From: Mesodorylaimus sp. YZB2_4
Taxonomy: Eukaryota > Nematoda > Enoplea > Dorylaimida > Dorylaimidae
DNA length: 64,000 bases
Assembly (NCBI GenBank): GCA_030248295.1
Contig: JASANH010000737.1
Location: 23,927-87,926 of the forward strand
Direction: 5' to 3'
Of the stretch, positions 1 through 64,000 are shown one piece after another; the first letter of the stretch is position 1; each line of letters starts with the position of its first letter. Position numbers and translations under genes: made by a program. The notes under the pieces were generated by a model that did not search any database, was not told the origin of the DNA, and was given only the letters and a program-made list of their open reading frames with translations.

Positions 1-335
1 AGAATTCCGCATAGCCGTATCTTTTAGACAAGATTATGCAAAAACACTAGTTCCGTCATTTCGTCTCCTGCTTCCGAGAGTCTAAAAAATGCTTCCTAAT
101 CACACTCATTTCACTCGCGCTTTCCCCTTCAAACAGTGCTATGAGACGCCTCAATTCAGGAGGTTCTATATATATATATAAAATTAACAGTGCAGATGGG
201 ATAAAATCATGGGACTAAACGTTGATGATAGCGATTTTATCAACTGCATATAATGCATGTGGGCGACTGCCCCCTATGTGTCATTTTGAAGCTCGGTAGG
301 TTGTTTATATGTAAATCTGGATTTCACAGCCTTAC
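1..335. other. Non-coding stretch downstream of the last visible DENND5 exon
   Basis: No exon is visible here on the minus strand, so this is probably intron of the DENND5-like gene, whose remaining exons must lie left of the window. A short TA microsatellite sits at about 167-180. An open frame continues past the donor at 335-331 (GTAAGG on minus) to a stop at 274, but it loses resemblance to the family there, so I do not treat it as coding. Confidence 0.5.
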
Positions 336-3300
336 CTGGAGTGAGGTAAACAGGAGGCACTGCTTTGCCTTCATCCGATACTTTCTCCAATTCTTGTAAC
401 GCCAACAAATGATTCCACAATGCTGACTTTCCCTGAAACGAATCACACCTGATTTTTGTCGATGATAAAAAATATTCATCCTTTGGAGTTTTCAAGGATT
501 TCCACTCTTAAAAAATGTTTATAAAGTAGTCATATAAGTTTTCAATTTAAATTGACCGAGTCACATTTTTTAGTTATAAATGTCGAAAGCCAATCGCAGA
601 GCGTCGCATAGCTTTCGAGACGCTCCCTCAATGCTTTCATTTTTTTCTAGCCATTGTCGCTCACTGTCTACAGTAGACACACCAGTGCATCTTCGACAGG
701 TGTGTTCCAGTCAAATGGCTAGTTCCCTCTTATCTCTTCATCAAAAAATACTGTTTACCTTCTTCTTATGTAAACCATGACTCCATATCCTTTCGATCAA
801 ATCGCACAGACTCGCCACCAACGTATTCTCCTCGACACCAGTTATACTTAAATCGGCGTGACCCAATTCCACAGCCTCTTTACCCATTTTTTCGACCAGC
901 ATTCTTTTCGTCTTAGCTTTTGCTTCGCGCAATAATTGTTCAACGAAGCGCCAATTCGTTTGAGCTACTTGAGCTGGCGTTAAATCGTTGGCCAAACCAG
1001 TCAGATTTGTGCTATTTCTATAACTTTTCGCTGTGCCACCGACTTGATTCGCCGCATAGCGCTGAAATGGTACACTAAGTTAAGAAAACTTTGCGAGCAG
1101 GCAATTGACGATTTCTTGATGCACTGATCCAGATATTCTATAAGTGCACAACTACATGAATGTGGCAAGCAGTAAGTCCAGCAAACTAGAATGCCTAGCA
1201 GTGACAGTGGCTGCTGTCATTGCATGACTCTGTGCAAATGTCAGCAACAAATTCTCAAAAGGTTCTCCGAATCAACCTAAAAATTTTTATCGATTCATAA
1301 CTGTGTTAGCCCTGTCACTGTCGCCCTCGTTATAGCCTCGCAAAATTAAACGTCTACCGTTTACGACAGATGCCGGGCTTTCACCTCGTGGCCTGGTGGG
1401 TCAGGCATCTGCCTCTCACGCCAGGCGCGCAGTTACGGGCGAGTGTTCGACTCGAGGGCCAGTAAATCATTTCGTGTAAAATGTGTCCCTTCACCCTCGA
1501 GTGCGCATAAGCGTTTGGTGATGTGGTAAAACATGAACATGAGATGCGCATTTATGAGAGCGCTCGATCAAGCAAGCCAATTTCAATAACAAACTGGTTT
1601 TCTACGCTCTCACTTGTCCTCCAATCCAAACATTTTTTGCATAGTGACATAACATGTCCTATTCTGGTCTCCCCTAAGCCACCACCAGTTCGCTGTTTTT
1701 ATTCATTTTTCCGCTCTCCGCCTGTTAGTGATTCAAAGTCAGCAAGCCATCGCCTTTCAACCAATTGTAAGTCATTTCACGCTAAGCAGCAGACGAAATA
1801 GCATTGAGTGACACTATTAACAATTCTTTGAACGGAAACCAGTTCAGTTAGTTGAATATATCTCCCTCAATTTAAACAAATATCCCGTTTTATGTCTACA
1901 AAAATGTAAACCATTCAACCTCTTCCCTTTCTCCTAGCTCTCAGAAAAAAACTATTTTTGGTCATACTTACATCATTTGCGCTTTGTTCCTTTTGCCTCA
2001 AATGTCTATATCTTTGCTTCCAAGGACTTCGTTGAGGGCTACAAAAAAAATCAAGCTCCGTTAAAACGAGGGTTAGTTGCCCGTTTATATCCATCTACAT
2101 ACTAAATTAAATTTCCCCCCAATAAAGCAAAAATCGATTCGTTACCTAGCCGGCGGCGGACGATTCAAAACGTTTGCATCGAGTAGCGGAAAAAAGCCAG
2201 GCTCGTGTACTCGACCAAACCCGACTCCTCCACTCGTCGCCGATGCTACGCCCGAGTCAGGCGAATCGATCAACGAGTCCAAAACGTGCGGTCTTGGAAC
2301 TTCGTAATCGAAGCTTTCTTCCCTTTTCGCAATCATTTCCTCTATGGAATAAGAAAAAAAATGCAATGTTATCGTTCGCTTGACTGACTACCCTCTAGCC
2401 AAAATTTAACGATTTCGGTAAGCTTCTTCAATAAAACTCATGTTTCTCCTCAAACTCAGACTTAAAAAATTGACTAATTTTTCACTTCTTCAATCCCTCA
2501 AGGATCGAGCATATGTTTTCAATACCTCACGCCGGTAGGTATTCCCAAAAAAGCTTTCAAAGAAACCAGAAAATCAATTGTACTCAGCCCCCCCCCCAAA
2601 AAAAAAATTTCATAACTAAGGCCAATTCATGGCTGGCATCAGTCTTTGAAATCTCCTTCAAAAATTTTAAGGCTACGATAGTAAACTTAGGATGGAACTG
2701 ACAGATTCCACGATCAGATCAAACTGACGAATCAGGCGCAAGATACGACATAAACAATTCTTATATAATCAACCTGATTTGATCAAATTAACTGGATAAG
2801 AAATTAGTAGTCAAAATTTCGCATGGATTCCCCATTTCCAGCAAACGTTTCTCAAAATCAGCATCCTATTCCGCAGAAAACAAACCAAAGCGCGCAATTC
2901 ACCTGTCCAGGCAACTGAAGGGCAAGCTTCGTAAGTCGGCGTTCTGACCATGGCATCACCATAACGTTCCCTCAAATCAATTAATCGTTGATCAAATAAC
3001 TCCAAAAATGGATCCGGTGTTTCCCATTGAGCCAAAATCTTGTTATCGATAAAACTAGTGAACATTTGCGTTTCAATAAAAGCTGATAAAAATGGTAAAT
3101 GCGATTCAGGTTGATCGGATAAAAAACTAGCTTTGTCAAAATTTTGCATGGATTCACGATTGCTAGCAAATGTTTCCTTATCGTTGTAATTGCCAATAAT
3201 AAAATGATCATACGAGAAAAGCATATAAACGAATCGATTGAAGAAAACTTCACGAATCGCATTATTGAAACGCATTTCTTCAAAATATCGACGACACGAT

Positions 3301-6300
3301 GGCGAATTTCGATAAGCATTCAATGATTCTAATTCTTGTTGTAAATTTTCTAAAGGGACATTAACACCAGCCCGTCTTGCCAATGCCGTAATACGAGCCA
3401 ATGGTGCACTTTCTTTCAATACGTCCAGCGGAAGCGGTGGAAGCTGAGAACGATGCGGGAGACCAGCCGCGCTTCGATTATTATTCAAAGCCGAACTATT
3501 GTTCTCCATCGATGGCATATTGCCCGATTCCATATTCGCCGTCAGGCTGTCTTCATCGAAACTTCTTGACATTCGTTTCCACTAAAATAAAAGAAACTAG
3601 AAACTCGTTTTTCAGCCTTTTGCAATGCGCTATGATTCGAAAAACTGATCACGAAATTGGTCAATTTGATTACCCTGATCAGATTTATCGGTTCTAAGCT
3701 TCTGACTCACCTTATGATTAGGCCAGCAAGTATTACCAGTTATCAGTCCAGTCAGTAAGACCATCTGATCAGACTCAGGGTGCAAAACACAAAAGTCTGA
3801 CTCCTCCAATAGGCCAGCTAGCGTAATCAGTCCAGCCGGTAAAACCATCTGGTCAGATTTATCAATCCGAACCCCAGCCTCTGACTCACCTGATAATCAC
3901 CCCGTCGCCCCTTCGGTCCACTGCCTGAGTAGTGCATGGCCGCTTGTTCGTAAATCATCGCCGCATTCTCTCGTTCAGAATATCGATCAAAAACGTACTC
4001 TAATTCTTTCACTAATTCTTTACGATCAGGCAAAGCTGGCACGTCCTCAGGCAATTCCACATGACGGGTATCAATATCAACTAGACAAATGTTCGACTAA
4101 AATGCAAAAAAATTAAGGAAACATTTATGAAATGTTAAAAAGTCCCTAAAAATTGCATACTTGAAGAACTTCTTCTGGAATGTTTTCTTCATACCAAAGG
4201 CCCATAATAAATGGCAAAGGTGCTTCGAGAAACATGGCTTGCGAATAAGGTATAATTGGGACATAAACGTGTTGCCAACGAAATGGGAATAAAAGCGATG
4301 TCAATGTTTCCGACACCAACATCAGTTGCTGAAGAACTGAAATAAACATTCGAAATTTTTAAGTGCAATTAAGAAAGGCGAATTCCAGTTTAAAAAATGT
4401 GACTTTTTAAAGTTTCTAAGCCCCCTGCTTTTAGTTCTATCCAAGCGAGAATGCCTCAAAATCTTTCAGTTACATCATTTTCTTCTTCGATTTTGTTTAC
4501 ATAGTTCACAGCGTTGAAGCAAGCGAACTCGCTGTATCGTGAAACGAAACTAATTTAATCATACAACTTCATCAAAAAGGCAGCAAGACTTCTAGAGCAG
4601 AAACGGTGAGATCGATCGCGCGAAAAAGGCGAGAACACGCGATGCGCCTCGCATCAGAAACAGAATAAAGGCTAGTAAGCGCAGAGAAGATAAACAAGAA
4701 ATTTTTACCTTTTGAACACAACAAAACTTGATGTTCGAGTAAAACGCATGTATAAACTTTCAAAAATATGTCCACCGGTAATAAATCAAAAACTTGTCGT
4801 AATGAATAATCGAAAAATGGCAATTCATTTATTCCTGGTCGTTGACATACAATGTCATTATTTGCCAAAGTTAGTTTTAAACTTCGCCCAGGCGGCGGTA
4901 ATGGAACTTCGTATAAAAGCCAATAAACGTAAGATTCCAAGGGCAAAGGTGGCGGATTTAAATTAGCAACAAACGAATATAGTGTCCTTAGAACACTCTC
5001 GCACGCACCCACCATCGGCAAACGAGTAGTCATGGCTAAACATTTGCAAACGAATAATTTATCTTTCGATGCGTCATAAAATGATGTCCGTTTCGATCGA
5101 TGACTACGACCTCGACGAGGCAACGTATGAGAGCCACCACGACTAGAACCACTCGATTCATCCTGAAACATGATGCTGATTGTGTGCTGTGTGTTCATGC
5201 TCCACATACTGCACAGTACGGCCTGCATGCCAGTATCAGCAGAAATCTCTGACTTGCAGGCTGCAGGTCGAGACTAACCAAATTATGTGATAGCAAGCGA
5301 TGGTGGCCAGACACTGTGATGGCAAGCTTAGCTGCCATTGGCTGCCGTCTCACACTGCACTGTCCAACAGTGCCACATTAGAAGAGTATTCTAACACAAT
5401 GCTTCTCTCATGTCATGTCAAACTTTATGATAGCCAAGCACTGTGCAGCGCACTCGAGTGCCAAGGTGAATATAGATTGACAATTATTTTTTACCTAGCC
5501 GATAGTCGACCTAGCGTGAGGCAGACGCCTTAACCCTCTAGGCCACGACCGGGATTTAGGCGCCCCTCACTTGCATTTCCTTGACAACTAAAACACGCTT
5601 TTCCGGATTCCCAAAAAACTTTAGCAGCAACTTTGCAGAAGTTTTCACTTCATCAATTTGATGCAAACCAAAACATTGGGTAATCAGGGTAACTATTGTA
5701 ACTGCTGCTAGTTCTTCTAAGCTTCCCCTTGTCTACTTTAGCAACCCCTAAAAAGTTTTCTGAGTCCGACACGCGATAGAGAAAAATTGCACTAAAATTC
5801 CTGGAGGTAATAGATGACAGAGAACAGACAAAAGGGGCCTGCTCACCAATCTCAATCGACTCGCCGAATGTTCGTCGTTTCCCGAATTGCCCAAAGCACC
5901 AGCCGACGGTCCATTACTTCCGGTCAGTTCACGCAGATGTAAACTATGCAAGGACTGCATGGCTTGAATAATATGAGCATGAACCACTTCTTCCCAAAAC
6001 GTCAATGCGCAACCATCCGAACGCGATCCATCGGCTCGAATACAAGCGAAAGTGTGAAACGAAGGTTCGGCTGGTATATCCTTCTGTGTACAGAATCGTA
6101 ATCCTTTCGGCAGGCATAACTGAAACAAAAATGATGCTTTATGATAGCTTGGAAACCAAGAAGAACTATATGCATTCCAAAGATCAAATTCGGATGCATT
6201 TTTGAAAAAGGACCTGTAAATGCGTACCGGAAGAATTTCCTCCGCGAATGGTTGCCCATCACGAATCTCTGGATAATGGCCCAATAATTTCGCCACATAC

Positions 6301-6511
6301 GATCGTTCTAATGGACCTACATTCGCCGCACCTTGAACTTTGCCTAAAAAATTTCAGGTTTCTCAGGATAAGGAAAATCCAGCGCCAAAAATGTGCCTGA
6401 TGGCAAAAAAAGTTCAACTACATAAAACTTACTGGCATATTGCTCTAATTCTAAACCCGTCGATACATCGAGACCATAAATAATAAAATAATCAATGAAT
6501 GTCGATTCCAT
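336..6511 (-). CDS. DENND5: DENND5/Rab6IP1-like Rab guanine-nucleotide exchange regulator, 3' part missing
   Basis: Eleven exons join in frame: 6433-6511, 6228-6343, 5847-6119, 4709-5162, 4161-4336, 3890-4096, 2903-3581, 2146-2341, 1972-2038, 759-1061 and 336-432, about 882 residues. All junctions have GT-AG and matching phase. The start ATG at 6511 has an in-frame TGA just upstream. Family marks in order are a uDENN start (DYFIIYGLD), [20 protein letters not shown], the central DENN stretch [41 protein letters not shown], and a first RUN domain with [19 protein letters not shown]. The vertebrate protein is near 1,290 residues and continues with PLAT and a second RUN domain, which must lie beyond the left edge. 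DENN proteins activate Rab GTPases, and DENND5 binds Rab6 and Rab39 on Golgi and endosomal membranes; that is family knowledge. Introns carry SINE copies at 1384-1555 and 5407-5556. Confidence 0.93.
1384..1555 (+). repeat. tRNA-derived SINE, near full length
   Basis: The head has a pol III A box (GTGGCCTGGTGGG) and a B box (TGTTCGACTC). A body with CCCTCGAGTGCGC and a tail rich in AACATGA follow. It lies in the intron between DENND5 exons nine and ten, antisense to the gene. The same head and body recur at 42245, 32372 (minus) and 61084 (minus). Confidence 0.8.
3640..3889 (-). repeat. Tandem degenerate duplication of a splice-donor region inside a DENND5 intron
   Basis: The intron between exons six and seven contains two to three diverged copies of a roughly 70-base unit, with a QxxTGACTCACC-type signal. 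On the minus strand the sequence GGTGAGTCAGA occurs at the true donor (about 3880-3890) and again near 3701-3711. Only the former follows open coding sequence. Confidence 0.5.
5407..5556 (-). repeat. tRNA-derived SINE in a DENND5 intron
   Basis: Read on the minus strand it has the GTGGCCTAGAGGGTTAAGGC head at 5556, the GCACTCGAG body and a CATGTCATG-type tail near 5407-5420. The middle (B-box region) is degraded. It sits in the 684-base intron between exons three and four. Confidence 0.65.
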
Positions 6512-8983
6512 GTTTTCTTGTACTTTTCACAAAACTAGGCATTCGACCGCTTCTTAGAGTAACGGAAAGGACGAGTGCCAGGAAACATTCAGGTTTCCCA
6601 TACTAACTAGCGAATGAGGGCCAGTTTGACGAGGCAACAAACAGCAAAGAGCCTTTTTATGAGGCGTCACGCGTTCAAGCGCGTCAGGGACTGAAAAATT
6701 TCTTGATTGACATGCTCCTCGTCGGCCACCGACTAGAAACAGCTCTATTTTGAGAAGAGCGGCTGGTAATTGGCCGCCCGCCCTGGGCAACCAGCCGCTA
6801 GCGCACGGGGTACGCAGTGTCATAAGCAGTCACCGACTTGACTACAGTAAAAAGAGGAGGGAGCTCAAAATTTTTGTTTGATCTTGTCTTTTTCTTTATT
6901 ATTGGCGGAGTGACAAGTGGAGCATGTGCAACAAGCTAAAAGCCCATGGCAACCAGGCAAGTCTTCCGACCTTGTTAATTAATCCTTATGGGTGCAGCTC
7001 TGTGCAGTATCGATGGCCTGTTGAGCAACAACATACGCAGGCATAAAAAATATATATTTACTGGAACCAGAGTTTATCTATGCTTCCCTCGGCGACACAT
7101 GCTTGCAATTACATTTCTGTGAGTATCTAATACTCATGAACAGTATCAAATGCATGATGAATGACATGATTACTTGCATGTCGTTTCAACAATACTCATT
7201 AAACTTTTGATGATGTGCTGGTTTCTCCTGGAGGAGGGGCCTGGGGGGGGGGGGGGGTCAGGAAGACCCTGACCCCTCACCCTCCTGACACGGTTGAGGT
7301 GGTCCTAGACACCGACATTCTAGAGACAGTCTCCTCGTTTGTCTTCTGTTCGACGATACTTAGTGAGTCATTCACTGCAAGGTCAGCGAGTGTTTCTGGT
7401 TCGCAAACCAGCCTCCAGCACTAGGAATCGAGCCTAGGATGACCCAGCCACTCGCTCGCAAGCAATGCGGGGGACGAATGCTGAGCAGCACCATCGCGGC
7501 CACATCAACCCGATGGGTTGACGCTCCTAGCTAGCTCAGGGAGGATCGATTCTTCTCTCCTACTCGCCATGGCCTGTCAGGCAGTGATGTTATACCAGCT
7601 GCAAAAGAAAATGTGCGATGTAATTATCAATGTACGACTCTCTGATCGCAGATCCCGCCACAAGTCGAGAAACGTCTGGACGTACTCCTTGGAGCTGGTC
7701 CTCACATGCCCATTTTCATGGCATATGTACCAGCACGTTCCCGCTGATATATCCGCATGGTTTCCAGAAGAAAGGGATTTTGAGACTAATGGGCGAAGTG
7801 TTTCTTTTGCCTGCTTGTATTCATGCATTTATTAACGCAGCCGCATGCTAGCATAGCAAAGAGCATTGGGCTCGCATATGCAAGTCGCGTTATTCGCGTG
7901 TTCAAATCGCAAGTACACTTGACTTGGCCTTCCTTAGGGCTCAGTCGTTTTATGAATGGTCCACTGGCCACCAGAGTGTGGTGTCTTCTGATTCTGCCTA
8001 ACATTACGCGCAGTCGGATCTCCTCGGAATGGTCACTGGCATAAGTGATCAGCCAGCTGCGGCCAGTCAGCCGGCCAGCCGGTTTGTGGTAAAGCGATAT
8101 ATACCTATTAATCCAGAGATCGATGTAACCCTTGCGCATGGTAGGCCATGGCGAGGAGGAGAAAGTTCTCGATATCCCCTGGCTGGTTTCACTTGCACGA
8201 GCAGGTATACTTGCAAAACTTTCCTTTCTCCAGTCAGAGTCTTTGTCCCGCCAACATACATCCCCTTCTACTGTACGCAAGGCCTGGTTACACTGGCAAG
8301 GCCTAGCGTTTTAGCCCCCAAAGTCCGTAACCCTAGATTCAGTTCGCTCACTAGGAGTTTTTGATTGTCAGTCGCATGCTCCCACGCCGACCAGGTGGTT
8401 GCAGGGCGGATCGGAAGTTTGACGTTCTTTTGCAATCTGTACAACATTATACAGTGCAGCAAGCCGTTGATGCGAAGCCCTCTTCCGCACTTTACTCCAC
8501 CCTTTCGCCTTGCCTAATGCCCTACACTCCTTATCTGCATCCTTGCATCCGTAGAGTACCTAGCTGGGAAATGAGCACTGAGTGGTCCCATCTTCGCCAT
8601 TGTTTCATTTTCCGACTCGTGTTTCCGAGTGTCGAAGTATTCGTGTACAAGTTCATAAGTTAGCCGAAGCCAAAACGGAAATTAGCTCGCAATAATCTTG
8701 AGATTTTCTTGAAACTCTTCTTCGACGATGTCAAACTACGTCAGAAACGCATGCTTGACGCAAAGCCACCCGCCACGAAATCAATCGTAATCTTCACTTT
8801 CCAGTGATTTGCCGACGTTGGTCGAGTCAGGCTTAGTCGCTCTTTGTAATAGATCGATTCTTGTAGCTTTTCGCAGTCTCTGGCATCATTGATAGAGAGA
8901 ACACCGTTTCCAAAAATCGTTGGCACGACCTACTGCAGCGTTCTTTCGATTTCCTCTGATCTTGTGCAAGAAACCACGAGAAT
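6512..8983. other. Intergenic stretch between DENND5 and the first 7TM receptor
   Basis: No convincing gene was found. Open frames here are short, and they lack domains and splice structure. There is a G-run of about 15 at 7243-7257 and a tRNA-like relic near 7839-7912. The block at 7500-7570 (CATCAACCCG followed by CTCGCCATGGCCTG) also resembles sequence near 49228-49300, so it is dispersed repeat. Confidence 0.5.
7839..7912 (+). other. tRNA-Ala-like relic, probably a retroposon head
   Basis: It shows an A-box-like CTAGCATAGCAAAG, a region resembling an anticodon loop (CTCGCAT) and a B-box-like GTGTTCAAATCGC in tRNA spacing. The stems pair poorly and no acceptor stem closes, so it is not called as a working tRNA gene. 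Confidence 0.3.
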
Positions 8984-10174
8984 ATGAATTCTTCAGTGAC
9001 CATCCCCACCATCTCCTGGTTTTCTTTAAACGCCAACTTATCTCTGCCAAGTATAACCGGCGTCTGGCCATGGGGACATCTTCTCTCAATCGACGACTGG
9101 TCATCTATGATTACTCGATTGAGAGCCACCAGAAGTGGCATTCGCGCCTTTGGTACTTACTCGCAATTCCCCTTTTACTTCCTGGGTTTCCTGGGTGGTG
9201 CCCTGACCATACTCACTGTGCGCTGTATGCCCCCGCAGTCAGTCACTGCATTCCACCGAGTTCTTTCGCTTATCGCACTGCTTGATATGATCTTCGTTAT
9301 CTTAAAATTTGGTAGATACTTAGCCCAGCTTCACGACATGAGCAACCCCAGCTTACTGTACTTTTATGCTTACGCCTCGGCCATAGCTTACACGTGTTCA
9401 TTGACCAGTGATATCATCGCTTTGTGGCTGAGTATGGAACGGTATTTGGCCTTGGCTTGGCCTATTTTCTATCAAGGGTTGCTACCTGGCCAAAAACGAC
9501 GAGGTTGGCTATTCGCAATATTTCTCTCCTTGCTTTTAGGGTCGACTCGCATGCACTACGCTTTCGACACATTCGACTATCCTGGCGCCGTGAAAAATGA
9601 GCAATGGTTTCAAGGCGCTGTTTTTTTCAGCGATACAGTAATCCCTTTTATAATAACAGGAATCATGCTTATTTTTGTGCTCGGTATAACCAAGGTTGTG
9701 AGCAAGAGACTGAGGCAAAAGATGGTCCACGTTCGTCAAATAGGGCAACCCACAAATAAACAGAAGGAGATCAATGAGGCGCTTAAAACTGTTTCTTTGT
9801 TGAGTGTCCTATTGGCTATGTTTTTCCTTAACCAGCTCGCTTATATCATGTACACCGTGGCTGGGTTTTTGATGACCAAGGCGGGCGCATCATTGACTTA
9901 TTCGAGTTCACTGGAAGATATAACAAGGTACATGAGCGCGCTATACTTTGCTTACATCGGAACGGGTCTCAGTGCCCCACTGGAAACCATATCTCGATCC
10001 TTGCCATTTTATATGTATTTCGTGTTTTGTAGTAGTTTTCGTCAGGAATTTTTCAAAGTCATGAAGAAATTCAGCTTTGGGTCATCGATCGAAATTTTAA
10101 TCAGTAATCATAAAGGATTGGGAAAAAGTGGAGCTGATCGAAGACATCAGAATATAGATAATGGCAGAAATTAG
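8984..10174 (+). CDS. Rhodopsin-class 7TM receptor, intronless
   Basis: An uninterrupted 396-residue frame starts at an ATG. Seven hydrophobic segments are visible at about residues 62-80, 91-112, 127-150, 174-190, 211-236, 268-295 and 313-331. The third is followed by MERY (151-154), a variant of the DRY motif, and a basic third intracellular loop (KVVSKRLRQK) precedes the sixth. The amino end has N-glycosylation sites (NSS, NLS). The usual NPxxY at the end of segment seven is replaced by LPFYMY (340-345), followed by the helix-8-like FCSSFRQEFF. The conserved cysteine at the top of segment three is not seen. It resembles peptide-receptor-type or nematode chemoreceptor GPCRs in general layout, and I cannot name a ligand. 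It is only weakly similar to the Srsx-like cluster at 36-48.6 kb. Lack of introns could mean a retrocopy, but the frame is intact. Confidence 0.8.
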   Translation: MNSSVTIPTISWFSLNANLSLPSITGVWPWGHLLSIDDWSSMITRLRATRSGIRAFGTYSQFPFYFLGFLGGALTILTVRCMPPQSVTAFHRVLSLIALLDMIFVILKFGRYLAQLHDMSNPSLLYFYAYASAIAYTCSLTSDIIALWLSMERYLALAWPIFYQGLLPGQKRRGWLFAIFLSLLLGSTRMHYAFDTFDYPGAVKNEQWFQGAVFFSDTVIPFIITGIMLIFVLGITKVVSKRLRQKMVHVRQIGQPTNKQKEINEALKTVSLLSVLLAMFFLNQLAYIMYTVAGFLMTKAGASLTYSSSLEDITRYMSALYFAYIGTGLSAPLETISRSLPFYMYFVFCSSFRQEFFKVMKKFSFGSSIEILISNHKGLGKSGADRRHQNIDNGRN

Positions 10175-10738
10175 GTCCAAGGTTTTTAGAGCTTACTTAA
10201 AAATGTGTGTTTATTACAAAAACGCGTTGTTGAATAAGTAAATTGTGTCATCTTTCGCGTCTATTATATCAATTGTTTTGTGTCTGTGTTTGCGCTTTCT
10301 GGACTCACATTATTTTCATCCTGTATCATGTCAATTTGTATCACATGCCAGTAATTTCACGAATAAGCACCTTAGCAGTACAATTCTCTTTTATTATCTC
10401 AAAACAAGGTCTCACAGTAGACTGAGCACGAGCACTTTGAGACACCTGCTGTACAAAAAGCGAGTATCCATGTGCCAGCCAAACCGAGGGCAGTCTTAAT
10501 GCGTTTCACAGTTAGCTTTAGCCGCACAATGAACAGAAGACAGACTGCTAGAGAAATTTGTAAAATCTCAGATCCATGTTGTTATTTCATAGTTTCGGGC
10601 TGTCACTGGGGAGCTATGTGGATCTTTAGGATGGAATTACTTTTTTCTTTGCAGCGGACACATGTGAAATGATGTTAATATGTTATTATATATATGTTAA
10701 CATGTTTTTAAATATGCCTTAAAACGTTATTATATACA

Positions 10739-10972
10739 GTATATGATATCTATGTTATATGTATGCTATGTATGTTATATGTATGCTATGTATGTTATGT
10801 GTATGCTATGCATGTTATATGTATGGTATGTATGTTATGTGTATGCTATGCATGTTATATGTATGGTATGTATGTTATATGTGTGGTATGTATGTTATAT
10901 GTATGTTTTGTATGTTATATGTATGGTATGTAAGTTATATGTATAGTATGTATGTTATATGTATGCAGCATA
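10739..10972. repeat. Short tandem satellite, about 20-bp unit
   Basis: About eleven to twelve copies of the 20-bp unit TATGTTATATGTATGCTATG occur with small substitutions (GCTATG, GGTATG, GTTTTG variants). It creates spurious open frames in several phases, which I reject as genes. Confidence 0.9.
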
Positions 10973-12486
10973 ACATGCTCTATATGTATCAGTTTGGCGC
11001 TATGGGGAGATACTGTAGGTTTTCAGGATGTGCGAGTAGATTGCACCAAGGAGAACCGCCAGCGGCGCCAGTCCTTCATACAGTATCCTTTGAGCTCGTA
11101 CATACATAATGGCTTCAATAATGACATCGGTAAGTGCGTGATTAATGAGGTTGCGAGTACACACCGGATCACATCGCCCGACCCGAGTTCGTTATAAGTC
11201 GCCGAAGTTCCTCGTGATAAAGACCTTGCACAAATCATCAGAACGTGGTGGCGTTGGTGTAAAGGTGACTGTGAGAGAATATGAGATGGAGACATCTCAC
11301 GCGCGCCAATATTCATCTTTTGTTATTCCCTACTATCCTTAGCAGATGATAAAATAACTTTCTTTCATATTTCCCACAATAGTGGTCAAATAATTTTTTA
11401 AAAACTTGAGCAGATCTAAAAGCGACTAGGGTCTGTCCACTGGAGACAAGATTTAACCAATCCGAATAATAGGCGTGAATATTAGGGACAACTCTGTCAT
11501 AACCTCTGGAGTCAGAGACAGGCTATACTGGTTAAGCAAAGAAATACCTAATTATATCAGCCTCACGTTAAAGTTGCATCTAGTCTTCACAAAAGATATC
11601 GCTTACACAGCCATATTGTGCTGGACACTAGCTCCTGTCAGAACCTCCACTACTGACGGATGTGAGGGTACCTATCACTTTTGAACACAGCAAACTGTTT
11701 TGCAATTGTAACATGGAAGGTGGTCAAGGGGCTATTATTTGTGCAGATTTGGTGTTTGGGTACAGACTATATTGCTCTTCCAACCAGGTACATATACCTA
11801 AAAAGTTATGTCATTTTCAGGAATCAAATGTCATTTTAGATACTCGTACGACCTGCGAAAAATCGTCAATTCCTTGTTAGAGTTTGGCTAGTGGCACCCA
11901 TTCATTAGAGTTGACAAGAATGCTTATGAGAGCTGTCACATATGGACCCTTCCCTTTGCAGAAATTACTCCGAAAAATTGGTCGTTCTCACAGCTTACAA
12001 TTTGTCTGGCATTCTTGGAAGTTACGCAGAACGAAAACGTGGAATGAAAGACTTTATGCATGCATGCATTAAGCATATACTGCAAATCCTAGAGTCGAAC
12101 AACTATGAAAATGTTTCTGTAACTGCTTATAGTGGTTATCTTGCAAAATTGTTGAATTTTCACCCTGTTGACCCGATCTTTGAAAAAAGTGACCCGACCT
12201 GACCCAAAATTAAGCTGACCTGACTCGACTCGATCTGGGGTCTAGTTGCGAGTAAGACTTATTTCCTTCAAGCAGCCGAGGATACCAGGCATCCTGAGCC
12301 TCCTTACCACAGTAAACCTTAGCTCGTGCAGGAGTTTTTCATGTCACATGAGACCGTCTTTCAAACAGTGCCATTATTGTTCCTTTTCGTGCACTTTAAA
12401 AACATGACAATCAGAAACTATTCCACGCAAAAAAAGATTTTATCTTTATTTTTCTTGATTGACGTCGTACAAATATTGCAAGCTTT
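10973..12486. other. Intergenic stretch without a recognisable gene
   Basis: Only short open frames without domains or splice support are present. A minus-strand AATAAA at 12450-12445 is the likely polyadenylation signal of the lectin gene that begins at 13564. Confidence 0.5.
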
Positions 12487-13564
12487 TCACGGCCTGTTGC
12501 TGTAATGGTAGCATCCTGGTTTGGGTGCGAGAAAGCCGTGCTTAGACGCGTCTGATTGATCGAACATGGAAATTTCGCAATCGCCATTGAGATACCAATT
12601 GAAACTACGACACGGCCTCCTTATTGCGCATCGATACGCGCAGTCGTTCACAGTGGCCATTGACTTATCGATTAGAATAATTGCGTCTTGGTTTATGCAC
12701 GAGTTCGGAAAATGGTCGTAGTCATGCATGGTGTCTGCAAAACAGTTTAAAGGTGCACAACCAAAGAGTAACCCCACTAATCGTAAGACTTGCTCGCTGC
12801 GTCTTACAGACTACTGTAGCATCGAACACCGCCCCATTGTGGCCATCACGCAGACTCACTTGTCAGAGCGCATAAAGGAGGCAAAAGTGTTTCGCACGGG
12901 ACGTCTTCGAATTTGCTAGAGTTGGTATTCAGAACCAAGCACGCCCCATCCCCTGGATTGGGATCGTCAGTAAGACGCCCTTGCAGAAATGTCACGTTCA
13001 CATTTTGTTTTGCGTGGGTAATGTTGGCGAAAGTGAAGATTTGGGTGAACGGGCCGAAGACATTGCCATTAACATTTGCCATTGGGTTGTTTTTCATGCT
13101 CACGTAAACGTATTTGACGCCAAGGTTTTTCTAAAAAAGTTTGAATTCGAAGAACCGTAAGATGTCAAGGAAACCTGAAAAATGCATACCGCCATATGAT
13201 TCGAAATGATTGCGGTCTCCTTGTTTGTTAAAATCAAACCCAAAAGAGCGTTTTTGCTCTTGCAAACTCCATACGCATCGTCCCAATTGCTTTTTATGTA
13301 GCCCCCACTGGATGTGTCCGATGGAAGGAAGAAACAGCGGCCCCCAACTGCCACTCCGCCATACTCAGTCGAACAGATTTGTTTGAAATCGATTGGATCA
13401 ACGCAGTACTGACCTGAAAAAGGGCTGCGTAGCATCGTGAATTCATGCGATGCGTGTGGATTTTTGTCAATGCTCATGTGGAGATTCCGCGGCTCGCATA
13501 TGAAAAATGTTTTCTCACTTTCAACAACAGACACTAGGCAGAAAATGAATAAGTGGCGAATCAT
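12487..13564 (-). CDS. Secreted C-type-lectin-like plus PAN/apple protein, copy 1
   Basis: Four exons, 13519-13564, 13190-13413, 12860-13130 and 12487-12734, join with GT-AG and matching phase to 262 residues. The first exon is a signal peptide (MIRHLFIFCLVSVVES). Exons two and three make one C-type-lectin-like fold: WDDAYGVC, a LTNKE segment, then GDGACLVL and a terminal DVPCETLLPPLC. The usual calcium-binding EPN/WND set is not evident, so sugar binding is doubtful. Exon four is a PAN/apple module with C-x-FNWY and paired cysteines, ending at TGA. The frame is also open through the first intron, which would add about 35 residues, so splicing there is likely but not proven. AATAAA follows 37 bases after the stop. 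Secretion, and binding of carbohydrate or protein, are inferred from the domains. Confidence 0.82.
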
Positions 13565-16063
13565 TATGGGCAGGGCATTAAAAAGGGGAATGGTCCAACG
13601 CGAATCGTGAGAGAGAAGATTGTTGGTCGGAAAAATGTACCTAACGGCTCTAAAACTGTAACTGTGGACGATAAAGTTGGTTAGAGAATGTGAATTTCCT
13701 GAAAAAATTGAAGCCTAGTCTGACTGAAGAATTCAAGAGAACTGAGGTACGACAGCTCACAGTCGCAGGTATGAGGCCCCTTATAGGCAGCCTTTGTCCC
13801 AATGTTCAGAAACTGACGTGGGCGAAAGGTCGAGGCTCGACCTCATAATTAATACAAGGTATTCCGTGTGAGACATGGTAACTTGCCAGGAGGCAGAAGT
13901 TTTTGTGCCGCCTCCTTTGTCAGTGATCATCAAGGCACAAAGATGTTTGGGTTCTGCCAGCAAGAAAGGAGGAAAAAGCTCCACAAGAATCAAATAGACT
14001 GCTTTCTTGTCTTTTCACACCAAGACCTTTCTGAAAGATCAATATTCTGGATCTGTGACCTGTCTGAAGAAGTTGCGAGCAGCGGCTTGGAAGCAGGTCC
14101 GATTCTCGCGTACACAAACCAATAAAGCGGCAGCAGCAGTGACTAACAATAAGCCATTGCCCGACAACGAAGTATTCCCGCGAGGCAAGCTTCAGTCCCT
14201 GACAACAAGGAAGCATACCGAAATCTGGTTCTGTCCTGCCAAAAATTAGAAGGCATCAACAGTTGTGTATGATCCCATGCAGAACTGCGCATCTCTGTTT
14301 TCAGCTTTTCGTAACAGAAATACGGCGGCGGGTGGCTCACGATCGACGATTTATCCGCAGTTTCACTCTGTGCAGTGTTTCTTTTGCAAGTTCTGTTTTC
14401 TGTCATACTGTATACTGCACTGATGGAATTGTCTGAAAAAATACTAGGGAAGGAATCAAAAGTTTTTTAGAATAAAGCTGGAATCCTTGAGGGATTCAGC
14501 AGAGAAAGCGTTAGACAGATAATTTACGATGGCTAATCATATTTTCTGTTCCCCGACTTTTTACCAAGCGATCAAATACACGTTCAGCGACAGGCGAAAA
14601 AAATGTTTGCACACGTTTATGGATCGCGTTAAAAATGTAACAGCCAAGAAGAGAAGACTCGGTGTCCGCTGTGATGGTCATTGTGAAGCTCGAATGCTCC
14701 CGACATGTAGCTCAGGGAGACCTGGAGATAGACACACTCTAATGAGCTGGAACGAGAATCCGTGATTGCGCCTTTGTGAAACTTTTGTCGCAGGAAAGAG
14801 GGCCATTGTGCCTCCAATGATTATGATTGGGCACCAAGTGCCAGAAGCTCGCACTTCTTTAATTACGCGCCTGCGCGCCGCTAATGACATTGAAGCGGGT
14901 TCGCCTGCTTCCTCTCGAGATATGAAGAAAATATACTGAAACCGGCAGAATAGACCGAGCAAAATGTATCCAATTTCCTATTCGATGCTCTCCGTTTTCC
15001 ATTTTTGGCTTCGCAGGCGGTTCAATGGAAGACTACTTCTATCATAAGCGACTAATAATCGATTTGTTCTTAATTACGAGTATGAACATTGATTCGTGTT
15101 TTCATTCAGCTTCACTGGCCGATAAAACTTTTTACAGTGATGAAGAAGTTTTTTTGACGAAGGCACAAACGAGGGTATTGTTCGTGAATCGAACTGAAAT
15201 TTACATATTTAAAAGTGACATGAAGAAGAATTGCGCTTTGACTTCACTCAAGCTAAATATTTTGATAGTCGTCGGTGAGATTTCATCATTTTGTCAGGTT
15301 TTTTCGAGGCTAGACCACTGAAAAAACTCGGAAAAGTCAAGGAATCCAACAGTTGCCTGGGAGAATCAGCGGGAATAGAGTTGAGTCAAGCTTTCAACAC
15401 TCAGTTATGTCCATTTTTCCTCAAAAAAACCGTCAAGTCTGGAAAAAAAACTCACTTCACTTTAGTCGCTGACCACTGCTGATCAGTTGGCCAGACACCC
15501 CTAACATTTTGCTCAAAGCTTTTTCCGCCTACTAGGAACATATTACAATTTTCGGCTTCGCAAAATTTGACTTAACCACTGGCAATGTGCCCTCGCTAAT
15601 GGTCCTTGCTCATCTCGATGGACTCGGCTGGTTTTTTTCAAAAACCACTTAGTACTCGACGTAATAAAGATTGCATTGATAAGAGATAACGACTAATCGC
15701 TTTCTTAGTGAACTGGCCTTGTTATGCATAACTGCGCGAAAGTAAAGGTTTTTTTTAAATGTTGATCCATCGTGCTTAACGTTATGGAGTCGATATGCTT
15801 ACAAAACAACCTAATGTCTCAACAACCGCCATGGAACACGCGAAAATGTTTTGTTTTGCAAGCGAAAAGAATACGTAGATTCACATTTGCAAATATGGTT
15901 ACAATCGTGAGTGAACTATCACTATTCTGTAAATTTTTGTATCATATACCTCTCAGCTTCCCTGGAGGGCGCTACAGTGGGAACCAATGCACGCATGCGT
16001 CTTGAACCACACTCCACCAATAACTGCCTGCATCGATGTCGTCCAAATCCACATGCTCGCGTC
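13565..16063. other. Intergenic stretch with dispersed-repeat fragments
   Basis: About 13785-13910 matches the segments at 22480-22600 and 31240-31360 (shared GACATGGTAACTTGC). About 14660-14820 matches 25530-25660, 31795-31930 and 33815-33950 (shared GGTCATTGT and CCCGACATGT). About 15465-15610 is one arm of the foldback family seen whole at 34313-34800 and 57941-58375. I see no gene. Confidence 0.6.
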
Positions 16064-19000
16064 TTACGGCCTGTTGCTGAAGTAGTTGCACCCTTGTCTG
16101 GGTGCGAGCAGGCCTTTCTTAGAGGCGTCTAGTTGATCCATGGCGGACAGTTCACAAATGCCGATTGAATACCAGTTGAAACTGCGACACCACTTTCTCT
16201 TAGAGCATCGGAGTGCACAGTCGTTTATAGTGATGATTGACGTTACATTCGTGATTACAAATTTTTGATCAATGCATGAGTTTGGAGCATGCTCGAAATC
16301 TTTCATGGTGTCTGCAAAATAAAATTAGGTCTTACAATTAACGAAGTACAAGGTTGAGACATTTTACTATCTGTTATCTTTTGGAATGTACACGCGGCAC
16401 CATGGGCGATCCGAGGCTGGCAGCAACACTTGGACGGCTAAGCAATGTCGACCTAACCTCTTATAACAGAACCCGCCATTTTTAAAATCTGCATAGTGCG
16501 CGCATATGTGCATATCTTGTTGAGTAAACAATGTAACCGTGCTAAGGAGCAGATATTTGTTTCTGCTATGCGATAAGAGGTTCGGATCAGGGGTCGGCGA
16601 TCCAAGTGTGCTGCCAGCTCTGGTTCGCACCATAGGCGACGGGCGTGTATATTCCAAAGAAAGTAGGTAATAAAATGTTTTAAAGCTCACAAGCGGGTAG
16701 GACATTTTCCAAGTTAAGCACAGTCAAGGCACAATCACATACATTTGGAATTAGGGCGTCTGTAGTGAACTTGTGTTGTCCTCCTACTTTGAATGTGCGC
16801 AATAACTGTCCTACGCATCAAGGCTGTGTGCTAGACTGGTGGACGGGTGTGCGTTGGGATTAACGCGCTTACAATTTCGTGTGTGCAAACAATATACAAC
16901 CTTCTTCATAGCGCAGTCTTTTCAAGGTGGTAAGGATACTGTTACTCGATCCTCTAGTTCTTGAGTTCGGTTCCTTTCTCTGCACATATATTCAGCTTCA
17001 TACATTCATTCTGCCAATCTGTCAATCGGCTTCATGGCAACTCATCTTTTGATTCAAGCACAAAGATTCGTGTGAAGTCTGTTTCTTGAAGGCGGTAGTG
17101 ATTTAATGGCAAGCAATTTTAAGTAGTGCATGAGGAGTAATAAGGGATAACACTTTACAACGGTTTTCAATGGTCGATAGCCCTGGGGCCTGTTTCACCA
17201 ACACTCCGTCCTTTGTTAACGGATCCTTTCTGAAATGGACGGAGGGAGGAGTGTTTCACCAGCATATTTCGAATCTGTACGCTGCTAGGCAGACATGCGT
17301 CAACGCCAGAGGCAGCGACTGTTTGCGACCGCAACGAAATCGTATGAGCGGTCGCTAGACAAGTCATGCAGGTACAGTATGTGCTTGATACTTGACTCTA
17401 GCCTTGGCTATCTGACAAGCTCTGTTGATTGTCTGTCTGTCTCACTTGGGCCTGGACTCCAAAGCATAAGAGTACATCTGAAATATATAGAAATGCTTTG
17501 TTCAGCAGTTGTACTGCATACTTCGGTAATACAAACGCCTTCGCTAGACGCAGAGGTCAGCGGTCAAAGTCCTGCAAAGTCTTTTAACATTCTCGCTTCG
17601 TCAGGTCTTTCGTGAAAGGCAAGAAATTTAGAACCAGAAGCCTGGAAGACGAAACCAAAGCCCATAACCCTGAACAGCGGGTTCAGAAGAGCCCTGCGAG
17701 TGTTTCTCAACTTTCTGTCGCCTCGCAGCACAAAAATTGGAAAAACCCGCAAGATTTTAGGAGCTGACGGCTGCTGACCAGCTGGCCATAAGGGTCAAAT
17801 ATTTTCAGTAGAGCTTTCTTCCGCACCAAGAGCTCGGGAATTGTCGAATAAGCATGTCAAGTTTAACTCAGTGGTTGGCAAAGCTTTCTAAGATCAAGAA
17901 GATGTAACTTTAAAATGTTTGTAATAAAATGATTGAAACTGAAGAAACCCTTTTTCATGAATTGTAGTTACTTTTATTTTATGATACTGTACCGACTGCT
18001 TTTCAACATGGACCTCGCCTAGCTTATAACTTCTTTCACTCGGCGCTAGCCTGCAGGAAATGATGAAGCACTAGAGTATTCGTGAAGATTTTGCAACTTC
18101 TCTCTACATTTGGACCAAAATTCGAATTGATCGATTTTTTGCGATAACTAGGGTTTTACGGATAGCAAAATGAAATGATTCGATTAAGATGATTCAAACC
18201 AGCAAATCGTCTGGCTGCGTTTCGTTCCTCTTTGAGATCTTTTAGATTTGAGATCTAACATCCGCATACAGATTTCTAATTTTCAAAAGCGTAGTAACTT
18301 GAAAACTCAATTTTAACTGAATCTACACTTGAATTCAGTTTTGGCGAGGAGATTCAGTCTCAGTTTCGGTCACAGTTGACTAAATTAGATAAATTCAGTT
18401 AACCGATAGATTCAATTTCAGTTTCAGGTTTCGCTAGTTTCAACGCTAGTTTCAGTATAGACCTGAGAAACAGTTCATTGCCCAGCATATGGCGACAACT
18501 TCGGACGGCCGAACAATCGATGAGGTTTGGGCAGGTATTGCAATTCGGTATAGAAGGGCACCAGTCACTACAGAGACAGAACTAGAGATCTCTGTTTGCA
18601 CTTACAATCTGTATATTCGCTTAACAGTATATGTAGATGGTGTATTTTGCTTGGTCGTGGAGTCGACTGCGGGGAATGCAAGTATGGTCACGCTAGGAGT
18701 GCATATTGTATTGGTGGGTGACTGAAGTTCAAAATGGACGTATGGAGAGTGTGGGTGTCGTCTAACGATAAGACGTATTGAGAGTGTGCATGTTTTATAT
18801 GTCCAGTGCACCAAACATTAGACAGACTGTGGTATGACTAATTCAGCTCATGCACTCAACCTGAATCGCAAGACTATGTTGAAGCAGTCTTGCGGGTACT
18901 CGGGTCTGCTACATACTGTCAGGGCTTAGGACTAAAGATTAGAGCGGGGAGGGGAGATTTTTCATTTTACTTCTTACAAGTTGCTTACAAGTTGCTTGTT

Positions 19001-19651
19001 AGTGAGAAGCTTTGGGTTCTCTAGTCCTAAGCACCTTAGACCTTTTTAAAGGGGGTACTCTATTAGGTATCGGACTATACACTCAGACTTACTCGACAAT
19101 GTGCACAAGACATGCAAAGATGTCGTGCAAGGAGTATCCGCGAATTTGCTCGCCTGGTTATGCAGCATCAAACATGCCCCGTCGCCTGAATTAATGTCGT
19201 CAAACCGGCGCCACTGCAGAAACGTCATGTTCGCTTCTAATCTCACGTGAGAGGTGTTTTCAGCGGTGTACAAAAGAGTGAACGGGCCAAAGAGATCGCC
19301 CTTGACACTAGCCTGTGGGTTGTTTTTCATCGCTATCAAAACAGATTTGTTGCCGATAGTTCCCTGAAACACGAAGCGTGAAGATGATGCACGGTTGAAG
19401 CCTGACAAGAATAAGGAGCAGTCGTACCATTACGTATTTTGAAATCGCTGCTATCTCGCTGTTTGTGAAAACCAAACTAAAATATGCGTTTTTGCTTGTG
19501 CAAATGTCGAATGCATTGTCCCAAGTGCTTCTAATATAGGCGCCAGTTGATGCGTTCGAAGGAAGGAAAAAACAGCGGCCCCCATTCACCACTCCGCCAT
19601 ACTCGGTCGAACAGATTTGCTTGAAGTCGATTGGATCCACGCAGTACTGAC
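16064..19651 (-). CDS. C-type-lectin-like plus PAN/apple protein, copy 2, signal exon not found
   Basis: Exons 19428-19651 (224 nt), 19093-19363 (271 nt) and 16064-16311 (248 nt) have exactly the lengths and phases of copy 1. The lectin-like half has STWDNAFDIC, GDGACLMLHNQASKF and a terminal DTPC. The PAN exon holds CRSFNWYSIG and ends with TAA. The intron before the PAN exon is 2.78 kb, against 125 bases in copy 1 and 198 in copy 3, and contains repeat debris. Upstream of 19651 there is a good acceptor (TTCGTACAG) but no ATG-led signal-peptide exon that I can identify, so the start is missing, distant or lost. It may be a pseudogene in its 5' end, although the three visible exons are intact. 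Confidence 0.7.
17166..17380. repeat. Inverted-repeat element fragment inside the long intron of lectin copy 2
   Basis: GTTTCACCAACACTCCGTCC and, inverted, GGACGGAGG...AGTGTTTCACCAGCA face each other around a HpaI/BamHI-like TTAACGGATCC core. The block GTTTGCGACCGCAACGAAAT resembles the insertion element at 20652-21070. Confidence 0.45.
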
Positions 19652-20403
19652 CTGTACGAAGAGCACATGACACCTTCTATACCATCTAAATGTGTCTCAC
19701 TTTTAACCGTGGCTGTACTACAGACATCACAAGCTCACAGTTCAAACCCAGTCATAGAACAGGGGTCTCCTTACGCTAGTCCTGCCCACAAGCCAATCAA
19801 ACTACAGCTGTATCTGCAGAACGATGTTGAGGGTCAAACGAATAACATTTTTTAAATGTTCACGCCAAACGCATTAGCTTTTGGTCTGCCTCTCAAAACC
19901 CAGTTTCACTTCACACCGCTACTTTTCCCTGCGCAAATGTAATTATTTCTAAAAAAATCTGTTAGCAGACAACAAAAAGGTTAGCCCAGCCACCCTACTC
20001 GAACCATATGCGAGGCAAACGGGGTTGGCTGGGCTTCCTCGGCGGCACATGCTTAAGTGGGTTATACTTATCTGGACGTGATATATCTTTTATGTTGCCT
20101 TCAGGGCGAGGCTCACAATCGTTCTTCCACACTCACCCACAACGTATGTCTCTGTGATGTACTTGGTACCTCGTGAAGTTCATGAGCAGACACGGTAGTG
20201 CGGATAAGAGTTTCTGACCATGAAATGGACGATCTTTAGGCGGTCTTTACGAGTAATTTCAATGGCGCGGGTTACCGTTCCGTTTGATGCTTCTCTTTTA
20301 AAGAAGTTTGGAAAAGGTGTATGACAGTCAAGTCACTCAATTCTCTTAGTTGTAGGAACAAGTGTTTTGAGCCAAACTAGTTTCTAGCAAAAAACTAAAA
20401 ACG

Positions 20404-21625
20404 GTTTTATTATTTTCAAAAAAGTCTGTTATGCCAGACTCAAAACTTTTAGACCAGCCAATGCACACAGTGGAGCCCGGGCTTAGAATGGTTGGTCTAC
20501 TCGGCCACAAGAAAAACGAGAGGTGGCCCAACATGTTAGGCACTGCAAACAGCTTGTAATTGCTCGCACACATACTGTACGTATGCATGGATATGTCAGC
20601 ATCCAAGCCGCAAAGCTGTGTTCTGTGTACTGCTGCTGTTCATACAGGCTCCCCTACCCTGCTACGGGCACCATGCGACTAAACGCGTCAAGCGACTATT
20701 CGCAACCGCAACAAAATCGACTGCGAGGTAGCGTGCGGCCCTGTACCAGGCGTCTGGGCAGCGTCTGGCTGGCGAGCCTGACCCCATAGTCCGTGCTAAT
20801 GATAAGTTGTCTTGCTGTACGTCTTGCCTTATTTAAACCGTTTTTGGTTGATTAAGTGCCTTGCGATTGCATTTTTAGCGCTACCTGTAGTACCCTATAG
20901 CTGTTGTTGGGAATGGAATGGAGCAATTGATGTCGATGCGCCTAATACAGCACAGTACATCCCTTGGCGCAGCCGCGTATTTTGCCGCACGCCACCTCGC
21001 ACCCGCTTTCGTTGCGGTTGCGAATAGTCGCCGGACGCGTTTAGTCTCATGGTGCCCGTAGCAGGGTAGGAAATAGAAAAGTGCCTCCCCAAAGACAGCT
21101 GTGCTGGTCCACACGAGCAACCTGCCTACTGTATGCTAAAGCTGTAGCACTGCGAGGGAAGTGATTTGGCTTGTCGTTAGACCTATGCCTCGAGGTAAAC
21201 TGAAAAATATTTTGCCCTTCTTTCAACTTTATGTTTACGCTCATGGTTTATCATATCAGTAATGACACAATCGAGGGTGAACGGACACATGACACAAAAT
21301 GATTTACTTATCCGCGAGTCGACGAACACTCTCTAGTAACAATAAGAGCAAGCGCTACTACACATAGCCCGAGCCATAGACACTCCAAGCCCACTTTGAG
21401 GACCACAAGCACAGGATTGCGTGATTCTCTGCTCGTTGCCAAGATCAGTCGTCCTGCTGATATTCATGCAGAAAAAGTAGCCTCTGCTCAGACATTTTTC
21501 CTAAAGCGTGTTTGCGTGAAGCAGTGGCCGAGTAGACCAGCCATCCCAAGCCCTAGTTCCACTGTGTGCATTGGCTGGTCTAAAAGTTTTGAGTCTGACA
21601 TAACAGACTTTTTTGGGAATAATTC
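20404..21625. repeat. Composite inverted repeat with an inner inserted element
   Basis: The outer arms are 20406-20475 and, inverted, 21557-21622: both carry AAGTCTGTTATG, TTTTAGACCAGCCAATGCAC and ACAGTGG. The block from 20404 to 20650 continues at 21090-21260 in the same order as one uninterrupted copy at 56480-56870, so 20652 to about 21085 is an insertion. Confidence 0.75.
20652..21070. mobile_element. MITE-like insertion with long terminal inverted repeats
   Basis: CCTACCCTGCTACGGGCACC at the left end is repeated inverted at 21049-21070, and the arms continue through CGACTATTCGCAACCGCAAC and its inverse. The related copy at 56480-56870 lacks this block between GCAGGCTC and CCAAAGGCAG, which gives an empty site. 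No transposase is visible, so it is non-autonomous. Confidence 0.75.
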
Positions 21626-22329
21626 AGTTTGTGTCTGCCCCAGTAAGTACGCTCTTGCTGCTTTGTGTCGCAGTAGAGCTTGATATTCGAGGAAAATCGG
21701 CCATGATTAGCAGTAATCAGGCACATAATCGATTATGGGTGAATTATAAAAGTTAAAATCCCCTGTTTTTTTCCGCTGAAATACATAAGAACCTTGGGTC
21801 AGAACATCATAAAACAACCCAAATTTTCGCACTACAGACCAAAGTTTCAGTTTCTGAACTCTGGATCGGGGACTCAGGAGGCAGTATAAATGTTCTGCCA
21901 TGCACAGAGTGGCAGAGAACTCTGTACAGAGCGCGCAGTCAGAGAGACCGTGGTGGCAAGTATAAATAAACGAACCTTAAGCACTGAAATACGCAAAGCA
22001 GGCTAAAGTCGCGAGCAACCGCTGTCATCAATCAGTTTTCACTGGATTTCGATTGCATACAAATATACTGTACAAAAGAAACTTACTAAATGAATCAAGG
22101 GGGTTTCACTTACTTTTGACTTGAGTCATCAAGCAGCAAATAAATATTTTGCGAATCATGATGCGTGGGCCTGGAAAAGAAGTCTATCGAACTAGAGATA
22201 TCCCGGGAGAGAAGTACCCATAGAAGATCAGAAGAGCAAAACTTGATCATATGGTAGCAATGTACTGGGATGGGAGCACCTTGGGTGAGTCAGTATACTA
22301 CTTCCAGTGAATGTGTTTCAGGCAGTGCC

Positions 22330-22930
22330 TGCTTTGAAGTGGCAGACAGAGAAGATATAACCAAACAAAGACGAAAAGCGATTTGGAGACTTGACAGAAT
22401 GGCTCAGACTGGTTGAATTTCGGGGGCTAAGTCATTGAAGCTACCACAGTCGCACTGCAAAAATAGTGGAACGGGTCAATACTAGCGTGGGCGCCACAAA
22501 AATCTCCCATCTTATAATTTATACATAAGCAATCGCGTTAGACATGGTAACTTGCTAGGTGAAAGCAATTGTCTTTTCGCCCACTCGCAGCACATATGGA
22601 AAGCTGTGACATACGGGTGCAAGAAAAGAAACATGAATTTTTCACAAGTTCATCAGATACTTTTGCAAAGACTTCTTACTCGCGACTGTGCGACATTTCT
22701 GAACTGTTTCATTGAAAATCGAAAAAATCACTCCCGATAAAATCAAAACACCAACCCGAAAGTTTAATAGAATACAGTTTTTTATGAGGAAAAACAGAAT
22801 GTTTGCTGAGTTTCGCCAAACAGTTCGTTCAATGTTTCGCATCAGGCAAAGCCGCATGCTGCCACCCACACCTTTCAAACTTGACTTGCTCGACTTTAAC
22901 CTGCGAATGAAATTTGTAGGCTACACGCAG
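22330..22930 (+). repeat. Dispersed repeat family R, copy
   Basis: It matches 31090-31690 in order: GCGATTGGAGA-type start, GCGTGGGCGCC, CATGGTAACTTGCTAGGT, ACATGAATTTTT, ACTTTTGCAAAGACTTCT and the end block CTGCGAATGAA. Frames across it are short and not conserved between copies, so I do not call a gene. Confidence 0.65.
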
Positions 22931-23606
22931 AACGATAGAGGATTTTTGTTGTAATATTCAAGGATTCAAAAAAGTCTGACTGATAAGATTTTGAATTTAT
23001 TTTCAATTGCTCTTCTTCAAGTTTTGTTTTGGGTTTTTTTGCCCGGTTTTTTCGTATCCAAAAACACTAAAAGGGTCGTGCATCAAACTTTGAGTTGCTG
23101 ATCAACAAGTTGTTCGGGCAACGACTGGTTCCTGTGTGCCTTTGTGTCTTAATTTCATTCCAAAACACCACTTATGACAAAATTAGGCCAGTGCTCTAAA
23201 GACTGAGGGTTTTTCAGCTCTGACCTGACTCTGACTTTTACCAACCCCAAAAGATTTCGGACGTAGCTCTGGCCCTCGGAATTGAAAAATTTTCTGACTC
23301 ACTCTTACCTAGATCAGACAAAAAATATTGATCGTGATTGGCACAGACAACAGGTTGATCGTAATTGGCGCAACAAATCTTCACAGGGTTGTCTGTTTTA
23401 TAGAAAGATATTTTACTGTAGCAGGCAGTTTTGTGCGAATGGAAATGGGGAGCCTCAAAAGGAGTGGGCCGCCTGCGACGTGAGAATTTGGAAACTATAC
23501 TAATTCTGAGACTTATTTACTTTATTTGAAATAGGTCGTGAGAAATATCTGTCGATAACAGCTATCCCTTGATAGCCTCTAGCGAGGAGGGTATTACAGG
23601 GTGATA

Positions 23607-24950
23607 GGGGCCATTCATAAAGGACGTCCACCTAAGGGGGGTAGGTGGGGGTGAGCTAAAAGTGGACGGAAGTGGATGGGGGAGGGGGAGGCTGAAGCCA
23701 AGAGGACGTCCACTTTACAAAATTGGTGGGGATATCTCGCAAAATTAGCAAAATTTTTATTACTCATTACTCAAAATCGAGTAAGCTGTTGAGCTTTGCT
23801 ACAACTTGTCCAGTCCATCCTTACTGACAGCAGGATAGCTGCTGTTTATTTCGATCCTGATTCGGTCCTCTGGTCATGGTTCAGCTGCAAAAGCTAGTTC
23901 AGTTGAACCTGGCAGGAAGAAGGATCGATACTTTCCCCATTCGCCATTTTCCTGGGTAACATTTATTCATTCTGTCATTGGGACGCCAGAGATGATGCTG
24001 GGCAGTACCAGTACCAGTGATCTGACCATCGGCATGGATCCCAATCGTGGATCCCAAAGAAATAAGATATAAATCAGGGTGATGTCTTTGGCACTATGCC
24101 CTCCAACCCGCCCTCCTGCAAGCCTGTTTTCTCGCTGTCACTGTCTATGACCACTTCGAAATGTCAGCAGCTAGTGTTCGGCTAATGATGACTTTTGTCG
24201 AGGTCGAGGCTCAACATTACCGACCCGAGGCGAGGTCGAGGTCGGGGTTGATTGTCGAGGTTGGGTCGAGGGTCGAGGTTCGAGCTTTTTTGGTAACAGT
24301 CCCTGACTTATTTTGTAATGTGTTCCGCAAGTTTAAGTCTTTCCTATGCCTTTCTGACTGCATTTTCAGGGGACAAATCACCCACAAGAATAAAAAGGCA
24401 AGCAGTCTGGACGAAGCAGGCCCACACGGCGATATAATAAAACGCTACAAGAAAAATCACTGATTTTTCTCTGTGCAAGAAGCAAGCACACTTGTGCGCC
24501 TTGTGTACAAACTGGTAAACAGCGCATTGGTTGCATCTTGCTCGTGAACCTCGAACCTCGGCCGTTTATCCTCGAGGTCGAGGGTGGTTAAACTCGGCCT
24601 CGGTCGAACACTAAGCAGAACTAACCTGCACTTAAAGCGGGATTCAATACCGATTTGGGAGAAAAAATTATGATTTCTTATTCGTATGGAGACATCATTT
24701 GCAAGCAGAGCGGGCAAAAAATTATGAGTTGCCAATCCGGCAGGCAGCAGTCGGATCAGAATGAAGACCAATGCCCATCATTTCGGAGGATTGATCGATG
24801 CTGAGATAATTGCTGTGTAACGGGGGTCCGCTAAAGGGCACGTCCACTTTTAGGGGGGCGGGGGGTCAAGGCAAAATGGACAAAAGATGGATAGGGGGAG
24901 GGGGAGTCAAAAAATGAGGTTTTTGGAGGACGTCCTTTATGGATGGCCCC
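23607..24950. mobile_element. DNA-transposon-like element with terminal inverted repeats, TA flanks
   Basis: The left end GGGGCCATTCATAAAGGACG and the right end, read inverted, GGGGCCATCCATAAAGGACG match in about 23 of 25 positions and are flanked by TA on both sides. No transposase frame is seen. Subterminal blocks rich in GTCCAC and G-runs recur at both ends, so this could be two small elements framing unrelated DNA rather than one 1.3-kb element. A related end is at about 37707-37800. Confidence 0.55.
24172..24612. mobile_element. Nested MITE-like element rich in GAGGTCGAGG
   Basis: It starts with TAGTGTTCGG and ends with CCGGTC-like GGTCGAACACTA, giving GTGTTCG terminal inverted repeats flanked by TA. 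Both subterminal regions are filled with GAGGTCGAGG on one side and the complement CCTCGACCTCGAG on the other. It lies inside the 23607-24950 element. Confidence 0.55.
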
Positions 24951-24952
24951 TA

Positions 24953-27235
24953 AGAGAGAATTAGGGGATTCAAGGATTAATTTCCAATTCAGTCAGGTGG
25001 TTTAGGCTTACTTCTTTGAATAAAAATATACTTTTCATGCCCTTTTCCTTATAATGCTGAAACATAAATAAGTTTTCGTGCGCACATATTTTCTTAAATT
25101 AGTCCACACGCCCATCTACTCGCAATTTTTCCAATCAGGGTGAATTTTCGAGTATGCATGGCGCTGTGTGCGCCATAGATCTATGTAGGGCACACATGCG
25201 CAAGCACCAGGCTAGCATGGTCTAGCTATGTTATTAGTTCCCTGCAACATACCTTTCAATAGTACAAGCAAGCCTCACGATCAGCTGATACACGCAGAAA
25301 GACTGGAACTCGGAAATTTCCCAACTCGGAATTCCATTAAATTCACTTTCTTTTGATCCCAAAATAATCTGACTGGGTGCATAAAATTCTGACCAGACCC
25401 TGATCTTGACCGACCCTAAAAAATTTTCTGGCCAGGCACTGAGTTTGACCAGGGTTCTGACCGACTTCTGACCTTGACCATAAAGTCATTTCCGACACGA
25501 AATTAGACTCGCAACAAAAGATCTTCTGTCCTGACGGTCATTGTGACGTTCGAAAGCTCCCGACATGTAACTAAGGCGAACCTGGAGACGCACCTGACGC
25601 ATTTGGAACAAGAACGTGTCTTTGTGATTGACTCCGCTCGGAAAAGAGCCATTGTGCCTTTATTCGATCCTCCCATCCTGAATCCAATTTTTTCTCGAAG
25701 TAGTCACCCAGTGCTTGCCAAGAATCAACATCATAGACCTGGCTCACAACTAAGAAGCAGTTTTAAAGTAGCTTGTGGTAGATGGCTGTACATGAGCATC
25801 TTTTTACGGCAGGCATGTGCGCGCAAAAATGTCCCTGCTAAGTGGGAAATTCAAATTAACAATGATCCCGGCTATACAGTATCTGGGAGGTTTCGACGAA
25901 AACCTAGAAATGGCCCAGCCAAGAAGTGGTGGTTATGCCAAACTTCATATACTCTCGATCAACGGGGCCTAGTGCTTGGGTTTTTTATGTGCAGCATATC
26001 GTTTTCGACCTGGGGGTTAGACTCGGAAAAAATTAGCCGCACAGAAGAGAATGTAGGTGACTGAAATCGGCTTGACAAGAACTCTTGCTGGAGAAATGTA
26101 GGCTTCGCGATTGTACCTCCCGCCCAGGTAAACAAAGTCTTGTCAATCTAACGTTATGTTTACCTTGGGCCGCGAGCGCGCTGTATGGTGGCTGGCTATA
26201 TAGGTGGAGAATGACATGACATCAACCCGAGAAATTGATGTCTCTCACGATGATAGCGATGGAAAAAACCTGACAAAATTGTGCCGAAAGCTCATTAAGG
26301 GGCTCGTTCAAAATGTATTTTTCAGGGTTTGGCTAAAGTTTCACAGCCCTGCAACACAAAAAATCATTTGAGTATTGTGAGTGGATATTTGGCAGAATTT
26401 CATGCCGGTAATGTGGACATATCAGTTTAGGATGCATTGATTAGATGTGATTTCATTGCTTTTTATAGTTCTTCATTGATTTATTGATCTAATTGGAAGC
26501 GAGTGCATTGCATATCAATGTTGAATTACCTGCTCAAATCTTGTTTCACTTTTTGACTAGAATCCCTTTTTGCCTCTCTACCTTCCATGCAAGGTTGTAC
26601 TTGGACCAGAAGCCGTGGCAACTTCCCTCTGTGCATCTCCTTCAGGAGTACCTCCGCATGGGCATCTTGGACTGTTCACAACTTTCCTTGGACGATGGCG
26701 GGCGGTCTGTGAACCCTGACTGTGTCGCGATAGTCTCCTCGTTTGGCTTGTCTCTACACTTTGAGCACGTCAGCGGTAATGGGCGAGTCACCAACAGACT
26801 GTCGTGCGAGGTGCGAGGGCTTACGATTGGCAATTACCGACGTGTGTCAGCGGAAATATGAACCCAGGACGACCACGCCCGCCAATTAAATACGGGCATC
26901 ACAGTGTCTTGCGACAAGAAATTTCCAGCCCAGCCACTGTTGTACACACGCACGCTAACCGGGGATTCTTAAAAGTAAGCTGGTCTATCGCGGCGGCTGA
27001 TACTGTCGCACTGCATGACAGCAGACATCACAATCCACCTGATCTCCGCAGTCTACCCGTGGTAGTTCAGATAAGCTGGTGGCATGCGATTCGAAACATT
27101 GGCATACATGTGCGACTAATAACTAATTGTAAGTACCTTCAGTAAAACTGAGGACAAAAATTTTTCAGAAGTTTTCAACATGCTCACATATATTTACGGT
27201 AACAATGCAACGCGTCATTAATCACTAACCACCAA
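24953..27235. other. Repeat-derived stretch, no gene recognised
   Basis: About 25370-25480 holds CTGACC-rich degenerate repeats. About 25520-25700 is family R sequence, and 26155-26230 is a SINE tail (GCGCTGTATGGTGGCTGGCTAT then GACATGACAT). A 173-residue frame at 25543-26064 spans a repeat and lacks domains, so it is rejected. Confidence 0.5.
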
Positions 27236-27424
27236 TCATGACTGTTGCTGTTGTTTCTGGGTTGGCGCTGGTTGCTGTTGTTGCGTTCGACCACTCGCAC
27301 CTTGCTGTTCACCACGTCAACCACGGCCACAGCCACGTCCTTTACAATGCCCACGTGCCCCACCACGACCACCGCTGAGTCCGTTTTGGCCACCACCGAA
27401 TCCAGCATTGCAATAAGAGGCGCG
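27236..27424 (-). pseudogene. RGG/Q-rich last exon of an RNA-binding-type protein, with an internal stop
   Basis: On the minus strand an acceptor (CTCGCGCCAG) opens a 189-nt exon of 63 codons that reads RASYCNAGFGGGQNGLSGGR, then further Arg-Gly repeats, then a Q-rich tail (QQQQPAP) to TGA at 27236. One in-frame TGA falls in the Arg-Gly run where CGA (Arg) would fit, which looks like a single C-to-T change. A piece of the same exon with its acceptor (RAPYCNAGG) occurs on plus at 56173-56220. RGG boxes bind RNA and are common in hnRNP, Sm/LSm and P-body proteins; I cannot name this one. No upstream exon was identified. Confidence 0.5.
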
Positions 27425-27747
27425 CTGGCGCGAGACAGAAAAAGCTTGGAACAAGAAAGATTGAGGAGGGGGAAGTGGAAATGGTTGAGTAGCTGCCCAG
27501 CTTCGTTACGAAGTTTCTCAAGCTTAGTTGTGCATGCAAAGGCAAGCGGTAAGAGCAACTTAAAACACGAACACGAACATATTGTGCGCGAATATTTTCT
27601 TGCCGATCAAAAAACGCCTTTTGTAAAAAAAACCTTCAAATAAATTGCTTGTTGCATGTTGAATAATTGAGGGCCTAACCTCAACCGCTGTTTTGCTTTC
27701 TTCGAATATTGAATTTCTCAGTCCCCTTACCAAAGCCTCAGTGTGGT

Positions 27748-27823
27748 CAGTGTGATTATGAATGCGACATCACACACTGACAAAATTTTGTTAGTGTGTG
27801 ATGTCGCATTCATAATCACACTG
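27748..27823. repeat. Near-perfect 76-bp palindrome
   Basis: Arms of 38 bases (27748-27785 and 27786-27823) are exact inverted copies except for one mismatch, with no spacer. The left arm begins CAGTGTGATTATGAATGCGA. It could be a tiny foldback element or a strong hairpin. Confidence 0.9.
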
Positions 27824-28767
27824 AGTGTGAGCGCCATGCCAGAAAAAGTGAAATGTCAGGGTTACTTCGCGGAGGCGAAAGCTCCAGAACTTTTACTCCT
27901 GCGTAGAGTCGAGCCTTGGTCACTCAGCTTTGAAACCCAGCTCTCTACCAAGGCAAGCGCGTACGCAGGGGGGGGGGGGGGTGGTGCTTTGGGGGCTCGG
28001 GCCCCCTACGACCCTGAAAAGTAAGGTAAGGGTAGCTACCTTCACAAACTCCGTGGAGTCCCGGCCATGCGTTTGGTTGTATGTCCACTTCATACATTTT
28101 TATGCTTTCGCAGAGCAAGATTGAAATTTTTTGCCTCCGGCGAGGCGGAGATAACCCCAGTGACGAGCACAACGGGTGGCATCGCGGCCATTGGTCCCCT
28201 TCTAAATCAGAGAAGTGGCCAGAGTGGGCACCTAGTTGATAACATTGAAGGTTTTTTTTATTTATGGTGAGTACGGTATGCTGACAAAGATGGCACTCAT
28301 TGCTTCTGTAAGATCAGAAAGATTGTGCGCAAATTTTGGAAGGTCAGATCCCTTTGCACCCCGCCCACTCTCGGGCGCTTCGCGCCCTCGGATCGCGCCT
28401 TCGGCGCGTATTTTGAAATACCAAACTGGACTCCATTTTCTATTCAGCCACATCCGTTTCCTGGACTTTGCGCGATGCACTAAATTAGCATATTTATGCA
28501 AATTTTTTGTTGAGGCCCCACGACCCCCAAATCCTGCGTATCTCAGAACACACAAAAATATTTTGGCAAGCCAGCGAAAAGAATTTTCAAATTCACAGAT
28601 GCAAAAGTGGCTACAGCGTGAACCGTCACAGTCAGTAAATATCATCCATCTGTTTTCTCTATTTCATCGACATTGACAGAAACCAATCCATATGCCTAGC
28701 TTCGACCACACTTTCTCCCCGACTGCCAGGATCGATGTCATCTGAGTCTTCTGTACAAGCTGGCATT

Positions 28768-29773
28768 TTACGGCCTGTAGCTGAAGTAGTTGCATCCTGG
28801 CTTAGGTGCGAGCAAGCCTTTCTTAGAGGCGTCTGGTTGATCCAAGGCGAACATGTCGCATCCCCCGTTCGAATACCAATTGAAACTACGACAAAACTTC
28901 CTCCTAGAGCAATGCAATGCACATTTGTCTATCGTCGGTGTCGACGCCAACGTGTCAACAACATATTGTTGACCCATGCACGAGTTTGGGATATGGTCAA
29001 AGTCTTTCATGGTGTCTGCAAAATAATCTTAGACGTTATAATGAATCAATAACACATTCGTGACGTTTTGAAATCGCTTTAGCACTATCACACCATGGCA
29101 CATGCCCTTTGAAGATGTTGAGTTAGACATACCTACATACTTTATTGGGGTATGGATATCAGACTCATATTTTCAGTATCAGTAGTAGGACGCCAATAAA
29201 CATTCAGACTTACTTGACAACGTGCACAAAATATTCAAAGATGTCGTGCAGGGAGTATCCGCGAATTTGCTCGCCTGGTTATGCAACATCAAACATGCCC
29301 CGTCGCCTGATTTCATGTCATCAGACAGGCGCCACTGCAAAAACGTCATGTTCGTTTCTAATCTCACGTGCGATGTGTTGGCAGCAATGTAAAAAAGAGT
29401 AAACGGGCCAAAGAGATTGCCGTTGACAGTGGCCTGAGGGTTGTTTTTCATTGCTATCAAAACAGATTTGTTGCCGACAGCTCCCTGAAACAGTGAACAG
29501 AAAGAGGCTGCAAGATTAAGGCCCCAAGAAGAATGAGAAACAGTCGTACCATTACGTATTTTGAAATCGCTGCTATCTCGCTGTTTGTGAAAACCAAACT
29601 GAAATATGCGTTTCTGCTTGTGCAAATGCTGAATGCATTGTCCCATGTACTTCTAATATAGGCGCCAGTTGATGCGTTCGAGGGAAGGAAAAAACAGCGG
29701 CCCCCATTTACCACTCCGCCATACTCGGTCGAACAGATTTGCTTGAAGTCGATTGGATCCACGCAGTATTGAC
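28768..29773 (-). CDS. C-type-lectin-like plus PAN/apple protein, copy 3, signal exon not found
   Basis: Exons 29550-29773 (224 nt), 29214-29484 (271 nt) and 28768-29015 (248 nt) join in the same phases as copies 1 and 2 and are closest to copy 2. The lectin-like half shows STWDNAFSIC, NLFGPFTLFY and GDGACLMLHNQASKF. The PAN exon has CRSFNWYSNGGC and ends in TAA. The acceptor before 29773 (TTCTTATAG) is good. An upstream frame starting with ATG near 29903 (MGRARISELAATDVFIVIR) could feed it in phase, but the implied intron would be only about 31 bases, so I doubt it. All three exons are intact. Confidence 0.75.
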
Positions 29774-30300
29774 CTATAAGAAGAGCGTATGGCACCTACT
29801 TTACCATCTAAAACGGTGCAGGTCTCCACAGAAAAGGTCCATCTGATGACGATGAACACATCTGTCGCAGCCAGTTCACTTATCCGAGCTCTTCCCATTG
29901 GCACCCCCACCAGCACTATTTCACGAGTTTTACAACCCTCGATCATGCGCTGGCCTGCACCAAGACCGAACCAACATGCAGTGCCTGCCACTTTTGTACC
30001 AGTGACAATTCTCACTCTGCACCTTCGGACACAAGTACGTTTGTCGCACCTTTTAATCCCTCCCTACCATTAGAGAAAGTGACTAAAGACCTTTTGCACC
30101 ACGCCTATCACCAAGAACAGCCAATCCAGACTGGTAGTAAATGTCTGCACCACTTTGACTGCTGACTTTCTGAACACCCGGCTCTGTGCAAAGAACGTAT
30201 TGTTAGGCAGTCGTTTCGAAACAAATTTCAAGCTTCGTGCGCAGGGAAAATTTTAATTTCCTGCTTCAAGCCGCTTATGAGAATTTTGCGTAGACAAAGT

Positions 30301-30893
30301 GCTATACTATATGTGATAAATCATTGTTTCGCAAGCGACACCCACGCCCCCCCCCCCCCCCCCCCTAATGGTATAAATCAGTCACCGTTGCCACGAAACG
30401 GCGTGAAGGCTCGGAAAGTAATGATAACAAAGAAACAGTGATAGGAGGCACAAAATCAGCCATATATGGTTAATTGCCAAGGAAATTGGAATATGGCACT
30501 TTGGCGGTTTTTCGAATTTGTCGCCGATCAGGTTTGGTGTTTTGGTGTCTGCTAGAAGCGCCAACGAGTGACCATCAGCCAGACCATAGTCTCAGATCCT
30601 TGTTCTTTCGTTTGATTCGTTTGAGACCATGATCTGGCTGATGGTCTTTTTTGGCACTTCTAGCAGACATCAAACCTGATCGGCTGCAAAGTCAAAATAA
30701 TCGCTAAATTGCCATATTCCAATTTCCTTGGCGATTAACCATGTATATGGTTGATTTTGCGCCTCCCAGCACTGATTTTTGTCCCTTTCCGAGCCTTCAC
30801 GCCGTTTCGTGGCAACTGTGACTAATTCATACCACTAGGGGGCGCGAGCGGCGACGCGAGCCAGGGATTTATCACATACGAGTATAGTATAGC
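30301..30893. mobile_element. Foldback element with arms of about 270 bp
   Basis: The left arm starts GCTATACTATATGTGATAAA and the right arm ends with its inverse ACATACGAGTATAGTATAGC. The pairing continues inward through ACGAAACGGCGTGAAGGCTC, CCAAGGAAATTGGAATATGG and GACCATCAGCCAGA on the left and their complements on the right. A loop of about 25 bases lies near 30598-30622. A C-run (about 30347-30364) and a diverged GGGGGCGCGAG on the other arm occupy equivalent positions. No coding sequence is visible. Confidence 0.88.
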
Positions 30894-30899
30894 CATGAC

Positions 30900-32010
30900 C
30901 ATAGGGAAAAAACGGGGGGGGGGGGGGGGGGGCTCGACCTACTTGCAACCTGAGTCATCAAGAAGCAAATTAATGGTTGACGAATCATGCTTCGAGCGCC
31001 TAAAATAGAAGTATTCATAGATATAGCGCAAAAAGAGCAGATGTGAAAAACTTGCTTATGTATTGAAAGAAATATATATTTCTGCCAGTGTCTGTTTAAA
31101 AATGTCAGACAAAGAGCGATTGGAGAGACTTTCGAAATCAAAGAACTTTAGAGTACGACCTAACTTGGCGGAATGGTTTGGACTGGTTGATTTCTGGAGG
31201 GTCAAGTCAGTAAACCTAGAACAGTCGGAATGTGGCCGAAGACTGGCGTGGGCGCCGCAAGGAGACCCCATCTTATGATTGATACATAAGCTATCATGTA
31301 AGACATGGTAACTTGCTAGGTGGCAGCCAGTGTTTCTACACCCACGCACAACACTTGCTGGGTGCTGTTCCATATGGGTGCTCGATAAGTCACATGAATT
31401 TTTTACAAGTTCATACGAATACTTTTGCAAAGACTTCTGACTCGCGACTGTACGACGCTTCTGAACTGCTTCGTGAAAAATTAAATCCCCTGACAGATAA
31501 CCCTAGAAATCGACTTCTACTGCATGGAGTTACTTCAGGGAGAGACAAATCAGGCCATTTGTTGAACCAAAGGTGAACACTCCATTTAGTGCCGAGGGGC
31601 TAACCAGCTTGCTTCCCCCCCCCCCCCCCTCCCCCCTCTACATCATGCTCGACCTTGACTTGCGAATGAAGTTTCTAGAGTTCACGAAAAATATGAGGTA
31701 TAGGGACAAAAAAGGTGATTTTGTTGCAATAATAGCAAGGCAAGCATTTGGAACAGTAACTTTCGACGAAGAGTGCACTGACTCATGGTGTCCTCTGTGA
31801 TGGTCATTGTAACTTTCCAAAGTTCCCGACATGTTACTAAGGCGAACCTGGAGACGCACCTGACGCAATTGAAATGAATTCGCCATTGTGTCTTTGTGAA
31901 GTACCTTTTGGACAAGAGCCATTGTGCTTATATTGGTGCTCCCCCAGTGAATCCCACGTTTTATCATACGGTGGTCTACCAGTACCATTCGAGAATCAAT
32001 ACAATACCTC
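30900..32010 (+). repeat. Dispersed repeat family R, longest copy
   Basis: It parallels 22330-22930 and then continues into the block shared with 14660, 25530 and 33815 (GGTCATTGT, CCCGACATGTTACTAAGGCG, AGAGCCATTGTGCTTATAT). This shows that the two blocks form one repeat of about 0.9-1 kb. A G-run at 30914-30932 and a C-run at 31617-31629 lie in or beside it. Confidence 0.6.
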
Positions 32011-32204
32011 CTGAGTACACGACTGACTCAGGTGCAATATTTCAGTTGTAGTTCAGTGCCTCCCCATTTTTTTGTGACCCCGGATCACGTAATTGGTCGA
32101 TGGAAAGTCAAGACTTTATCGAAGATAGATACGACGCTACTTCTTGTGCTATCTGGCTCCAAAGTCGAAAAAGATGAGGCTTTTGGCAATTTTAGTATCT
32201 TGTT

Positions 32205-32372
32205 CCTGTTTTACCACATCACCAAACGCGCATGCGCACTCGAGGGTGAAGGGACAAAAACACACGAAATGATTTCACACGAAATGATTTACCGGCCCGC
32301 GAGTCGAACACTCGCCCGTAACTGCGCACCTGGCGTGAGAGGCAGACGCCTGACCCACCAGGCCACGAGGCC
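32205..32372 (-). repeat. tRNA-derived SINE, near full length
   Basis: On the minus strand, CGTGGCCTGGTGGGTCAGGC (A box), GTCTGCCTCTCACGCC, AGTGTTCGACTCGCGGGCC (B box), a duplicated AAATCATTTCGTGTG block, CCCTCGAGTGCGC and the tail GTTTGGTGATGTGGTAAA. The anticodon-loop equivalent reads CTCTCAC. Confidence 0.8.
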
Positions 32373-33615
32373 GGTACCAGGCCTGTCGCAGGTGAAAATT
32401 TTCGATTAGGCATTTTTTCAGACAGCGCAAGGTTTTAGGTTGAGTACATTCTCAATTCTTACAAGTTTTTACCCTGAAGCAACAGGATCAGAAGGGTTAG
32501 ATCTTGGGGATATAAGTTACGAGGAGAGAATTTACTGACAAAAGTCGGCGTGACAAGAACTACCTCGGGCCTCCAGCTTTCGGGGGGGGGGGGGGGGGTT
32601 GATTGTGACATCCAGGGGAATCTCTCCAACTCGCCACGGCCTGCCACTAAGTGAGGCTGGTAAACCATATTTTCAATACACATGCACTAATATTGTGGAC
32701 TTTTATATCAAGCGTCAAGTCGATGAAGCTCAAAAAGTTAAAGAACGTGAATTTGAGAAATTCAGCATTGCGCTTCAGCGTGATCTTCTGTCTGAATCCC
32801 ACCCATTACCATGATGCAATCTACAGTATCAGTCCTGTTCGAGAATCAATACCATACCCGCTGCCAGCATCGACCGATCCCTCGATCCAGCCGAGCTGAT
32901 ACGCTGATCGGAGTGGGGATCAGCTCCCGATCCAATCCCACTGCTGGATCGGCCGGATCAGCAACTCATATTTTTCGCGCTTTATCTGCTAGGAATGATA
33001 AAATGAGACAAACTATAACACGAGAAAATCCCGCTTTTGTTTCAAATCAGTATTTAAATACTGTTACCCAGCATCGACCAATCCGACCATCCCATATAGG
33101 CCTAGAGCTCAATCACGATCCAATCCTGCCGATCCCCTTCAAAAAAATAGATGATAGATAGGGATGACTCGTTTGGCGCGGCATCCGCACCAACCTGGCT
33201 GTTTCTCTGTCGGACCACTCCAAAGGGCACAAGAGAATTAACCAGCACCTAAAGCGGGATTAAGTCGTTATAGGGAGCGGGTTTAAAACACTGACTTTTT
33301 TGCCTGAATCAATTCCTGAAGTTGATAGCACTTGCTATTCTCCAAATTTTGTTTTTAATAAACAATGTTTAAGTGCGAGTGTCGTATTTTGTAAACACCA
33401 CCTTGGTTTTGCATCAAACGTCAAATCACTTAGCGTTTTGTCTGTTTTCTTGCACTTGGACAACTAGGAGAAGGGTGAACGTGCCACAGCGACACCTGGG
33501 CGAAATTTGAATGTTCACAAAAAATTATATCTTCCCATTATTCATACTGCTTTACAATCTCTTTCTAATCGCAATGCTGTAGTGCTCATGGATTTCTTCC
33601 ACACCCTAAAGCCCA

Positions 33616-33723
33616 AAGTATAGTTCGATGCGATGCGGCACTTTTGGGTCAACTGACAATGTAAAAAGGTGCCTGAAACGTCGCATCGCAAGCTTATTCG
33701 ACGCATCGCATCGAACTATACTT
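33616..33723. repeat. Small inverted-repeat (MITE-like) element
   Basis: AAGTATAGTTCGATGCGATG at the left is mirrored by CATCGCATCGAACTATACTT at the right, a 22-base terminal inverted repeat. The total length is 108 bases. Confidence 0.8.
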
Positions 33724-33814
33724 CCAGCTTAAGACAGCTGATACTGCGAGCTAACATAATTTCTACTTTCATTGCGAATCGCTCTTCGAGAACGGTAAAA
33801 GACTTGGTATTCTT

Positions 33815-34030
33815 TACGATGGTCATTGCCGTCCGAAAGCACTCGACATGTTACTAAGGCGAACCTGAAGACGCACCAAACGCATTTGGAATGAATCCAC
33901 CATTGTGTGTTTGCGAAGTACTACCTCACGGAAAAGAGCCATTGTGCTTATATTTGATACTCCCCCATCGAATCCCACCTTTTATCATACTGTACAGCAA
34001 TCTATAAGTCCTGTTCGAAAATCAATACAA
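33815..34030 (+). repeat. Dispersed repeat family R, 3' block
   Basis: It shares ACATGTTACTAAGGCGAACC, AGAGCCATTGTGCTTATAT and CCTGTTCGA-AAATCAATAC with 31800-32010 and 32820-32850. Confidence 0.6.
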
Positions 34031-34312
34031 TATTTGTGCATGCACTCTGACTTATGCGCGACATTTTTATAGTTTGACTCATTCTTTTTTGGTGATCCCA
34101 GACAAAGAGGAATAAATTTATTGGAGATCGATTCAACGTTTTTTTCTTTAGCTGACTGGCTCTGAAAGTCAAAAGAGACGGGACTGCGGGCAATGTCATC
34201 ACTTGTCGCAGGTGAACATTTTCGATTCGGCATTTTTTTAGATAGCGCTTCAGGTTTTATGTTGAGTCCATTCTCAATTGTTACCCTTTAGCCACTGGAT
34301 TTCAGAGGGCCC

Positions 34313-34800
34313 ACAAGGGAACATTGTCAATCGTCAAGTCGAACTTGGCAAAACCAAAAATTTTATGCTCCTGCAGCTGCAGAGGAAAGCTCTCTGCACA
34401 TTATTATTATAGAGGCGTCTGGCCATCCAGTCAGTAGTGGTCAGCGCTTAAATTCCGCAGATTTTCAAATTTTTCATGTGGAACTCGAGCGTTCGGAAAA
34501 ACAAGCAGGGCTTTTTCCAAACTCGGTTTTCCGATTTGTGGTATCAAGCATCAAACACTCTCAGAGTTTTTTTTTAAAAAAACCCTAAATTCATAGAAAA
34601 AGGTAATTTCTCAGAGTTATTCAGAGTTTTTTCTTCAAATCCCCAAAAATCCAAAAAATTCACTTGACTTTTAGTGCTGACCACTGCTGACCAGTTGGCC
34701 AGACGCCTCTAATATTTTGCACAGAGCTTTCTTTTGCAGCAAGGAACATAGTACAAGTCTGGTTTTGTCATGTTCGACTCAATTGTTGGCGAGGTCCCCC
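34313..34800. mobile_element. Foldback element, family F, copy
   Basis: The arms pair GGGAACATTG...CGTCAAGTCGAACTT with their inverse at the right end, then GAGGCGTCTGGCCA with TGGCCAGACGCCTC. Between these, TAGTGGTCAGCGCTTA faces TAGTGCTGACCACTGCTGACC. The same design occurs at 57941-58375, with single arms at 15465-15610 and 17760-17830. Confidence 0.75.
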
Positions 34801-36239
34801 TGCTAGACCCGGTACTGTAAAAACACCGAAGTCGAGTGTTGGAAGCTTAATCGGAGCCTGAAATCCAAAAATCCAGTATGGAAAGCACCATGCGTGTTTT
34901 TCTCAACGCATGGGTTCTTTACTACTAAAATTGAATATCCGGTGAACTTCAGGCGCTGCTGACTGGTTGGCCAGCCGTCTCTAATATTTTTCACGGGGCT
35001 TCATTTCGCACCTGCGAACAAACTACAATTTCGGTTTCGAGAAGTTCGACCTGACGGGCGATGTTCCCCGATAACCAGCAAGAGCGTATTTTGGATTCTT
35101 AGTTTTACCTCTGATTCGGAACTGCTTCTTGCGATTACATGAATAGAATTTGCTGACTTGTTAAAACATTTAGTACATTCGTGGATGCCTGGTAAAGACC
35201 CATGTACTGTTGAGGGTTAGCGTCCAGCTTCTGCATTGTATCTGAAATTTGACCCAACCTAGGCGGAGTCGACTGGATTGTTACCCAGCTTTCGCTATCA
35301 AAACTAGTTACTTTGAGAAGTCTGTACCTGTTTGAATCGGTGGAGAATTCGAATTAGTCTGGTGCTAAACCACGAGCAACCCTTCCTTCCCGACGTCTAC
35401 AGTAGTTTTTCTTTCCACATAGACTTCAGCTGTTCGAAGAAATCTTCACTGTAAATAGGAAACTTGGTAAGAAAGCATACAAACAGAGTGGCTCAGTCTA
35501 GTCCAGTCTATATTTAGTTTAAAGCTGCACAAATACAGGCTTTACAGGCCAAAAATGAAGCCACGCCACGCCAGGCCAGATGGCGGTCGCTCTCATGGCA
35601 CGCGTGGGCGTCCTTTTACTTGTCCTTTTCGAGCGTGGGTGCGCCGAGATGTCTGCTAAAAGGTTTGTCTGCTTGGTGCGGGATTCCGGGGATCTGCAAA
35701 AATGCGCACTGTATATGTTGGTAACACAGGAGAATATGTATGGACAGAAGTCGGTGGGACAAGAACTCAGAATAGAGATAGACAGGTTGGGCGAGTGTAT
35801 CTCCCTCCTTGGGAAATATGGTTGTCAGTCTATCTCCTCGACACCGCTTTGTTAGCGCTATTTAATCTATGTTACCGCATACGAAATACATGTCATTCAA
35901 AAATGACTTGTCGTGGAGTGTTCTTATTTCTGGAAAGTTTCCAAGGCACATTGCGAATTCACGCTTGCAAGAGAGACACAAAATTCTATGATTAATGATG
36001 CAGAGGGGAAAAAGACCTCATCAGACAGGAACGTCAAATGCCTTGGCGTCAAACTCAATATGTTCATACTAGGGTGCAGAAAAAGATGTTCAACTTTGAC
36101 GACAGCTACTCTCTGAAAGGTCTCCGCTGTGCATTTCGTCAAAGGACTTCCCGCCTTGTTTCAACCAAAGTCAAAAAAGTGATACGTGGGTGGAAAATAT
36201 GAGGTGATACAAAATTATAACCCGCAACAACTGTCAATG
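34801..36239. other. Intergenic stretch, partly repeat, no gene recognised
   Basis: 34950-35060 is a further decayed family F arm (TTGGCCAGCCGTCTCTAATA). 35740-35820 shares AGTCGGTGGGACAAGAACTC with sequence near 49165 and 32540. A 91-residue frame at 35580-35855 overlaps this repeat and has no domain. Confidence 0.5.
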
Positions 36240-37110
36240 CGACCACATATCTTTGCTGGATTTGTCTCTCCAGCTTTAGTATTGTAACAAATTTCCTCGT
36301 CGTTTTGACCATCGTCTCCTCGAAATCACTGCACAATAAAAGTCAATTTCTGATCCTAAGCCACACAGCTGCAGACTTGGTGTCCATGTGCTGTTATTTG
36401 GGCACTGGTCTTTCTCGATATCTTGCTTATTTCTTTGAGAGACTAGAAACCTCGAATCAGTTGACTTGTATTTTGAAACAGGCTCCACTAAATTTTACAA
36501 CTGGCACAGTCAGACACTTTTTATTCGCTATAGCTTGCGATCGATTTATGGGCTTGGCGTTACCGCTTTTTTACAGAAGCCTTGATCCAAAAAAATATAT
36601 CTTATTCATTAAAATAGTTGTTTGGGGTTTCACTGCGGCAAAACTGACATTCGCCTTTCTGATACACAACAAAGAAATATTTTTCCAGTTTGCACTTTTG
36701 CAACTAGTTTTGACTCTAAATTTACTTCTTACGAGATCACTGAAACCAATGTTTCGACTTGCGGCACTGCATTAATTTATTTAATAACTTGTTCCATCAT
36801 ATTTTATCAATACAAATCGAAAAACTTTTCAAATGATTTTGTGAAAAAAGAATGGAAAAAGCAAATGGAATTTGATGTTTTTGTAGCCCTTGTAATAATC
36901 GCTGTGACATTTTTCCTTGGTTACGGAACCGGTATGATAGTCTCGTCGATTGCTGAACGTGTGCGCAGTCTTTCCTTCACTATTTCACTGGCCCCAATCG
37001 TGTCGGGTGTCTCCCCGTTAGATCAGCCTCCCATTTATTTATTTATTTGAAATTTTATGGTGTTTTCAGTGTCGCACTTTCACAAATGTTCAAAAAGTCA
37101 AACGACGTGT
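36240..37110 (+). pseudogene. Srsx-like 7TM receptor, copy A, broken
   Basis: It is homologous along its length to copies B and C. The amino-terminal codons and start ATG are gone: the frame reaches a TAA near 36220 with no ATG between. A one-base deletion near 36685 (before TTTGCACTTTTGC) shifts the frame in the second extracellular loop, and at least one further shift near 37005-37060 destroys segment seven, giving ISLAPIVSGV then a stop. Preserved parts include NKSQFLILSHTAADLVSMCC, QLTCILKQAPL, CDRFMGLALPLFYRSLDPKK and WKKQMEFDVFVALVIIA. It is a decaying tandem duplicate. Confidence 0.88.
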
Positions 37111-37706
37111 CTCAATTGATTGTACCACTCCTACCAGCGGCCACAGTCTTGCCCTCTGGTCGTCGAAGAAGTGCGATTCTGGGACAATGCTCGACGACGC
37201 TCGACACATTTACAATGCTTGTGCATGACACTAGATGTTTTTTTTAATTTTCTGAGAATACTTTGTCTGCTTGTCCATTTGCAGAAAGCTCATATTCAAC
37301 GTTATCCTAGTGACAGGCGATACTAATTTAGTTAATGGATCCATGTTTTCCTTCAGGGAAGAACCTAGCCGAAGTTTGTGCTATAATGATAACAAAGTCA
37401 TCGTCACATAATGCATTCCACACATTGTCATATACTGTATGTAGTGTAATGTGCGAATAATACTGGTTGTGCAAACGATGGATAATGTTTGTCTGTTATG
37501 CTTGTCTTTAAAAACTAGTAAAGTATATACCAGAAAATGGCTCGCTACGCTCGCAATTTTCTACTTGCTCGCTTCGCTCTCAGTTTGCTGAGGTGGCTTA
37601 CACTAAATGCTCGATATGTCTACGCAATGCAGTGAAAATCAAACAGGATCGAAGTATCAAAAAGATTACTGTAAAAGTAACTCGCAAATATATCGCGCAT
37701 ATTGGG

Positions 37707-37800
37707 TCCATTCATAAAGAACGTACACCCTTCCGCACGGGGCTTATGTAAAGTGGACGTCCAATCTTCTAGAATTGGCGGGAGATATCTTGGAAATAAT
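37707..37800. repeat. End fragment of the GGGGCCATTCATAAAGGACG element
   Basis: GGGTCCATTCATAAAGAACG followed by AAGTGGACGTCCA and a GGCGGGAGATATCTTGG block parallels 23607-23745. Confidence 0.55.
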
Positions 37801-38699
37801 ATCAACATTATCAAAAGTAAATATTGCAAATAGAATAACCAGTATTTAAAGGACAACATTGGGCATGCTCGTCATGGCGTAAAAACACCAGGTGTTTTTA
37901 GGATGTCCAGGTTCAAAACGATCTGTGCGTAACCCTTGCATCGCTATAAACTTTAGCTCACGCGCGCGCAGCAGTCTCCTTTATCTGCCGCCAAAATCAA
38001 ATCTTGCGTTCACTGTTGCAACATGCCCTGCTGTTGTCCTTCAAATATTGATGATTCATTACACGACAATCGGGTTCGAAAAATTGATCCAAAACCGCTC
38101 AGCTTACTCAGATGGAAATATACCACTTTTTTAAAACATCCTTTATCTTCTGGTTTCTAATTGATCTAGTGTCCTCTGGTACCTATCTATAGACAGTCAG
38201 AATAACACGCTATTCACAGCTGGGCTCGAACACAAAACGCAATGACTGTACACTGCAGGGAAAGTGAATTGCATACTGAGACACCCCGATAAACAAATGC
38301 GCCCTTTAGCGCTAACTTATATTTTATCGATTATCTAGCGATCCGATCAAAAATCGAATATAAGATTTATATCTGTTTTGTCGAGCTCGAAATTCTTCAC
38401 AGCTTTCATGTTGGGGTCAAGGGTGGCCGTCGCTGATAATTCCGAGAAAATCGGCAAAAACCCGTGATTTGTGACTTTTAGCGCTCTCAGGCCTCCTCTT
38501 CTCGGCATTTTTATAAGTATGCTAATAAAACCTCAGTCTTACTTAATGAACCAGATTCTCTGATAAAACTAAAAAGAGCTGAAGTGCCGAAAATATTTTT
38601 TTAAAAAATGTGGAATATTCAAAACAGTGACAGTTTTGAGAAACCAACCGAACTAAGAATTGCTTTACGCCCCTCAAAGCGCTGGCAACTACAGTTGGT

Positions 38700-38848
38700 T
38701 GCGTACAAAATACGCATACGCAAAGTTTGCGTATTACGCATTGAAATTTGGATGCGTATACGCAAACGCATACGCATACGCATTCTAACCGATGCACGCA
38801 TGTACGCATACGCAAACTGGCTTGTACGCAATACATACAATGCGTACG
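38700..38848. repeat. TACGCA-rich short repeat cluster 1
   Basis: Many copies of TACGCA/TGCGTA in both orientations (for example CGCATACGCATACGCATTCT) form a potentially self-pairing block. A second such block is at 40144-40262. They may be subterminal repeats of a small transposon. Confidence 0.7.
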
Positions 38849-38859
38849 CCGATAAAAGC

Positions 38860-41096
38860 AGCTTGAGCTAAATCATAGAAAGCCGCGCATTTTTTCCAAA
38901 CAATGGCGACGATAGATAGAGACAATGTGCTCACATCCTCTTATTTATCCATATTTCTTGTCTCATGACCAGAGTTATTGTCTGTAAGGCGTCTGCGTGT
39001 TTGAGTCATGCCTCATTTCTAGTTTAAACTGGCTTGCTCGTGGAAGGAAGAGCTACCATACTGTACATAATCCTTCTACCACATCTATCTCCTGTAAACT
39101 TCTTGTTTTGACTTTTATGATTCTTCTGCATGTCGCCATAAAGCTCTCATAAAAGCCTCATAAAGCCCATAGCATAAAGAGAAGGTTTTTGTGCCACTTT
39201 GCATGCTGTGGTCCCTATGCAGGGTCCACGGTAAGGAGTGAGTATGATAGTTTGAAGCGATCCCGTAATACGCTGATTTATTTAGCCCCCTCGGTAAGGA
39301 TTTCTCATGTACATTACGTAGGAGACCAAGAAGAAATGGTAAAAGAATTTGTATTCGAATCCGCGAGGTTTCTTCTCCGTGATTCACTTGTTAGGAGCTC
39401 TGAGGTTTCTCAATAAAGATCCTCCAAAACTGTATGAGGAAAATGCCAATAGGAAGCGGCTTGTTTTTTAAACAATCGGGCAGCCAGGTGAACTGTGTTT
39501 CTACAGACCAGCATATAATATGGAATGCTGGAAAAAGACTTGTTTTTATAATCCAATTGGAATTTTGGCAAGCATTCCTAGCTGACATTCTAAAAACCCT
39601 GTCATTCTTAAAAATCCTTATCTGATGTAAGAGTTCTTATCCGAAATTTGTGCAGGAAATCTGGAAAGTCTAAGCATTCTTCTTGTGAGTCTTAGGAATG
39701 TTTTGTGAGCGTGTGGCCGCTGCACTGCAAGCCTCCAAACGCTGGACTAGAATGTTATGTCAAAGAAACTTATCATTCATTCAGGTCTGCGGCCCCAAAG
39801 CCAAAGTCTGTGATAGGTTTTTTGTATCATATACAGCTAAATATCACCTTGTGCCCCCGTGGCTATGGCATGTTGCGCGAGTGCTGAACAAGTGTTTCAA
39901 AAAGTACCGCGTTGGAACTATTCATGGCAATTAAGGCATTGATTGGATGGGAGCTGAGAGTACTCGGAAAGAATCCATGATCGAAGCTTACAGGAATTTT
40001 TCCGGTTGGACTTCTAAAGCTGGCCATAAGCGGTAGCAAAATGTACTGTCATGTCAAAATGACCTTGCAGCTGCTATGGTCGCTGATAATTTTAGCCACG
40101 GATGCATAATTAGCTACAGTATGGGGCTAGAAACCGACCATAAAAAATACGCAATACGCAAACTTGTATGCATACTTTGTGTAGTACGCAACTTGCGTAT
40201 TACGCAATACGCATACGCATTCGAGAGACTTTGCGTATACGCATACGCATTCAAATCAAGTATTTTTACCAACCGTACTGGCAACATCGAAGAAAACAAT
40301 GGCGGCAGCCAAAAATGCTGGCATCCCACGACCATACAGAGCACACCTCCGCACCAGGTGTTTTTCGGCATTGTGTTCTATGTAATCGTAAGAGCCGAAT
40401 ACTTGAATTCTCCCAGACACCTAGGAAGTTCATACCACCAGCAAGTTATGAAAGTTAAGCTTCCGGCGATGTAATACCTCGTCCAAGATGGAAGATTTCA
40501 ATTACCTACACTTTTTTCAGACAGTGATTCGGACTTTTATGTTTAAAGAAATGACGTATATTATTCTGCTGCGAATGAGGCATTTTCCACTGCATCCAAG
40601 CCTCTTGACGCTTATTTTCGTATACTGTATCTGTAGTCAATGCACGTTGGCCGAATATTTGAGGCGATACCTTTTACTAACTATTCTAGTTATGCTCACT
40701 CAATACTATGACTGTCAGTTTGATGCAACCATCCCATAATGCACCCAGCAATAATGCATCAACCTGCGTGACGCCATTGTTCCTACTCATTATCAAACAG
40801 AAAATGTCACTTTATCAAACGAAAATAACAAAGTCGAAAAGTTTTGGTTAGAAATGGCAACTGCCTTCGAGAAGCCTCTAATAGGCGCGCCTCCAATTAA
40901 AAAAAGGAGGTAAGCGCTCCACGTTCAGGCATTTTTCTAACACTGTTTTTGAGCTAAGAATTTGATGACGCCAGCAATTGCTAGCGTCATTAAAATGACA
41001 TCAAATCCATCGAAATTTGCACTGACATACTAAGATATGACATCCGTGCTCCCTCCCGCAGCAGAAACCAGTCACTTAGTAACTTCTCGCTAGATA
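38860..41096. other. Intergenic stretch before receptor copy B
   Basis: Apart from the TACGCA cluster at 40144-40262 I see no gene. The longest frames cover that repeat or have no domain. Confidence 0.45.
40144..40262. repeat. TACGCA-rich short repeat cluster 2
   Basis: This is the same hexamer composition as the cluster 1.4 kb upstream (ATACGCAATACGCAAACTTG and inverted TTGCGTATTACGCAATACGC). Open frames across it are artefacts. Confidence 0.7.
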
Positions 41097-42102
41097 ATGA
41101 AAATCAACTATTCGAACTTGAACAACGAGTCTTTGCGTTTATTAACTCAACAATCGACTACATATCTTTGCTGGATTTGTCTTTCCAGCTTCAGTATTGT
41201 AACAAATTTCCTCGTCGTTTTGACCATTGTCTGCTCGAAAACATTGCATAATAAAAGTCAATTTCTGATCCTAAGCCACACATTGGCAGACTTGCTGTCG
41301 ATGTGCTGCTATTTCGGCACTGGTCTTACTCGATATCTCGCCTACTACTTCGAGAGAACAGAAACCTCGAATCAATTAACTTGCATTTTGAAACAGGCTC
41401 CACTAAATTCGATCACTGGTACAGTCAGATACTTTTTATTCGCGATAGCTTGCGATCGATTTATGGGCTTGGCGTTACCGCTTTTTCACAGAAGCCTTGA
41501 TCCAAAAAAATACATTTTGTTTATGAATTTAGTTGTTCGGGGTTTTCACTGCAGCAAAATTTCCATTCGCTTTCTTAAAACACAATAAGGAAATAATTTT
41601 CCCGGTCTGCACTTTTGCTACCAGTTTCGACTCTAAATTCACTTCTTATGAGATTATTGAAACCATTGTTTCGACTTGTGGCACCGCATTAATTTATTTC
41701 ATTGCCTGTTCCATCATGTATTATCGTTACAAATCCGAAACCTTCTCCGACGATTCCGTGAAGCAAGAGTGGAAAAAGCGAATGGAATTTGATGTTTTCG
41801 TAGCTCTGGTAATAAGCGCTGTCACATTTCTTCTTGGCTATGGCACTGGTATGATAATCTCGTCGATTGCAGAACGTGTGCGCAGTCTGTCCTTCACTGT
41901 TTTATTGGCTCCAATCGTGTCGGCTGTTGTCCTTGTGGGATCAGCGTCTCATTTATTTATTTACTTGAAATTTAATGGTGTTTTCAGTATCGCATTTTCA
42001 CAAATGTTCAAAAAGTCAAGTGTTGTTCTCCCAATGGACGCGCCACCACAGCCAATGCCAGCAATCGTCCCCTCTGATCGTCAAGGAATTCCCATGAATT
42101 AG
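41097..42102 (+). pseudogene. Srsx-like 7TM receptor, copy B, one frameshift
   Basis: ATG at 41097 begins MKINYSNLNNESLRLLTQQS, matching copy C. The frame stays open to about 41545, where an extra T in GGTTTTCACTGC (copy A reads GGTTTCACTGC) shifts it at the end of segment four. The rest continues intact in the next frame to the TAG at 42100. All other marks are kept: QLTCILKQAPL, CDRFMGLALPLFHRSLDPKK, FPVCTFATSFDSKF, WKKRMEFDVFVALVISA and the segment-seven SASHLFIYLKFNG. AATAAA lies at 42153-42158. Because only one base in a T-run is involved, this could be a sequencing error or a very young null allele; otherwise the gene would give about 334 residues. Confidence 0.85.
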
Positions 42103-42244
42103 CGCAATTTGCAAAAAAGCTTGCACTTGGTACTCTCTGTAATGAATTTTCCAATAAAACTTTGATGTCTTGTGCCGGTTACATAAAACTTATTCTTAAT
42201 GCCATCGTTGGGAGACATGGGATAGATTTCTTGGTCGGATACTA

Positions 42245-42412
42245 GGGTCGTGGCCTAGCGGGTTAAGGCGTCTGCCTTTCACGCTGGGTGCGCACTCAGA
42301 GAAGGGGTTCGACTCCTGTCTCGGCAAAAAATGATTGTCAAACATGTGTTCTAGCCCTCGAGTGCGCTCTATGGTGCTCGGCTATGGATAAAGTAGGACA
42401 TGACATGAGTTG
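42245..42412 (+). repeat. tRNA-derived SINE, near full length
   Basis: GGTCGTGGCCTAGCGGGTTA (A box), GTCTGCCTTTCACGCTGGGT, GGGGTTCGACTCCTGTCTCGG (split here: GGTTCGACTCC is the B box), then TGATTGTCAAACATGTGTTC, CCCTCGAGTGCGC, GCTATGGATAAAGTAGG and a GACATGACATGA tail. This is the best-preserved head in the window, but no acceptor stem closes and the anticodon stem mispairs, so it is not a tRNA gene. Confidence 0.85.
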
Positions 42413-44680
42413 ATGGATCCAGTCGAAACGGGAAGAATACCTTGGTCGAACTCCGCGTTTTGTATGTGCTGTGCAGACATAGCCTCTGATTAGCACAATC
42501 GCACAACTAATGTGATCAGTTCCGTTAAACTGCTTGTGGGCAATGTCAATCAGCTGTGTTTGCTTTTCATTTATGTTGTTCGAATAAATTTCACCTGCAG
42601 ATCACAGTCTCGAAAAAATGTCCATACACAAAAATGGAGCCAAAACCAAGCATTGTGAAAAGCGTTACAAAAATTGGAGTACAAAAGATGCATGTGGTCT
42701 GGTCTTGCATGACGTTTGGCTTGTTGGCTTAAACGAGAGCAGTACGAAATTGGCACCGAAACCGGAAAAAGGCGTCCAAAGTCGATGCCTATCATTTATA
42801 CAGTACTGCATCAATGTTCACGAACTTGCAGTAGTGGCTGATTACTGACTCGATGGCTGATGTCGCGACAATGACTGATGATATGCTTGTTTGCTACTAT
42901 GCTGCCCAGATCACTCGCACTTTTTATGATAGATTTCGTTTCTCACATGTGCAGAGTCCCGTAATTTCACTTCGTTTCGGCGTTTTCAGTTGGAGCAAAA
43001 ACAAATTACAATTAATGTGTAACGAAACAAGTTTTCGAATGTCTTTAAAACGGGAAACTAATTAAGAGGAAAATAATTAATTAAAAATCGATTCGTTCAA
43101 CAAAGTAAAATCTAAACAGGAATTAATAAGTATTTATGATTTGCCTAATTACTGCAAAGAACCATTGATCGCGAATTATTTTACGCATTTAGCGTGAAAG
43201 GGGCAGTCGTTCAGCCAAACATCCTAATTTTGGAAATCTACAGTATAAAAATACATCGCTGGCTAAACAGCGGCCATATTGATTTTCTACGTTTGGAGGG
43301 AGGGTGCATGGTTATTGGATCAGTGTAAGAACTTTGTCTTATTTCAGTATTTTCACCCTCATTTGCGACTGCATAGCACAAAATTATCGGCAGGAGGCGA
43401 TGGGAAATAATGAGCTCACTCATCGTCAGTGCGAGAAATGGGACTTGGTACATACACGATGCATAGCTTTCAACTAAGGCGCTAAAACAGTATTTTGCGC
43501 GGAATGGCTGTGTTACTTCCAGTGGTTCCTGTAAAGAATATTTCGTGCAATGCAAGCAAATGCAATCCAAGCTGTTTCTCATTATGATTGCTTTCGACTG
43601 TGAACTGCACTCACGACGCTGACTGAAGGCTTTTTCACCAAGTTGTCTATCTAGTGAAAAGGAATTTCAATAAACCACCACGCTTCTTTCTGTTTCAAGC
43701 GTTTTATCGCCAATGAAAACTTGTCTCCAAAAATCACGATGTTTGGGCTCCGCGGACAAAAGATTTTCCCGGCCCGCTACCCAATCAGAAACCACCGGAA
43801 GTGATACACTGGAGTTTTGCGTAAAAGTCAATTTCGGCGCTTTATGTGCAAATGGTGCATGAGGAAAAAGCTTGGCCAATGAGAAGATTCACCCGCACTT
43901 TGGCTTGGCGCATGCGGCATTCTAATGATTTTTCATAAAAATGAACAGCATCTAATTGACGACTCCATTGCTGCTTAGCCCAGCCAACTAATTTGTCGCC
44001 TAGGACCGCTAAGCCGATTCAAGGGCGAAAATTACTTTTTTGTTGTGCATCCGCATCATTCTTATCAAATTTTCTCTTCAAAGAGAGCTTGGCAATTATT
44101 TACTTGGCCGTTTTCTTGAGTTCTTATGCACAAAAGACAAAGTCCTGGGTTTAGTGGCAACAGAAATCGGGGGGGCGCGATTTTGAATTATCGAATTCAG
44201 TCATTTTCACCTGTGCTGTGTTTTCAACCACTGGCTACAGGTGCACAGCGAAACTGTGCTTGTGGTTTGCTCATTTCCTGTCCCATGTCCAGCATGAGGG
44301 GCTTCATCAAAGGCCGATGTCAGACTATGCTTGTGAAAATACGATAAATCTGGACGCAATAACATCGCTCCAGCAAGTCGCACGCTCAAAGATTTCCTCT
44401 CGAACGAGTCTTTAGGCTTGGCACACGAGTAACTATGCAGTACATACTGTAGCCATTTAGAGTATCATCCAATTGTGAGCTGTGTGGTGCGGCTCCCCCA
44501 TTATTCTTGCCAAGTACGTACAGTAGGCCACTCCATAAGTTTATAGACCAGCTTGAACGGCCATGAGTTAGGAAACAAAACTTTCATAAATACAAACAGG
44601 AACTTTTAACTAGTGTGTATGAGTAACAACATCGATTTAGAAGCGAGCAGTCTGAAAGGGGAAGCTCGGCAGTAAAGCCA
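42413..44680. other. Intergenic stretch, no gene recognised
   Basis: I found no domain-bearing or splice-supported frame here on either strand. The longest, 114 residues on minus at 43238-43582, has no recognisable motif. Confidence 0.45.
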
Positions 44681-44689
44681 TCTTGGTTT

Positions 44690-45330
44690 TTTCGAATTTG
44701 AGCGGGAGCGAACTTCATTCGAAGACGAGCCACGCTTGACCAGTTTTCGCAGCACAGTGACCCCTGAAAAGATCGAGCGCTTCAGGGAAAAGATGAAAAA
44801 AGGAAGAAACATTACATCTAACAAATTAGAGCAGACTTTGGGGTAAGATCGGCATCAGTGAAAAGAATTTTGCATGATCATTTGTGCGTGACGAAAGTAG
44901 GATCCAGGTGGATCCCAAATTTGTTGGCATGTGAGCAAAAAGCGGCTTGGATCTACTGGTGCAAGTTTATGTTGCCCAAGTTTAATCACGTAAATTCAAA
45001 AAGGGTCAGTGGCATCCTTAATGGCGATGAAACTTAAGTGTTAAACCATGACCCGGAAATCCTGCAAAAGCCCATGGTTTGGGTCTTAAAAGAGGAACCA
45101 AATAAATAAAAGTGGCCAGAACCAAATTGTTGGGAAACAGATGGCGGCAATTTTCTCTAGACAGGATGGGTTGGTCGCAGCAGTTCCTTTAGAAGAACGA
45201 GGGTGGTCAATGCAGACTGGTACTGTGACGTTTGCTTACCCATCTTTTTCAAAGCGGCGGAGGAGGAGCGACCAAAACCACGAAAATGCATCTGCCCACA
45301 GAGTTGGCAGAAAGCTAAACTTTTTGTGAC
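44690..45330 (+). pseudogene. Mariner-family transposase, degenerate
   Basis: Reading across frames gives mariner marks in order: EDEPRLTSF and TPEKIERFREKMKKGR (helix-turn-helix linker region), ASVKRILHDHL, RWIPNLLACEQKAAW, a block corresponding to the catalytic GDET (ILNGDET followed directly by a stop), NHDPE and KWPEPN, and finally AIFSRQDGLVAAVPLEERG. Stops and frameshifts interrupt it (after the first helix region, after GDET and at PNK). The last catalytic Asp region is not clearly preserved. No terminal inverted repeats were identified. It lies between receptor copies B and C. Confidence 0.75.
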
Positions 45331-45344
45331 ATTTCCAAAGGAAC

Positions 45345-46560
45345 AAGAAGACCAATAGATTACTTAAATACGACATTGCTTATTATATTTTAATTTTCGA
45401 CGTTTCGTCTTATCTTAAGGCATCATAAGGATCTCATAAACACATCGTAAGGCGAGCAACGCATCAATGAGCTGGAAACGTATGGTAGCGCACACAATGT
45501 TGATTCTTAGGTAGCGACAGCCTATTGCAAAAGCGTGGATGTTCCAAAGTCCTCCTGCTTTTTTGAAGAAGGACGTTTGGTCACAATATTGATGGCTTCT
45601 TTGATCTTCGGGAGTTTGTCGGATCTTGCACGATCGATGATGCGAAAATCATCACAGCCAGCGTCATGTCCCGCTTGAAGCATGTGATCCAAGATAGCCG
45701 AATCCGCAGTGGCTCGAACACGATTCCCCGTTCGGAAAGAAGTGCTTGTGTGCTCGCCAATTCTCACGCCCAAGTGTCGGATCGTCTTTCCAACATACGT
45801 TGCATTACAGCAACGACAAGTGAACGAATAGGCGACGTGGGAGGCGAGTAAACGGGGCAGGCGATCTTTAATGTTGAAACGATCACCAATTCTTTCGCAC
45901 GTGGTGGAGATGAAGCGGAAATCGATCTGTGGATATGCTTGATGGAGAAGTCGGTACAAACGTCGGCGGATGATGAGACTGTGGTGGCCAATGAAGGGGA
46001 TCTTGATAAAGCGTGTTTCACGCGGGCTCGAGTTCCGATTCTTGGCTGCTGGAACCCGATACTGACTGGGCAGAAAGCGTCGCAAGACGTTGTTTATAAG
46101 TCATCGTGGATATCCGTTCTTGGTAATTATATCATTGATCTTGTTGAGCTCGTTATGCAGGAGGTTATAGTCGGAGCATAGCTAGTAAGCACGGTAGAAA
46201 AGAATCTGCAACAGACCTCTCTTATATCTGATTGGCATGCAACTTTCAAACTGGGTGTACAGGCCCGTGAAAGTTGGTTTTCGAAAAGTTGAGGTGCTAA
46301 AGCCCTTGTCTGATCGCAATATAGAGACCCCCCCCCCCCAAAATGAAATAGAGGCATCAGACTCAACCTCCACAGTGAAGCGCATGTTCTTGTGCTGTTT
46401 GTTTAGATAGGCAGAAAACTTGTTGGCTGCAGCATCAAAGGGAGTGGTTGTGTCATCCGCCTGTTGAGTATTGAAAAGGAGGAAAGTGTCATCCACATGT
46501 CTGCGATAGACCACAGGGGCGTAGCCCTTTGTGCAGTTTTGAAGCCATGACATTTCATGA
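45345..46560 (-). mobile_element. Penelope-like retroelement, 5'-truncated and broken
   Basis: On minus, 46553-46182 gives the end of the reverse transcriptase: YRRHVDDTFLLF (the catalytic DD), then KPTFTGLY and RYKRGLL, with a G-run at 46329-46338 and a TAG after FYRAY. 46085-45522 continues with RRLYRLLH and a GIY-YIG endonuclease domain: YSFTCRCCNATYVGKTIRHL, GVRIGEHT and a C-terminal helical stretch (KIKEAINI). A 3' terminal segment with the conserved CGAAACGTC end follows at about 45398-45430. GIY-YIG plus this reverse transcriptase is diagnostic of Penelope-like elements. The upstream two thirds of the reverse transcriptase are missing, so the copy is dead. Confidence 0.88.
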
Positions 46561-47544
46561 TGGGCTAGAAAGTCACCTATGCTCCTTACAGCCCAGACTT
46601 GGCTACTGGTAGCTTGTACATGTTTCCAAAAATGAAGAATCAGCTTTCCGGGGGCGCTTCTCGATTACAACTAGGAAGAGTCAAAACGAGTGTCCAAGAC
46701 TTAATTCGATAAATGGATTGAGCAAATGGATATGTGCATCAGAGCAGGTGGTGGGTGCTTCGAAAAACTGCCAACGAATAACACACACTGGGCTTCTGGT
46801 CCATGCTGCTCTAAAAACTTTTGGGGTGGCCCTCGTACTCGAGAGCTGGAGCTGTAAATCATTTGTACGATCCGCAGGAACTTGCCATCGATCTGTAGCC
46901 ACTCTGCCACTGATTAGCCCAGCCAATCTTGCTTTGATAACCAATCAACCCTGTATTTATGCTTGTAAGTGAGCGCACGCTTGCACTGTTGTGCTGAAAA
47001 ATCCTTCCGATATCTAAACAAAACTTTGTCATCGTCACTTGACAAGCTTCGCTGAAAGGCGACCATGAAAGCTTGAGTCTGCCGACATTTACAATTACGG
47101 GTATGTTGGGCGGAAGGTAATGGCAATGCGCATTCATGATGTGCCATCGCGTGACAACCGCCAACTCAAAAGAGTTCGTGGCCCCGTAAGGATGCATTAG
47201 CCATGAGAAAAGGTCATATAATTAGTGCGCCAGTCAGTCTGCACCTTTCTCGATTGGACAATGTCTCTTCATCAAATCAAATAAGTATTTCGGAGAGAGG
47301 TCCAAGGTCACGAAGAAACTGCCTTGCACGAGTTGTCTCCGATTTAGGCTTCTTCTTCAATTCATCTGAAAAACTTCTCTTATTTAGCATACCCGAGTCA
47401 TCTGTGCGTCAGCAGGATGGCAGAGGCTTGGATTGTATAGCGAATGCGCACTAATTGCCAGAACACGCCCTCAGTGTCCTCTAGTTCTTCTTACTCTTCC
47501 TCATCGGCACTATTCAGTCTGCTCGAGCAAGTTCTCTCGGCAAA
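46561..47544. other. Intergenic stretch upstream of receptor copy C
   Basis: No gene was recognised. Frames of 112 residues or fewer on both strands overlap one another and have no domain. The proximal promoter of receptor C should lie at its right end. Confidence 0.4.
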
Positions 47545-48558
47545 ATGAACATCAACTATTCGCACTTGAACAACGAGTCTTTGCGATTATTATCTCAGCA
47601 ATCGGCCACAAATATTTGCTGGATTTGCCTGTCAAGTGTCAGCATCGTCACTGATCTTCTCGTGTTTCTGACCATAACGTCCTCAAAGAAACTGCATACA
47701 AAAAGTCAATTTCTGATCCTAAGCCACACAGTGGCAGATTTTTTGTTCATGTGCGCTTACTTAAGTACTGGTATTTCCCGTTATCTCGCCTATTCCTTCG
47801 ATAGACCAGAAACTTCTGATCAGTTGACTTGCATTTTGAAACAGGCTCCATTAACTTTTTTCGCCAGTGCTGTCAAAATGTTCTTATTGGCGCTAGGTTG
47901 CGATCGATTTTTGAGTTTGGCATTTCCAATATTCCACAGAAGTCTAAATCCGAAAAAATATGTCCTGTTTGTTAATTTTGTTGTTTGGGGCTTTATTGCG
48001 GCGAAACTGCCATTCGCCTTTTGGATACACGACAAAGAAACTATTTTCCCAGTTTGCACTTTTGCTACCAGTTTCGATTCTAAATTTACTTTTTATGACA
48101 CTATTGAAACCATTGTATCGACTTGTACCACTGCATTGATTTATTTCATGTCTTGCTCCATCATGTATTATCGTTATAAGTCAAAGAAATTTTCTCAGGA
48201 TTCTGTGAAAAAAGAATGGAAAAAGCAAATGGAGTTTGATGTTTTTATTGCCCTGACAATAATCGCTGTGATTTTTCTCTTTGGCTACGGAACTGGTATG
48301 ATAATCTCGTCCATTGCAGAGCGTGTGCGTAGTCTTTCTTTCACTATTTTCTGTGCACCAATCGTGTCGGCTGTTGTCCTTCTCGGATCAGCGTCCCATT
48401 TTTTTGTATATTTAAAATTTAATGGATTATTTAGGATCTCTTTTTCACAAGTGTTCAGAAAGTCTAACGTCGCTTTCCCGATGGATATGCCCCTGCAGCC
48501 AGTGCCTCAAATGGTGGCTGTTGTGCACTCTGACCGTCCTGATAGCCCTGAGAGCTAG
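47545..48558 (+). CDS. Srsx-like 7TM receptor, copy C, intact
   Basis: A single 337-residue frame starts at ATG 47545. Hydrophobic segments lie at about residues 24-44, 54-78, 98-119, 139-160, 187-208, 231-254 and 266-290. C96 (QLTCILKQ) and C171 (FPVCTF) fit the disulfide between segment three and extracellular loop two. CDRF (119-122) takes the place of DRY, followed by LAFPIFHRSLNPKK in loop two. The basic loop WKKQMEFDVF precedes segment six, and AERVRSLSF is strictly kept between all copies. Sites for N-glycosylation occur at the amino end (NYS, NES). No intron is present. AATAAA is at 48673-48678. This layout resembles nematode Srsx chemoreceptors; the ligand and the neuron type are unknown. 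Confidence 0.87.
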   Translation: MNINYSHLNNESLRLLSQQSATNICWICLSSVSIVTDLLVFLTITSSKKLHTKSQFLILSHTVADFLFMCAYLSTGISRYLAYSFDRPETSDQLTCILKQAPLTFFASAVKMFLLALGCDRFLSLAFPIFHRSLNPKKYVLFVNFVVWGFIAAKLPFAFWIHDKETIFPVCTFATSFDSKFTFYDTIETIVSTCTTALIYFMSCSIMYYRYKSKKFSQDSVKKEWKKQMEFDVFIALTIIAVIFLFGYGTGMIISSIAERVRSLSFTIFCAPIVSAVVLLGSASHFFVYLKFNGLFRISFSQVFRKSNVAFPMDMPLQPVPQMVAVVHSDRPDSPES

Positions 48559-48679
48559 CACCGCAGGCTGGGCATGAACTGGCAAGTGCAATCATCAGAG
48601 TCAGTGTCGAAATTTGTTAAGCAAATGTGACTGAAAATTTTTTTAAAATGAATCTGCTGTTGCTTGTGGCAAAATAAAA

Positions 48680-49982
48680 TATCTTCACCTTTCATCAGTC
48701 TGCTCGAAAAATATGCATATGGGACAGCTGTTATTACTCAAGTCAAGAAACCATAGTAAGCCTTAGTACGATCCTGATATTGTCTGAAGACTGGCGGCGG
48801 TGAGGAACAGGAGTCGCGGAGAGTTGAGGTGACGCCCGACTTGCCTGGAATTTGTAGTAGAAAGGTGCAAGAAGCATGTATTGCTAGGGCAGCAAGGAGG
48901 CGGAAAATTTGCGAGACAAAAGCCTCTTGGGCAAAAAAACGGGCGAATCTGCCACTGAAACATAAGCGGAGTGGCTTGCGTCGTGAAGCCAGGGGAGCAT
49001 AGATCACCTGACTGCCAGGAATGATAGTTACACATCGTTGAATCGGCGATTAAGTCTTGGTGAAATATTCTCGTTAACAAAATGCTTTCATTGACTGGCT
49101 CATTTGGTACATGCTGCCTGTTGTAACCAAGCCTGGCAGGCGTAAGAGGAAGGTGGCCGACCGAAGTCAGCGGGACAAAAACTCCGACTGGAGCGCAGGT
49201 AAGTCTTGCGACTACAGTATACCTACGGCTGAAACATCAACCCGAGAGGTTGACGTCTCTCAGCCTGGAGAGACTCCCCAAACCGTCATGGCCTACCAGG
49301 CACGAGGGTTACACTGTGGATTGTGAGTCCGTTCCGCACGGGCGCGTAGTACAGGTACGTCAAGAGATAGGCGAGCGTATCTTACACTACATACACGTTT
49401 GTTTTAAGAGTTTTAGTTTTAGTACTGGTTTGATAGTGTTAATTGCAATTGATTTTGCCTTTAACATTCAGCTTTGTCAAAATCGTTCAACATCAGATTA
49501 CGGATACGTTTATGATATCAGACGCTCACAATATCTTTCTCCTCAATCAGATGGCCTATATAGCACAAATACTGCTCAATGCAATGGCAGAAATGCTGAC
49601 AATCTCCTGGATTTTGCTGATGCAAAATCAGAGGATCGAAGTTAGGCAATTTCCACAATATGTGGACTTTGGTAGCGGCCTCAAAATTTCTCCTTTGGTT
49701 ATCGATTTGATTATGAGCATGCTCGTAAACGGCACAGCGAGGTTTAGGTTGGCTGGTACCGCGGACTAATCTCATAACATGCTGCTGAACACTGTTATGA
49801 GATTGTTGTAATCGAGCCAAAAAAATCCTCAACTCTGGTTGCTTTTCCACGATGTCATTATGATTCAAGTAGACCCCGGATCAGGTCAGGAGCTTTCCGG
49901 TCGGGAGCTTTCGAAGCAAGGGTACCAATAAACATGTGCACCTCAACACCAGCGGCCTCATTAATGAATCATGTACAGTGCC
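48680..49982. other. Intergenic stretch, repeat-derived, no gene recognised
   Basis: 49130-49320 shares blocks with 7500-7570 (CATCAACCCG, CATGGCCTACCAGGCA) and with 35740 and 32540 (GCGGGACAAAAACTC). Overlapping frames on both strands at 49250-49870 have no domain; a short imperfect hairpin (TCTCATAACATG...CTGTTATGAGA) lies at about 49770-49795. Confidence 0.45.
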
Positions 49983-50125
49983 CCCCTCACGCTGGGTGCG
50001 CACTTACAGGGGAGGGTTCGACTCCCGCCTCGGTACAAAGTGATTGTCAATTATGTGTTCCTTAGCCCTCGAGTGCGCCTTATGGTGCTTGGCTATGGAT
50101 AAAGTTTGACATGACATGACATGAC
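49983..50125 (+). repeat. tRNA-derived SINE, 5'-truncated
   Basis: It begins inside the anticodon-arm region (CTCACGCTGGGTGCGCAC), retains the B box (GGGTTCGACTCC), TGATTGTCAATTATGTGTTC, CCCTCGAGTGCGCC and GCTATGGATAAAG, and ends in GACATGACATGACATGAC. It is closest to the copy at 42245. Confidence 0.75.
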
Positions 50126-50277
50126 CGTAGCTGCCAAACCGTTTCACCGAAAACAACATAGCTCCACTAAAGTCACCGACAAAAGCAGACAATTTTGCGA
50201 ACTTAAGCGCTCGTTGGGCTGTTGTAGAACGGTCGCCTGTGTTAAAGGAAAAGGGATCGCCTAAGACTGGCGGCCGT

Positions 50278-50735
50278 CAGCAAACAGACAAATAAATTAC
50301 TCTAATAAGATATTATTTATTATATTTTAGACGATTTGTTTTACCTCAAGACATCATCAGGAACTGACAAAGCACATCGCAAGGTGAGAAACAAACCCAT
50401 GAGCTGAAAGTTTTATGGTCGCACACAATGTTGATTTTCAGGTACCGACAACCTATTGCAAAAGCGTGAGTGTTTCAGTGTTACTGCTGGTTAAAAGTAG
50501 GACATTTGGTCACAATATGGATGGCTTCTTTGATCTTCAGAAGCTTGTCAGATATTGCACGATCGAGGATGTGAAAATCATGACGACCAGCATATGTCCC
50601 GCTTGAAGCATGTGATCCAAAATAGCCGAATCATGTTTTTATCAGTTCCTGATGATGTCTTAAGAGAAGGCGAAACGTCAAAAATGAAAAAATAATGTCT
50701 TATTTGCGTATTCAATCGGTCTCCTTGCTCCTTTG
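50278..50735 (-). mobile_element. Penelope-like element fragment with inverted terminal segments
   Basis: 50400-50632 matches the 3' part of the Penelope-like element at 45480-45710 (CACACAATGTTGATT, TTGCACGATCG, CCCGCTTGAAGCATGTGATCC). The flanks 50300-50380 and 50636-50690 are inverted copies of one terminal segment (ACATCATCAGGAACTGACA against ATCAGTTCCTGATGATGTCT). The right flank contains CTGATGA, a short stem and GAAAC, a hammerhead-ribozyme-like order. Confidence 0.7.
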
Positions 50736-51360
50736 GAAATACAGCTGCGTAACAAAGAAGTAAGCTCGACAAGAAAACGCTTGTAAGAATCAGGGCAGAT
50801 ACAATCCTGATTCTTGCAAGCGTTTTAGTATTGTTTTCAAATAGTGCTATTATTATCGCTAATAAATGCTCGCGCCCCTGGGTGACTCTATTCCTCGGTA
50901 AGTACAAACTGCAGACTGCATGTTAAGCCAAGGCGGCTTGCTAATAAACTGCAGCAGGTAGATCGAGTAGGGTCGCTACATACAGGCGAATCTAATTCAG
51001 CGGCGGGTGTGTCTTGTATTTCAGCTCCTTTCACTTAGGAACTCCAAAGATTCACCTCATTCGTATTAACTTCCCAGCACTTGCGCACGCTTGCAAATAC
51101 GAGCCTTCGCTGTTGCTGATGCTGGCCCTGATTGTTCACCATAATTTGATATTCGCTCTTATCTAGTTGAAAAAGTCACATTCACTCCTCGCCCACTTAC
51201 TGTTTGCGTATTCTACATAATTCACTTGGTCAACTGACAGCTGGTGCAAGGCGGTTTGAAGAAATGGGAGTCCAAGCGCTAAATTAGACATTTGAATTTG
51301 AAACGAGCGTCAGGTTTCTTTTCGCAGGTGAAAAAAACAGCGCAAAGAGCGTAATCTGCA

Positions 51361-51384
51361 GTTTGTTAGTCTAGACTGACAAAC
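51361..51384. promoter_or_regulatory. GTCTAGAC palindrome upstream of peptide gene 1
   Basis: A near-perfect 24-base palindrome centred on GTTAGTCTAGACTGAC lies about 320 bases before the ATG of peptide gene 1. A diverged copy with the same GTCTAGAC core and the preceding CGCAGTTTATCA lies upstream of peptide gene 2. Its function as an operator is inferred from conservation only. Confidence 0.45.
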
Positions 51385-51627
51385 TTCCAATCATTATGCA
51401 ACGGCTCCAATATCAATTATGCAATCAAAAAAGTGTGGGCGCACGTAAACCTCATTTTTTTAACCTAAAGACTAGCCATCGATGCATCATGCCTTTTAAT
51501 GACGATAAATTTGTATTGCGCCCGCAGAATTTTAGTTTGAAATTCTGCTCAACATCTTTTGTTAAACTTCGATTTCTAATTCGTAAAAGTTCAGCCTCGA
51601 TTTCATTCAATTTGTCAAAAGAATCTG

Positions 51628-51634
51628 TATAAAA
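51628..51634 (+). promoter_or_regulatory. TATA box of peptide gene 1
   Basis: TATAAAA lies 72 bases before the ATG at 51706. Paralogue 2 has TATAAAAA in an equivalent position. Confidence 0.6.
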
Positions 51635-51705
51635 GGAAGGCTCTGGTTTTCAAAGTAACAGCCACTTGCAATTAGCCAGTGAAGTGAAGACATCCCGAGG
51701 TGACC

Positions 51706-52581
51706 ATGGCTTCAGTATTTAGACGATTTGATGTCTTATTTGTTTGCTTGTGTCTCATTATTTCTGTCGAGCCACTTCCTGTAGGACACAGGGACCACGT
51801 GATGATATGTCCATCGCGATTTGGAGACGAGGGTTGTCGAACTGTTCCGCACTCAGACAAGAAGGTCCAAGAGCAAAATGATCAGTAAGTACATGGCGGC
51901 GAAGTTCAGCACTCAACGCTTTAGAACAGAGAAGTAATCATTAATAAACCAAACATTTCAAAGATATCGAAAAATTGAAAAATAAACTGCAGTAATCTTT
52001 TGTATCATGTCATGTCATCATGTCATACTTTATCCATAGCCAAGCACCATAAGGCGCATTTGTATGACCGTTTCTAGAAACGTAAACGTGTTTCCTCCAC
52101 TGCTCCATTCTGCGCGTTTCGGTCGCACAGGACATTGATGAGGAAAGTTTACTTGATATAGAATGCTAACGCTCGCGGGAAATTTAAAATAGTAAAACTA
52201 GGAATAGAACAAGGCCCTGTTTTTTGCACATTTACTAATTTTTAACACTTTCCACAGTCACTATAAGCCGCAGTTTTTAGCGCTGGTCCGCTCTTACCTC
52301 TCAAAATACGATTAGACTCACAGAGAGCCTTGATAGCTGACTCGTGGTTATCAGTCGACTGCAATGTCGAAGGCGCGAGTTCGAATCCCTCTCAGGCCTA
52401 AAATTTATGAGCATATTCCTGGATCTTGAAGCTAAGTTCACGTTTGGTACTAAGTGCATGATCCAGTCGAGATCCACACAAATCGCATTCATTTCAAACA
52501 CTCATCTCAACATGTCTCAAACATACCATTTTTAGGAAACGGTACAAATCATTTTTGATTCGGCGCCCACTGGTTGGTTGA
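51706..52581 (+). CDS. Small secreted peptide precursor, family member 1
   Basis: Exon one, 51706-51884 (179 nt), and exon two, 52536-52581 (46 nt), join in phase 2 to 74 residues. The start is a hydrophobic signal peptide (FDVLFVCLCLIISVEP). A charged middle follows with a C-x8-C loop (CPSRFGDEGC). The last exon reads KR, then YKSFLIRRPLVG and stop. A KR site before Tyr and the terminal Gly fit processing to a C-terminally amidated 11-residue peptide; that is inference from general prohormone rules. The intron is 651 bases because a SINE fragment (51995-52066) and a tRNA-like block lie in it. I know of no family with this tail. It could instead be a small defence peptide. Confidence 0.72.
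51995..52066 (-). repeat. SINE tail fragment in the intron of peptide gene 1
   Basis: ATCATGTCATGTCATCATG, then ACTTTATCCATAGCCAAGCA and CATAAGGCGCA, is the 3' half of the tRNA-derived SINE read on minus. Confidence 0.7.
52318..52402 (+). other. tRNA-Cys-like sequence, probably a relic
   Basis: It has an A-box-like TAGCTGACTCGTGG, a hairpin TCGACTGCAATGTCGA with GCA in the loop, and a B-box-like AGTTCGAATCCC. The anticodon loop does not have a regular seven bases and the acceptor and T stems pair poorly, so a functional tRNA is doubtful. Confidence 0.35.
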
Positions 52582-54580
52582 CTTCAGGCGAGCCACGAAC
52601 AATGGAGCGTACTTTATCTTGAAAAGATGAAGCGGCTGTGCAGGCTCAGTGAACACTCGCTCGCACTATATATGTGCTGATTCACATCCACGAGTGGTGA
52701 CAATACACATACAGTACATAAAAATCGGCCTCATCCTCGAGTTTATGCTATCAGCTTCCGTCAGCTTACACAATTAGGCAGGCTGAAAAGATATGTCAGC
52801 ACACCCACTCCCACTCCCACTGTGGCCCCTATCACGCTAGGCGAGTGCAGGTACCAGTCAGTCGGAAAGATGGCGGCGATGACATAAAAGCTATTAGATA
52901 AACAAATAAATTCCAGAGCAAAGAGCGCAGAAACTGAAAATGGCTTTCGATGGAACAAAACGCACGCCGATTTCGTTATCAGAAAACCCCTGCAAGAATC
53001 CTCATTCTTAGAGGCAAGCATATATCGAAGTTTAGCGGAAAGGCGTGAAACTTGCTGAGAATAGTTTGGTAGAGAGCAAGAAACCTGTCTGAGACAACAA
53101 AAGTTGGCACTGACCATTGTCCACTCGGATTTAGGAAATGGTCTTTTGATCATTCTCTGCCAATCCACACTGGCGAAAGGTAGTCCATCACGTGCAAACT
53201 ACATATAGCGCAGATAAGGCTGGACAATTTTGTTATTTGAGTCAATTCGTCCTTGCTGCTTCAAAAAAAAAAAAGATTGCATTCCAGATTAATCCACCGT
53301 TTCCGCTCTGAGAAAGTCCCTTCAGAATAGACAGGGGAGGCCTGAAAGGGGTCAAAAACCGCTTGTCTCCTGACTTCTGCTAGAAATATAGGAACTCTGT
53401 GGCGCAGAGAGGACTTTTGACGCTTAGTTTCTGCTGTGCATGTGGGTTCGCACCCTACCAAGCTCACTTCCTTTTGACATCTGAAATAATTTTTTTTTTG
53501 TTCCACAAGCATGAATTCCTTTTCGATGATTATTGATATATTCTTTCATATTTTTCCTCTAATAGTTTCAAAAATCAATGTTCTACTTTTTGCGCTGAGT
53601 TCGTCGTCGTGTAGACATGAAGACGCGCAGCCCGTATTCGTGCATACAGTTTGAAACCAGAAAAATCTCAACATCAAATTACGGAAAATAAATGAAAACA
53701 ATATTATTATTATAAAAGAACTGACATCGCTTCGTGTGAGACTGTATTCTGACTTTTGACATTGTTCAGGTGAGCGTTTACAGTAACCCCAACCCGCAAT
53801 CTCTCTGTTCACCATTTGAATCTTACGCCATTTGTGATAAGTGGCTAAAAACGACCCTGCTTGAGGTAAATTCTTGCATACTCAATAAACTCTGTGCTCG
53901 CATTCTCGTAGAAAAACGAGCATACTCTCGCTCTTTCACGCCCGATGATATGCATTTCATCTACATAGAAAATTCAAGCGATACATAGCCGAAATGTGCG
54001 ATTGTTAGGATCCTGCATCAGCCAGAGAAAAAAGTCGTTGAGTTAATCAGTGCGAAGTTTTCTCGAGCGGCCAGTAACTCTTGATCACAATCAACACCTA
54101 TTCGAAGACGGTTCAAAAGTTCATCGTGAAAGCCTCTCGCGACTTTTCTCTATCAGGCTTCTTTCCAATTACTTCGCAAAGCGCTTTACAGAGCTGATCT
54201 GTCACCTTCGGTTCATTGCGATTCTGCAAATTTTCACCACCACACCTATCTCTTTCCGTTTCACCCAACTGGTCGCCTGCTCCTTCTATAATTTGATATT
54301 CGCCCACATTTAGTTACTAGTCATTTACTCACCTAAGCTTAGTTTCGCGTGTTTTACATAATTCACTTGAAAAACGCAGCTGAACCTGATTCACAGAGCA
54401 TGGAAGGCATGCTGATGGTGCATTAAAGTGAGGTCAATCCAACCAGAAATGTTATTAAAAACTAAGCGGAAAGAATCATAATCCGCATTTATAATCCGCA
54501 GTCCAACTGCCGCGTTGGCAATTATGCAGCAGCCCTTTCAATGCGAATACGCCATTAAGGAAGTCACCAGGACACGAATA
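52582..54580. other. Stretch between peptide genes 1 and 2
   Basis: 54270-54390 resembles 51145-51235 (ATAATTTGATATTCGC and ACATAATTCACTTG), so the upstream region was copied together with the gene. A minus frame of 135 residues (52761-53168) has a hydrophobic stretch but no recognisable family, and I do not call it. Confidence 0.5.
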
Positions 54581-54585
54581 TACCC

Positions 54586-54610
54586 GCAGTTTATCAGTCT
54601 AGACTAGACG
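54586..54610. promoter_or_regulatory. GTCTAGAC element upstream of peptide gene 2
   Basis: CGCAGTTTATCAGTCTAGAC, about 200 bases before the ATG, matches the palindrome at 51361-51384 with partial loss of the right half. Confidence 0.4.
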
Positions 54611-54735
54611 TCAACCCCGGCTATGGATCAGGGCTTTGAATGAGGACAAAGTTCAACACAGCTGCGTGACAAGAACTGAAATTTTAGTATGGAGTTTAGA
54701 TTCTGATCAGGTTTTTTCATCGCCTGAGCAGCGGG

Positions 54736-54743
54736 TATAAAAA
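54736..54743 (+). promoter_or_regulatory. TATA box of peptide gene 2
   Basis: TATAAAAA lies 66 bases before the ATG at 54809, preceded by GCGGG. Confidence 0.6.
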
Positions 54744-54808
54744 TCGGCGCGCGGTTTTTTTTGACACAGTCAGTGGCGATCAACCCCACCTACGACCGTA
54801 AGCCGACC

Positions 54809-55193
54809 ATGATTTCTGCAGACACACACTTAATAGTCACTTTTACTTGTTTGTCTGTGATTATTCAAATCCAGCCACTGGTTATAGATGACACCAAGCA
54901 AATAGTTATCTGTCCGTCGCCCTGGAGTTCAGAGAATTTTCGAACTATACCTACGTCAAACAGGCCAACTCAAGGTCGAGCTGGAAAGTAAGTTCACATA
55001 AGATACCTGGAAATATTCTAGGTCGTATTTGATGTGTTTTAGACCAGGATGATGGAAAAGAGCAAGCCTGAGTTTCAGCGACAATCAGGAGCATGTGCAG
55101 GTTCCACCAAGCAAAGAACAATATAACTGAATTTGCCTTGTTTTCAGGGAGCAATATAAATCCTTTTTGATTCGACGACCTTTAGTGGGATGA
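54809..55193 (+). CDS. Small secreted peptide precursor, family member 2
   Basis: Exon one, 54809-54987 (179 nt), and exon two, 55148-55193 (46 nt), have exactly the lengths and phase of member 1 and give 74 residues. A signal peptide (LIVTFTCLSVIIQIQP) is followed by VICPSPWSSENFRTIP, which aligns with ICPSRFGDEGCRTVP in member 1 but has lost the second cysteine. Exon two reads EQYKSFLIRRPLVG and stop, identical to member 1 over the last 11 residues. The dibasic KR before the tail is absent here (AGKEQ), leaving the internal RR as the only pair. The intron is 160 bases. I chose the ATG at 54809 because it places the hydrophobic stretch right after it; the open frame extends upstream only through a non-ATG start. 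Confidence 0.72.
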
Positions 55194-56470
55194 AGTCGTG
55201 GAAAGACAGTCGTCTAATATCTCTGACCATGAAAACAGAAGATCATTTATGACGATGTTTGTTATCCAGTAAAGTCATGTGTCATGTGTAAAGTCAGACT
55301 TTTGCGATAATTCTGTGAAAATCAAGTTTGTCTAAAAAGGCATTGTTGCTTTGCTGAGCTATTCACTCTTTAGCCAAACACTTATCGATGCGCTTGAACG
55401 GCAGAGGACATGTGTCAAAGAATGATTAAACGAACTGAATGTCTAGAAAATTCCCTGAGAAACAAGACGTCTAAATGCATTGAATGGACCAAGAGCAATA
55501 TCGCTATTGTACTCATTATCAGTCTGGACCCACTACGATGAGCGGCGTCAGATGGCGGGGTGGCTCGTGGCATTTATCATGTTCATGTTCATATTCATGT
55601 TTTACTGTGACCCAAAGCAACCGAAGCGCACTAACTGATACAGACACAAATACAAGAAGAAAGAAAGAAGTCTAAAATGTCAAGGAAAAACCAAAAGCTT
55701 TAAAAGTCGCCAAATCTGAAAAAACAGTATCCTCAGGTATCATCTATTTTCTTTGGGAATATACACGCCATGGTGCGAGCCAGAGCTAGCACCACACATG
55801 GCTATATACTTAAGTAATCTAAGGCTCCCTGAACGCCTATAAAACCGGTTCAGCATGCTCCGACGGGTCGACCATCAAGCTGAAATTCAAAAAAATGGGC
55901 TTCCAAGGCCTCTTCTTGAAATGATATCGCAAAAATAGTGAGTGCTGAAGGTTTTTAAGCACAAATGAGGAAGTGACGTCGACATTTTGCTTCATTCCCG
56001 AAAATGGGCGAATCAGTTTGAATTTGGCGCACTTGTTGTGATGTTCAGGTGCGACGAGGGGTTTCACGTACAGAATGGATTTGTGTGGGAGCCTTCTGTT
56101 GTATCGATCGATATCCCGGTCGGCCTTGGAATGATCTTTATTCCACTCTTTATGCTTTTCTCGGTCTCGCGCCAGCGCGCACCTTATTGCAATGCTGGCG
56201 GAAGAATACCTGCGAGGCGCCAAATTCAAACTGATAGGCGTAATTGAGGAAAAGCAAAGGTCCTGATGAATCGACCGAAAAGAAGACAAGCAAGTTTGAG
56301 GACTTGAACTCACAATACTGGGCAAAATAAAAATTTGTTTCGAAATCAAACAATCAATCAAAAAATCGATCAAAAGTTGAAAGCTTGCAGCAGTCGACCA
56401 GAGCCGCCTACATCTTCCTCCTCCGCCACAGCTAACCATTTTTCACTTTTTGTGAGCCTCTTTTCCGTCC
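55194..56470. other. Stretch downstream of peptide gene 2
   Basis: 56173-56250 is a plus-strand copy of the RGG-exon start seen at 27424 on minus (acceptor GTCTCGCGCCAG, then RAPYCNAGG). A 200-residue minus frame (55837-56439) covers this repeat and shows no domain. Confidence 0.45.
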
Positions 56471-56479
56471 TTCTAGGAT

Positions 56480-56925
56480 ATTATATCCAAAAAAGTCTGT
56501 TATGACAGACTCGAAACTTCTAAACCAGCCAATGCACACAGTGGAACCACGGCTAAGGATGGCTGGTCTCAACATGTTGGGCGCTGCCCATAGCGTGTAA
56601 TCGCTCACACATATACAGTATACTGTATATGTGCATTGAGATGTCAGCGTCAAATCCAGAAAGCTTGTGTTCTGTGCACTTCAGCTGTTCATGCAGGCTC
56701 TCCAAAGGCAGCTGTGCTGTTTCACGTGAGCAACCTAAACACGCCAAAGCTGTAGCGCTGCGAGTGAAGTGATATGGCTTATCCTTACATGCCTAAACCT
56801 CGAGAAACACTGGAAAATCCTTCCCCCCCTTTTTACTTTATGTTCACGCTCATGGTTAATCATATCAGTAACGAACCGCTCGAGGATGAAGGAGCACATG
56901 ACACAAAATGATCTGCAACCACGTC
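56480..56925. repeat. Uninterrupted copy of the repeat that is split at 20404-21260
   Basis: It reads AAAAAAGTCTGTTATGACAG, AACCAGCCAATGCACACAGT, GTGTTCTGTGCAC, GTTCATGCAGGCTC, directly CCAAAGGCAGCTGTGCTG, AAGCTGTAGCGCTGCGAG and TCACGCTCATGGTTAATCAT. The last 40 bases resemble the SINE body (GGATGAAGGAGCACATGACA). Confidence 0.75.
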
Positions 56926-57940
56926 AATTTTTATCGAAATCTGTCCAGTACCTGACGAGTGACGGACAAAAACAGCTGAAACAGTGAGTATTTTAAGGAA
57001 TAACTTTCCAGAATTGAAGCTTCACAAAAATGATTGTCAAAAGGCAGAGTCAGAAAGCTTCAGCTTTCAGAAAAACTAACATTTACAACTGTACGACCTC
57101 TAGTTGTTGATCGAGGCACATGTTGTCTCCTCCTCATCCTCCTCGTCTTCTCCCCCCCCCCCCCTGGACAAGAAATTAGCGTTGTGCGTCTGGTTGGCTG
57201 GTCTGTGCCTGCTGAATCGCAACCTGGAGCAGATTTCAGGCGCAAGACCACAGAGAAACGTAATATTATCAAGTAAGGCTCGAAATGGGAAGTGTGATGG
57301 CGTCTCTTTGAGTCAGATATCATATGTTTTTTTTGGAAAGGTCGCCTGAAAATCGGGACAATAGATCAGTGAAACATCAGCTGGACTGGCTGAAGGTCGC
57401 CCTCGAGAGACACTATGACCCTGAGAAGCACTCTGCATAGTCTCTATGATCTGTAGCTTTGAACGCAGAGCAGATGGTGGAGAATGGGAAGCTTATAAGT
57501 CAGTTAGTGGCGAATAACGTGCTTCAACCCACCGTGCGTCTCAGAAGAGCCCCTGATCCATTAATGAATAGCTCTGAACAACCTTCCCCGGCCTGCGGGA
57601 AACGGCCAAAAGCTGCGCATCGCCTTAGGCGATGTTTCCACAGCCAAGAACGAATGAAGCGAAAACGCTTAGTAAGAATATTGACCTTCCTAGAAATAGT
57701 GCAGCAAAACTGCCCGACAGTCGCAGAACTTCCTCGCTGCTCCCACAAGCATAACTTTGGACGCGGTCTAAGGCATTAACCAACTGGCAGACTCACTGTA
57801 GATCCTGTTGATCCAGATTTTTCCTAGCATGGAATTTTTGGCGGAATCTGTCTAAGCTAACATGATGAAATGTTTCTTCAATCAGGTTATGTGCAAGGAG
57901 CGGAACCCCACCCCGCTTATTGCCTCCCCCTAACTTACAA

Positions 57941-58375
57941 GGAAACATCGCCAACCGTCAAGTCGAACTTTGAGAAACCAAAAATTGTAATACAGGTATG
58001 TTCCTAGGTTCAAAAGAAAGTTCTGTGCAAAATATTATAGGCGTCTGGTCAACTGGTCAGCAGTGGTCAGCGTCTAAAGTCCAGAATTTTTGTGTGTTAA
58101 CGAAGCTGAGCGTTAAGAAAAACACGCAAAGATTTTTTGGTTCAGAGCTTCGAGTTTAAGCTTCCAACACTCAGGTTTGGGGTTTTTTGCCGGGAAATCC
58201 CAAAAAATACAGCAGGACTTGAAACTTTCACTGTACTCTTCGCGCTGACCAAAAGTGACCAGTTGGCCAGACGCCTCTAATATTTTGCATAGAGCTTTTT
58301 TTGCACCCAGGAACATGTTACAATTTTTGGTTTCCCAAAATTCAACTTAACGGCTGGCGATGTTTCCTTGATAGT
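57941..58375. mobile_element. Foldback element, family F, best-paired copy
   Basis: AAGGAAACATCGCCAACCGT at the left and its inverse GGCTGGCGATGTTTCCTTG at the right form the ends. The arms continue with ACCAAAAATTGTA/TACAATTTTTGGT, GTGCAAAATATTATAGGCGT/CGCCTCTAATATTTTGCAT and TGGTCAGCAGTGGTCAGCG with its complement. Arms are about 160 bases and the loop about 100. Confidence 0.8.
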
Positions 58376-58841
58376 GGATAAAAATTCGCAACAGACCTTG
58401 CATCTCGTGTGATGCAGTTGAAATTCGGCGTACTGATGACAGGTGATATCCTCGTTGTGGGTCTCTGATATGTACTGTACGTGCGCAGCGCTTGATAGCT
58501 TGACCACGCCTATGGTTACTTTGGATTGGTCGTGTTAGCTCCACCTACCGCCTTTATATTCTGTATGCCCGCATGATTTTGCGCACTTGCTTTGCATTCC
58601 GACTAGTAGTTTGGTGTTTGGTAAAATCGATTAGAACTCCGTGTCTTCTGACTAAACCACCATACATAACAGTCTCGACACAACTGGGCCAGGAACAGCT
58701 GGATACTGAAGAGGGTTAATCACTTGCATTTCACGGTTTTCGCGGATGGCCTGGACATCGAAAATTTCCATCCGGAAAATTTTTATGTAGAAAACATGGA
58801 TCTTAGGTAGAGCCTAGGTCCATGGTTTTACCTTGTTTTTA

Positions 58842-59080
58842 GCCACCCTCATAACTTTTATTTGAACTTCAACCCATATCAGTTTCCAAAAACGTTTCGA
58901 ATCCTTATCAAAGAATGCGGACATTATTCACCTGATCAATGTATCAATGCACTGACCAGCATCTTGAGCAGCACTGAAAATAGCAGTCTTTTCTCAACCT
59001 GCGACTACCAAAAGGACCAAGAAAAATTCGCACCCGCACAATTTCCAAAGCCTGGAACCGCGAAATTGAAGCGATTTACA
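58842..59080 (+). CDS. Unassigned internal exon, partial gene
   Basis: Between an acceptor (CTTGTTTTTAG) and a donor (GTATGTG) lies an open frame of about 79 codons beginning HPHNFYLNFNPYQFPKTFRI, with cysteines in ECGHYSPDQC and FSTCDYQ. Composition looks coding, phase in 2 and out 1. A possible next exon is 60231-60262 (after TTTTATTGCAG, before GTAAGT), which would continue VGDYDLRQDHP in phase. I could not find further exons or a family, so this may be chance or a fragment. Confidence 0.35.
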
Positions 59081-59544
59081 GGTATGTGAAATTCTGTCCG
59101 TGTCTGTGTCTTGCAGCCTTGCGTCGTAGTGCCCGCACCATAGTGATGGCGTTCCTTTTCGACACGCGACTGCATTTTCTCGTGCCCCGCCCTATATGGA
59201 ACTTGGATCAGATCCAGTCAGAACAGGTTGAGGTAGCGATTTGTTGATTGTGGTCGTTTCTTCACAAAGTCAATAATCATATTTTTCCTGGCACTTGTTA
59301 GAAGTAAACGACAGCAACTAAAACACGCGCATTGGAGGCCCAGACGCAGATACAGTAGGAAATTTGAGCCCGCCCTCGCAGGTATTTATGTGACCAAGGC
59401 TATTATTTATCAACCTGTTTTCTATAAACCTACGGGTGAGCCACAGTCAGACCATTGCTCGATTGTTGGATGGTCATCTTTTTTTAACTGCTATGACTTA
59501 AATCTTTTATATTTTTGTATCTTCTTCGTGATTTGTCTCGCGTG

Positions 59545-59616
59545 TTTGTACCCGAATGTGTCTCGGACCTTGAGTGCGCTTCAGCGTTTGGCTAATAAAT
59601 AAAACATGACTTGATG
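59545..59616 (+). repeat. SINE tail fragment
   Basis: TGTGTCTCGGACCTTGAGTG then CGCTTCAGCGTTTGGCTAAT and AAAACATGACTTGATGA is the 3' half of the SINE family. Confidence 0.6.
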
Positions 59617-60325
59617 AAAATGATTCACCGCAGTTAGTTCAAGCAAACAAATGATGATCAAACAACTTTTCTCGTCGGTTCTTGCATCACCCACTTCGTG
59701 AAGCTGGGTATCTAGTTCGGTTGCCCTAAGAGGCCGCCTTATACACGGAGCGGTGTATCGTCTCGCCTTCATGGGCCGGTCGATGCGGGATGATCCAGGC
59801 GGGATGATCTCTGGTTCCTACGACTTGGGGACCTGCTTGGAGTGCTTTTGAGACCATTTCCTCATCGCGGTATCTGCTCCGATGCTCGGTCATTCAGACT
59901 ATTGCGGTACCTACAACCTCGCAGTTAGTTTAAGCAAACAAGCTCTAGCTAGCTTTTACTGTCAGCGACTCGGCTACAGTGCAGTACATCATTGTGGGGC
60001 GGCCGAGCCATATATCATTGCCCATCTGCCTGCCTGCGCACTCAGCGCGTTTCATCCAACTGATGCTCGTTGCATTAAAAAAGCCTTGTACCATGGGCTA
60101 AAAAAGAAGAGATGTTGTTAGCTTTCAATGTTTCCGCAACTTGTTTTTTTATGCAGCTCAACAGAACAGTTTTTGACATGACAGACCACTCCTCGAAACT
60201 GGGAAGCTTTATCCATTGATTTTATTGCAGTCGGAGATTATGACCTTAGACAAGATCATCCAGTAAGTCTACAGCTCACTTACTGTAGGCCCTGTTATGC
60301 CAGCCCTTTACCCCCTGTTTCGATC

Positions 60326-60616
60326 CTAAGCATGCCATAATTCTTTGACGGATAAGAATGATTCAAGCAGCCTCTCCCAGATGTGCCGCCCACATATCAC
60401 TGTCACAACGACTCCAAAGAACACTCCTCACTTGTTTCCTTGATTTTGGTTGTTTCCATTGCGAGACAACTGAATAACTCGACATTTTGTTGAACGCCAC
60501 GGCGAAGGGCACACACTCACTGTTTTCACATCACCTCCATTACCCGACATAGCGTGACCAATGAGGAATGGACAAAGTAGGGTCAGCAGAACAAGCTTGA
60601 AAAAAAGTTTAGCCAT
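60326..60616 (-). CDS. Small secreted peptide precursor, family member 3 (diverged)
   Basis: Exon one, 60432-60616 (185 nt), encodes a signal peptide (FFKLVLLTLLCPFLIGHAM), then VCPSPWRSTKCRV with the same C-x8-C spacing as member 1, and ends in phase 2 at GTGAGG. The best exon two is 60326-60371: 46 nt, exactly as in the other two, reading LLESFLSVKELWHA and stop after the split Lys codon. It keeps only SFL of the shared tail and has no terminal Gly. The intron would be 60 bases with a weak pyrimidine tract, so exon two is less certain than exon one. A TATTTAAG box lies 48-55 bases upstream of the ATG. Same family by signal, CPSPW block and exon structure. Confidence 0.6.
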
Positions 60617-60663
60617 GGCGACTAACGATTCTTAGACACTGAGCAGTACATCGAATCCTATGA

Positions 60664-60671
60664 CTTAAATA
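60664..60671 (-). promoter_or_regulatory. TATA-like box of peptide gene 3
   Basis: TATTTAAG on minus lies about 50 bases before the ATG at 60616, in line with the TATA boxes of members 1 and 2. Confidence 0.45.
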
Positions 60672-60814
60672 CTCATGTGAAGTCGATAAAAATTTGATAA
60701 AAGGATGATATTGACCTTTCTGTTCTCTAATCTCATTCTACCTGGCTCGTATGTGACGAAAAAAGGTAGTCGACGGAGAAAGCAATGACAAGATAGCACC
60801 ACCTCCGCCTGTTC

Positions 60815-61084
60815 CTGCTTTACCACATCATCAATCGCGTAAAGGCGAATTTATAGTCGACAAAATTTCTATTCCTACCCTTAGGGTCGGTGTAATGGCC
60901 ATATACTTAAGCGTATGCTATTACTACTACCCCAGGGGTAGGTGTAGAAATTTTGTTGACTATAAATGCGCACTCGAATGTGGAGGGGCGCATTATGCAA
61001 GAATTTATCAGGCCGCGAGTCGAACACTGGCCCGTAACTGCGCACCTGGCGTGAGTGGCAGACGCCTAGCCCACCTGGCCACGT
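60815..61084 (-). repeat. tRNA-derived SINE split by a MITE
   Basis: On minus, GTGGCCAGGTGGGCTAGGCG (A box), AGTGTTCGACTCGCGGCC (B box) and CACATTCGAGTGCGC are followed by the inserted element at 60845-60971, after which the SINE resumes with CGCGATTGATGATGTGGTAA. Confidence 0.75.
60845..60971. mobile_element. Small MITE inserted in a SINE
   Basis: GCGAATTTATAGTCGACAAA at the left and its inverse TTTGTTGACTATAAATGCGC at the right form terminal inverted repeats of about 40 bases, with CCTACCC-TTAGGG facing CCCCAGGGGTAGG inside. The host SINE continues on both sides. Confidence 0.75.
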
Positions 61085-61889
61085 CTAATGTTTGTACGAT
61101 GCGCCATGAGAATGCTGAACCCAGAGGTGGCAATGTCGAGTGAGCAAGCGAGTATCTCTCACAGAATATCTTTTTTGATGCACTATGATGGTTTAATGTA
61201 CCAAGAAAAAATTCCTGACTTTTACTCTGTCGGCCATGCATAGCTCCCTATATTTCGTTTACTTCAGCAACCAAAAGAGCACTGCAGCGCCAATCTCACA
61301 TGCAAGTGCGTAAAAAGAACGATCACTTGTCGCAAAAGTGTTCGTAGAAAAATATTGACGCTATCCAGTTGGCCATTGTATGGTCTGTGTCAGAGCCGCC
61401 TAAGTTTTCAAGGCTATGAGAGGGCTGCTAAGTGGATTGCCAAGTATATCGCCATCCTTTATTGGATTTTAGGTTCCTGCGTGGGTGTGGGTCTGAAAAT
61501 GAACAAAATAGTCTAGCATTGACGCATTTGCTTGATTTTTGGATGATCTTCAATTCAAACAAGGATTACTGTCATTATAGAAACGAAGCTGAAAATGAAG
61601 TTTCAGCGCCAGGGTCAACAACTAGTTATGGACCTGAGCGAATATTAAATTATAAAATATATATTCCGTAGTTGTTCCACATCTTGAAAATACAAAGGAA
61701 ATTTTGTATATCGGATTTTTGCTGGCGTAAGGGAGTCGGAAATATTTTAAAATCTAGGGATAGAGAAATATTTATCAGAATTTTTAAGGTCCTCGAAGTC
61801 AAACTTATCAGTTTGACGAGATTTCTTTATCGTTAGAAACAGCATATGTTTTTTAAGACTATCATGACGACTGCCTGCAGATGCAGTAC

Positions 61890-61945
61890 AGTCATATCGT
61901 CATGTCATAGTTCATCCATAGCCATGTACCAAAAGGCGCACTCGA
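61890..61945 (-). repeat. SINE tail fragment
   Basis: ATCGTCATGTCATAGTTCAT, CCATAGCCATGTACC and AAAAGGCGCACTCGAG match the 3' half of the SINE on minus. Confidence 0.6.
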
Positions 61946-62599
61946 GTACTCAGGAAGATAAATGCGGCTGCTGCGCGCCTTTTGGAAGGAGGACTATGCA
62001 TGACAAGTTTCATTGCAGATTTCCTTCAAAAACCTTGCTCAGTTGAAAAGAGTAGGCGCTGTTACAACTTGAGCTGAAGTTACGAGCGATACAAGGTCTA
62101 CGCATAGATCGTTTTAAACCTGAACATCTGAAAACACTGTGTTTTTACACCATGCCGAGTATGACTTGTTGTTGTCCTTCAAAATGCTTGATCTGCAGAT
62201 TTGTGCCGCAAGCTTACGCAAAACAGCCGTGACCACATCGCTGTCGCAACTCCTGCCAGTATAAGGCAACTTCGCACTTCCCGCCACCCAAAGCGTAGTA
62301 GGTGACCGTGAACCATATTTGTAGTTTTGTAACAGCCGCCTTTGTTGTATAGGGTGGGAGGTCTGGGTTCAACTGGGGTCGCCTAAAGTTCTCTGTCCCG
62401 GATTGACTCTTGTCGATGGCAAGATAAGGTCAACTAACAAATCCTCCTGCTGACCGATTAGGATGGGTCAAAAGAAAAAGATGAAGCAGAGGGTCAACAG
62501 AATTTTTGTAGCGGCTTGCAATAGCTCTTTGCATTCCCATACAGAATTGCAAAACCAAGATTCCAGATTCCAGTTGCATGTGTTATAAATTTCAGAGTG

Positions 62600-62825
62600 C
62601 TTTCATGTGGACTGCAGGTTTCCATTAAGAATCGGGAAAAAATTTCCAGTCTGGTGGCCAATCTGGATGCAAGGCCAGTTCCATGTGGAACCTTGTAAAA
62701 TCCAGGGTGGCTCCATGTGGATTGCATGGTTCCAGGTGGAATCCGCGCGGACTATTGTGGGTCCACGTGCATAGCGTATAAATTTGAGTTCCACATGGTT
62801 TCATGGTGGCGTGGTCCACATTAGA
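62600..62825. repeat. Degenerate CCATGTGGA-type repeats
   Basis: About ten scattered CATGTGGA, CACGTG and CCACATGG units occur in both orientations with variable spacing. Frames across it are not genes. Confidence 0.5.
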
Positions 62826-64000
62826 AACGCGGGGTAGAGGAATCTGGGAATGGAGTTATGGCGAGTACTTGCTGGAGTTTGCAACTTGGCGTTACAAGAA
62901 TTCTTGAAAGGTCTCTGAAGCGGAGTAGCAAGGATTCGTCGTCAACTCTCGCATATATTCGATCGCCCTTGTCCCATCTCGCATGATCGTTTGCAAGCAT
63001 TTCTTGCAGCTAAACCTAACAGACTTGCAAAAAAATCATGCTAATCATGCCTCAACTTTTCGACGTGGGTGGGACGTATAGATCAAATAGCATGTTTGAC
63101 TGTTTGAAAATACTCATCGTCAGTTTTATAGTCTCTGTGTCGAATAGCACGAGACAGTTCGTTAGTATGCCAGTATTTCTGATCTTGCTTCGTTCAAGGA
63201 ATTTTTGTGTCTTGCAAAAATTGCTTGGGAGCCGAGTCGCCCCCAATCATGAAGAACCAGATTGGATTCGTGACAATTCGCCTACGACTACAATATTTAA
63301 AAAAGGGATAATGACTAATGGGAATTGATTTCCGTTTCCAACGTTTTAACGGGCTTTTCATTCTGTAACACTGTTTGCGCCAAACAGTCCTTATCAACGG
63401 CACTGTAGCTGTGAATAGCAGATTCACCCATTTAATTAACATTAAAACAACGAATCTCCTTATTTCGCGCAGTCCTTGAGATACATGCCGTAAGTCTCAG
63501 CTGTCGAACACAGTCAGGCTTCACGAACCTTGTTCTTGTTACCTCATCACCAAAAACGGGCTTGGGCGAAATCGACCTATGGCCTCCACGTGATTTCACG
63601 TGTAACCCGAAAATGACTGTTTCGGGTCCATATCGATCATATGTGGAGTGTTTTGTGGCGTGGAAGCTGTGGACCAGTGATCGGGGAAGCTGGTGTCTGG
63701 TCCGTCATGTTGGAAGTTTTCTGCTCCATGTAAACTTCTGTCTGACACTGAGTTTTTGTGTATATGGTGTCTTCTGATTGAACGCTAAACCATCTAGATT
63801 TCGGACACTCATACTTGCGGCTTCGATTTGGCATTAGATCACATTTTTGACCCCAAAATTGTAGCCTCAAGCCCTTGGTAGGAGCCCTCAGCCCTGTGAC
63901 CGTCACATCCGAGCTAGCAAAGGTTGCTTTCCCGACACAGGCTGACCAATGATGTCATCAGACTGACACCGTTTGAGCTGCTGAATTCTTCGTCATTTTT

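Follow-up and report, generated by a model that had tools for sequence, protein, structure and literature searches.

A nematode family of small secreted proteins with a conserved C-terminal tail, probable precursors of amidated peptides

Among the described peptide systems closest to the genes studied here, the nematode RPamides carry C-terminal RP-Gly amidation motifs, according to the accessible part of their description (PMC8764417). Elevenin follows the pattern C-x8-C-R-G, in which R16 and G17 are conserved after the second cysteine, as given in the available portion of PMC10175484. For nematode antimicrobial peptides, the accessible part of PMC10506718 describes cysteine-defined groups with six or more cysteines, together with cecropins and glycine-rich peptides, which are linear.

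We analysed a window of 64,000 nucleotides (the whole stretch of DNA) in which an earlier note had pointed out three small genes (members 1 to 3) as a family of secreted peptides that had gone unrecognised and that keeps a fixed exon plan. This proposal gained support and was widened from the three genes to at least 24 loci in the genome. Judged from the sequence, the three window genes look real and part of a larger, apparently undescribed family. Their features are the following:

51628..51633, + strand: TATAAA box of member 1, starting at -78 from the ATG (same distance in C26_a)
51706..51884, + strand: exon 1 of member 1, 179 nt; predicted signal peptide and C-x8-C loop; paralogue C26_a
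51885..52535, + strand: intron of member 1, 651 nt, phase 2, GT...AG
52536..52581, + strand: exon 2 of member 1, 46 nt; KRYKSFLIRRPLVG-stop
54736..54741, + strand: TATAAA box of member 2, starting at -73 from the ATG
54809..54987, + strand: exon 1 of member 2, 179 nt; predicted signal peptide; second cysteine replaced by F
54988..55147, + strand: intron of member 2, 160 nt, phase 2, GT...AG
55148..55193, + strand: exon 2 of member 2, 46 nt; EQYKSFLIRRPLVG-stop
60432..60616, - strand: exon 1 of member 3, 185 nt; predicted signal peptide and C-x8-C loop; C26 paralogue
60098..60431, - strand: corrected intron of member 3, 334 nt, phase 2
60052..60097, - strand: corrected exon 2 of member 3, 46 nt; PWYKAFLMQRASVG-stop; matching exon in C26_b
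60326..60371, - strand: rejected exon 2 of member 3, LLESFLSVKELWHA; reread as intron, with a weak acceptor and a stop not conserved in C26

For members 1 and 2 (74 aa each), the proposed exons of 179 and 46 nt in phase 2 were confirmed, with GT...AG introns. The two proteins are indeed identical at their ends, over 12 residues (YKSFLIRRPLVG) instead of the 11 first reported. For member 3, the 185-nt exon 1 was retained; the second exon had been misplaced, and with it the intron at 60372-60431. In a whole-genome search, member 3 exon 1 was matched by that of another member at E 3.1e-5, and a copy with 99% identity lies on C839. The initially proposed exon, 60371-60326, was rejected for its poor acceptor (pyrimidines at 5/12 positions before the AG) and for the absence of its stop codon at the aligned place in the C26 paralogue. 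Exon 60097-60052 appears to be the better candidate. Its acceptor, CTCTTCTTTTTTAG, has pyrimidines at 12/12 positions, the resulting protein reads ...GNNPWYKAFLMQRASVG with YKAFLMQRASVG as the exon end, and the C26 paralogue carries a counterpart, SWYKAFPIQRALVG. With this correction all three members would carry the tail, which strengthens the case for a family. In a scan of both strands for an AG followed by a 46-nt exon with the tail profile, the three window exons scored 14/14, against maxima of 7 for the remainder of the window and 8 over 60 simulated windows; the profile had been widened after member 3 was seen, which scored 10 with the earlier version. As for the TATA-like box placed 50-70 bases before the ATG in all three genes, this distance holds for member 3 (TATTTA at -55) and not for members 1 and 2. 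Of the 15 members (of 20) with enough sequence, 5 have TATAWA in the 130 nt upstream, versus 6.7% of random window positions; the close pair formed by member 1 and C26_a is among the 5.

Across the genome (145 Mb), the at least 24 loci, 23 of them sound and one tentative (C171_a, whose start is uncertain and whose donor is weak), share a common plan: a signal peptide, one phase-2 intron and a last exon with a tail like YK[ASG]FLI[RQ]RPLVG. The last exon measures 46 nt in 21/24. Exon 1 encodes a strong hydrophobic N-terminal stretch; the signal peptide, a feature of amidated precursors, is a judgement from hydropathy instead of a trained predictor. A loop of two cysteines is found in 21 loci, as C-x8-C in 11/24 and C-x9-C in 10/24, and is gone in the remaining three, C340_m2 (member 2), C14 and C21. 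Several copies are not counted among the 24: that of member 3 on C839, those on C299 that are allelic to C49 (C299_b, C299_c and L039 5988), a C49 tail lacking exon 1 (L031), exons 1 without a start (C115 and L057), exons 1 without a tail within the stretch examined (C232 and C171_b) and the exon-1 matches C21:543750 and C273:80083. Very divergent haplotypes rather than separate loci could account for part of the 24, such as the C340/C26 pairs. Members are clustered on C49/C299, C106, C117, C157 and in the window. In the explanation we favour, tandem and segmental duplications have multiplied the family, and its middle has diverged much more freely.

The tail is the most conserved part. Over the 24 members, its columns show K in 24, G in 24, Y in 22, F in 21, I in 20, R(-4) in 20 and P in 18. 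Between members 1 and 2, 8 of the 12 tail codons differ (9 bases), all synonymously (pS 0.915, pN 0), while the pN of the middle reaches 0.467; the shared tail is therefore not due to chance. Among all pairs of 20 members (four later additions stand outside these counts, and the C21 row holds a one-codon splice error), pN was 0.165 in the tail versus 0.491 in the middle and 0.489 in the signal region. Both comparisons agree with the suggestion that the tail is under the strongest constraint. The tail of the close pair C115_a/C97 has changed in its amino acids (pN 0.18, pS 0), with nothing to indicate constraint. The proposal that the terminal glycine suggests amidation gained support as well: Gly is present in 24/24 and, in 23 of them, no coded residue follows it. 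In a first pass that required a stop within 25 residues but did not require a final Gly, 16 of 17 tail matches ended exactly at G-stop. The tentative C171_a ends in PLVGKR, the glycine being followed only by KR; a GKR end is the usual signature of amidation plus cleavage. Every member thus has a Gly before a stop or a dibasic site, as in amidated precursors. Outside the 24, C299_c has lost the stop after Gly.

Searches outside the genome returned no relative. Against 5.8 billion proteins, a 15-row alignment gave 217 word-sharing candidates, none at E <= 10, and in the PDB the same query had one match (dynein light chain, E 0.49), taken as chance; in both searches the member 3 row still carried the rejected tail. 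A control query with the Srsx receptor of the window matched only two proteins, both encoded on contigs of just 1111 and 1385 bases. The protein set is thus presumably poor in nematodes, and the blank is weak evidence. Among the members scanned against Pfam (part of the 24), no match exceeded the cut-off, the best being GPR15L (0.0055), DUF4627 (0.045) and KYNU_C (0.067). Tail strings, including FLIRRP and RRPLVG, gave only unrelated matches in open papers. The family can thus be called unrecognised within the protein, Pfam, PDB and open-paper sets searched, and no wider; its restriction to this nematode lineage is unproven.

We favour, with somewhat better than even confidence, the reading that these genes encode the precursor proteins of a family of secreted nematode peptide ligands with an amidated C-terminus. 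The tail is probably the signalling peptide, since it is kept under strong selection while the middles vary and ends in an amidation Gly. Under this reading, the signal peptide would be removed, the two cysteines would form one disulfide and the PHM/PAL pathway would convert the final Gly to an amide, in one member once KR has been trimmed off. The tail, approximately ...YKAFLIRRPLV-NH2, would be the part recognised by a receptor, with a GPCR as the most likely kind. The genome encodes Copper type II monooxygenase domains, the Pfam family to which PHM belongs; PF03712 covers non-PHM enzymes too. Processing would proceed with no conserved dibasic site ahead of the tail. A dibasic pair, expected in amidated precursors, occurs within four residues before it in only 2/24, and any basic residue in 11/24, so that the mature form is probably the whole chain or else a short tail peptide. 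The former (about 45-55 residues) would comprise the loop and the amidated tail and make a dibasic site dispensable; the latter, [ASG]FLIRRPLV-amide, would be freed at the invariant Lys. Inside the tail, the basic pair precedes Pro in most members and should therefore be shielded from convertases. Counted against an amidated ligand were the number of loci (at least 24), unusual for a hormone gene, the lack of a conserved convertase site before the tail, the C115_a/C97 tail, the C299_c stop loss, the doubtful gene model of the GKR member C171_a, the hydropathy-based call of signal peptides and the breadth of PF03712.

An immune role, in which cationic, amidated and tandemly expanded peptides would act on microbial membranes, is improbable. 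Amidation is common in antimicrobial peptides; the tandem expansion would fit too, as would short secreted chains in which two cysteines are usual. However, one exact motif is best conserved here, rather than general charge or amphipathicity, while the rest is far more divergent, and two cysteines are the norm, against the six or more of the cysteine-defined nematode groups as far as their accessible description goes. We give an equally small chance to proteins used outside the worm, as pheromone, seminal or host-directed products with the tail as recognition part; the many copies, the fast-changing body and the clusters speak for them, the absence of any over-cut-off Pfam match among the members scanned against them.

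It is very improbable that these are two-cysteine peptides of the elevenin/SNET-1 type with a tail added: the C-x8-C spacing, seen in 11/24 and often followed by R, would fit, yet the conserved Gly after CR is found in 0/24 and the loop is the variable part here, dispensed with in three members. Least credible of all are non-coding or decaying repeats resembling genes. A few copies do lack a start, exon 1 or a stop (L057, L039 5988, L031, L039 2523), but the exclusively synonymous change in the tail of members 1 and 2 and the recurrent 46-nt last exon oppose this idea, which the substitution pattern already largely refutes.

The genomic setting points to a nematode, by its nematode-type chemoreceptor families and its TTAGGC repeats (972/921 matches, control 0/1); the canonical SL1 sequence gave no match at up to 2 mismatches. 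In C340/C26, the linkage of receptors to the family is explained by a segment that the two share through duplication, with aligned stretches 70-87% identical. With 119/337 candidates scored, the closest Srsx paralogues elsewhere (C177, C4, C384) were not on known family contigs. A more remote paralogue, C10:923292 (E 2.4e-13), sits some 6 kb away from the family member on C10, and the C106 members have other receptors in their neighbourhood. A more specific proposal, which we hold to be rather unlikely, is that a nematode outside the canonical-SL1 groups uses a lineage-specific hormone or pheromone whose amidated tail, near-constant across more than 20 duplicated precursors with free bodies, is possibly read by the Srsx/Srw-type receptors found next to several members.

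Should the tail prove to be an amidated ligand, it would be a peptide signal without described counterpart in the sets searched, probably from a little-studied part of the nematodes, and the unusual way in which it evolves, with a fixed tail and a free body at more than 20 loci, would aid receptor finding. Carried by a separate 46-nt exon, the motif is easily missed in gene reading, and family comparison can serve to correct gene models.

Compared with known systems, the family resembles nematode NLPs such as the RPamides (nlp-2, -46, -85 to -87) in having a secreted precursor, a short conserved motif and an amidation Gly. The RPamides end in ...RPG in the accessible part of their description, whereas the family tail ends in RP-x-x-G, with two residues between the P position and Gly in 24/24; moreover, each precursor has a single copy of the tail, right at its C-terminus, and the family occupies many loci. 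The novel NLP motifs quoted in the available part of PMC8764417 are all unlike this tail. GPR15L and Sex_peptide are small secreted receptor ligands. The GPR15L (PF15854) matches, with E 0.0055 and 0.03 (17.4 and 15 bits, cut-off 27), span the signal peptide into the cysteine loop, outside the tail; that to Sex_peptide (PF08138) is weak (E 0.36, in 1/15). Neurotensin-type C-termini share Arg-Arg-Pro followed by hydrophobic residues; neurotensin is a vertebrate peptide and a free acid, and this short likeness is probably convergent. As in elevenin/SNET-1 (NLP-83), two cysteines stand soon after the signal peptide, eight residues apart in 11/24 members and nine in 10/24; the family differs in lacking CRG, in its variable loop and in placing conservation in a C-terminal amidation tail.

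The gene models of members 1 and 2, the two plus-strand peptide genes of the window, agree with their description in the earlier note. In the tail (the last 12 or so residues, encoded in exon 2 and ending in Gly), 8 of 12 codons differ between the two (9 bases), and every difference is synonymous (pS 0.915, pN 0), which argues for a tail that is coding and under strong purifying selection. For comparison, the middle, between signal region and tail, had pS 0.536 and pN 0.467, and the signal region pS 0.422 and pN 0.397. Among pairs from other contigs, the tails of C157_a/b (pN 0, pS 0.346) and C49_c/d (pN 0.037, pS 0.34) agree with such constraint whereas that of C115_a/C97 (pN 0.18, pS 0) disagrees; these are single pairs, thus few codons, and constitute weak evidence for or against it. 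Inside the member 1 intron, a tRNA-like stretch with a B-box-like sequence, possibly a SINE, was noticed by eye (window 52310-52400); ARAGORN and Rfam scans of the window reported nothing.

For member 3, on the minus strand, the earlier note had proposed a 60-nt intron and the last exon LLESFLSVKELWHA. This exon was rejected: its acceptor is poor (5/12 pyrimidines) and the stop is missing in the paralogue on contig C26, despite a well conserved exon 1. Downstream, at 60097-60052, a 46-nt exon following CTCTTCTTTTTTAG encodes PWYKAFLMQRASVG-stop, and the equivalent exon of the C26 paralogue encodes SWYKAFPIQRALVG-stop. It is thus very probable that member 3 has the tail, too.

The genome assembly comprises 145 Mb in 1067 contigs, the window being positions 23927-87926 of contig C340. 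It was scanned for the tail, written as a degenerate DNA pattern, at ≤2 mismatches. Since the 77 places found did not exceed the 78 of the reversed control, the pattern count alone is no proof. Eighteen regions, on 13 contigs, were retrieved around selected places and translated; the rule, which demanded a stop within 25 residues and made no demand for a final Gly, yielded 17 tails on nine contigs, and none in the regions on C186, C77, C183 and C486. Sixteen of the 17 end exactly in Gly-stop, which is not a selection effect. In 15, the tyrosine (or equivalent) codon is preceded by an AG at a distance of exactly seven bases; the exon then runs 46 nt up to the stop in 14 of these, and the stop is lost in one C299 copy. 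The remaining two (C14, C21) have longer exons in unchanged phase. Exon-1 protein searches (22, 15 and 7 matches, overlapping) added further copies, giving 24 two-exon loci: 23 apparently sound ones and C171_a, kept as tentative on account of a weak start and a weak donor.

Across these 24 loci, the last exon measures 46 nt in 21 (61, 67 and 52 nt in the others), exon 1 spans 164-185 nt in 23, and the intron is in phase 2 in all, as required by the exon finder. Tail columns are K 24, final G 24, Y 22, F 21, I 20, R(-4) 20, V(-1) 19 and P 18, with R (17) or Q (7) at position -5. Tails were detected by pattern, rule or profile favouring these residues, so that the 24/24 for K arises partly by selection. 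A two-cysteine loop occurs in 21/24 (C-x8-C in 11, C-x9-C in 10).

A dibasic pair lies ≤4 residues before the tail in just 2/24 members, and any basic residue in 11/24; release of the tail by classical convertases is thus, as predicted from sequence, not the general rule. The ligand could be the whole mature chain, carrying a disulfide loop towards the N-terminus and a C-terminal amide; alternatively, the invariant Lys may serve as a monobasic site. The tentative C171_a ends in PLVGKR-stop, which reads as the usual cleavage and amidation signature. Copper type II monooxygenase domains, of the family that includes the amidating enzyme PHM, gave 35 matches in the genome. Many clustered exon matches of Cu2_monoox_C (PF03712) on C57, C341 and C273 suggest an expansion of these enzymes.

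The protein tree of all 24 loci joins members 1 and 2 to C26_a (98/97) and places member 3 beside C26_b and C164 (89/91), so that in this tree the three window genes are not one group; its bootstrap is unsettled, and placement is uncertain for the two longest branches (C21, C14). Contig C26 and the window segment have stretches in common that are 70-87% identical and take in Srsx receptors as well as members 1 and 3, and C839 carries a near-identical copy of the member 3 region (99% over 550 bases). Between C49 and C299, the four longest common stretches (about 1.0-2.8 kb) are 91-96% alike, most simply as two haplotypes would be, and shorter ones 74 to 96%. Neighbouring features, in the window or in stretches retrieved around C106 members (L040, L041), were:

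window 36221-37050, 41094-42102 and 47485-48558, plus strand: a tandem array of three Srsx-type GPCR genes, shortly ahead of the peptide genes
L041:3196-4422 and L040:7962-9292, minus strand: a receptor of Srw type (E 1.4e-26) and frames of rhodopsin-type receptors, near the two C106 members
window 2811-5273, minus strand: exons of a DENN/dDENN-domain gene (Pfam match)
window 45522-46664, minus strand: weak Pfam GIY-YIG match (18.7 bits, cut-off 22.6)

The first two window Srsx-type genes are split into two frames (introns or decay), and on C26 copies resembling the array lie on both sides of a family member. The rhodopsin-type frames near the C106 members scored E 2.9e-18 and E 0.00069, the latter under the cut-off. 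Adjoining the GIY-YIG match, a frame without Pfam match carries YRRHVDDT, resembling a reverse transcriptase motif; this is perhaps a Penelope-like retroelement. Similar letters occur near the C21 member (L042:5513-6114), and an LTR-retroelement-like run of long frames, seen by eye only, adjoins the C49 cluster (L031:4230-9322).

The assembly contains 972 and 921 TTAGGC runs (reversed control, 0 and 1), and receptor matches of Srsx, Srw and Srv type were found, which together make a nematode origin very likely. The canonical SL1 sequence had no match in the genome at ≤2 mismatches, suggesting a lineage outside the groups using it.

Family members had no Pfam match over cut-off and no relative in PDB or in the protein set, which an Srsx control suggests is poor in nematodes; in the full-text literature searched, tail strings occurred only in unrelated papers or not at all. 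None of the novel nematode NLP motifs in the available part of PMC8764417 resembles the tail. Elevenin, described in the accessible text of PMC10175484 as C-x8-C-R-G, shares its C-x8-C spacing with 11/24 members, but membership fails because the Gly after C-R is present in 0/24. Nematode AMP groups, described in the portion available of PMC10506718 as having at least six Cys or being linear, do not fit either. The genes look real and seem to form a nematode peptide family not described so far, for which putative amidated secreted ligands are the best explanation.
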